Below, one piece after another: positions 1-37,967 of a stretch of 37,967 nt of DNA. The number at the start of each line of letters is the position of its first letter. The first letter of the stretch is position 1. The notes beneath the pieces were generated by a model that was given only the letters and a program-made list of their open reading frames with translations, was not told the origin of the DNA and made no database searches. A program made the position numbers and the translations under genes. The stretch spans positions 1 through 37,967 of the forward strand of contig MPMZ01000027.1 of assembly GCA_002238765.1 (NCBI GenBank), read 5' to 3'. The stretch is from Nitrospira sp. bin75 (GTDB taxonomy: Bacteria > Nitrospirota > Nitrospiria > Nitrospirales > UBA8639).

Positions 1-282
1 CACGTCCCGGCCAGCGACCTGCAACACGTCGACCCTAGCCTTGGTGATCATGAGATACCGGACCTGGTGGGTATAGACACTTTTAAAGTATTGGATGATC
101 TGGTCGTCGAGGAGCGAGCGAAAGAATCTATAGGAACTTTGGGACGTCAGGCCGAGGCGTGGGGCGAGCAGATCGACCGAGGAGAATTGAAATTCCAGGA
201 GCCAGTCGAGGACCAGTCTGAGCTTTTCTTCCCGGACGGCCCGGGGGTATGTGAGCGTGGGATCACGGCGTTCAATGCGCAT
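1..282 (-). CDS. Replication-relaxation-like winged-helix protein (3' end outside window)
   Basis: An open frame runs from an ATG at 280-282 on the minus strand to the window edge without a stop (94 codons visible). A strong Shine-Dalgarno (AAAGGAGG, about 290-297) sits just upstream. The visible part looks like a winged-helix DNA-binding domain: the segment LEFQFSSVDLLAPRLGL followed by SYRFFRSLLDDQIIQYFK resembles the helix-turn-helix of replication-relaxation proteins found on plasmids and integrative elements. It lies directly downstream of the AlpA-like gene in the same orientation, so both are probably part of one mobile element extending to the left. Family assignment is by pattern only; the C-terminus is not seen. 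Confidence 0.55.
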   Translation of the reverse strand, partial: MRIERRDPTLTYPRAVREEKLRLVLDWLLEFQFSSVDLLAPRLGLTSQSSYRFFRSLLDDQIIQYFKSVYTHQVRYLMITKARVDVLQVAGRDV

Positions 283-315
283 GGGACGACCTCCTTTTCC
301 GGTGTCGGCGAGACC

Positions 316-337
316 GGCGGCCTGCGCACAGGCCGCC
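316..337. repeat. Perfect 9-bp stem hairpin between two mobile-element genes
   Basis: GGCGGCCTG (316-324) and CAGGCCGCC (329-337) are exact inverted copies around a 4-nt loop, in the gap between the AlpA-like gene and the next minus-strand gene. No T-tract follows on the minus strand, so it is not a clear terminator. It could attenuate the downstream gene or be a protein-binding site. Confidence 0.45.
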
Positions 338-372
338 ATGAAACAGCCACCTCATCGGGCCTTTTCGTCTTG

Positions 373-579
373 TCATTTTGTCGTCTCGCCATACGAGCGG
401 GGACGCGAATCGACGTAGGCACGAATGTCACTTGCGCGCCATCGCACGGCCCGCTCCGAGACTTTCACCGGCACCGGAAAGGTGCCCTCGCGCATTTTTC
501 TGTACAGGGTGCTGCGGCTGAGCCCCGTGCGTCGTTCGACTTCACGGCGGGTCAGCAGCACGTCTTGATCGGTCAACAT
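373..579 (-). CDS. AlpA-family helix-turn-helix regulator
   Basis: A 68-residue protein with the typical AlpA/excisionase layout. An N-terminal MerR-like helix-turn-helix (LTRREVERRTGLSRSTLYRK, residues 9-28) is followed by the wing FPVPVKVSERAVRWRASDI and a short basic tail. Proteins of this family control excision or integrase expression in P4-like prophages and integrative elements. The start is an ATG at 577-579 preceded by AAAGGAGG with good spacing. The next gene downstream (1-282, minus) has the same orientation and its own ribosome site, so the two are likely co-transcribed. No integrase is visible, so the body of the element must lie to the left. Confidence 0.8.
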   Translation of the reverse strand: MLTDQDVLLTRREVERRTGLSRSTLYRKMREGTFPVPVKVSERAVRWRASDIRAYVDSRPRSYGETTK

Positions 580-972
580 TGGCGTCGCCTCCTTTGTGAT
601 GCGCGGAGGGTGCCAAACTAGGCGGGGGATGTCGTCCTGATTATTTCGCTGTTTTACTCAGGATAAATCCCTGGTGTTCCAAGAAGGTGCCAGCGTATCC
701 GGTGCGTGCCGTCCAGTTGATTTCGCGGACTTGCTGAGGACATAATGTCCCGTCCTCCGAAGTGAAATCCAAGTCTGTCAGATATAGCATGACAGGAGCC
801 CCGTCGCACGGAGTCCCGTCCTGCGGGAGCAGCGCTTCCGTCTGTGGGAACAAACTTGGGCACACACATGACGTGATCGGCGAAACGCTCCTGTTGATAG
901 GGGTTTTGCTCATCATTGAAAGAACACCCTCTCCGCCACCACGAGCGGGTGGGATTCGAACCGGGAGAGAAC
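580..972. other. Gene-poor spacer, probably mobile-element edge
   Basis: About 390 bp without a convincing gene. A 91-codon minus-strand frame (641-916) has a start and plausible residue mix but no recognisable family, and could be a remnant. Around 920-970 there are fragments resembling tRNA 3' ends (CCCTCTCCGCCA on plus; GGTTCGAATCCCAC on minus). They do not fold as a tRNA because the T-stem does not pair. They may be scars of an element that once used a tRNA gene as attachment site, but this is speculative. Confidence 0.4.
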
Positions 973-1302
973 ATGCCCAAATTTATGATTGCTTATCACG
1001 GAGGGAAGGAGCCGACTTCTCAAGAAGAGGGAATGGCTCAGATGGAAAAATGGAAGGCGTGGGTCAAAGGGCTTGGTGAAACAATCGTGAATCCGGGAAC
1101 ACCGTTATCCGTTTCCAAAATTGTCACGTCGAGGAGCGTTGAAGATGACAATGCTCCGGATGCGATGAAGGGATTTGCCGTTGTTCAGGCAGACAGCATG
1201 GCGGCCGCCGTGGACATCGCGAAATCGGATCCGTTTTTGGAAAATGGCGGAACCATACGCGTTTCTCAGATGATGGAAATGAACGAGCAGGGCTCATGCT
1301 GA
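973..1302 (+). CDS. YCII-related domain protein
   Basis: A 109-residue cytoplasmic protein starting MPKFMIAYHGG, chosen at the ATG at 973 because the family begins there; the longer frame upstream has no ribosome site. The layout fits the YCII/DGPF group (dimeric alpha-beta barrel): an N-terminal strand, a helix containing MEKWKAWVKGLGE, the GFAVVQADSMAAAVDIAKS segment, and a DPFLENGGTIRVSQMMEM end. Proteins of this group include small enzymes and sigma-factor-associated proteins, and most have no known substrate. It stands alone upstream of the SRP RNA gene. Confidence 0.75.
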   Translation: MPKFMIAYHGGKEPTSQEEGMAQMEKWKAWVKGLGETIVNPGTPLSVSKIVTSRSVEDDNAPDAMKGFAVVQADSMAAAVDIAKSDPFLENGGTIRVSQMMEMNEQGSC

Positions 1303-1330
1303 CCCCCCATCTTCAAGCGCATGAAAGGGC

Positions 1331-1369
1331 AGGGCAAGCCGCCGCGCGTTCGTCGTCTTCGCTTGCCCT
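1331..1369 (+). terminator. Possible stem-loop after the YCII gene
   Basis: AGGGCAAGC (1331-1339) pairs exactly with GCTTGCCCT (1361-1369) around a 21-nt loop, 28 nt after the YCII stop codon and just before the SRP RNA. No U-run follows, so a rho-independent terminator is only one possibility. Confidence 0.3.
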
Positions 1370-1387
1370 CATCACTGACAACGGAAA

Positions 1388-1488
1388 GGGGCTGGGCCCT
1401 GTGCAGCAGAATCTTGTGAACCCCGCCAGGTCCGGAAGGAAGCAACGGTAAGCAGGCGAGTCTGTGTGCTACAGGATCACCCGGCCCC
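1388..1488 (+). ncRNA. ffs: Bacterial small signal recognition particle RNA (4.5S type)
   Basis: The about 101-nt segment contains the conserved SRP apical motif CAGGTCCGGAAGGAAGCAAC (GGAA tetraloop with the Ffh-binding asymmetric and symmetric loops). The ends pair: GGGGCTGGGC at the 5' side with CCCGGCCCC at the 3' side, closing one long hairpin. This is the short form without an Alu domain, as in Gram-negative bacteria. It scaffolds the SRP protein Ffh for co-translational membrane targeting. It lies 125 nt before dnaX, a neighbourhood seen in many bacteria. Confidence 0.95.
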
Positions 1489-1530
1489 GGTTTTGACGAT
1501 CCTCATGCGTAGGGGCGGACCGGAGCCTGC

Positions 1531-1549
1531 CCTGAGCGAAGCGAACGGG
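1531..1549. repeat. Copy of a dispersed 19-bp repeat
   Basis: CCTGAGCGAAGCGAACGGG, in the spacer between the SRP RNA and dnaX, is a near copy of the 19-bp unit found twice in tandem inside dnaX (1820-1857) and once inverted at 2825-2843. Confidence 0.6.
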
Positions 1550-1613
1550 TGTCCGCCCCAGCACGTGGCTGTGAAGCAAGGGATGACGCTGGGTGGAGCC
1601 GAAGGAAAAAGTG

Positions 1614-3530
1614 ATGGAATATCAGGTTTCCGCCAGAAAATTTCGCCCGGGCACGTTTGAAGAGTTGATCGGGCAGCCGCACGTCGTCCAAACGCTGCGG
1701 AACGCCATTGATCGGCAACAGGTGGCCCATGCCTATCTCTTTTCCGGAATGCGTGGGGTGGGAAAGACCACGGCCGCACGGATTCTGGCCAAGGCGCTGA
1801 ACTGCGGGCGGAGCGAAGCCCTGAGCAAAGTCGAAGGGCCTGAGCGGAGTCGAAGGAGCCCGACCCCGGAACCCTGCGGGCAGTGCGAGAGTTGTCTCGA
1901 AATTACGCGTGGCAACTCGGTTGACGTCATTGAAATCGACGGCGCCTCGAACACCGGGGTGGACGACGTCCGGGAGCTTCGCGAAAACGTCAAATTTACG
2001 CCCTTCCGGGGGACCTACCGGATCTATATCATCGACGAAGTACACATGCTTTCCAATTCGGCGTTCAACGCGCTGTTGAAGACGTTGGAAGAGCCTCCGT
2101 CGCATGCGGTGTTCATCTTTGCGACGACTGAAGTCCATAAGATCCCGCCCACCATCACATCGCGCTGTCAACACTTCAACTTTCGACGGATTCCCCGGCG
2201 AGAGATCATCGCCCGTCTGCAGGAAGTCGTGAAACACGTTGACGTGGAGATCGGCGAACGAAGCCTGGGAGCGATGGCCAGGGCCAGTGAAGGCAGTATG
2301 CGCGACGCCCTCAGTTTGCTGGATCAGGCCGTGGCGTTCGGGGGCAACACGATTACCGAGCAGGACGTGGACGAAATGCTCGGGGCCGTGCCCGACGAAC
2401 TGGTCGGTCGAATGGTGCAGACGGTCGTGACCCGGGATCCGGCCGCGGCCGTTGCCCTGGTCGGCGAGGTGGTTGATCACGGGTACGATTTGCGGGCCTA
2501 TTGCGGGGCGGTGGTGGAGCGCATGCGACACCTGATGATTGCGGCAGTGGTGCCCGGGTTTGAGCAGGCGCAAGGCTTGATGGATTTGCCCGATGAAGAC
2601 GTGAAACACTTGTTGGCGGAAGCCAAATCGTTTTCGGTGGAGCAGTTGCAAGAGGTCTTTCATCTCTTTGCCCAAGCCGAAGACCGCCTGCGGTCGACGG
2701 CGCATCCCCGTTTTGTCTTTGAAGTGGCCGCCGTTCGCGCGGCGCGGTTGCTGGAACCCGGTGCGCAGGTTCCGCTGCCAGCCGAAACGGCAAGGGGTCC
2801 ACAACCACCTCCTTCGGCTCCGCTTCCTTCGGCTCCGCTCAGGACAAGCAGGACAGGCGTTTCACGAACGCCGGCTGAAACAAGCGGGCAAGCGTCCGGG
2901 GTGCCGCCGTCACCGGGACGATCACCGGTCACTGGAACTTCCGCGCGACACGCGGGTTCTGTTCAGGGGGGCGACTCGTCTCCTTCCGCGCCAAGAGAAT
3001 CTCTCCCGCCGAAAAACGTGGCGAATACGCCTCGTTCCGCCCGGCCTGAGGTCAAAACGAAACAGGTTGCTGCCCCGCAGCCGAGGCCGGCAGCCCCAGG
3101 GAGTCCGCCGGCTCTTCGGCAGGAAGACTGGCAGCGGGTCGTCGAATCCGTGATTCAGCATTCCCCCAACATCGGAAGTTTTTTGGAGATGGGAAGGTTG
3201 GTGAAAATCGAAGGCAACCAGGTCATCGTCGGGTTTCCCAAAACCGCGTCAGTGGCCTGTTCAAGAATCCAGAAAGAAGATAATCGTGCACGGATCGTCA
3301 GGGCCTGCCAGGAAGTCGCGGGCGTCACGATTCACCTTCGCGTGGTTGAATTGACCGGAGAAGCCGGCGACGGGCCCACGATCAGGCAGGTGCGGGCCAA
3401 ACGGCAGGAGCAGGATGACGAGGCCTTATTGGAGCAGGCACGAGCGAATCCCATGGTGAAACACGCCATGGAACTGTTTGGCGGAGAAGTGGTGAAGGCA
3501 AGTCGGGCAAAAGGAGAGAAGGAGGCCTAA
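1614..3530 (+). CDS. dnaX: DNA polymerase III subunit gamma/tau
   Basis: The clamp-loader ATPase of the replicase, 638 residues. Visible are the N-terminus MEYQVSARKFRPGTFEELIG, Walker A (GMRGVGKTT, residues 45-53), four zinc-ligand cysteines (C64, C88, C91, C94), the Walker B segment IYIIDEVHML and the sensor region. A Pro/Ser-rich linker (about 385-500) leads into the C-terminal tau domain. I chose the ATG at 1614, preceded by GAAGGAAAAA, rather than an upstream GTG. Oddities: the zinc loop between C64 and C88 is 23 residues where 8 is usual, owing to an in-frame repeat insertion (1820-1857), and a related repeat sits in the linker (2825-2843). ybaB follows after 2 nt, then recR, the classic order. 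Whether a short gamma form is made cannot be judged here. Confidence 0.97.
   Translation: MEYQVSARKFRPGTFEELIGQPHVVQTLRNAIDRQQVAHAYLFSGMRGVGKTTAARILAKALNCGRSEALSKVEGPERSRRSPTPEPCGQCESCLEITRGNSVDVIEIDGASNTGVDDVRELRENVKFTPFRGTYRIYIIDEVHMLSNSAFNALLKTLEEPPSHAVFIFATTEVHKIPPTITSRCQHFNFRRIPRREIIARLQEVVKHVDVEIGERSLGAMARASEGSMRDALSLLDQAVAFGGNTITEQDVDEMLGAVPDELVGRMVQTVVTRDPAAAVALVGEVVDHGYDLRAYCGAVVERMRHLMIAAVVPGFEQAQGLMDLPDEDVKHLLAEAKSFSVEQLQEVFHLFAQAEDRLRSTAHPRFVFEVAAVRAARLLEPGAQVPLPAETARGPQPPPSAPLPSAPLRTSRTGVSRTPAETSGQASGVPPSPGRSPVTGTSARHAGSVQGGDSSPSAPRESLPPKNVANTPRSARPEVKTKQVAAPQPRPAAPGSPPALRQEDWQRVVESVIQHSPNIGSFLEMGRLVKIEGNQVIVGFPKTASVACSRIQKEDNRARIVRACQEVAGVTIHLRVVELTGEAGDGPTIRQVRAKRQEQDDEALLEQARANPMVKHAMELFGGEVVKASRAKGEKEA
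1820..1857. repeat. Tandem 19-bp repeat inserted in frame in dnaX
   Basis: Two adjacent copies, CCTGAGCAAAGTCGAAGGG (1820-1838) and CCTGAGCGGAGTCGAAGGA (1839-1857), lie inside the dnaX zinc-binding loop and add about 15 residues relative to the usual spacing between the first and second cysteine. Reading frame is preserved. Confidence 0.8.
2825..2843. repeat. Inverted copy of the 19-bp repeat in the dnaX linker
   Basis: Read on the minus strand this is CCTGAGCGGAGCCGAAGGA, one mismatch from the unit at 1839-1857. It lies within the low-complexity linker of DnaX, with a partial copy beside it (2812-2824), and does not break the frame. Confidence 0.7.
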
Positions 3531-3532
3531 GT

Positions 3533-3856
3533 ATGTCCAAGAATCCGTTTGGCAATATGGGAAATCTGTTGAAACAAGCCCAAGCCATGCAGGAGAAACT
3601 CGGGAAAATCCAGGAAGAAGCAGCCGCGAAAACCGTCCAGGCATCGGCCGGGGGCGGGATGGTCACGGTCACGGCCAACGGAGGGATGCAAATTACCAAA
3701 GTGGAGATCGAGCCTGAAGTGCTGAAGTCGGAGGATCCCGACATGTTGCAGGATCTCCTCGTCGCGGCCACGAATGAAGCCTTGCGCAAGGCCAAAGACT
3801 TGATGTCTGAAGAAGTGAAGGGGTTGACCGGAGGGCTCGGCATCCCGGGAATGTAG
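3533..3856 (+). CDS. ybaB: YbaB/EbfC family nucleoid-associated protein
   Basis: A 107-residue DNA-binding protein that dimerises into a tweezer-like shape and coats the nucleoid. It has the family hallmarks: MGNLLKQAQAMQEKLGKIQEE in the first helix, the central VTVTANGGMQITKVEI strands, and an LRKAKDLMSEEVKGLTGGLG helix ending in GIPGM. The start ATG at 3533 lies 2 nt after the dnaX stop; its ribosome site (AAGGAGG) is inside the end of dnaX, so the two are translated together. Neighbouring recR suggests the usual link to recombination and repair. Confidence 0.96.
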   Translation: MSKNPFGNMGNLLKQAQAMQEKLGKIQEEAAAKTVQASAGGGMVTVTANGGMQITKVEIEPEVLKSEDPDMLQDLLVAATNEALRKAKDLMSEEVKGLTGGLGIPGM

Positions 3857-3860
3857 GGCA

Positions 3861-3918
3861 TTGTGGATTGAGGATTGTGGATTGAGGATTAAAAATCTGC
3901 AATCAAAAATCCACAATC
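3861..3918. repeat. AT-rich repeat with hairpin between ybaB and recR
   Basis: TTGTGGATTGAGGA occurs twice in tandem (3861-3874, 3875-3888). GATTGTGGATT (3873-3883) pairs with AATCCACAATC (3908-3918). The element fills the whole ybaB-recR gap and looks like a dispersed AT-rich palindrome inserted in an operon; it may modulate readthrough to recR. Confidence 0.6.
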
Positions 3919-3930
3919 AAAAATGCAATT

Positions 3931-4536
3931 ATGGGCGTGCAACAGCGGCAGGGATTGTTGGCCAAGCTGGCCAAGGAATTTGTGCGGTTGCCCGGTATTG
4001 GGCAAAAGACCGCGCAACGACTCGCCTTTCATCTGATGAAGGTCGACAAGGACGATGCCCTGCGCCTGGCCGATGCCATTCGGGACGTCAAAGAACACGT
4101 GGTGTTTTGCGAGCGATGCCGCAATATTGCGGAAAGCGAATTGTGCGACATCTGCCAGGACCCGGCACGGGACCGGACCAGAATCCTGGTCGTGGAAGAA
4201 CCGAGCACCTTACATGCGATCGATCAAAGTCGCGGGTACAAAGGCCTGTATCATGTCCTGATGGGCTCAATCTCGCCGCTGGACGGGGTGGGGCCATCCG
4301 ACATCCGCGCGGAGGAATTGGAGGAACGCGTCCGGGACGGGGGAGTACAGGAGGTCATCGTCGCGACGAATCCCACCATCGAAGGCGAGGCCACGGCGAT
4401 TTACCTCACGAAGCTCCTGAAACCTTACGGGGTCAAGGTCTCGCGGATTGCATACGGCATTCCCGTCGGCATGGATATCGAATACGCCGACGACGTCACG
4501 CTGACCAAATCCATCGAAGGCCGCCGCGAATTGTAG
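3931..4536 (+). CDS. recR: Recombination mediator protein RecR
   Basis: A 201-residue protein of the RecFOR pathway that, with RecO, helps load RecA onto SSB-coated gapped DNA. Domains in order: an N-terminal helix-hairpin-helix (LPGIGQKTAQRLAFHLM), a four-cysteine zinc finger (CERC...CDIC, about residues 60-80), a Toprim domain (ILVVEEPSTLHAID and EVIVATNPTIEGEATA), and a C-terminal region containing YGIPVGMDIEYADDVTL. Length and motifs are normal. It follows ybaB after a 74-nt repeat-filled gap. Confidence 0.97.
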   Translation: MGVQQRQGLLAKLAKEFVRLPGIGQKTAQRLAFHLMKVDKDDALRLADAIRDVKEHVVFCERCRNIAESELCDICQDPARDRTRILVVEEPSTLHAIDQSRGYKGLYHVLMGSISPLDGVGPSDIRAEELEERVRDGGVQEVIVATNPTIEGEATAIYLTKLLKPYGVKVSRIAYGIPVGMDIEYADDVTLTKSIEGRREL

Positions 4537-4599
4537 CGGGGGGCAGACAATTGATTCGTCAAACGAACGTAGCTTGAGAGGCGGATTCAGTCTCATCGC

Positions 4600-5574
4600 A
4601 TGAGTGAGCCGAGAGCCATGAATCTTGAGCAGTCTTTACAACTGGCCGTTCAGAACATACGCTCCGGTCGCTTGACCCAAGAAGCACAAGTCAAGCAGTC
4701 GGTCATTGTACCGCTACTGCGTGCGTTGGATTGGGATGAAACTGACCCATCGGAATTCATCACAGAATATCCGGTTCCACCGGATGGTTGGGTGGATTAT
4801 GCTTTGTGCGGCGGCTCTACTCAAACCCCTTTGGTTTTTATCGAAGCCAAACGACTTGGGAACGTGGACTATAGAGCCGAAGGCCAACTCTTCGGATATG
4901 CCGTAAACCGGGGGGTACCGTTTCTTATCTTGACTGACGGCAACGTTTGGGATTTCTATCTCAGTATGGCCCCCGGTGAGCCGTCACAGCGCAGGTTTAA
5001 GCATCTTGATTTGGAGCGCGATGACCTCGATACAGACTGTGCTCCCTTCTTTGAGCAGTATCTGCACAAGAATCGTGTCATTTCCCTAGATGCCAGAATG
5101 GAGGCGGAGCGACTGCTCCAAACTGACTTGCAGAAATCAACGGCTAGGAAGGCTATTCCTGGCGTGTGGCAAACGCTCTTGGGGACTCAGGATACGAATC
5201 TTTGCAAACTTATTGAGGATGCGGTTGAAACTAAGTGTGGAACTCGTCCAGAGACCCATGAAGTTACCGCATTCTTAAGACAGTTTCTTGTCTCCTCAAC
5301 CCCACCAAGCCGACCATCTGCCTCGACCACATCGACCCCGGCGGATTGGGATACATGGACCCCGGGACGCAAGGCGGCGTGGACCCGTAAGATACGCCAA
5401 CAGGCCACCGTACCTGCTAACAGTGGTGAGGTGTCTCGCCGATCCAAGGGAACCGCCAAAATCGGCCTCAACACTGGCAGCCAGTCTTACTCTCAGAAGC
5501 GGCGGTGGACACACCCGAAACATTCCCAAATTCTTACCCTCAACGAAGCATACGAAATTGCCAAAACCCCCTAA
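4600..5574 (+). CDS. HsdR N-terminal-like PD-(D/E)xK nuclease protein
   Basis: 324 residues. The N-terminal half resembles the type I restriction enzyme R-subunit N-domain: helices containing EAQVKQSVIVPLLRALDWD, then a PD-(D/E)xK core with D66 (WVDYAL) and E82-x-K84 (FIEAKR), followed by GQLFGYAVNRGVPFLILTDG. No helicase domain follows, and no methylase or specificity gene is nearby, so it is a stand-alone nuclease-like protein. The C-terminal 90 residues are basic and low in hydrophobics and match nothing I know; they may be frameshifted or decayed. Start is uncertain (ATG at 4600 or 4618). It could be a solitary defence nuclease or a remnant of one. Confidence 0.7.
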   Translation: MSEPRAMNLEQSLQLAVQNIRSGRLTQEAQVKQSVIVPLLRALDWDETDPSEFITEYPVPPDGWVDYALCGGSTQTPLVFIEAKRLGNVDYRAEGQLFGYAVNRGVPFLILTDGNVWDFYLSMAPGEPSQRRFKHLDLERDDLDTDCAPFFEQYLHKNRVISLDARMEAERLLQTDLQKSTARKAIPGVWQTLLGTQDTNLCKLIEDAVETKCGTRPETHEVTAFLRQFLVSSTPPSRPSASTTSTPADWDTWTPGRKAAWTRKIRQQATVPANSGEVSRRSKGTAKIGLNTGSQSYSQKRRWTHPKHSQILTLNEAYEIAKTP

Positions 5575-5811
5575 TCGGAAGCGAGATTGATGGAAGTCAA
5601 CCGCCGAATAGAAGCCGGTGAATTAGCCAAAGGTAGTCGTGGCAACCTACACTGGCAAGTGAAGCGGGTTACGATTCAGGCGGCCGGATGGCGACGGTCC
5701 GCGTAATGGATCATTGATCCTCTGGATGACACCACTGGGATTAAACCCAATCCCACCGTGAGCAAGAAAAGGGTTCTTGGTCATTCCCTCTCAGGATCTT
5801 TGTCATTCAAA
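5575..5811. other. Spacer with a 38-codon frame and a small hairpin
   Basis: Contains a short frame 5590-5706 (starts MEVNRRIEAGELAKGSR) that may be debris of the preceding gene, and an inverted repeat TGGGATT/AATCCCA (5736-5755). No clear gene. Confidence 0.4.
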
Positions 5812-6357
5812 ATGAGTCAGGAACTGGAAATCCTTCAAATGGTTACAACGCGACTGGCGGAAGCCGGCATTCCATACATGGTCACGGGATCGATTGCAAT
5901 GAATTACTACGCGATCCCGCGTATGACGCGGGATATTGACATTGTGATCGAGTTGTCGGAGGAGGACGTGGAGGAAACCGTCAGGTTGTTTCAAGGGGAT
6001 TTCTACGTTGATCGCGAAATGGTGCAACAGGCCGTGAAAGACCGATTGATGTTCAATGTCATCCACAATGCCTATATGATTAAAGTTGACTTGATTGTTC
6101 GAAAGAACAGTGACTATCGAAAAGAAGAATTTTCTCGCAGGCGAACCGTGAAGGTTGATGGTCATGCGTTTCACATTGTGGCACCGGAAGACCTCATTCT
6201 CTCCAAGCTCGATTGGGCTAAAGATTCGCATTCAGAGATACAGTTGGGCGACGTCAGAAATCTATTGGCTGCCGTACCACAGTTGGATCATGATTATATG
6301 GCCGGGTGGGCTGAGCGCCTTGGGTTAAAAGAACTGTATCAGGAAGTGATGGCGTGA
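5812..6357 (+). CDS. Nucleotidyltransferase-fold protein (DUF6036/MNT-like)
   Basis: 181 residues from the ATG at 5812; a longer frame starts with GTG at 5758. The pol-beta nucleotidyltransferase signature is clear: G26-S27 (VTGSIAMNYYAIPR), D41 and D43 (TRDIDIVI), and a third acid D93 (IKVDLIV). The C-terminal VAPEDLILSKLDWAKDS motif is typical of AbiEii/DUF6036-type proteins. Such enzymes transfer nucleotides to tRNA or to partner proteins and often act in toxin-antitoxin pairs. The next gene starts inside its stop codon (GTGA overlap), implying a coupled two-gene unit. Confidence 0.8.
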   Translation: MSQELEILQMVTTRLAEAGIPYMVTGSIAMNYYAIPRMTRDIDIVIELSEEDVEETVRLFQGDFYVDREMVQQAVKDRLMFNVIHNAYMIKVDLIVRKNSDYRKEEFSRRRTVKVDGHAFHIVAPEDLILSKLDWAKDSHSEIQLGDVRNLLAAVPQLDHDYMAGWAERLGLKELYQEVMA

Positions 6358-6608
6358 AGGATACCTCGATCGAGATGGCAGAACGATTTCGAAGCATGAT
6401 ACTGGCCCGGTCAGGAGAGGAGCGGTTGAAAATGGGCTGCTCGATGCATGAGACGGCGCAAGCCCTCGTCATCGCGTCCCTGAAGGAAAAGAATCCCCAC
6501 CTGACGCGGGAAAAATTACGGCGGGGCCTCTTCCTTCGATTTTACGGAGGCGACTTCGATAAAAGCATGTCAGAGAAAATTCTGACAACCTTGGCAAAGG
6601 CCGGTTAA
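6354..6608 (+). CDS. Small helical partner of the nucleotidyltransferase
   Basis: 84 residues, GTG start overlapping the preceding stop by 4 nt. Predicted mostly helical, with segments such as MAERFRSMILARSGEERLKMGCSM and a C-terminal FDKSMSEKILTTLAKAG. Similar small proteins are common beside DUF6036-like nucleotidyltransferases. A toxin-antitoxin or modifier-target relationship is possible, but which partner is toxic cannot be told from sequence. No domain is named here with certainty. Confidence 0.65.
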   Translation: MKDTSIEMAERFRSMILARSGEERLKMGCSMHETAQALVIASLKEKNPHLTREKLRRGLFLRFYGGDFDKSMSEKILTTLAKAG

Positions 6609-6611
6609 ATC

Positions 6612-7406
6612 GTGAGCCGTAAAAGCAAGACTCATCTGAAAGTATTTGTGAGATTCCTTGTGCTCATAGGGGTACTCGGGATCGTCGCGGTGGTGTTGGT
6701 CGGCTTGTCGCTGAACGCCTTGGTCAAAGGCGGGATCGAAACCTTGGGTCCCCGGATATTGGGTGTGCCGGTGACGCTGGAGGACATGGACGTGACGCTG
6801 TTGTCCGGCACAAGCATGCAGGCCAGTTTGACCCGGTTTGTCGTCAAGAACCCCGAAGGGTATGAGACGGCTTCGGCCGTGACACTCCCACAGATTCGAG
6901 TGCACGTCGATTGGAACTCCCTGTTGACGGACACCGTCATTGTCGAAGAGGTGCTGATCGTCGGACCGGCCATTACCTTCGAATGGTCGTTAGAAGGCAG
7001 CAACCTTGGCGCAATTCACGAGAACGTCAAACGCAATACGCGATTCGGTTCCGATGATAACGGACGAGGCAAGGGCGAAGAGCATGAAAAAGGACAACAA
7101 TTCGATAAAACCGTTCACATCAAAAAAGTGACGGTCAAGGACGCGGTCATCAACGTGAGCTTCATCGGTGGACAAGACGAAGTCACGCAGTTGCCGCTAC
7201 CCGATCTCGACTTGCGTGACATCGGCAACCCTTCCGGCGGCACCACGTTCTCGCAAGCCTCAGCCGTCATCTTCGAGAAGATCTACGAGGCCATTGACAA
7301 GACCGTCATGAAACCGGGTGTCCTCCTGCCCCAAGGTGTGGAGCAACTCGGCAAATCCATCGGCAAGATGGGCAAGGAGTTGTTGAAGGAATTATTCGGC
7401 AAGTAA
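6612..7406 (+). CDS. AsmA-like membrane-anchored periplasmic protein
   Basis: 264 residues from a GTG start 3 nt after the preceding gene. One N-terminal transmembrane segment (about residues 11-33, FVRFLVLIGVLGIVAVVLVG) is followed by a periplasmic region with AsmA/DUF748-like features: GPRILGVPVTLEDMDVTLLSG, repeated beta segments, and a stretch reading LPDLDLRDIG. Proteins of this type are linked to outer-membrane assembly or lipid transport. It is much shorter than full AsmA (about 600 residues), so it holds only one domain. A charged linker at about 150-165 separates two beta-rich halves. Confidence 0.65.
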   Translation: MSRKSKTHLKVFVRFLVLIGVLGIVAVVLVGLSLNALVKGGIETLGPRILGVPVTLEDMDVTLLSGTSMQASLTRFVVKNPEGYETASAVTLPQIRVHVDWNSLLTDTVIVEEVLIVGPAITFEWSLEGSNLGAIHENVKRNTRFGSDDNGRGKGEEHEKGQQFDKTVHIKKVTVKDAVINVSFIGGQDEVTQLPLPDLDLRDIGNPSGGTTFSQASAVIFEKIYEAIDKTVMKPGVLLPQGVEQLGKSIGKMGKELLKELFGK

Positions 7407-7477
7407 GCGTCTCGAATTGTAACCGGGTTCCAAACCGTTATCTGCAGAATAAGCCTCCACGGCCCGCCGTTCCCGAA

Positions 7478-7888
7478 TCACTCTGAAAACGTGATCCCCG
7501 TCTCCTGCACTTCCCGGTACGGGAGCAGCCACACGAGCGACTCATCGTGGATGTCGACGACCTGGATGCGGTTGCCCCAGGGGTCGCGGAAATCGCACCG
7601 GAACGGCGGTTCCAGCGTCAGGCCGTATTTGTTGACGAGTTTCTCCCGCACTTCATTGACTTGCGCGTCGTCCCGGACCATGATGCCGAAGTGTTTCATG
7701 CGGTCGGGTTGCAGGGTTTCCACTTCGAAGATGGCCAGGAACTGATGCTCCCCGAGTTTGCACCAGGCGGCTCCCTCTCCTCCCCGCAGCATTTCCAGGT
7801 TGAACACGTCCGAATAAAATTCCACGGCTTTCTGCGCGTCGTCCACTTCGATGACGACGTGATTACATCCATAGACTTGAACGGCCAT
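7478..7888 (-). CDS. VOC-family (glyoxalase-fold) protein
   Basis: 136 residues from the ATG at 7886-7888, preceded by AAGGAGATGG; a longer frame upstream is ignored for that reason. The vicinal oxygen chelate fold is seen as two beta-alpha-beta modules: NHVVIEVDDAQKAVEFYSDVF at the start and KHFGIMVRDDAQVNEVREKL in the middle, ending in DFRDPWGNRIQVVDIHD. Likely metal ligands are H10 and H66; the usual final Glu is Gln in GNRIQVVD, so metal binding may be altered. The substrate cannot be predicted. It lies downstream of prfC on the same strand, 107 nt away. Confidence 0.85.
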   Translation of the reverse strand: MAVQVYGCNHVVIEVDDAQKAVEFYSDVFNLEMLRGGEGAAWCKLGEHQFLAIFEVETLQPDRMKHFGIMVRDDAQVNEVREKLVNKYGLTLEPPFRCDFRDPWGNRIQVVDIHDESLVWLLPYREVQETGITFSE

Positions 7889-7995
7889 TGCTCCATCTCC
7901 TTGGTTTAGATAAGACTCTCCAGTTGCTATGGGAATCATACCAGATTTTCCGGGATCAGGCGTTCTCGCAAGGAAAAAGGTTCTTGAGAAAAAGG

Positions 7996-9700
7996 CTACC
8001 CCATCTCCAGGAGATCGTGGTCGGGGTTGTGTTCTTTGGCGAAGGTCTTGGACCAGGGGGAACGGAAGAGCACGATGGGACGGTCCCGGTGATCTTTGAC
8101 GATCATGGCGTCGCTCGGGGCGCGAAAGGTGTCGAGGTCTCCGACCAACCAGGCGCTGCACGCATAGCTCAACGGCTCCAGTCGCGTCTCCACCCGGTAT
8201 TCATTGCGGAGGCGGAATTCCAAAACGTCGAACTGGAGGCGGCCCACCGCGGCGGCGAGGAAGTCCAGGTCATCGAGGCTCCGGAGAATCTGCACCGTGC
8301 CTTCGGCGGCCATCTGCTCCATGCCTTTGTCAAAGGCTTTGCGTTTGCCCACGTCGGTGGGCTGCACCCTGGCGAAGACCTCCGGTTGAAACTGGGGAAG
8401 CGGTTGATAGTTGAACCCGTCACTCAGTGAGATGGTATCGCCGATGGCAAACTGTCCCGGGTTGATCACGCCGATGATGTCTCCGGGATACGCCACGTCC
8501 ACGGTGTGGCGGCCCTTGGCCACGCGACTGTGTGCCCCTCGGCCTAACTGCTCCGGTTTCACTCACGCCGCTGAGGCCCACAGGACACGCAACGTCCACG
8601 GTGTGGCGGCCCTTGGCCACGAGACTGTGCGGACGGGACAGGCGCACGTCATTGCCCAGGCGGTGATGTTTGACCACCATGTCGCGCTCGAAGCGGCCGG
8701 AGCAGACTCGCAGGAACGCCGTGCTGTCACGATGGCGGGGATTCATGTTCGCCTGGATTTTGAAGATATAGGCGCTGAACGGCCGCTCCACCGGGTCCAC
8801 GACGATTTGCGTGCCGTCGTGCCGGTCCGCGGTTCGCGGGATGGCGGCCGGCGCCATGTCTACAAAGGCGTCGAAGAAGTTTTCGATGCCGAAGTTCGTG
8901 AGCGCGGAGGCAAAAAATACGGGCGTCACCTCCCCGTTGAGAAAGGCCTCCCGAGAATACGGGTTACCGGCCACGTCCAACAGTTCCAGATCGTGGTTGA
9001 CCTCCCGCAAGATGTCTTCCTCGATCAGAGCCTCGGCTTCAGGGCTGTCCCAATCAATTTCCGTGCGTTCGGCTTGAGCGGACCCGTGCGCCGCCATTTT
9101 TTTAAACAGCGAGATCCGGCGCGTGGCGCGGTCCACGACGCCCGCGAATTGTTGCCCCGACCCGACGGGCCAATCGATCGGATTGGCGTGAATCCGCAGG
9201 ACATCTTCCACCTCCGCCATGAGGTCGAGCGGCGGGCGTCCCGGCAGGTCCATTTTGTTGATCAGCGTCAGCACGGGGATCTTGCGCAGGCGGCACACCT
9301 CGAACAGTTTCCGGGTTTGGGTTTCGACGCCTTTGGCCGCGTCGATGACCATCACGGCGCTATCCGCGGCGGTGAGTGTCCGGTACGTATCTTCGCAGAA
9401 ATCCTGGTGGCCCGGTGTATCGAGCACGTTGATGACGGTCTGTTTGTATTGGAACTGCATGGCCGACGCGGTGATCGAGATCCCTCGCTCCTGTTCCATT
9501 TCCATCCAGTCGGAGGTCGCCGTTTTGGCGCTTTTCCGGCTTCCCACCATGCCGGCCGTGCGGACCATCCCCGAATAGAGCAGCAGTTTTTCCGTGACGG
9601 TGGTTTTTCCCGCGTCGGGATGACTGATAATGGCGAAGGTCCGGCGTTTTTTAGCCTGGGCCCGAACGTCGTTTTGAATGTGCGGGTCTGATGTGACCAT
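7996..9700 (-). pseudogene. prfC: Peptide chain release factor 3, frameshifted
   Basis: RF3 is the GTPase that removes RF1/RF2 from the ribosome after termination. The first part reads normally from the ATG at 9698-9700: G1 (SHPDAGKTT), G3 (DTPGHQDF), G4 (NKMD), then LSRPHSLVAKGRHTVDVA. There a 97-bp insertion (8491-8587) shifts the frame. The rest of the protein (YPGDIIGVINPGQFAIGDT to the end DHDLLEMG at 7996) is intact in another frame. Removing exactly 97 bp would restore a full-length RF3. As it stands the product would be truncated and lack domain III. RF3 is dispensable in many bacteria; an assembly error is the alternative. It starts 16 nt after the stop of the TolC-like gene. Confidence 0.85.
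8491..8629. repeat. 42-bp direct repeats bounding the prfC disruption
   Basis: Segments 8491-8532 and 8588-8629 match at 40 of 42 positions and are separated by 55 bp with no similarity to the flanks. The repeat encodes the RF3 stretch VAKGRHTVDVA in both copies, in different frames. The offset of 97 bp is not a multiple of three. Confidence 0.85.
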
Positions 9701-9716
9701 GGGTGATGACAATCGG

Positions 9717-11039
9717 CTAGAGTGCTTCGAGCCGGCCCTGGGCTCTGGCGAGATCTACGCGCGAGGCGTTGAAATTGAACAGTGCTTCAATGAGGTTGTC
9801 CCGGGCTTGCGCCACCCGCGTTTGGGCGTCCGTGACTTCGATGTTGGTCGCCAGGCCGACCGCGAAGCGCCGCCGGGCCAGACGAAGTTCCTGGAACGCC
9901 AACCGAAGCCCTTCCTTAGCCACGGCGACCTGTTGTTGGGTCGATTCCATCGTCAACAGGGCGTCCCGGACTTCCAATCCGACTTGCCGTTCGACGTCAC
10001 GCGTTCTGATGGATTCCAGGCGAACCAGACTGCGCTGTTCGGAAATGCGGCCTTCACGCTGGCCGCCGTCGAACAGGGGAATGGAGAGCAGGACCTGGAC
10101 GTTGTCGGTGGTTAGCGCGTCACCGGGCTGGTTCCCGATCAATCCCAAGTCGCCGCTGCCCGCGAGAGAGGGCACGCGTTCCATGACCACGGAACTTAAG
10201 GTGAGTGCAGCCAAACGTTCCCGTTTTTTTTGGGCTTTGAGTTCGACCCGGTGTTCCCGGGCGACCTGCAGGGCTCCGTCCACGGTCTGCGGGGTGACGG
10301 GGACGAGTTTCAGGTCGTCCGTCAGGATCAACTCCACGTCGAAGGAGAGCCCGATGCCGCGGCTCAGGTTGAGTTTGGCGCTGCCGAAGTCGTTGCGGGC
10401 GACGAGCAAGCGTTGCTTTTCGTTTTCGAGTTGCACTTTCGCGCGGGTGACGTCCAGCCGGGTGGCCATGCCGACCGATTTGCGTTCCATGGCCAGGCGC
10501 AACAGTTCGTTATTGAGCTTGACGTCGGCCAAGCGGGCCTTGACGGATTTTTTGACCCGCAAGGTTTCCAGGTACGCCAGGGCGACCAGGGCCATGGTGT
10601 CCATTTTCTGGGTTTCCGAGTCCAGGCCGGCCACTTCGATATTCGTTCGGGCCGCGCGCCATCTCTGGATCAGACTCAGGCTGAAGAGATTCTGGTTCAG
10701 CGTGATGCGGCCTTCGTAAAAGTCACGGGGAATAGTGCCCCCCCTTCCGCCGAAGGAGCCCAGGAATAATCGCCTTCTCGCTCCGCTGACGCGGGCGGAC
10801 AGGTTAGGCAGCAGGGCTCCGCGCTGGGTCACGGCTTGCTCTTCCGCCTGCGTCACGCGCTCTTTGAAGATCTGCACCGTGGGGTTGTTATCCACGGCCG
10901 CCCGCATGGCGTCACTCATGCTCAGTCGGAGTTCGAGCGGGGGTTGCCGGAACGCGGCCTCATCCCGGGTGTCCTGAGCCCAGGCGAAGCCCGCCATTCC
11001 CGAGAACCAAACGATGCCGGCGAAGATGATGGCGATCAT
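9717..11039 (-). CDS. TolC-family outer membrane efflux channel
   Basis: 440 residues with a cleavable signal peptide (residues 1-21, ending GFAWA before QDTRDEA). Two OEP repeats are visible, each with long helices (MSDAMRAAVDNNPTVQIFKE; later LRLARRRFAVGLATNIEVTD and VAQARDNLIEALFNFNASRV). This fits a trimeric outer-membrane channel with a periplasmic tunnel. The ATG at 11037-11039 has a GAAGAGG ribosome site. It is the third gene of an MFP-RND-OEP operon, 52 nt after the RND gene, and would form the exit duct of that pump. Confidence 0.93.
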   Translation of the reverse strand: MIAIIFAGIVWFSGMAGFAWAQDTRDEAAFRQPPLELRLSMSDAMRAAVDNNPTVQIFKERVTQAEEQAVTQRGALLPNLSARVSGARRRLFLGSFGGRGGTIPRDFYEGRITLNQNLFSLSLIQRWRAARTNIEVAGLDSETQKMDTMALVALAYLETLRVKKSVKARLADVKLNNELLRLAMERKSVGMATRLDVTRAKVQLENEKQRLLVARNDFGSAKLNLSRGIGLSFDVELILTDDLKLVPVTPQTVDGALQVAREHRVELKAQKKRERLAALTLSSVVMERVPSLAGSGDLGLIGNQPGDALTTDNVQVLLSIPLFDGGQREGRISEQRSLVRLESIRTRDVERQVGLEVRDALLTMESTQQQVAVAKEGLRLAFQELRLARRRFAVGLATNIEVTDAQTRVAQARDNLIEALFNFNASRVDLARAQGRLEAL

Positions 11040-11091
11040 AACGGCCTCTTCAAACTGGTTGTTGCCACGATGTTGTCCATAACTCTCCCGA

Positions 11092-14000
11092 TCACGTCTC
11101 CCGGATTTCCGGGCCCAGGACTGCTTCTGACGGCGCGGTCCGTCCCTTGAGTTTCCAGCTCATCATGAGGCTGAAGATCGCCGGGACGAGGAGCAGCGTA
11201 AACATGGTCGAGAGCATGAGCCCGCCGAGCACCACGCTGCCGATACCCCGGTACAATTCCGATCCGGCGCCCGAGGCCAGGACCAGCGGCAGGAGGCCGA
11301 ATGTCGTGGTCAGCATGCTCATCATGATGGGCCTGACGCGGGATCGCACGGATTGGGCGATGGCTTCACGGGCCGGCATGCCGGCCGTCGCCCGGTCTTC
11401 TTCGGATGCCCACAGATTGAGCCGTTGCGGATCCATAAAGTTCAGGGCCTGGTGCACGACCAGGATGGCATTGTTGACCACGACGCCGATCAGGATGATG
11501 AACCCCAACATGGTCAGGACGTCCATGGGTTGATGGGCAATCACGCGGTTGACGACGGACAGCCCGAGCAAACCACCGGCCGCGGCCAACGGCACGCTGA
11601 AAATAATCACCAAAGGATACAGGAAACTTTCAAACAATGCGGCCATGAGCAAATAGGTTATGAGCAACGCCAGGAGAAGGTTGTATTTCAGGGCGTCATA
11701 GGTTTTCGTGAGATCGTCCGCCGTGCCTGCCAGGTGAATAGTATAGAGGCGCCCGAGATTCCCCTCTTCTTCGATCGGACGGACAACCTGCTGTTGGATC
11801 AGGTCCATGGCCGTCTCTAACGGAATGTGACTCGGCGGAATGACCTGGATGGTGATGGCCCGTTCCCGTTCAATATGGTTGATTTGTTCGGGGCCTGCCA
11901 CGAGCGTGACCTCGGCAATGTCGCCGACCGTGGTGAGGCGGCCGCCCGGGGTGAAGATAGGCAGGTTCGCCAGGTCCTGCGTGCGTTCGGCGTACCGGTC
12001 GATGCCCCGGATGGTGAGATCGATCTCGTCGCCTTCAAATTGATAGTCACTCGCCTTGGCTCCATCCACCAGGGCGTCAATGGTAAAGCCGAGCGCCTGA
12101 TTCGTCATTTGCACGTCGGCCGCCCGGTCCCGCTTCAGATGGACTCGCACTTCGGGACTGCCCAGGTCGAGACTCGGCTTCGGGCGAACCTGTGAACCCG
12201 GCAGGATTGCCTGAATCTGTCCGAAGATCCGTCCGCCCAGGGCGAGGAGTTTGTCGAGGTCCGGCCCGGTAATTTCAATGTCGATGTTCCGCCCTTCTCC
12301 CAACCCTCGTTGAAACAGACTGCTTTGGGTCACGATGCCGATGATCCCGGGAAGATCAGCCAGGGCGCGTCGAAACACCGGGATCAGGTCGCGAATATCC
12401 GCATCGTCGTTTGTGCGACCGCCCATGAACACGCCACGTCCACGTGCCACGTAGAAGAAATTGCGGATACTGGGACCATCCAGGGCGGCTTCTTCCGGGG
12501 ACCCGGGTTCGGCGTCCCAATGGGGAGTGAGGACGCTCTCGATGGATTCTCCCAACCGCACGTACTTCTCCGTGTTGTAGCCGGGCGGGGGCAGGACCAC
12601 GCCGAAGATCAGATTGCGATTGCCGCTGGGCAGGTATTCGGCTTTCGGCAGGAACTGCGTGATGACGCCGAGGGCGAACACCGTGAGTCCCAAGACGATC
12701 ACCATGCGCGCGCCGACGCTGCCGCACATCCAGTACACGAAATCGCCGATCCTGTCGGCTATTTTTTTCTTTCGGCCGGCCCTCCGGCGCCGGCCGCGGT
12801 TCGTGGTCGTCAGAATGCGCGCGGACAGGCACGGGATCACGGTAATGGAGACCAGGAGGCTCAGCCCGACTCCGGCGCTGATGGCGATGGCAATGTCCCG
12901 AAAGAGTTGTCCGGCCTGTTCCTCGATGAACACGATGGGCACGAAGACCGCAATGGTCGTGAGCGTGCTGGCCAGCACCGCGCCCCAGACTTCAGTGGTG
13001 CCGTCATAGGCGGCCTTCCACAGCGATTTGCCCGATTCCCGGTGACGATAGATGTTTTCCAGGACGACGATGGAATTGTCGACCAGCATCCCCCCCGCCA
13101 GCGTCATGCCGGCGAGACTGATCACGTTCACGTTCCGGTCCAATACCCACAAGGCGATGAAGGTGCCCATGATACTGACGGGAATGGCCAACCCGACCAC
13201 GAAGGTCGTGCTCGCGGTGCGCAGGAACAGGAAGAGTATCGTCACGGCGAGGATGCCGCCGATGACCAGGTTCTTCTGCACCAAGTTGATGGAACTGTAG
13301 ATGTAGTCCGTTTCGTCGTAGACCTGAAACAGCGTGAAGCCGCGTCGTTGGAGAATTTCGTCGTTCAATTCCTCAACGGCTTCTCGCAGGTGCTGCATCG
13401 TGTCCAGGGTATTGGCCCCGGTCTCGCGGATGGCGTTGACGGCAATGGAATTGCGCCCCATTTCCCGGACGACGTGTTGCGGCTCCTGGTACGCGACGCT
13501 GACGGTCGCCACGTCCCGCACGTACACCGGCGCGCCGTCCCGCCTGGCAATAATGACGTTCCCCACGTCTTCGGGGCTTTGGTATTCGCCGGTAGTTCTG
13601 ACGACGTACGAGCGTTTGCCTTCATCGAAGTCCCCCGCGCTGTAATCGCGATTTTCCTGGTCCAGCGCCTGAGCCAGTTCCAGCACCGTCAGGGAACGGA
13701 TGGCCAGTTTCAAGGGGTCCACGAGGACTCTCAGCTCCCGTTTTCGCCCCCCGTACACGTTCGATGCGGCCACTCCCGGAATGCGTTCGAACCGCGCCTT
13801 GATCACGTCTTCCGCGAAATCCCGCATGGTATCGATTTCGACGGGGTTGTCTTCCGACGGTTCGAAAATGAACCATCCCATGGCGCTGCCGCGCGTATTG
13901 GCGCTACTGATGACGGGTTCGTCGACTTCGTCGGGATATTCCTTGACCTGATTGAGGCGGTTGGAGACGCGAAGAAGCGCCGTCTCGGTATTGGTTCCGG

Positions 14001-14289
14001 CCGGAAACCGAAGGATGATTTCAGCGGAGTCGTAGGAACTTTCGCCGAACATTTTCTCCAGCCCTTCCACACCTTTCAGTTGCTCTTCCTGTTTGTCCAC
14101 GATTTCGCGTTCGACTTCCTTGGGGCTGGCCCCCTGCCACCGGGTCGCAATCGTGATCTCGGGTTTGGAGACGTCGGGTGTGAGCTGGATGGGCAGCTTC
14201 ATGAGCGAGACGAGCCCGAAGAGGGACACGAGAATCACGACCACGGTCGTGGTGACGGGGTAGCGGATGGCGAATTGAATGACGTTCAT
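11092..14289 (-). CDS. RND efflux transporter, HAE1-type inner-membrane pump
   Basis: 1065 residues, full length. Twelve transmembrane segments are arranged as TM1 (FAIRYPVTTTVVVILVSLFG), a large periplasmic loop, TM2-6, a second loop, and TM7-12. TM4 carries LAGGMLVDNSIVVLENIYRHR, with a single Asp where the AcrB group has a pair (DD), so proton relay details may differ. The pump is powered by proton motive force and exports hydrophobic or amphiphilic compounds. The ATG overlaps the end of the MFP gene by 4 nt (ATGA), so translation is coupled. The substrate cannot be inferred. Confidence 0.95.
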   Translation of the reverse strand: MNVIQFAIRYPVTTTVVVILVSLFGLVSLMKLPIQLTPDVSKPEITIATRWQGASPKEVEREIVDKQEEQLKGVEGLEKMFGESSYDSAEIILRFPAGTNTETALLRVSNRLNQVKEYPDEVDEPVISSANTRGSAMGWFIFEPSEDNPVEIDTMRDFAEDVIKARFERIPGVAASNVYGGRKRELRVLVDPLKLAIRSLTVLELAQALDQENRDYSAGDFDEGKRSYVVRTTGEYQSPEDVGNVIIARRDGAPVYVRDVATVSVAYQEPQHVVREMGRNSIAVNAIRETGANTLDTMQHLREAVEELNDEILQRRGFTLFQVYDETDYIYSSINLVQKNLVIGGILAVTILFLFLRTASTTFVVGLAIPVSIMGTFIALWVLDRNVNVISLAGMTLAGGMLVDNSIVVLENIYRHRESGKSLWKAAYDGTTEVWGAVLASTLTTIAVFVPIVFIEEQAGQLFRDIAIAISAGVGLSLLVSITVIPCLSARILTTTNRGRRRRAGRKKKIADRIGDFVYWMCGSVGARMVIVLGLTVFALGVITQFLPKAEYLPSGNRNLIFGVVLPPPGYNTEKYVRLGESIESVLTPHWDAEPGSPEEAALDGPSIRNFFYVARGRGVFMGGRTNDDADIRDLIPVFRRALADLPGIIGIVTQSSLFQRGLGEGRNIDIEITGPDLDKLLALGGRIFGQIQAILPGSQVRPKPSLDLGSPEVRVHLKRDRAADVQMTNQALGFTIDALVDGAKASDYQFEGDEIDLTIRGIDRYAERTQDLANLPIFTPGGRLTTVGDIAEVTLVAGPEQINHIERERAITIQVIPPSHIPLETAMDLIQQQVVRPIEEEGNLGRLYTIHLAGTADDLTKTYDALKYNLLLALLITYLLMAALFESFLYPLVIIFSVPLAAAGGLLGLSVVNRVIAHQPMDVLTMLGFIILIGVVVNNAILVVHQALNFMDPQRLNLWASEEDRATAGMPAREAIAQSVRSRVRPIMMSMLTTTFGLLPLVLASGAGSELYRGIGSVVLGGLMLSTMFTLLLVPAIFSLMMSWKLKGRTAPSEAVLGPEIRET

Positions 14290-15422
14290 GGGTCGTTGCC
14301 GGGAGCCTCGACAGGAGCGTCCAACACACGCACGGGTTGACCGGGGAACAGGCGTTCGTTGCCTTCCACCACGACGGTCATGCCTTCCCGGATCGGCCCT
14401 TCGATTTCCACGAGGTCATCGACGTGCAGGACGGCGGTCACCGGGAGTTGCTCGACGATCCCCTCGTTCACCCGAAACACGAATTGCTTGCCTCCCCGGA
14501 GGACCAGGGCGTCCTTCGGGATCACGATCCCCTGGTGAGGCCGGTCGATCCGGAACGTGACGCGGGATACCATGCCGCTCTTGATCGCCAAAGCGGGATT
14601 CGGGATAGCCACTTTGACCGGAAAGGTTCTCGCGGCTCGATCGGCCTGGGCGACCAGCGAGAACACGCTACCCCGGGCCTCAAACTCCGGCAGGCCGTCG
14701 AAGGTGGCGGTGACGGGGGCATGGATTTGAATATGACTCACGTAGCGTTCCGGAAGAGGAACTTCGATTTGCACGCGCGACAGGTCAACCATCTCGACAA
14801 CCGCGCCGCCTTCTTCCACCCACTGCCCGATCTCCGTAAATTCCTGCGTAATCCATCCATCAAACGGCGCGACGACTTTGGACTTGTTCAGGGAGTCTCT
14901 GACCTGCCGGATGTCGGCCTCCAATTGAGACAGGTGTTCTTTCAGCGCCGCTTCTTCGGCCACGGCGGCATCGAAGTCTTTCTGGGTCACGAGTTCTCTT
15001 TGAAAGAGGACGCGGACCCGGTTCAAATCCCGTTTGGCTCGTTGATAGCGAGCGCCGGACTCTCGATAAAGGGCCACGGCTGAATCGAGCCGGATCCGCA
15101 AGGTCTCCGTGCGCAAACGCGCCAGGAGTTGCCCGCGTGTGACCTTCATGCCTTCTTCCGCGGGAAAGGCCTGGACCAACCCTTCGACTTCGCTGGCCAC
15201 GACGCTACGTTTCCATGGTTCAACGGTCCCGACCAGCGTGGCGGTTTGCTTCACCTCTTGTTGAAGAACCGGTGCGACACGGACCGGCGCGGGCGGAGGA
15301 GCCGGGGGAGGAGGGGCGGCTTGTTGCTCGTTACATGCCGGGAGGGCAACCAGGCACAGGATCACGAAGAGAGGCCGGCAGGCCCTGCGAAACCACTGCT
15401 GAAACGGGTGCGGGATCATCAT
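14286..15422 (-). CDS. RND periplasmic adaptor (membrane fusion) lipoprotein
   Basis: 378 residues from the ATG at 15420-15422; a TTG 15 nt upstream is the alternative. A lipoprotein signal ends in the lipobox LPAC (followed by NEQQAAPPPP), so it should be lipid-anchored in the periplasm. Next come a biotinyl-lipoyl-like half (VGTVEPWKRSVVASEVEGLV), a coiled-coil hairpin (about residues 110-180), the second lipoyl half (VVAPFDGWITQEFTEIGQWV) and beta-barrel domains. It joins the RND pump to the TolC-like channel. It is the first gene of the operon and sits behind the promoter at 15477-15504. Confidence 0.93.
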   Translation of the reverse strand: MMIPHPFQQWFRRACRPLFVILCLVALPACNEQQAAPPPPAPPPAPVRVAPVLQQEVKQTATLVGTVEPWKRSVVASEVEGLVQAFPAEEGMKVTRGQLLARLRTETLRIRLDSAVALYRESGARYQRAKRDLNRVRVLFQRELVTQKDFDAAVAEEAALKEHLSQLEADIRQVRDSLNKSKVVAPFDGWITQEFTEIGQWVEEGGAVVEMVDLSRVQIEVPLPERYVSHIQIHAPVTATFDGLPEFEARGSVFSLVAQADRAARTFPVKVAIPNPALAIKSGMVSRVTFRIDRPHQGIVIPKDALVLRGGKQFVFRVNEGIVEQLPVTAVLHVDDLVEIEGPIREGMTVVVEGNERLFPGQPVRVLDAPVEAPGNDP

Positions 15423-15476
15423 AACGGGAGCGATCAACGAAGCCGATAATCATATCTCTCAGTCAATAATAAGGAT

Positions 15477-15504
15477 ATTCTACTATATGAAAACCACGTG
15501 TCAA
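15477..15504 (-). promoter_or_regulatory. Sigma70-type promoter of the efflux operon
   Basis: On the minus strand TTGACA (15504-15499), a 16-nt spacer and TAGAAT (15482-15477), about 55 nt before the adaptor start. The surrounding 80 bp are clearly AT-rich compared with the genes on both sides. No obvious operator palindrome or adjacent regulator gene was found. Confidence 0.7.
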
Positions 15505-15566
15505 AATTAGAACACGCAGTCAGGTCTTTGCAACTCTTACCCGACAGGATGACGCAACGACGCCGG

Positions 15567-16268
15567 TTATTGAAAGGAATCGGGAGAGTTTTTCGACTCG
15601 CCCGGGGAGGGTAGAGCCGAAGCATCGCCGGCAGGTGCTTTGCCGGTCTTCCCGTTGGCGGTGCCGCCCGAAACCCCGCCCGAGACGATGAAGGTCATGA
15701 TGTCGGCGCTGTCGGCGTGGAGGGGGCGGATCTGACTGCGCGGCACGATCAGCAGGTTGCCGGCAAAGTTGTAGGATTGCGGAAAGTACACGGCGACCCG
15801 GTCTTCCAGCCCCAACAGGTCCAGGTTCTGGCGCGTGACGAACCCGATCGCCTCCGCGTTTCCACCCGGCATCAGCGTGACGAGGACGGGTTGATCGAAA
15901 CGCTTTTTTTCACCCATGAACGCTTCGATGAGATCCTTGAGCGACGTGTAAACCAGTTTGACAAAGGGCGTGCGGGTCAGGACTTTTTCCAAAGAACCCA
16001 TGGCGCCGCGAAAGAACACGTTCGAAGCCAGGCGGCCGACGAGCACGAGCATGCCGATGGTGAGGATGAACCCGATCCCCGGAATAGGGATATTCAGCCA
16101 GCCGTCAATGAAATTGAACACGAGGAAGACGACGTAGATGGTGACGGCTACCGGGACCACGAGAAATAGGCCTTCAAAGAAATTCTGCACGAACTCCTGC
16201 GTGTCCCAGCGCTTGGGAATGACTTCGTTCTTGAGAGATTTAAAAATTTCTTTCCAGTCAAAACTCAT
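15567..16268 (-). CDS. DUF502 family membrane protein
   Basis: 233 residues. Two transmembrane segments (FFEGLFLVVPVAVTIYVVFLVF, residues about 29-50, and IGFILTIGMLVLVGRLASNVF, about 65-86) are followed by the family signature TRTPFVKLVYTSLKDLIEAFMGEK and a soluble beta-rich domain (VLVTLMPGGNAEAIGFVTRQ; VYFPQSYNFAGNLLIVPRSQIRPL). The last 35 residues are a Gly/Ser/Pro-rich tail. The function of the family is unknown. It is oriented like the efflux operon but separated from it by 144 nt holding that operon's promoter. Confidence 0.9.
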   Translation of the reverse strand: MSFDWKEIFKSLKNEVIPKRWDTQEFVQNFFEGLFLVVPVAVTIYVVFLVFNFIDGWLNIPIPGIGFILTIGMLVLVGRLASNVFFRGAMGSLEKVLTRTPFVKLVYTSLKDLIEAFMGEKKRFDQPVLVTLMPGGNAEAIGFVTRQNLDLLGLEDRVAVYFPQSYNFAGNLLIVPRSQIRPLHADSADIMTFIVSGGVSGGTANGKTGKAPAGDASALPSPGESKNSPDSFQ

Positions 16269-16704
16269 GCGAACGGCCTCCGGATCAATCGCTCAATGCC
16301 TTGACTCTAACCGGAGAGCAGGCCTTGAGACAAGGGCCTGCGGGGAGCAAGCATCTTTGTTTTTCTCATGCGGGGTGTCGCCCCCGCACGACGAGGTCCT
16401 TTTGTTTCGGCAAAAGGACCCAAAACCATTGGCGCCCGGGCGTGGCCCAAGGGGTGCCTTTGCCCCAGTCCCGATTGCTTGGGCTGCGGAACTCGCTTCG
16501 CTCAGACAGTCCTCGCCCCCAAAGAGGTTTCGGGACAGGGGCACAGCCACGCCCGAAGGCGCCGGAACTTGGTGGCATGAGATGCCGCCGCTACAACTGC
16601 GGAGAGGCCGCGATACCTCGGGATCATTTGACACCCGGCGCAGCAACCCGTCACAGTAAGAGGCGTTTCGTGATTCATCCACTTCACCCAGAAAGGCGCA
16701 CATT
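16269..16704. repeat. GC-rich dispersed repeat region with hairpins
   Basis: A 430-bp stretch without a credible gene; open frames exist on both strands but are compositionally odd (runs such as LSERSEFRS). It contains an exact 10-bp inverted repeat GGTCCTTTTG/CAAAAGGACC (16395-16420, 6-nt loop) and a GC-rich one GCGGGG/CCCCGC (about 16370-16388). The pattern fits a non-autonomous dispersed element. Confidence 0.5.
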
Positions 16705-16965
16705 GTGGCAGGCGAAGCCTCACCGCGGAAACCGTCCTCCAGATCAAAAGAACCTCTCGACACCGAAATCCTGACGGTCCACGTGGAGCGTGAAGGCCAA
16801 CAAGTCAGCGCCAAATGGGGGCTGAATCCGAGATTGAAAGAGGAATTGACTCCCGAGGAATGGCAAGAGGTGACGGACATCATGGGGAAAGTCACCGACA
16901 TCGTGGGAAAACGGTTTTCGGAAATGTTGACCCAAAGTCCGACGGAAACCGGCGGAAACGCATAA
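16705..16965 (+). CDS. Small hypothetical protein
   Basis: 86 residues from a GTG start with a GAAAGG ribosome site about 9 nt upstream. The middle part reads ILTVHVEREGQQVSAKWG and then KEELTPEEWQEVTDIMGKVT, giving a beta-hairpin followed by an amphipathic helix. Composition is normal for a cytoplasmic protein. I do not recognise a family. It is the only plus-strand gene between the DUF502 and radical SAM genes. Confidence 0.55.
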   Translation: MAGEASPRKPSSRSKEPLDTEILTVHVEREGQQVSAKWGLNPRLKEELTPEEWQEVTDIMGKVTDIVGKRFSEMLTQSPTETGGNA

Positions 16966-17011
16966 GCACGCCGATCGTCCCTGAGCCCCGGCGCTCGTGC
17001 GCCAACCCTTC

Positions 17012-18940
17012 CTATAGATGCGGATTGACCGGCAAGGCCAGGGTCAAATAGCGGCCCTTGTCTTCCACCAGGATCCGTTTGCCCGTGAGCGTGGCGACCG
17101 CGTCGTCGATGGATGCCGCCGTGGTCAACGCGGCCGGATCATCCGCTGACGCCCGCCGGATTTGCTCGAGCGTTTTCGGGGCCTCGTTGCAATACTCGAT
17201 GACGAACGCCAGCGGCCAATCGAACCGTTCGCTGGTGGGCTGATCGGTCCGGCCGTCGTAGACGGTCACGTAACTCATGGCCTTGGCGTAGAACAGAAAC
17301 GGGCGGTCCTGCGAGAAATACCGGGCCCGCCATTCCTGCACGAGCGCGCACAACTGCTCATAGAGGACCGGGTCCACCTTCCAATCAATCTCATATTCGA
17401 AATCGTACGCAATTTTGCTCAGGTCCACTTTCCTCGCGTCGTACACGTATTCATACGCCGCGCCCGGCCCGGTAATGCGCACGCCATAGTCTTCGGGACG
17501 CATGAAATACGGGCTGAATCGTTCCAGCCACAGTCTGCCGGTGCTTTCCGGGGGTTGGAGGTGAAACATCGAGGGAATCAGCGCGATCTGGCGCTTGTAG
17601 TCGGCGTCGGTTTCCTGCGGGAAGCCCAGCAGGATGTTCCAGTTGATGTCCAGGTTGTAATACCGGCTCCATTTCAGGCACTGGACGTTCTGGAGCGGGC
17701 TGACGCCTTTATCCATTTCCTTGAGCTGCGCGGCGCTCAGGCTTTCGATGCCCGGCTGCATGCACTTCACCCCGCCGTGGGCGAGGGTCTGAATCTGTTG
17801 CTTGGTCAGGTTGGCCTTGGTCTCCATGAACACGTCCAGGTCGTAGTGCCCGGCGGCGAACCGGCCGAACAGCGAGTCGATGTATTTCAGGTCGATGATG
17901 TTGTCCACCAGCCGGAAGCGCGTGGTGTTATAGCGGCTGGAGAGCCCGTCCATTTCCCGCGCCACCTGGTCGGAAGACTTGGCGCGGAATTTCATGGACT
18001 GCGCGTTTAACCCGCAGAACGTACAATGATGTTTTTCGCCCCACCAGCACCCGCGTGACCCCTCGTACAGCAAAATGCGGTTGAGCCCGGTCGAACCCTG
18101 TCCTTCCAGTTCTCCCACCATTTGAAAATAGTCGTCGTAGTCCGGCGCCCCGACGCCGGTAAAATCGGAAAACAGCGTGGTGTTGGGCTTGAACTGAATC
18201 TCGCCGTCCTTGCGAAAGGCCACCCCGGAGGGCGGCGCGTCTTCCTGGCCACGCAGCACGTTCTTCGCCAAGGCAGGAAACACCTTCTCGCCCTCGCCGA
18301 CCACCACGTAGTCGATCCACGGAAACGCCCGGAAATGTTCCAGGCCCATCTCGCCGTCGAAGTTGGCTCCGCCGAAGACAATGCGCACCTCGGGATACAG
18401 CTCCTTGATCAGTTTCGCCAGGGTCAGGCTCGCGACGTTCTGGTCGAAGGTGGACGTGAACCCCACGACCTTGAACTGTTCCCAGTCGTATGAGGTCAGC
18501 AACTCGGTGAGAAATTGCGGCGCGATAATATGCGCGATCTCTTCCAGATACCCCGTGGAACATCCGGCCTCCTGCGCCGTGCTCTCGAACACCGGCTTGA
18601 ACACGTCGGGATATTGGGCGTGCTTCGGGTTGTCCCGGAAGAGAATCGACGAGAACAACCACTCGCCGATCATGCCGCGTTTTTCGCACAAGACTTCGTA
18701 GAGCGGGATGCCGATGCGATGGGCAAAGAGCAGATTGAAGTGATAGCTCTTTGATCCGATGCCGTGGTTCTTCAGCACCCGGGAGAGCGTGCCGAGTTGA
18801 ATGGACGGGAATTTCGAATACCCGAACGGCATGGTGACCAGGGCCACCTGCGGGATGCCGTCCGGATCGCCCCAGGGGTCCTCCATGACCGCGGGACCGG
18901 CTTCAGCGGACGGCTCAATCGTGATGAGGGAATCAGCCAT
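17012..18940 (-). CDS. RiPP-maturation-type radical SAM protein with B12-binding-like domain
   Basis: 642 residues from the ATG at 18938-18940, which overlaps the stop of the pterin dehydratase gene. The N-terminal domain (about 30-240) looks like a cobalamin-binding fold (VVGFTSTFDQNVASLTLAKL; VRIVFGGANFDGEMG; YVVVGEGEKVFPAL). The radical SAM core follows, with the unusual spacing C298-x7-C306-x2-C309 (RGCWWGEKHHCTFCG) characteristic of the family called RiPP maturation radical SAM protein 1. The C-terminal region includes LLGFPQETDADYKRQIALIP. Known relatives modify ribosomal peptides, some as C-methyltransferases. No precursor peptide gene was found nearby, so the substrate is open. Confidence 0.85.
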   Translation of the reverse strand: MADSLITIEPSAEAGPAVMEDPWGDPDGIPQVALVTMPFGYSKFPSIQLGTLSRVLKNHGIGSKSYHFNLLFAHRIGIPLYEVLCEKRGMIGEWLFSSILFRDNPKHAQYPDVFKPVFESTAQEAGCSTGYLEEIAHIIAPQFLTELLTSYDWEQFKVVGFTSTFDQNVASLTLAKLIKELYPEVRIVFGGANFDGEMGLEHFRAFPWIDYVVVGEGEKVFPALAKNVLRGQEDAPPSGVAFRKDGEIQFKPNTTLFSDFTGVGAPDYDDYFQMVGELEGQGSTGLNRILLYEGSRGCWWGEKHHCTFCGLNAQSMKFRAKSSDQVAREMDGLSSRYNTTRFRLVDNIIDLKYIDSLFGRFAAGHYDLDVFMETKANLTKQQIQTLAHGGVKCMQPGIESLSAAQLKEMDKGVSPLQNVQCLKWSRYYNLDINWNILLGFPQETDADYKRQIALIPSMFHLQPPESTGRLWLERFSPYFMRPEDYGVRITGPGAAYEYVYDARKVDLSKIAYDFEYEIDWKVDPVLYEQLCALVQEWRARYFSQDRPFLFYAKAMSYVTVYDGRTDQPTSERFDWPLAFVIEYCNEAPKTLEQIRRASADDPAALTTAASIDDAVATLTGKRILVEDKGRYLTLALPVNPHL

Positions 18941-19271
18941 TGCCAGTGAAGACCCGGTCGGCCTTGGCCGCCAGATAAAAATCGCTTTCCGTGAGCCCGC
19001 GGATCTTATGCGTCCAGATTTCCACTTTGCACCGGCCCCACGCCAAAAACAGGTCGGGATGATGCCCTTCTGTCTCGGCAATGGCGCCGACCGCGTTCAC
19101 GAACGCCAGGGCCTCCGCAAAGTCCTTGAACTCGTACTGGCGTTCGATATGTCCCTCGGCATTCAACGCCCATCCCTGGCCCAACTGCTCCAACAACTCC
19201 TGCACCCTGGCCGGTTCCAGCGGCGGCACCCCCCCGCGACACGGCACGCATTGCTTATCAGCCAAACTCAT
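18933..19271 (-). CDS. phhB: Pterin-4a-carbinolamine dehydratase
   Basis: 112 residues, enzyme that dehydrates 4a-hydroxytetrahydrobiopterin and recycles pterin cofactor. The active-site signature is present: EGHHPDLFLAWGRCKVEIWT with H70, H71 and D73, then TH88 and GLTESDFYLAAKAD. A strong ribosome site (GAGGAGGATT) precedes the ATG at 19269-19271. Its end overlaps the start of the radical SAM gene by 8 nt, so the two are coupled. No aromatic amino acid hydroxylase is in view, so the physiological partner is unknown; related proteins also assist molybdopterin or act as transcription cofactors. Confidence 0.9.
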   Translation of the reverse strand: MSLADKQCVPCRGGVPPLEPARVQELLEQLGQGWALNAEGHIERQYEFKDFAEALAFVNAVGAIAETEGHHPDLFLAWGRCKVEIWTHKIRGLTESDFYLAAKADRVFTGNG

Positions 19272-19362
19272 GAGAATCCTCCTCCTGTTCCGTTACCATC
19301 TATCTCAGGATCGACGTATAGGGACCCAAAATCAATTTTGTTCTCTTGATGATCAAACAATC

Positions 19363-20052
19363 TCAAGTATGAATGTTCTGCAGCAGTTGGTTGGGCCTGA
19401 TTTCCGATTGCGACCAGTGCTGTCCGATGGATTGGATAAAGGCAGGGCGAACCAGTTTAGCCCGTTGCCCCAGTTGTTCGTCTTGGTCAAACCGGAGATA
19501 GAGGCCTTCCGCAGGCTGTGAGCCAAATTTTGATTGTGACAAGAGCTTGGGAATATCCCGAAATGTAAAGTGACCGCGTGCGATAATAGGAACCTGGGCA
19601 ATGGACATTTTCTCCAGGAATTCGTCACGCCTGTTGCAGGACAGAAATCGTAAAGCCCGTTTGTCGTAAATGTCGAAACCCAGAAACCAATCCGGCAACC
19701 AGTCGTAGGGCACCGAGTGTTGTGCATAGCACCATTCCCCAAAAAGGATGTAGCGATCCGCGAGATGGTCGAATAGAGTGTTTGTTCTGGAAGCCATCCA
19801 TTCTCCAAGTTTTTTCCATTGGCCCGACTCCGGGAGATGCAGATAAGAGCCCCTGTTTTGCGCACGAATATTCCCATCGACATCAAACGAAATGCCGAGA
19901 TTGGCCCCATCAACCTTTTCTTCAACCACAAGCTCATGTCGCAGAAATGCATCCCGTTCGGATTCCGACAAGAGTTTCTCACCTCTGATGTGAATGCCAT
20001 CCGGAAGCGTCAGATGAGGTGTAGAGGGGAATTTGAAAAAGTCGTTTTTCAC
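19363..20052 (-). CDS. RNA ligase family protein (nucleotidyltransferase superfamily)
   Basis: 229 residues, GTG start overlapping the PIN gene stop by 4 nt. All ligase motifs are visible: motif I EEKVDGANLG with the adenylated Lys at K46, a central LFGEWCY, motif IIIa FLGFDIYD, motif IV AEGLYLRFD and motif V AKLVRP. This is the catalytic core of ATP-dependent RNA ligases (DRB0094/Rnl2-like), which seal nicks through enzyme-AMP and RNA-AMP intermediates. It is the last gene of a three-gene operon with a PIN nuclease and an SMC-like ATPase, suggesting that RNA cut by the nuclease is repaired by the ligase. A DNA substrate is not excluded. Confidence 0.85.
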   Translation of the reverse strand: MKNDFFKFPSTPHLTLPDGIHIRGEKLLSESERDAFLRHELVVEEKVDGANLGISFDVDGNIRAQNRGSYLHLPESGQWKKLGEWMASRTNTLFDHLADRYILFGEWCYAQHSVPYDWLPDWFLGFDIYDKRALRFLSCNRRDEFLEKMSIAQVPIIARGHFTFRDIPKLLSQSKFGSQPAEGLYLRFDQDEQLGQRAKLVRPAFIQSIGQHWSQSEIRPNQLLQNIHT

Positions 20053-20582
20053 GAGCCTATCTTTTTCGCGTACTTGGTTTGGACATAGTCACGGCAGAGA
20101 AAATCGACGGTAATTCCAACCTTAGCTAAGGCCTTCTCCCATCCCAACCATTTACTATCTGTGGCCTGCAGAATAGGTGGATTTCCAGGGTGCGCGTTGG
20201 CAACAGCGACAAACTTGCGATCAGAAGGATCAAAGTTTCGCAACTTGGCATGGTTGGGAAACTCATCATATGAGTTGCCGTTCTTGACAATTGGTATTTG
20301 GGTAACTTTATCGGCATTCCAGCGATGATCGTGAACCCATTTCATAAAACGGTCACCAACGCCAGGTTGCCCTTTCATGGAAAGCTGTTGCCGGTATTCA
20401 TCGAAGATTTCGTCTCCAGCATCAATGACCAGTCCGCGCTTTCTTATAATGTGCTCAACCGCCCCAATACATGCCAGCACGCAATCATCGGAAACATCAG
20501 AGTTAGGATCATGTTGGGTGGCAAGGTTGGCTGTTTTCGGTACATTCGTATCCACCAGACATTTATTCTTCAGAAGATTCAC
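20049..20582 (-). CDS. PIN-domain nuclease of the ATPase-PIN-ligase operon
   Basis: 177 residues; GTG start overlaps the ATPase stop by 4 nt (GTGA), and its own stop overlaps the ligase start in the same way. PIN-like acids are seen at D11 (KCLVDTNV), D61/E62 in the middle helix, D121 (PSDRKFVAVANAH) and D142 (ATDSKWLGW). PIN domains are Mg-dependent ribonucleases and often cut tRNA or mRNA. It is larger than a VapC toxin and has no VapB-like partner. Position between an ATPase sensor and a ligase suggests a regulated RNA-cutting effector. Confidence 0.8.
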   Translation of the reverse strand: MNLLKNKCLVDTNVPKTANLATQHDPNSDVSDDCVLACIGAVEHIIRKRGLVIDAGDEIFDEYRQQLSMKGQPGVGDRFMKWVHDHRWNADKVTQIPIVKNGNSYDEFPNHAKLRNFDPSDRKFVAVANAHPGNPPILQATDSKWLGWEKALAKVGITVDFLCRDYVQTKYAKKIGS

Positions 20583-21988
20583 TTGTGAGGCGCACCTTGC
20601 TCTTTGCGTCTTTCCATTGCCGCTTTTCCATGGGCGACAACATCTTCCATCTCATCTCCAAAAAAGTTTTCCGGCCAGTTCTGAATATTCCCGTAGAGGT
20701 CGATTTCCAATGGAACAAGAGTGGCTGGCGTGTTCGTGACGTTGGCGAAATAGACTGATACCTTTTCCTTGGGGAGACGATCCTCGGCAATCCGACGCTG
20801 CAGACGACGAAGAAAATGTTCCGAATGGGTTTCAATGACCAACTGGATGTTTCTGTCGGCATGATTTTCTCTGGAGTTGATCACATCGATCATCACATCC
20901 GCTAAAGCAGATTGAGCACGGGGATGAAGGTGAATTTCCGGCTGCTCCATTAAAATGATCGATCCCGGTGGCGCATAGAAACACTGTACCAGCACCGGAA
21001 GAACCTGCGAAATGCCGAACCCGACGTCCAGAAGGTCTACCGAATCATTTGAGCCTTTCGTGCGAACTTTGACCTCATACTCTTGCCGTTTTCTGGAGAT
21101 GGGGTTGACCTTGAATGTCTCGATTAACCCCATTTGTTTTAAAGCTGAAGCAACGATTTCCTGTAAAGGCCTATTTTTCAAATTAGGCCCCAAGCTGATT
21201 TTACGGTTCCGCGCGGACAGAATAGCTGCAATCGCGTTTTCACCCTCGTAACCTACACTTTCCGGCTCACTGCCCGACCAGGAATACAGACGTTCCGCCC
21301 TAGTCCGAAGTGGACCAAGATAGGAAAGGGAGCCAAACAGTTTTTCATGCCGTAAGTTCAATGCTTGAGCAAAGTCCGCGTTCTGATAGTAAGCCACTAC
21401 CTCATCGGGGAACCCGTAAAAGCGAACCGGAGCACCAATGGGCCACGCTCGTCCTTGTTTGCGCCTCAGCTTGTATCCGGTGGCACCAACTTCGTATCCG
21501 GACTTGTTTGTAGCCTTGCGACCCATTGTAAGGGTTAACGTGACTTCATCATTCTTCATCAACTCGTATTTAAGATGATTCAGCCCTGGCGAGTTCAGGT
21601 CTTTGCTTTCCAGACCCGTGTCCTCCAATCCGACTTCTGCATGAAACGTCAAATCTTCTCCAGAAAACGGTTTCCCGGAAACAGGATCTTCAATTTCCAG
21701 GGGCGCACGTAGTGACCACCGGTACTCAAACGCAATCTTGTGTGAAGCATTGCGGTTAAAGACCATCTCTTGATAAGAGCCGAGTTGGACCGCCGAGTAT
21801 TTCCCGCCCGGATAAAACACGGCCTTTCGGTCAGGCAACTCAACTGTCTGTTTGAGCATCATCAGGAATTGTCCGATACTGGATTTGCCTGAACTGTTGG
21901 CGCCGAAGAACAGGGAAATAGGAGCCATCTCGATCTTGCCGGTATCCTTCCAGCCTTTGAAATTTTGTATTCTCAAGTGCTTGAACAT
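20579..21988 (-). CDS. DUF3696-type AAA (SMC/OLD-like) ATPase
   Basis: 469 residues. N-terminal MFKHLRIQNFKGWKDTG is typical of RecF/OLD-like ATPases. Walker A is FGANSSGKSS (residues 28-37), the signature region is LLDVGFGISQVLPVLVQCF, Walker B is ILMEQPEIHLHPRAQ, and the switch histidine is in VIETHSEHFLRRL. The C-terminus (EIDLYGNIQNWPENFFGDEM) matches DUF3696. Such ATPases serve as sensors or regulators in defence modules (Septu, PARIS and OLD-like systems). It is the first gene of the operon. The DNA is more AT-rich than the flanking housekeeping genes, suggesting transfer. Confidence 0.88.
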   Translation of the reverse strand: MFKHLRIQNFKGWKDTGKIEMAPISLFFGANSSGKSSIGQFLMMLKQTVELPDRKAVFYPGGKYSAVQLGSYQEMVFNRNASHKIAFEYRWSLRAPLEIEDPVSGKPFSGEDLTFHAEVGLEDTGLESKDLNSPGLNHLKYELMKNDEVTLTLTMGRKATNKSGYEVGATGYKLRRKQGRAWPIGAPVRFYGFPDEVVAYYQNADFAQALNLRHEKLFGSLSYLGPLRTRAERLYSWSGSEPESVGYEGENAIAAILSARNRKISLGPNLKNRPLQEIVASALKQMGLIETFKVNPISRKRQEYEVKVRTKGSNDSVDLLDVGFGISQVLPVLVQCFYAPPGSIILMEQPEIHLHPRAQSALADVMIDVINSRENHADRNIQLVIETHSEHFLRRLQRRIAEDRLPKEKVSVYFANVTNTPATLVPLEIDLYGNIQNWPENFFGDEMEDVVAHGKAAMERRKEQGAPHK

Positions 21989-22108
21989 CTTACTCGCCTT
22001 CCATTTCTGTCATGGCTCGATCCCATCAACCAATTCTTCTGTTCGCAGCCATCATGGTCCCATGTCGATTGCGAAACACGTAAACCCGATGCGAAAACCC
22101 TCTGCTCT

Positions 22109-22144
22109 CCTCTCCCTTGATGGGAGAGGATTAAGGTGAGGGTG
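22109..22144. repeat. 36-bp palindromic dispersed repeat, copy 1
   Basis: Starts CCTCTCCCTTGATGGGAGAG, a hairpin with a 4-nt loop, followed by a GATTAAGGTGAGGGTG tail. Identical to the copy at 22275-22310. A degenerate third copy lies near 22232-22262. This type of palindrome is widespread in environmental bacterial genomes. Confidence 0.8.
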
Positions 22145-22274
22145 TCATAAAAGAAGAATTATAGTCTCCCAAACAGCAGGGCACAAATGGGGCGGCTGCA
22201 AAGATTCTCTTGGCCGCTCTTACCCTCGCCCCTGATTTCCTATCCCTCGATGGGATGGGCTCTTCCTCCAGTTT

Positions 22275-22310
22275 CCTCTCCCTTGATGGGAGAGGATTAA
22301 GGTGAGGGTG
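22275..22310. repeat. 36-bp palindromic dispersed repeat, copy 2
   Basis: Identical to 22109-22144. Its right end overlaps the earliest in-frame GTG (22302) of the zeta-like kinase gene, which argues for a later start of that gene. The about 420-bp stretch 21989-22406 otherwise holds no gene. Confidence 0.8.
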
Positions 22311-22406
22311 AGGAAGTTGAGGCTTTCTTTTTCAGTCTCAAAGACGGATAATCTGGTGAGATTTGAGGGAAGAAAGGCAGAGCCCGCGGGTTTTGGCAAT
22401 GCTGAC

Positions 22407-22937
22407 GTGAGAAAGCAAACGACCAAGTCTCCACGCTGCATTGTGATCGCGGGACCCAATGGTGCGGGCAAGACCACCTTTGCAAGAGAATTTCTCCCTA
22501 AGGAAGCAAGTGTGGTTCACTTTGTAAACGCAGACCTCATTGCAAGCGGCCTTTCACCCCTTGATCCCAACTTGGCCGGACGAACGGCGGGCAGACTCGT
22601 GCTGGAAGAACTGGATCGTCTCGCGCATGGACGGAAGGACTTTGCTTTTGAAAGCACGTTGAGTGGGCTGACATACGTGCAACGGCTCAAGAATTTGAAA
22701 TTGGCAGGGTATCGCATCGAAATAATTTTTCTTTGGCTTCCTTCACCGCAGGTTGCCCTCCGGCGAATCGCAACACGTGTGCGACAGGGTGGCCATGATG
22801 TCCCGCGTTATGAGGTGTTACGGCGTTTTGATCGAGGCTGGAAGAATTTTCATGCCGTGTATCGCTCGTTAGCCGATACTTGGACGGTGTATGACAATTC
22901 CGAGGACATCCCTCGACTCTTGGAGGAGGGTCCATGA
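22407..22937 (+). CDS. Zeta-toxin-like P-loop kinase
   Basis: 176 residues from the GTG at 22407; the frame is open back to a GTG at 22302, but that start lies in a repeat and the extra residues do not resemble the family. Walker A is IAGPNGAGKTTFAREFLP. The zeta hallmarks FVNADLIASGLSP, the FAFESTLSG segment and the arginine-rich RRIATRVRQGGHDVPRYEVLRRF lid follow. Zeta-type enzymes phosphorylate UDP-sugars or small molecules and may act as toxins. The next small gene overlaps its stop (ATGA) and is probably its partner. Confidence 0.82.
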   Translation: MRKQTTKSPRCIVIAGPNGAGKTTFAREFLPKEASVVHFVNADLIASGLSPLDPNLAGRTAGRLVLEELDRLAHGRKDFAFESTLSGLTYVQRLKNLKLAGYRIEIIFLWLPSPQVALRRIATRVRQGGHDVPRYEVLRRFDRGWKNFHAVYRSLADTWTVYDNSEDIPRLLEEGP

Positions 22938-23092
22938 AACCTGAGAAGGCCCAAAAAGAGACTCGAGAATTTTCGCGTAGTGTCGGCCGTGCCTTACGCC
23001 GGGCCGCTAAAGCCGCCCGGAAAACCGCGCGTATGCATAACACACCGATCTGCGTGTGGAAGGACGGTAAAGTCGTACTCATAAAGCCCTGA
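22934..23092 (+). CDS. Small basic partner protein of the zeta-like kinase
   Basis: 52 residues, ATG at 22934 overlapping the kinase stop by 4 nt, so translation is coupled. The sequence begins MKPEKAQKETREFSRSVGRA and is rich in Arg, Lys and Ala through the middle, ending VWKDGKVVLIKP. The first two thirds should form one amphipathic basic helix and the end a beta hairpin. Small basic proteins of this kind recur beside zeta-like kinases, so an antitoxin or substrate-adaptor role is plausible but not shown. Confidence 0.75.
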   Translation: MKPEKAQKETREFSRSVGRALRRAAKAARKTARMHNTPICVWKDGKVVLIKP

Positions 23093-23120
23093 TCGTTCCT
23101 TTACTCCAAGGAGGTGTCAC

Positions 23121-23480
23121 ATGGGACCGACCAAAGCCATTGTGAAGGATGGAGCCATCTATGATGCCAGGACCGGGAAGTTGCTCAAGGACGGGCTCAC
23201 GACTCATGAAGCGATTCGGGACTACGTCGATCACCATTACATTGTCCTCCCGGTGGTCAACAAGGACTGCGAGCCCTGGCTGCTCGACGGCGAACCCGTC
23301 TATTGCTTACGGGGCACGCGGTACGAAAATCTCAAGGACGAAGTCCTGCACTTGGCGCGATGCCCGGACTGCGGCGGCATGGGGATTCGCGACGACGAAC
23401 CCATGGTCGAATCGGATTGCATTCGTTGTGTGTCCTGCGGCCACGAATTCGACGCCCGCCTGGAAATGATGGAGAGTTAG
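23121..23480 (+). CDS. Zinc-ribbon protein of unknown function
   Basis: 119 residues with an excellent ribosome site (AAGGAGGTG) before the ATG at 23121. The C-terminal third holds a zinc ribbon: CPDCGG (about residues 81-86) and CVSCGHEFD (about 103-111). The N-terminal part (KAIVKDGAIYDARTGKLL; TTHEAIRDYVDHHYIV) matches nothing I know. The stop codon TAG (23478-23480) is the first three bases of an inserted MITE-like element, so the original C-terminus may have been different. It follows the kinase pair by 28 nt and may belong to the same transcript. Confidence 0.75.
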   Translation: MGPTKAIVKDGAIYDARTGKLLKDGLTTHEAIRDYVDHHYIVLPVVNKDCEPWLLDGEPVYCLRGTRYENLKDEVLHLARCPDCGGMGIRDDEPMVESDCIRCVSCGHEFDARLEMMES

Positions 23481-23660
23481 CCCGCATTTCTCACCAGCCT
23501 CCTGCTACGGGCGCCGGTCCACACGCTGTGCCGGGGCGTACTCCCGCAAGCCACTTCGACATAGTGGCAACTATGCCTTCAGCGTCTTCCAGTCCGTGCG
23601 CCACGGCACAGCGGCGTCTCGACGCCCTCGCCGACGGAGCCCGGTGAGAATTGCGGGCTA
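23478..23660. mobile_element. MITE-like element, 183 bp, 18-bp terminal inverted repeats
   Basis: The ends are TAGCCCGCATTTCTCACC (23478-23495) and the inverse of TAGCCCGCAATTCTCACC (23643-23660), differing at one position. The interior is GC-rich, has further short palindromes and no gene of its own. Size and structure fit a non-autonomous miniature transposable element. No clear longer target duplication is seen. It abuts and supplies the stop codon of the zinc-ribbon gene; the remaining gap to the vapB-like gene (23661-23846) holds only its promoter region. Confidence 0.75.
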
Positions 23661-23793
23661 GAGGCGTTCGTATCCTTGGCAACGACAGCTTTCTTCCTGC
23701 CCGGATCAGATCCCGTGTGATCCGTGTGCCGAGCAGTTCCGTCCGGGGTTTTCTTCTGAAATAGCTGACATAGGTAGTTGCATATACACGATA

Positions 23794-23807
23794 ATAGTGT
23801 ACACTAT
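23794..23807. promoter_or_regulatory. Palindromic operator upstream of the antitoxin gene
   Basis: ATAGTGTACACTAT is a perfect 14-bp palindrome about 40 nt before the antitoxin start. Related half-sites flank it (ACACGATA to the left, AGTGTAGAT to the right). This suits cooperative binding of a ribbon-helix-helix antitoxin to its own promoter; a possible -35 (TTGCAT) lies at 23779-23784. Confidence 0.65.
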
Positions 23808-23846
23808 AGCAGTGTAGATCTGTCAGTAAACGTTAAGGAGGCCACC

Positions 23847-24071
23847 ATGAAAAACATTACCTTAAGCGCCGAGGAAAACCTGATTGAAGCGGCCCGCCGG
23901 CGTGCCATGGCCGAGCATACGACCTTGAATGAGCAATTTCGGTTGTGGCTCAAGAACTATGTCGGGCGGGAACAGCAGGTGGCCCGGGCCATGCGAACCA
24001 TTCGTGAGTTGCAAGGCCAGCTATTTACGGGAGGGCGGAAGTTTACTCGGGACGAAATGAATGAGCGTTGA
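23847..24071 (+). CDS. VapB-like antitoxin
   Basis: 74 residues from the ATG at 23847 with ribosome site TAAGGAGG. The N-terminus MKNITLSAEENLIEAARRRA is a ribbon-helix-helix type DNA-binding fold: a beta strand followed by two helices. The C-terminal part (QLFTGGRKFTRDEMNER) would wrap the toxin. It overlaps the toxin gene by 11 nt and lies behind a palindromic operator, as expected for an autoregulated type II toxin-antitoxin pair. Confidence 0.85.
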   Translation: MKNITLSAEENLIEAARRRAMAEHTTLNEQFRLWLKNYVGREQQVARAMRTIRELQGQLFTGGRKFTRDEMNER

Positions 24072-24480
24072 ACACTTCCTCGACACCAATGTTTTCGTTT
24101 ATTTGTTTGATGAAACCAATGACCATAAACGCGGGAGAGCGGTTCGTCTGGTTCAGGAGTCCTTGGTGAACGAAACCGGTTGCATCAGTTATCAGGTTGT
24201 TCAGGAGACGATTAACGTCATAATCCGAAAACTCAATGCAACGCCGGAGAAAGCCAGACAGATACTGGACGACACGTTGATACCGCTTTGGCGGGTCAAC
24301 CCGACCCTGATGCTGTACCAACGTAGCCTCGACCTGCAAACCCGCTACAGATTCAGCTTCTACGATTCTCTCATCGTCGCCGCCGCGCTCGAAGCGGGCT
24401 GTCACACCCTCTACAGCGAAGACCTGACGCATAGCCAGCAGATTGAAGGCCTGACCGTCACAACCCCTTTCAGGACATGA
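24061..24480 (+). CDS. VapC-like PIN-domain toxin
   Basis: 139 residues. The PIN catalytic acids are all present: D8 (FLDTNV), E49 (VVQETINV), D102 (FYDSLIVAAAL) and D121 (YSEDLTH). VapC toxins are Mg-dependent endoribonucleases acting on tRNA or rRNA and are held inactive by the cognate antitoxin. Length is normal. The start lies within the end of the antitoxin gene, giving coupled translation. Confidence 0.9.
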   Translation: MSVEHFLDTNVFVYLFDETNDHKRGRAVRLVQESLVNETGCISYQVVQETINVIIRKLNATPEKARQILDDTLIPLWRVNPTLMLYQRSLDLQTRYRFSFYDSLIVAAALEAGCHTLYSEDLTHSQQIEGLTVTTPFRT

Positions 24481-24550
24481 GCAGATCCTTGGCGATATAG
24501 TAGGGACACCCCCCGTGGTTGTCCCTGCTGAGGAGAAGCCCGCGCTATTT

Positions 24551-26302
24551 TCAGTCTGAGGGTCTGTCCACGCGGACGGTCACGATGTCCGTGTCATAGT
24601 ATTGCTGGTGGCGGACCGAGGACGCGAGGTGCCGCAGCAGCCGGAGTGAGACTTCATGCTCGATCTCGATCAAGTCCCCCGTGGTCCGCGCGCCGAGCAG
24701 CCCGATGCGGTCCTGAATGTTGTCATCCCCGGTGTTGGCGATGAATTCCAGGTGCGCTCCGCCGTCTTCCTCGTACGCGATCAGCAGCAGGCGCCGTTGC
24801 CCGCGCTCGGCTTCGCTCTTGTCCTGGAGCAGCGTCAGCAATCCCTCCTCGCCCACGGCGTCGAGGCGGTCGGCCATTGCCGCGTCCCACCCCATGCGGG
24901 AGGCGAACGCCCGCAGAAACTCGCTGATCTGCAGCAGGGCAGAAATATCGAACGGAACCTGAATCCGGCTACGCCGGGCTCCCGTCAGTTCCACGAACAG
25001 GGTCATCAGGATGGCTACGAGCCCGCCGGCCGTCATGCCGTTCTGGAGCAGCCCGCCGGCGAACTCCGCGAAGTACTCGGGGAAGATCACGCCGTTCTGG
25101 AACCCGACGCCGATCCAGAACGAGACCCCACAGACCAGTCCCTTGCGATAGTCCATCCCATCCTGGAAGACCACCCGCATGCCGACCACGAAGAGCATCG
25201 AGAGCAACACGGTGAGATAGGCCGAGGCCACCGGACCGGGGATCGCCAGGATCACGGCCAGGACCTTGGGAAAGAACGCCATCGTGAGGAACAGGAGCCC
25301 CACGGCCACGCCCACGCGGCGGGCGCCGACGCCGGTGAGTTCGGCCACGGACACGCTCGTGGAATAGGTCGTGTTCGGCACGGTCCCCGCGAGACCGGAG
25401 AGCAAGTTGCCTACGCCGTCCGCGGCCACGGCGCCCTGCACCGCGCGGAAGTCCACGGCCCGGGGACGGCGCCAGGCTATGCGCTGGATGGCGACGGCGT
25501 CGCCGACGGTTTCGATGGCGCCCACCAGGGTCACGAACACGAACGCCGGCAGCAGCCCCCAGAACACCGGCCCGAACTCCAGGTCAAAGCCCGGCCATGC
25601 GCCGTCCGGGAGACCGATCCATGACGCTTCGGCCACGCGGTTCATGTCGTAGAGACCGTAAAACGCCGCCACCACCGAACCCGCGACCACGCCGATGACC
25701 GGGGCCCAGAGACGCAACGTGCCGGTCGCCTTCAGCGCGATCACGATAATCACGAGCATCGTGGCGAGGGCGCTTACCGGCGCGGCTGACGGGGAGACGC
25801 CCTCCGGGACAGACTTCAGCATGTTGAAGATGATCGGCATCACCGTGACCGCCACCAGCATGATGACCGTGCCGGCGACGGCCGGGGTCAGAATACGCCT
25901 GAACAGCGACAGCCACGTGGAAAACACGAACTGGAAGAGCGCGGAAATGACCACCAGGGTGGCGAGCATCGCCGGCCCGCCCTGGGCGATCGCCGCGACG
26001 CAGACCGCGATGAAGGCACCGGAAGTGCCCATCAGGAGGACGTACCCCGCGCCGAATCGGCCGAACCGGATGGCCTGGATCAGCGTGGTTGTACCGCTGA
26101 CCAGGATCGCGGCAAACACGGCCCATGACAGGAAGGCTTCGCTCCCGCCGGCCGCCCGGATCACGATCGCCGGAGTCAGAACGATCCCGGCGACGCAAAG
26201 CACCACGAGTTGCAGCCCAAGCCCAAAGGCGAGCGGCACCGGCGGCTTTTCATCAGGCTGGTAGCGAATGCCCTTGCGCAGGGTGGTCTCGGTGGCCGTC
26301 AT
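24551..26302 (-). CDS. NCS2-family nucleobase permease with extra C-terminal domain
   Basis: 583 residues. About 14 membrane segments span residues 25-450, and the NAT/NCS2 family motif region GTVPNTTYSTSVSVAELTGV is clear; a second conserved stretch is FAEFAGGLLQNGMTAGG. These proteins import uracil, xanthine or related bases with H+ or Na+. From about residue 460 a soluble tail of about 120 residues follows (ISEFLRAFASRMGWDAAMAD; LLLIAYEEDGGAHLEFIANT) that has the look of a degenerate GHKL/RsbW-like ATP-binding fold. Typical family members end shortly after the last membrane segment. The ATG at 26300-26302 has a GGAG site. Transported base cannot be assigned. Confidence 0.88.
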   Translation of the reverse strand: MTATETTLRKGIRYQPDEKPPVPLAFGLGLQLVVLCVAGIVLTPAIVIRAAGGSEAFLSWAVFAAILVSGTTTLIQAIRFGRFGAGYVLLMGTSGAFIAVCVAAIAQGGPAMLATLVVISALFQFVFSTWLSLFRRILTPAVAGTVIMLVAVTVMPIIFNMLKSVPEGVSPSAAPVSALATMLVIIVIALKATGTLRLWAPVIGVVAGSVVAAFYGLYDMNRVAEASWIGLPDGAWPGFDLEFGPVFWGLLPAFVFVTLVGAIETVGDAVAIQRIAWRRPRAVDFRAVQGAVAADGVGNLLSGLAGTVPNTTYSTSVSVAELTGVGARRVGVAVGLLFLTMAFFPKVLAVILAIPGPVASAYLTVLLSMLFVVGMRVVFQDGMDYRKGLVCGVSFWIGVGFQNGVIFPEYFAEFAGGLLQNGMTAGGLVAILMTLFVELTGARRSRIQVPFDISALLQISEFLRAFASRMGWDAAMADRLDAVGEEGLLTLLQDKSEAERGQRRLLLIAYEEDGGAHLEFIANTGDDNIQDRIGLLGARTTGDLIEIEHEVSLRLLRHLASSVRHQQYYDTDIVTVRVDRPSD

Positions 26303-26580
26303 GGTATTTCTCCAGGTCTCCTGCTGTCATTCCAGACGCTTGTCCCCGACTGGATCGGGGATCCAGGCGCTTTACTGGAATCCAGTGTCTTTGTGTTCCC
26401 CTCCTTTGTAAGGAGGGGCGAGGGGAGGTAGAGGCATTTGTAGCCGCGTCATCTCATGACGCTGTCTTCCTTCTTTGTCTGTCATTCCCAACCTGATCGG
26501 GAATCCAGTGTCTTTGCTTCTTGTCTTTTTCATCGCGCGACTCAGGCCGCCACGAATCAGTGCACACATCAACTTTGAAT
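26303..26580. repeat. Repeat-rich spacer downstream of tmRNA
   Basis: No gene is seen. GGAATCCAGTGTCTTTG occurs twice (26378-26394 and 26500-26516), each next to an inverted-repeat block of the GTCATTCC...GGAATCC type. A separate hairpin CCCCTCCTTTG/TAAGGAGGGG lies near 26399-26418. These are dispersed short palindromes. Confidence 0.6.
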
Positions 26581-26614
26581 AAAAAAGGCCTCTGGATCAA
26601 ATAGTCCAGAGGCC
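26581..26614 (-). terminator. Rho-independent terminator of tmRNA
   Basis: On the minus strand GGCCTCTGGA and TCCAGAGGCC form a perfect 10-bp stem with an 8-nt loop, followed directly by six T residues. It lies 5 nt after the CCA end of the tmRNA. Confidence 0.93.
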
Positions 26615-26618
26615 CTTA

Positions 26619-26971
26619 TGGTGGAGGTGGCGGGATTTGAACCCGCGTCCGAAGATATTCAGCACAACGGTCCTACGTGTGTAGCCAATGATTTAGAATT
26701 CGCAACCGCCCACGCCCACTGACCGGCTTAGAGCGTTCGCTAGCCCAGAAAAGTCTCATCCGCCGTTGCTGAGCACCAACATTGGACCAGCCTGCTGAAG
26801 TAGCGCCTCATCCATGCCCGCAGACAGAGAATGGGGAGACGTCGCAGTCAATTAAGCTGCGAGAGCCAAGTCTTGATTGGCAATTATTGGTTTCCCGAAG
26901 GTTTAACGAGACTCCGAGAAGCTCGACACGCACCGTTGACCTCCTGATCCCCGTCGAAGCCAGTCACCCCC
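26619..26971 (-). ncRNA. ssrA: Transfer-messenger RNA (tmRNA)
   Basis: 353 nt. The 5' end GGGGGTGACTGGCTTCGACG (from 26971) and the 3' end with the T-arm GGTTCAAATCC and acceptor CACCTCCACCA (CCA at 26619-26621) pair over 7 bp to give the tRNA-like domain. The tag frame ends at a TAA (26852-26854) and its last codons read A-N-Q-D-L-A-L-A-A, the LAA ending being the usual proteolysis signal. The exact resume codon is uncertain; GCC at 26881-26879 would give a short tag. tmRNA rescues stalled ribosomes together with SmpB. A terminator follows at 26581-26614. Confidence 0.96.
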
Positions 26972-27115
26972 TTTGTATAGAGTTGGCGAATTCATTATGG
27001 GTATTCCTTACTATAGCCCAACCGTGGATTGATTGCTAGGCGAAGAAGTCTCTAAGAGAATCATGGAGAATTCTTGACTTAGAGATCTATTTCTGGTTGT
27101 GCCGACCGTAATCTT

Positions 27116-27144
27116 TTGAAAAAAATCTTCTATCGCGCTATACT
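27116..27144 (+). promoter_or_regulatory. Sigma70-type promoter of the ssp-like operon
   Basis: TTGAAA (27116-27121), a 17-nt spacer and TATACT (27139-27144) give a near-consensus promoter about 95 nt before the first gene. The region 26972-27240 is AT-rich and has no gene. No strong operator palindrome was seen. Confidence 0.7.
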
Positions 27145-27240
27145 TATCTCTATCAGTTTCTCGGTTTACATCCTGACCAATCGTAGCGCTCCACCTTCTC
27201 TAAGGACCATGCATCGACCTCGGTGCCTGCGGTCTACTTG

Positions 27241-28221
27241 ATGTCTACTCAATATCCTCAACATAGAGATTCTACAGAACCGGCAAAAACTTATCGGATT
27301 TCAGGCCACGAGTCGTTCCCATGCCGCTATGCATGGCTACCCAAAGCAGTGCGTGGTCTACAAGAGGATCCGAAACTTTTTGGAGATGAAGAAGGCGCAA
27401 TGGTCAAGTTGGGTGTCGGTAAAAATATGGTTCGTTCCATTCGCTTTTGGTCGCAAGTGATGGGCATGGCGGAAGCAGAGACAAAGAGGCCTAGCCTTTC
27501 GGTCACCGATTTCGGAAGAATCCTGCTTGCCGAAAAAGGGGTCGATCCGTTTCTGGAAGACATTCGAACGCTTTGGCTCCTTCACTGGAACCTAGCCACC
27601 AATATAGCGAATCCACTATTGGCGTGGGACTTTTTGCTGAACCGCTGGCACGAACCTGAACTCGTGCCCAGTGCTGTCCTCAAGGCACTTGAAAGGGAGG
27701 CGGAAAAGCAGGAGAGTCAGTTCTCGACGGTCACGTTGCAACAACACTTCAACACGTTTCTGCACACCTACTATCCAACTCGGGGCCGGAAAGGAGGAGT
27801 TCAGGAAGACAACCTGGATTGTCCACTCGTCGAACTTGAACTCGTCCTTAGAATAGGGGAGCGTGAGCTTGATCGCCAGTCGGGTAAACATGAAACGATT
27901 TATGGATTCAATCGCGAAGAAAAACCCGACATCAGTCCGGAACTCTTTGTGTACTGCCTAAATGACTTCTGGGAAAAACGTCACGAGGTGGAATCGACCC
28001 TGACAGTACGGGAGATCGCTCATGGTCATGGCAGCCCGGGTCAGATATTCAAGCTTCCAGAAGAAGATGTCCGCATACGAGTTGAGGCTTTGGCGCAGCA
28101 GACAGACGGATTCTTAAAATACATGGAATCGGCGAACTTGCAACAAGTCCAAAAAACCCGAGACCGGAACAGCATGGAGTTATTGAAGGAAATCTATTCG
28201 GGCGCGGTGAATGATGGTTAG
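27241..28221 (+). CDS. sspB: DUF4007 protein, SspB-like DNA phosphorothioation component
   Basis: 326 residues from the ATG at 27241; a GTG at 27223 is the alternative, and neither has a strong ribosome site. The N-terminal segment YRISGHESFPCRYAWLPKAV and the LGVGKNMVRSIRFWSQVMGM stretch are diagnostic of DUF4007. DUF4007 proteins occur in single-strand DNA phosphorothioation (SspBCD) clusters, where SspB is described as the DNA nickase. The C-terminal part includes VREIAHGHGSPGQIFKLPEEDV. It overlaps the ATPase gene by 11 nt and is first in the operon after the promoter at 27116. Assignment to SspB rests on DUF4007 plus the gene order B-C-D. Confidence 0.78.
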   Translation: MSTQYPQHRDSTEPAKTYRISGHESFPCRYAWLPKAVRGLQEDPKLFGDEEGAMVKLGVGKNMVRSIRFWSQVMGMAEAETKRPSLSVTDFGRILLAEKGVDPFLEDIRTLWLLHWNLATNIANPLLAWDFLLNRWHEPELVPSAVLKALEREAEKQESQFSTVTLQQHFNTFLHTYYPTRGRKGGVQEDNLDCPLVELELVLRIGERELDRQSGKHETIYGFNREEKPDISPELFVYCLNDFWEKRHEVESTLTVREIAHGHGSPGQIFKLPEEDVRIRVEALAQQTDGFLKYMESANLQQVQKTRDRNSMELLKEIYSGAVNDG

Positions 28222-31200
28222 GAAAAGAATAGGCGATCTGTTCCAGGTCAAAAGCCGGTTCCTTCGTTCTACGCATCTTGAAAGGGATTTTAACGATCCG
28301 ACTTGTTTGTCCGGGTACGTGGCGACGAATTTCACCTGTTCTTGTTTGGGGTACGTAGCAAATGGGCTTAAACCGCGTTCCGGGCAACGAGCATGGCGGA
28401 TGACCGGCGACTATGGCAGCGGAAAGTCGAGTTTTGCGCTGTTACTCGCACACTGGTTCGCTGGCCGTGAAAAGATTTTTCCACCGGAGCTACGCAAAGC
28501 CGTTGCCTTTCGTCAGTTCGGTGTAACGCGACGGCCTCATTTCGTCCCCGTGTTGGTGACTTGCTCGCGGCAGGCTTTGGGAACATCAATCCTAAGTTCA
28601 CTGCACCAGACCCTAACTCAGATTTACGGACGTGGGACCAAGAAAAATCTCGTGCTTACAGTTCAACGCTTGCTCGATGCAGGACACGAACCTACCGACG
28701 ACCAAATCTTCCAACTCGTTCACGAAGTGAATTCCCGGATCATTGCAGATTCGAAGGGTAAGGGGCTGATCTTAATTCTGGATGAACTCGGAAAATTCTT
28801 AGAGTTTGCCGCCCTACATCCACAACGGCAGGATATTTTCCTCTTACAACGTCTGGCCGAAGCGGCTTCACGGAGCGGTGATCAAGCATTGTTTGTTGTG
28901 TGTCTCCTGCATCAAGGATTCAATGCTTACTCGGACCTGCTCAGCCAATCAGCCCAACGCGAATGGGAAAAAGTCGCGGGGCGGTTTGAAGAAATTGTCT
29001 TCAATCAGCCTATCGATCAAGTCGCCAATGTCATCGCTTCAGCCATAAACGTCCGCACAAGGGGAATACCACAAACGGAGTCACTGGAATTGAGACAAGC
29101 CATGGAACAAGGTATGGCGCGAGGTTGGTTTGGCTCTAGCTCAACCAACTCTTTGCTTACTGTCGCAACCCGGCTTTACCCCCTTCACCCGACGGTCTTA
29201 CCGATTCTCATTCGCACGTTCCGGCGTTTCGGACAGAACGAGCGTTCGCTCTTCAGCTTCCTGATGTCAAACGAACCATTTGGCTTGCAGGTATTTTCAG
29301 AGCGAAGCCCACACGAAGGAGATCTGTATCGCTTGCACGACTTCTATGATTATGTGCGGACAAACTTCGGTCATCGTCTTGCCGTCCAGAGCTACCGCAG
29401 CCACTGGAACCTCATTGATTCCGTAGTGGACAGTTTCGCCACGGAAGACGAACTCCAAGTTAAGATTCTAAAAACAGTAGGAATCCTCAACCTGATTAAC
29501 GATGGAGATCTCCTACCCACCGAGGAATTGGTTGTGTTGGCTTTGGCAAGATTTCACCCAACCGAACGAAAACAGGTTCAAAGCACCCTCAAGAAACTCC
29601 ACAAGGACAGGCGGGTTCTCTACGACCGTGGTCGGGCTCGGGGTCTCTGCCTGTGGCCGCACACGTCTGTCGATCTGGAAAAGACTTACGAGGATGCAAG
29701 CCGAGTCGTTGATGCCCCGCAGCACGTAGGCAGCTTTATCAAGGATTCTTTGGAGTCCCGGCCCATCGTCGCTCGGCGACATTACATCGAGACGGGGAAC
29801 CTCCGTCACTTTGATGTCCACTATTGCTCAGCGAACGAATTGTCCGGTCTGTTTGAACGGCGCCTCGCTGACGCCGATGGACTCATCATCGTGCCGTTGT
29901 GCGAAACGCCAATCGAGCGTGAGACTGCATTGGAGTTCGTAAAAGACCCAAGAGTCAAACAGTGCTCGAACTGGCTGGTAGCGGTTCCTTCTCCCCTCAA
30001 TCACTTGGCGAACTTGGTTCAAGAGGTTCAACGATGGGAGTGGATTTCTACGAATACGCCCGAACTGAATGCGGATAAATTCGCCCGCGAAGAAGTCTCA
30101 CGTCAAAAAGCCGCAGCCCGCCTACAGTTGGAAAAAAGAATTCAAAGCTACGTCGGGTTCAAACATTTTACCGGCCAGATGATGCTCGAATGGTTCCACA
30201 AAGGGCATCAGCTCAAAATCAAAGAGGGCCGCGACCTCCTGTCTATGCTGTCTCGAATATTCGACGAAGTGTACAACTGTGCTCCGCGCATTCATAGTGA
30301 ACTCGTCAATCGTCGCAATCTGAGTTCAGCGGCGGCAGCGGCGCGGATGCGGCTGATCGAACGTATGTTCACGGATGCGGAAACTGAATTCTTGGGCATG
30401 ATTCCTGAGAAAAAGCCACCGGAGATGAGCATGTATCTCTCGGTGCTCAAGAATACAGGACTGCACGATGTGCGAGCGAACCGTTGGCAAATAGGCGTGC
30501 CCAACGACGAGATTGATAAGAAATGTAACGTCCTGCCGACGCTTGCACGGATTCGTGAAATTGTGATGGAAGAACCGGATAGCCGCGTCAACGTAGCATT
30601 GTTGTTTGCTGAACTGAGAAAGCCACCTTACGGCGTTCGCGATGGACTCATTCCACTTTTCCTGACAGTGTTTGCCATCGCATATGAAAAAGACGTGGCT
30701 TTTTACAAAGACGGCACCTTTCTCCGTGAACTCAATGGAGAAGCGATGCTCGTGCTTACGAAAGCTCCGGAGCGATTTGATATTCAATATTGCAAGATCG
30801 AAGGTGTTCGGGCTGAACTCTTTCAACGGCTCCTAACTGTATTGGACATCAAAGGGTCGGCACAGCAAGAAATCGAACTCCTAGACGTGGTAAAGCAACT
30901 GTGCGTTTTTGTTGCTCAACTTCCGAACTACGTGTTGAATACAAAGAAGCTCTCCGGCACGACATTGGCTGTTAGAGACGCCATCTTGAACGCCCGAGAA
31001 CCTGTGACGCTCTTGTTCACGGAACTGCCGAAGGCATGTGGCTTTGAACCGATCCCGGCCGTAACCTCAGCTAGCAAAACGGTTCCAGTTTTTGTGAAGA
31101 CGCTAAAAGACGCATTGGACGACTTAAAGATAGCTTTCCCTGAATTGCAGGAGCGGTTGCGGAAAGAATTGCGTGCCACGTTTGCCTTGCCGGGCGCTTT

Positions 31201-31681
31201 TCAACAGTTTCGGATGGCCCTTTCAGCCAGGTCTGAACAAATTCTACTCACGATAACAGAACCGAAGCTTCGAGCATTCTGTCTAAGGTTGATGGATGAC
31301 AGTTTGCCGGAATCAGATTGGCTCGAATCAGTCGCGAGCTATCTTGCACTCAAACCACCATCTAAATGGCATGACGTGGAAGAAGAGATCTTCAGCTACG
31401 AGCTTAGCCAATATGCCGCAAGATTTCATCGTGTGGAGAGTGTTGCGTTCGCCGGTGGCGAATTGCCCAAGAATTCCGTTGGCGTTCGGTTGGCGATAAC
31501 TCAAGCCGACGGGGTCGAGCATGAGCAAGTGGTTCACTACGCACCAAACGAAGAAGACAAGCTGCAAGATCTGCAAAGGCAATTTGAAGGCTTATTGACC
31601 AAAGACAAACGTCTTGGTCTCGTAGCGGCATCTCGGGCAATTTCGAAGAATTTGGTAGAAGGAGAAAAAGGAAAGGCATGA
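28211..31681 (+). CDS. sspC: Large P-loop ATPase, SspC-like (BrxC/PglY-like)
   Basis: 1156 residues. Walker A is GDYGSGKSS (residues 66-74), and Walker B is GLILILDELGKF with D191/E192. The remainder is long, helical and without other motifs I recognise. A large ATPase with this layout is found between the DUF4007 and PAPS-reductase-like genes in phosphorothioation clusters, and related ATPases (BrxC/PglY) occur in BREX systems. It overlaps both neighbours (11 nt with the DUF4007 gene, 4 nt with sspD), so expression is tightly coupled. Probably drives assembly or remodelling of the modification complex. The SspC label is by context; the ATPase call is firm. Confidence 0.75.
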   Translation: MMVRKRIGDLFQVKSRFLRSTHLERDFNDPTCLSGYVATNFTCSCLGYVANGLKPRSGQRAWRMTGDYGSGKSSFALLLAHWFAGREKIFPPELRKAVAFRQFGVTRRPHFVPVLVTCSRQALGTSILSSLHQTLTQIYGRGTKKNLVLTVQRLLDAGHEPTDDQIFQLVHEVNSRIIADSKGKGLILILDELGKFLEFAALHPQRQDIFLLQRLAEAASRSGDQALFVVCLLHQGFNAYSDLLSQSAQREWEKVAGRFEEIVFNQPIDQVANVIASAINVRTRGIPQTESLELRQAMEQGMARGWFGSSSTNSLLTVATRLYPLHPTVLPILIRTFRRFGQNERSLFSFLMSNEPFGLQVFSERSPHEGDLYRLHDFYDYVRTNFGHRLAVQSYRSHWNLIDSVVDSFATEDELQVKILKTVGILNLINDGDLLPTEELVVLALARFHPTERKQVQSTLKKLHKDRRVLYDRGRARGLCLWPHTSVDLEKTYEDASRVVDAPQHVGSFIKDSLESRPIVARRHYIETGNLRHFDVHYCSANELSGLFERRLADADGLIIVPLCETPIERETALEFVKDPRVKQCSNWLVAVPSPLNHLANLVQEVQRWEWISTNTPELNADKFAREEVSRQKAAARLQLEKRIQSYVGFKHFTGQMMLEWFHKGHQLKIKEGRDLLSMLSRIFDEVYNCAPRIHSELVNRRNLSSAAAAARMRLIERMFTDAETEFLGMIPEKKPPEMSMYLSVLKNTGLHDVRANRWQIGVPNDEIDKKCNVLPTLARIREIVMEEPDSRVNVALLFAELRKPPYGVRDGLIPLFLTVFAIAYEKDVAFYKDGTFLRELNGEAMLVLTKAPERFDIQYCKIEGVRAELFQRLLTVLDIKGSAQQEIELLDVVKQLCVFVAQLPNYVLNTKKLSGTTLAVRDAILNAREPVTLLFTELPKACGFEPIPAVTSASKTVPVFVKTLKDALDDLKIAFPELQERLRKELRATFALPGAFQQFRMALSARSEQILLTITEPKLRAFCLRLMDDSLPESDWLESVASYLALKPPSKWHDVEEEIFSYELSQYAARFHRVESVAFAGGELPKNSVGVRLAITQADGVEHEQVVHYAPNEEDKLQDLQRQFEGLLTKDKRLGLVAASRAISKNLVEGEKGKA

Positions 31682-32487
31682 GCCAAGGAACGCGGCACAT
31701 CCTCTGTATGTCGGGAGGCAAAGATAGTACCGCACTCGCGCTTTATATGCGTGATCGTGTGCAGGACATGGAATACATCTTTTGCGACACCGACAAGGAA
31801 TTGACCGAGACGTATGAATACTTGAATCGCGTTGAAGCCTTCCTAGGCAAAAAGATTGTGCGCCTGAATGCCCGCGCTGGATTCGACCACTGGCTTGAGG
31901 TTTTTGGCGGTTATCTTCCATCGCCGAATATGCGATGGTGTACGAAGTTGCTTAAATTGAAACCGTTTGAGGAATACGTGGGGGAAGATGCTGTGATCAG
32001 CTACGTCGGCCTTCGCGCCGACGAAGACCGCGTCGGTTATATCAGCACAAAGCCGAATATAAAAGCTGTGTTTCCATTCAAAGAAGATGGGATTGACTAC
32101 GCAGGCGTTATGAAGATCCTGCGGGATAGTGGCATTGGGATGCCGCCCTATCTCACATGGGGCAGGACCCATTCAGGATGCTACTTCTGCTTTTTTCAGC
32201 GCCCGATTGAGTGGGTGCGTCTGCTTGAAACCCATCCTGACCAATTCGAAGAGGCCCAGAAGTACGAGAAGATTACGGATGATCCTGGTAAGACCTTCAC
32301 CTGGATTCAAGGAATGCCCTTAAGCGAACTTCGAAAACCTGAGAATGTCGCTAGAATCAAGGCACGTTATGCTGAGTCCGAAGAACGGAAAAAAGGCAAG
32401 CGAGGCAACAAAAAACTCATCGAAGTCTTAGGGGGGATAGAAGAAGATGATGACGAACCTAGGGCGTGCTTGATTTGTCAGTTATGA
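31678..32487 (+). CDS. sspD: PAPS-reductase-like ATP pyrophosphatase, SspD/DndC-like
   Basis: 269 residues. The PP-loop SGGKDS is at residues 12-17, followed by FCDTDKELTETYEYL. Cysteines C88 (NMRWCTKLL), C168 and C171 (GCYFCFF), plus C264 and C267 (ACLIC) could ligate an iron-sulfur cluster as in DndC. In phosphorothioation systems this enzyme adenylates the DNA backbone and helps replace a non-bridging oxygen by sulfur supplied by a cysteine desulfurase. No desulfurase gene is in the window; the host IscS could serve. It starts within the sspC stop codon (ATGA) and its own stop overlaps the next gene in the same way. Confidence 0.85.
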   Translation: MSQGTRHILCMSGGKDSTALALYMRDRVQDMEYIFCDTDKELTETYEYLNRVEAFLGKKIVRLNARAGFDHWLEVFGGYLPSPNMRWCTKLLKLKPFEEYVGEDAVISYVGLRADEDRVGYISTKPNIKAVFPFKEDGIDYAGVMKILRDSGIGMPPYLTWGRTHSGCYFCFFQRPIEWVRLLETHPDQFEEAQKYEKITDDPGKTFTWIQGMPLSELRKPENVARIKARYAESEERKKGKRGNKKLIEVLGGIEEDDDEPRACLICQL

Positions 32488-33656
32488 CAACAGACTCGAC
32501 GTCTCAAAAGAACTTCCCTTTGGAGACGGGAGTTGCCAGCGTGAATGTCACTGCTCGAATTGCAACTGAACTCTTCACGGGTTTTGTCTCCCAGTCGCCC
32601 ATATGGTTTGATAACAACAGTGGCGTTTTGTCCGTCAATACGCAGTCAAGGCGTCTCGGTTGCATCATTTACATTCTTGGACAAGTAGCCCGCGGCAGAA
32701 AAGTCGAGTCGTTGCTTCTCTCGCCGTCAACTGAAGAACTTGCCGAACTAAAAAAGAACATCAATAGCAATGGGTTTGATTCTGGTCAACTCACGTCGAA
32801 GGCATCCAGCGTTAAACACTATCTCGATATAGCCATTGCACTTCATTTTTTAGTTCGCCAGGGGTCAGTTTTCAATCTTACGGGGCGAGGCCTATATCTT
32901 CTTCAGGCCGTTCGCCCGGATGCCGCTCATCCTTACCCATTGACTGGTCCCTCCAAAACGTTCTTTTTTCATTCTCTTCTAGCGACCGATTACTTTGGCC
33001 TATCCACGATAGCTCGTTTATTGCTGAATGGAAATAGACGACCAATTTCGATACAACGCGAGTACCAAAAGGAACTTCTATATGTCCTTGGCGGTGCTGC
33101 GTCAAGTTCGACAAGCACACGGTTAGCTAGTCTGGCCAAGGACAGGATGATTTCCATTCGGAATTGGAAAAGACCGGAGTCTTACGCGGAGCATTTGGTA
33201 TCCGCGAAACTGCATTGGCTGGCTGATTTAGGTATTCTGGAGTCTGTTCCATCTGCCAACACCAATCTTGCTGCCAAGAAAGAACACAGGGACTGGCTGG
33301 AAGATCTTACGAACACAACAACACCAACTGACTCACACCTTTTGGCATTTACGCTAAACTACTGCTCGACAATCCAAAAAAGAGAAATGTTTTTGACTGC
33401 GGATAATATTTGTTCGGCTCTGGATGAGGCTTTCAAATGGCTCGTTCGAGAACCGACGTTGGCTAAAATCAGATGTAGTGACTTTCTCCTTTTTTTATTG
33501 TGTTTTCACACTCCGTTGCTCCTATGCCTTGTAAAAAACAAGCAAAAGCTGATTCAGGCAACAACCGTGGAGTGTCATCATCACCGTTACCAGATTCATT
33601 TTGCTTCACGTCCGACACAGTCCTTCATCATTCGCCATGGCAAGAAATCCTCTTAA
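32484..33656 (+). CDS. Uncharacterised 390-residue protein of the ssp-linked module
   Basis: ATG at 32484 overlaps the sspD stop by 4 nt, so it belongs to the same translational chain. No family is recognised. The first half looks helical and includes LGCIIYILGQVARGRK and a winged-helix-like stretch AIALHFLVRQGSVFNLTGRG, followed by FFHSLLATDYFGLSTIARLL. A hydrophobic patch SDFLLFLLCFHTPLLLCLV lies near residues 335-355 and might be a buried helix or a membrane segment. Its end overlaps the PIN gene. Position between the modification genes and the nuclease genes suggests a specificity or adaptor role, which is inference only. Confidence 0.7.
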   Translation: MTTDSTSQKNFPLETGVASVNVTARIATELFTGFVSQSPIWFDNNSGVLSVNTQSRRLGCIIYILGQVARGRKVESLLLSPSTEELAELKKNINSNGFDSGQLTSKASSVKHYLDIAIALHFLVRQGSVFNLTGRGLYLLQAVRPDAAHPYPLTGPSKTFFFHSLLATDYFGLSTIARLLLNGNRRPISIQREYQKELLYVLGGAASSSTSTRLASLAKDRMISIRNWKRPESYAEHLVSAKLHWLADLGILESVPSANTNLAAKKEHRDWLEDLTNTTTPTDSHLLAFTLNYCSTIQKREMFLTADNICSALDEAFKWLVREPTLAKIRCSDFLLFLLCFHTPLLLCLVKNKQKLIQATTVECHHHRYQIHFASRPTQSFIIRHGKKSS

Positions 33657-34335
33657 CCAATCAGCCATGAAACATTTTACAAAAACCGCTTGCGTCCTTG
33701 ATACGTGTAGTATCATTAACCTTGATGACATCGAGTTGGCAAGAAAGGATATTCTCTATTACATGCGACAATTTTTTGACGTCCGTGTTTGTCAAACAAT
33801 TCGAAAAGAGTTACAGCAACACACGAATCTTGTATCAAGCCGAGAAATTACATATTGGAAGCGTTTTCTGAGTAATCGAACACATTTGCCAACGACTCTC
33901 ACCAATGACCAAGATATTATTGGACCATTCTACAGTACTCCGCCTGCAACCTTTGGTGTTCGAGATAAAGGCGAACATGGTAATGCGCGAGTAGCCCTTG
34001 AGCTTCTACTTACAAATACAATCGGCCATGCCGTCTTTGTAACTGATGACGAAAAAGCTTCCAATTCCTTTTTAAAGTCTATGAGACAGTCTTTCCCTGG
34101 CATAAACTTATGGACATCCGCAGACGTTATATTGTACGTGGGGGCAGTTCTCCTCAAAGAGCGTAAAACTAGTTTTGATGACGTTAAAGCAGCCCTTCGT
34201 AACGTATACGCAGCGGGGGCAAAGAAATGGAGCGACAGAACCGAGAGTGAAAAGGACAAAATTATCAGGAAGTCTTCCAAGAGCGTGGGCCATCTCAAGT
34301 TGATCAAGAAGGTCACTGATCACTGGAGGCACTGA
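33637..34335 (+). CDS. PIN-like nuclease of the ssp-linked module
   Basis: 232 residues from the ATG at 33637, which overlaps the previous gene by 20 nt; a second ATG at 33667 is also possible. The N-terminal ACVLDTCSIINLDDIEL carries the first PIN aspartate, GEHGNARVALELLL provides the central acid, and GHAVFVTDDEKASNSFL the last pair. A C-terminal helical extension (SFDDVKAALRNVYAAGAKKW) follows. PIN domains are metal-dependent nucleases. Within this operon it is a strong candidate for the cutting subunit that spares phosphorothioated DNA or attacks phage nucleic acid. No VapB-like antitoxin is next to it. Confidence 0.75.
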   Translation: MARNPLNQSAMKHFTKTACVLDTCSIINLDDIELARKDILYYMRQFFDVRVCQTIRKELQQHTNLVSSREITYWKRFLSNRTHLPTTLTNDQDIIGPFYSTPPATFGVRDKGEHGNARVALELLLTNTIGHAVFVTDDEKASNSFLKSMRQSFPGINLWTSADVILYVGAVLLKERKTSFDDVKAALRNVYAAGAKKWSDRTESEKDKIIRKSSKSVGHLKLIKKVTDHWRH

Positions 34336-34337
34336 AT

Positions 34338-35471
34338 ATGTTTGAAAAATTTCACCTAAAAGATAGTGCATTTCCGGTAACACCTGGAGATCATGACAAA
34401 ATACCATGGTTTGGTTTCAACAACCTGAAAAGCGAGTTCCAAGCCATTCTTGACCGTTCTAGTTCTGAGTACTTGCGTCTGTGTGTGTTGAATCGGGGCC
34501 GTCTTGGTGCAGGAAAGACCCATGCAGCACAATATTTCTCTGCACAATATTCTCACCTGGAGGAAGTAGGAAGTTACTTTCGATTCATCCCCATAATCAT
34601 TGAGTCTCCTAAACAACCACAAAAGGCATTTGTCGATTTTTCTAACAGGCTCTTTAATGCCGTCACTTTTGATCAGATCGTCCAAGCGGCTGATAATCTT
34701 CGGCGGTTTGGGGACTCCAATAAGCTGCTTTTGGACGCAACTGGTTCTGAGGATATAGCCGCTGCACTTTCGAAGATCGATAATGATAATCGCCTTCTCA
34801 CAAGGACATACTTACTTGGGGGAGGAACTGCCAAGGAGTTACGAGAAATCGGTGTTGCGAAACGCTTGATAAGCGACCACGAATTTGCATTGGCAATTGT
34901 CGGGGTGCTGTATCTTCTCATTCACGGGAGGTCGGAAGAGCGCAAAAACTTTAGTCGAATCCTGCTTTGGGTCGATGAAATGGAAGACCTCGTTTACTTT
35001 ACGACCAGGTACTATTTATCCTTTACGCAGGCTCTTCGAGAGGTTATCGACCGAACGAACTCTCACCTGACGTTTATGCTGAATTTCACTTTTAGTGAGC
35101 CAGAAGAACTCCCCGTTATTGAGAATGTCCTAGGACAAGCCATTATGCAGCGGGTGAATCAACATGTCATTTTCCAACAGCCAGGCGCCGATGAAATGAG
35201 AGACTACCTACTGGATTTGCTCAAATATAACCGTATTGAGGGCACGAAATGCTCTCCAACGTTCCCATTCAGCAATGATGCGTTCGACTTATTGATTAAG
35301 GCGGCAACATTAAAAACTCCGCGTTTTCTCAACAAATTGTGCGACGCCTTACTTCGAGATTTGGAGGAGCACTCCACGTTCGAAATCAAGAAGACAGGTG
35401 AGATTCAACGCGAAGTCTTGGAAGAAAAACTTCCTCCATTGCTGGCACGCTTGGAAGAAGACAGGAGTTGA
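34338..35471 (+). CDS. AAA-type ATPase of the ssp-linked module
   Basis: 377 residues, starting 2 nt after the PIN gene stop. Walker A is GRLGAGKTH (residues 54-62), and Walker B is ILLWVDEMED (D213/E214). The C-terminus (LLIKAATLKTPRFLNKLCDA and following) resembles the winged lid of ORC/MCM-type or STAND-like AAA ATPases. No nuclease or helicase motif is attached. It probably loads or gates the PIN or GHKL partner. An 82-nt gap with only a 22-codon frame separates it from the next gene. Confidence 0.78.
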   Translation: MFEKFHLKDSAFPVTPGDHDKIPWFGFNNLKSEFQAILDRSSSEYLRLCVLNRGRLGAGKTHAAQYFSAQYSHLEEVGSYFRFIPIIIESPKQPQKAFVDFSNRLFNAVTFDQIVQAADNLRRFGDSNKLLLDATGSEDIAAALSKIDNDNRLLTRTYLLGGGTAKELREIGVAKRLISDHEFALAIVGVLYLLIHGRSEERKNFSRILLWVDEMEDLVYFTTRYYLSFTQALREVIDRTNSHLTFMLNFTFSEPEELPVIENVLGQAIMQRVNQHVIFQQPGADEMRDYLLDLLKYNRIEGTKCSPTFPFSNDAFDLLIKAATLKTPRFLNKLCDALLRDLEEHSTFEIKKTGEIQREVLEEKLPPLLARLEEDRS

Positions 35472-35553
35472 ATTGAAAAAGATTTCGGTTGCGATGATAT
35501 GAAATGGATTCCGTTCAAATCCAGCTTTCCTGCAAAACAAGTGACTGATATTT

Positions 35554-37863
35554 ATGGCCTCTATTGATAGCAAAGCTTTATTTGAAAAAGTTTTCTTCGC
35601 TCCAACTGAAGATAAGGTTCGGGAGATTATTGACGAACATCCAGAGATTTTCCGTGATGAATGTTGGCACCCTTTAGGCGGTGACGAAAATTATTTTGGC
35701 ATCGTTAGAGGGCAGCAGTCGAACCCTATAGCGGCTATAGTCGAAAAAGTGACGAATTCCATCGACGCTCTTTTGATGAAAAAATGCCATGAAGCTGGAA
35801 TAGACCCCAAGGCTCCTGAGGCTCCGCGTAACATGGAGGAAGCACGACAGATATTTTTCGTCGATCACAAACAATGGGATCTTCAGGCCGTGAGGCGAAG
35901 GCAGGCCGAAGAAATTCAGATTATCGCTGACGGCCCACCGAGAAATACCTCAGTCATTATATATGACAACGGTGAAGGACAGCATCCTGAAGATTTTGAG
36001 AAGACTTTTCTTTCCCTCGTTCGCGGCAATAAGATTCACATCCATTTTGTGCAAGGTAAATACAACATGGGTGGCAGTGGCGCCCTGTTATTTTGCGGTA
36101 AGGAACGCTATCAACTCATCGCATCGAAACGGTTTGATAACTAGGGCAAGTTTGGATTTACCCTCGTGCGGCAAAGAAAAATAGGGAATGCGCAAGATGC
36201 TAAGAGACACAGCTATTTTGAGTATTTGAAAATTCGAGGAAGCGTTCCCTCGTTTGAATGCGGTGATATGGATTTAAGACTATTTCGACGGAAGTTCAGA
36301 ACTGGCACAATTATAAAAATGTATTCCTATCAATTTCCTCGGGGCTATGCTGGGTTTGCTCAAGATCTGAATCAAAGCTTAAACGAGTTCTTGTTTGAGC
36401 CGGTGCTCCCAATTCTGACAGTCGATAAGAAGGAGCGTTATCCAAACAACAAGGTTTTGGAACTCGATTTGTTTGGTCTCAAGCGGCGTTTGGAGGAAGA
36501 CAAAAATGACTACGTCGATTCATTTTTTTCTGAAGAATACGAGGACGAACTGTTTGGCAAGGCAAAAGTTAGCTGTTTCGTGTTTAAGCCAAAGCTGTCA
36601 GGGAGAGATGCCAAGAAGACCAAAGAAATAATTCAGGATAGATTTTTCAAAAATTCCATGTCTGTGATGTTTTCTGTTAATGGACAGGTTCATGGGCATT
36701 TCACTTCTGAATTCATTACACGCACCCTTAAATTCAACCTACTCAAAGATTCTCTGCTGATTCATGTGGATTGTACCGGCATGAAGCCCGATTTCCGTGA
36801 GGAGTTGTTTATGTCAGACCGAGAACGCCTTAAGCAAGGCGTTGAGGCATCGCAATTGCGAAAATATTTAGGAGAAAAACTTCAAAGGAGCCATCTGGAT
36901 GAAATAAACCGCAGACGTAAAGAGTCGATTGGGCTTGAAAGCGAAGACACTGCTGAACTTATCAAATCATTTGCCAAGAATCTCCCTAAGAACAGTGAAT
37001 TGTTTAAGCTTTTGGAGCAGACTCTCAAATTAGAAGAGCACAAAGACAAAAAGAAAGGACCAGGAAAGAATAAACCCAATGAACCAAAAGAAGAAAAACT
37101 TTTTAACCCCAACCGTTTTCCGTCTATGTTTAAATTTCGAAGAAAGAAAGACGGCATAAACGTGGTTTCTGTTCCTTTGAACGGGGAAAAGACTCTGTTG
37201 TTCGATACCGATGTCGAAAACGAATATTTTGATCGCGTTGAAGACCCGGGGAGTTTGAGCCTCGCATTATTGCAGTTCAAGTATTCCAATACAGGGGGTG
37301 GCGACAGGCCAGGGCACCAGAAAGAAATTTCAAAATTGCTGAATATTGTAAAAAGTAGTCCGCACAATGGTACCATTAAAGTCAGCATCAACCCTACAAA
37401 AGAGGTTCAGGTTGGAGATGAACTCCAGGTCAAAGCGGCTTTAGATGGAAGCGGAGAGGTGCTTGAAGAAATCGTTTTGGTCAAGATAACTGAGGAAAAA
37501 GGGTCAATAGAACCTACTCCCAAGGAAAAGGACGACAATGATAATTTAGGTCTTCCGAAACTCAAGCGCGTCCAGAAACTAGATTGGAATAATCTCGATG
37601 AACAAGGTATTTCAATGGATCACGGGACTGTGATGTACCCTTTAGGAGAAGGAGATAAGCTGGAAGCGATCTATATCAATTTGGACAGCAGCACATTTTT
37701 GGGTCACCGTTCAAAAATAAAGAACGAAGATCAAATACTGCTGGCAGAAAAGAAGTTTCTTGCCTCTGTTTATTTTCACACACTGTTTCTTTACGTTATC
37801 ACAAAGAAGAAGAATTATAGTTTGCGTATCGACAAAGACGGAGAGGTGGCTCGGGAAATTTGA
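35554..37863 (+). pseudogene. GHKL (Hsp90-like) ATPase interrupted by an amber codon
   Basis: One frame of 770 codons with a single internal TAG at 36142-36144 (codon 197). The N-terminal part has the GHKL N-box EKVTNSIDA (E64, N68, D71), the DNGEG motif (138-142) and the ATP-lid glycines NMGGSG (171-176). After the stop, reading resumes in the same frame (GKFGFTLVR) and continues for 572 residues with a charged Lys/Glu linker near 300-330 (from 36166). The rest looks intact, so the change is probably recent (CAG or GAG to TAG) or a sequencing error. Truncation at 196 would leave the ATP site almost complete but remove the C-terminal domain. Related GHKL proteins occur in defence modules such as MORC-like and Gabija-neighbour genes. 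Confidence 0.8.
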
Positions 37864-37926
37864 ACAAGGGGGATAAGTGACATTTCTGCTCACGAGCGGC
37901 ATGATTGCCGTGAATGAGGAGGACCC

Positions 37927-37967
37927 ATGACGAGACGACTACGCCGAAACCATAGCCCGGCTTTGAA
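37927..37967 (+). CDS. IS3-family transposase OrfA, 5' end only
   Basis: The last 41 bp encode MTRRLRRNHSPAL, the N-terminus typical of IS3-group OrfA transposases, behind a GAGGAGG ribosome site. The insertion sequence presumably begins within 37864-37926; its terminal inverted repeat cannot be verified without the other end. It marks the right border of the defence operon. Confidence 0.7.
   Translation, partial: MTRRLRRNHSPAL

Follow-up and report, generated by a model that had tools for sequence, protein, structure and literature searches.

A cassette with a predicted PIN nuclease, exchanged between sspBCD and a GHKL ATPase gene in Nitrospira sp. bin75, as a candidate partner module of phosphorothioate-linked defence

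A seven-gene operon beside the tmRNA gene of Nitrospira sp. bin75 carries sspB, sspC and sspD, followed by a three-gene cassette and a GHKL ATPase gene, and in congeners the cassette is replaced, at the same site, by three other genes. We consider it fairly probable that the locus encodes a defence system of modular build, linked to phosphorothioate (PT) modification and carrying a new partner cassette in an exchangeable slot. Formation of the PT mark is suggested by the homology of the Ssp proteins, and sensing of the mark and cleavage by predicted fold, gene order and analogy with SspFGH. Coordinates are those of the window, the whole stretch of 37,967 nucleotides that was analysed, in which the following features were located.

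26619–26971, minus strand: tmRNA gene (ARAGORN), a conserved chromosomal landmark adjoining the insertion site, with the same neighbour in congeners
27116–27144, plus strand: weak promoter-like site, TTGAAA-17-TATACT, 5′ of sspB (consensus scan)
27241–28221, plus strand: sspB (DUF4007; PADLOC SspB E 3.3e-110, Pfam DUF4007 1e-70)
28211–31681, plus strand: sspC, ATPase, 1156 aa (PADLOC SspC E 0, above BrxC-PglY at 2.7e-143)
31678–32487, plus strand: sspD, PP-loop/PAPS-reductase-type enzyme, 269 aa (PADLOC SspD 4.6e-112; Pfam PAPS_reduct)
32484–33656, plus strand: ‘P390’, 390 aa, predicted multi-winged-helix DNA-binding protein of the FokI/N.BspD6I/SspB type (structure model, Foldseek, VIA)
33667–34335, plus strand: predicted PIN-domain nuclease, 222 aa (alignments; structure model; VIA Z 11.3 with PIN proteins)
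34338–35471, plus strand: AAA ATPase, 377 aa, Walker A GRLGAGKT, Walker B LLWVDE (alignment; weak BrxC/BrxD matches)
35554–37840, plus strand: GHKL ATPase, about 800 aa in relatives, here with an internal TAG and a shortened 3′ end (Pfam HATPase_c_3 5.9e-6; homologue alignment)
37841–37967, no strand assigned: terminal part of a multi-copy repeat that is probably an insertion sequence and that truncates the GHKL gene and ends the contig (an identical stretch of about 60–128 bp stands at many further contig ends in this genome)

The seven coding regions, all on the plus strand, span 27223–37863 and begin directly past the 5′ end of the minus-strand tmRNA gene. The initial annotation had described seven same-strand genes behind one promoter, most of them joined by stop-start overlaps. 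The seven regions are indeed there, except that the GHKL gene is not intact, being interrupted by an in-frame TAG. Overlaps occur at three of the six junctions (SspB/SspC, 11 nt; SspC/SspD, 4 nt; SspD/P390, 4 nt), while the other three are gaps of 10 nt (P390–PIN), 2 nt (PIN–AAA) and 82 nt (AAA–GHKL). The single promoter does not stand: the consensus match at 27116 is no evidence for one, since the nine such matches in the region are not above chance (10.7 ± 3.2 in shuffles). The sspB reading frame has a possible GTG start at 27223 and an ATG at 27241; the ATG codons of P390 and PIN are at 32484 and 33667. Along the operon (27223–37840) G+C content declines, from 0.575 in the chromosome to its left to 0.505 in sspBCD, 0.45 in the cassette and 0.42 in the GHKL gene. 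The left part of the window holds dnaX (1593–3530), an ORF with an HSDR_N-type domain (type I restriction R protein; 4600–5574), an RND efflux operon (9717–15437) and an AAA_15/AAA_21 ATPase gene (20579–21988).

Profile matches identify SspB, SspC and SspD unambiguously (PADLOC E 3e-110, 0 and 5e-112, respectively), in agreement with the initial annotation, and the three genes stand together in one operon as an SspBCD module. No SspA-type cysteine desulfurase is encoded in the operon; relatives of this enzyme, at 36% identity, are present elsewhere in the host genome. Because IscS can substitute for SspA, and serves in Vibrio FF-93 (PMC8092258), the lack of SspA in the locus does not exclude it from the SspBCD modules. 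Neither SspE nor SspFGH, the latter of which damages DNA of hosts without PT, accompanies 83.9% of sspBCD loci, and whether such loci are orphans or have unknown partners is a question posed by Wang et al. 2021 (PMC8092258).

None of the four downstream genes matched a PADLOC model, those for SspE, SspF, SspG and SspH included, so that neither the P390–PIN–AAA cassette nor the GHKL gene is covered by that collection. PADLOC and Pfam found no DUF262/DUF1524 protein beside sspBCD, which bears out the earlier statement that SspE is missing. That statement had left a choice between an SspFGH-type variant and a new partner module, and the former falls away: PADLOC models of SspF, SspG and SspH match real SspFGH loci (L095) but nothing here, and profile comparison of the downstream proteins with SspF, SspG and SspH was negative except for a 16-column P-loop. 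Window genes gave no PADLOC match at E 0.01 to DndFGH or to PbeABCD, models of which PADLOC presumably contains, and no PglZ or BrxL match was obtained among the operon proteins. SspFGH, DndFGH, SspE and Type 4 BREX were each rejected as the partner on the absence of PADLOC matches and, for SspFGH, on the negative profile comparison. No paper joining the GHKL family or the PIN cassette with Ssp was found, in a search outside which most subscription papers and preprints fell, and priority is not proven.

Several described systems nevertheless share parts of this arrangement. SspABCD–SspFGH of Vibrio anguillarum FF-93 (PMC8092258) has the same sspBCD backbone and a three-gene partner cassette with a P-loop ATPase adjoining sspD, and the window's SspC is closest (44–45%) to the SspC of an SspFGH plasmid locus, but the window lacks SspF, SspG and the FtsK-like SspH and has P390, PIN, AAA and GHKL. 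SspABCD–SspE also shares the backbone, and in three loci (L014, L023, L032) the same GHKL family accompanies a full SspE, whereas the window locus is without a DUF262/DUF1524 protein. Operons of Orc/Cdc6, a nuclease and a DndG-like triple winged-helix (wHTH) protein (PMC10853773) combine the same three roles, those of AAA ATPase, nuclease and FokI/SspB/DndG-type multi-winged-helix protein; in the window, however, the predicted nuclease is of the PIN rather than the restriction-endonuclease fold, HerA/FtsK is absent, and the genes lie inside an sspBCD operon. Type 4 BREX has DUF4007, PAPS-reductase and BrxC/SspC homologues in common with it (PMC12839542), but the window lacks PglZ and BrxL, and SspC models score far above BrxC. 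ParaMORC GHKL ATPases (PMC2292703), likened to ours by the GHKL domain and a restriction-type gene neighbourhood, were described beside helicases and nucleases, not sspBCD. On plasmids (L092–L098), SspFGH sets stand beside SspC of the window clade, and two of these loci (L093, L094) combine SspF or FtsK-like genes with a second GHKL family of other loci. The host genome (G000) also has three unlinked DUF262 (GmrSD_N) ORFs of 487–566 aa, on contigs C67, C16 and C40, one of them weakly SspE-like.

P390 has no family match in PADLOC, PHROGs, NCBIfam or Pfam, and PDB sequence searches with the P390, PIN, AAA and GHKL profiles returned chance matches only. The AlphaFold2 model of P390, built from six sequences (pLDDT 66), contains helix-helix-hairpin units, the usual pattern of winged helices. 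Foldseek ranked the nickase N.BspD6I first (probability 1.00, E 3e-3), with BpuJI among the next, no E being below 0.001 for either the P390 or the PIN model; VIA gave FokI (Z 9.5; 180 residues, rmsd 4.0), N.BspD6I (9.3), SspB (7.7) and BpuJI (7.5), the aligned parts being mostly the N-terminal, DNA-binding regions of these proteins. Comparison of P390 with SspB by hhalign reached a probability of 47% only. P390 thus models, with modest confidence, as a multi-wHTH protein of the FokI/N.BspD6I/SspB type, with two to three winged-helix units in a FokI-like arrangement; FokI, DndG and SspB have been linked by a triple winged-helix module (PMC10853773; PMC12839542).

The second cassette protein is, on a model of modest confidence (pLDDT 60), of the PIN fold: nearly all of the VIA list are PIN proteins (best Z 11.3), and six relatives all share, without variation, the acidic residues D12, E48, E103 and D127/D128. 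Weak matches (Pfam BrxC_BrxD at 1.8e-4 in the relative in L082, PADLOC BrxD at 4.6e-4) hint that the AAA protein is distant kin of BrxC/BrxD-type ATPases; PADLOC, PHROGs, NCBIfam and Pfam gave no match worth naming for the PIN or AAA protein of the window. No plasmid match was obtained when AAA, PIN or P390 was the sole query, and AAA gave none in genome contigs or viral contigs. The sample of the window's phylum contained no convincing AAA relative in other genomes, and weak matches there, which cover the C-terminal third only, were taken as other ATPases.

The GHKL protein carries an N-box (EKVTNSIDAL), a DxGxG motif (DNGEGQ) and a glycine-rich motif (GKYNMGGSG), and its relatives are encoded by single ORFs of about 755–822 aa. 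The initial annotation missed that the gene is interrupted: the TAG at 36142–36144 splits the host protein into 196 and 565 aa. Its last ~34 residues are also gone, the match to a relative stopping at 37845, and this truncation coincides with the start of the multi-copy repeat at 37840/37841. In an alignment of the window protein with its three closest relatives, each was 48–49% identical to the Hymenobacter protein. One congener (G009) has an intact GHKL of 800 aa at the same site; in another (G011) it is split, at a different point, into 450 and 368 aa.

Linkage of the GHKL family to ssp genes was close wherever its surroundings could be followed. The three best relatives on plasmids each adjoin sspBCD. 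Among 84,980 species genomes scanned, 267 relatives came to light, and ssp genes were present in the flanks of 72 of the 80 loci examined, the remaining eight all being cut by contig ends; among loci with complete flanks the count was 47/47, the median distance being 2.1 kb and the maximum 6.5 kb. An unseeded draw of 345 Bacteroidota genomes was scored for co-occurrence of GHKL and DUF4007: DUF4007 occurred in 22 and strong GHKL in five (one being the seed genome), and in 5/5 of the latter (4/4 excluding the seed) DUF4007 lay on the same contig, at ~10 kb or less. Strong GHKL therefore implies sspB, while most sspB loci are without GHKL, so that GHKL marks a subset. Weaker GHKL relatives do occur without DUF4007 in these genomes.

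P390–PIN–AAA was found together with sspBCD and GHKL in five further loci, six including the window, from Acidobacteria (L061, with one weak DndF P-loop match), Gammaproteobacteria (L051, its AAA gene being on the remainder of the contig, L119), UASB270 (L030) and, within Bacteroidota, Chryseobacterium (L082) and Algoriphagus (L090). In the gammaproteobacterial locus the cassette is divergently transcribed from sspBCD and adjoins a second cassette. The association of the 390-aa and PIN proteins with sspBCD, which the earlier reading implied, held in 6/6 loci, the five further ones having been found through a GHKL seed, which makes the co-occurrence with GHKL and ssp partly one by construction. 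Around sspBCD and GHKL at least eight alternative cassettes were recognised: P390–PIN–AAA; full SspE (L014, L023, L032); a short DUF262 protein accompanied by either a kinase or a SIR2 protein; a DndB-like protein and its small partner; a second GHKL protein and its partners; a GIY-YIG protein together with an MzaB-like GHKL; a DndB fusion; and other rare sets. The six carriers of P390–PIN–AAA account for six changes on the SspC tree (FastTree) and five on the GHKL tree; these counts are minima from a single, rapidly built tree that has long branches and is without shuffles, and more weight is therefore given to near-identical neighbours with different cassettes (L070/L078, L087/L088 and L043/L051, and L080/L082 for GHKL).

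The exchange is seen most directly at the tmRNA gene itself. In two of 13 congeners (G009, G011) the same tmRNA-adjacent site is occupied by sspBCD and GHKL, at ~80–87% DNA identity to the window; the similarity ends with the sspD stop (32487) and sets in again ~10–15 nt ahead of the GHKL start, and the slot between holds three other genes in place of P390–PIN–AAA. The first of these encodes a ParB-like protein (PDB ParB/Noc relatives, E 9e-12), and the others a ~230-aa protein and a ~218-aa protein, the latter with a possible PD-(D/E)XK-like stretch by eye and no PDB match. These limits of similarity show that the three-gene block was replaced as a whole while GHKL remained with the backbone, in a natural cassette swap. 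The four-gene downstream module of the initial annotation is accordingly divided: P390–PIN–AAA do form one cassette, but GHKL goes with sspBCD across many different cassettes, at this same site in congeners too, and belongs to the backbone; the cassette survey and the congeners rule it out as part of a PIN module. The ParB-like three-gene cassette fills the sspD–GHKL slot in L140 (9286–11473) and L144 (7583–9760), and its first protein matches one other locus (L063).

In the mechanism proposed, SspB, SspC and SspD, with a desulfurase encoded elsewhere, would put PT marks on host DNA, and the ~800-aa GHKL protein, as a member of the backbone, would probably be a DNA- or complex-remodelling ATPase. 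The cassette would act as sensor and effector: P390, through winged helices of the FokI/SspB type, would read DNA, the AAA ATPase would gate or load the complex, and PIN would cut nucleic acid when DNA is without a proper PT mark. More generally, we rate as somewhat better than even the proposition that Ssp immunity has a large branch, so far undescribed, whose constant core is sspBCD with the linked ~800-aa GHKL and whose one exchangeable slot accepts at least eight unrelated kinds of sensor-effector cassette; P390–PIN–AAA, a PIN nuclease guided by a FokI-like reader, would be one of these. If true, this branch would explain part of the sspBCD loci without SspE or SspFGH. The exchanges suggest that Ssp-type immunity keeps its tagging core and exchanges the weapon. 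The subset marked by GHKL and the list of exchanging cassettes supply concrete candidates for the partner question of Wang et al. 2021 (PMC8092258), and the same-site swap between congeners separates core from effector without guesswork.

P390–PIN–AAA could instead be an independent defence system that reads no PT and uses the sspBCD–GHKL locus as a landing site. The divergent transcription of the L051/L119 cassette and its position beside another cassette fit such an account, as do distant AAA relatives without ssp or P390 (L116, L118) and the variability of the tmRNA-adjacent site within the genus. The window cassette, however, lies inside the operon, with a 4-nt overlap with sspD, its replacement in congeners falls precisely between sspD and GHKL, and all six P390 loci have sspBCD genes; we consider an independent system unlikely. 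Of the two AAA loci without ssp, L118 had at first resembled an AAA–PIN pair and was set aside, as its putative PIN and the neighbouring proteins show no profile match to the cassette.

Within the preferred reading, in which the cassette is the partner of sspBCD, the evidence on the PIN target points both ways. Most of the solved PIN proteins that match the model belong to RNases (VapC toxins, Rrp44, SMG6, protein-only RNase P), and PIN and HEPN endoRNases have been reported in PT-linked loci (PMC10853773), whereas PIN is here encoded with a predicted FokI/SspB-type DNA-binding protein, and the known Ssp partners SspE and SspFGH damage DNA. On this evidence it is evenly balanced whether the cassette, with PIN as an RNase, serves abortive infection or is instead a DNA restriction module; as to the substrate itself, RNA (an abortive response) appears marginally the more probable and DNA (restriction) marginally the less. 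Separately, and compatibly with PT-linked defence in relatives, the locus may be a decaying remnant in this host, its broken GHKL gene making it non-functional and the surviving genes passengers. Both the TAG and the truncation by the repeat accord with decay, as does the split GHKL of G011, but the other genes are all open and full length, and G009 retains an intact copy at the same site; we hold decay to be possible, on balance doubtful. The TAG may be a sequencing error of a draft assembly, an explanation that does not extend to the truncation, which is independent of it. With its GHKL broken, the system in this host may work less well or not at all; alternatively, being broken here and split in G011, GHKL may be dispensable.

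Other gene sets were met at this site and around distant relatives of the AAA gene. In a third congener (G001; L145, 2411–7342) the same tmRNA-adjacent site is occupied by an operon whose first protein (454 aa) weakly resembles SspD/DndC (E 1e-6) and is followed by ORFs of 700 and 511 aa; this is perhaps a Dnd-type system, which would make the site a possible hot spot of defence genes. In L116 (7280–10435) two AAA genes form a pair with no ssp gene in the vicinity. A similar pair of distant AAA relatives, in a genome of the phylum of L061 (L117, 7067–18499), adjoins, together with a HerA-like protein, sspBCD and a cysteine desulfurase-like gene; it is possibly another sspBCD partner set, and its combination of AAA pair and HerA-like protein recalls the Orc/Cdc6–HerA systems of PMC10853773.
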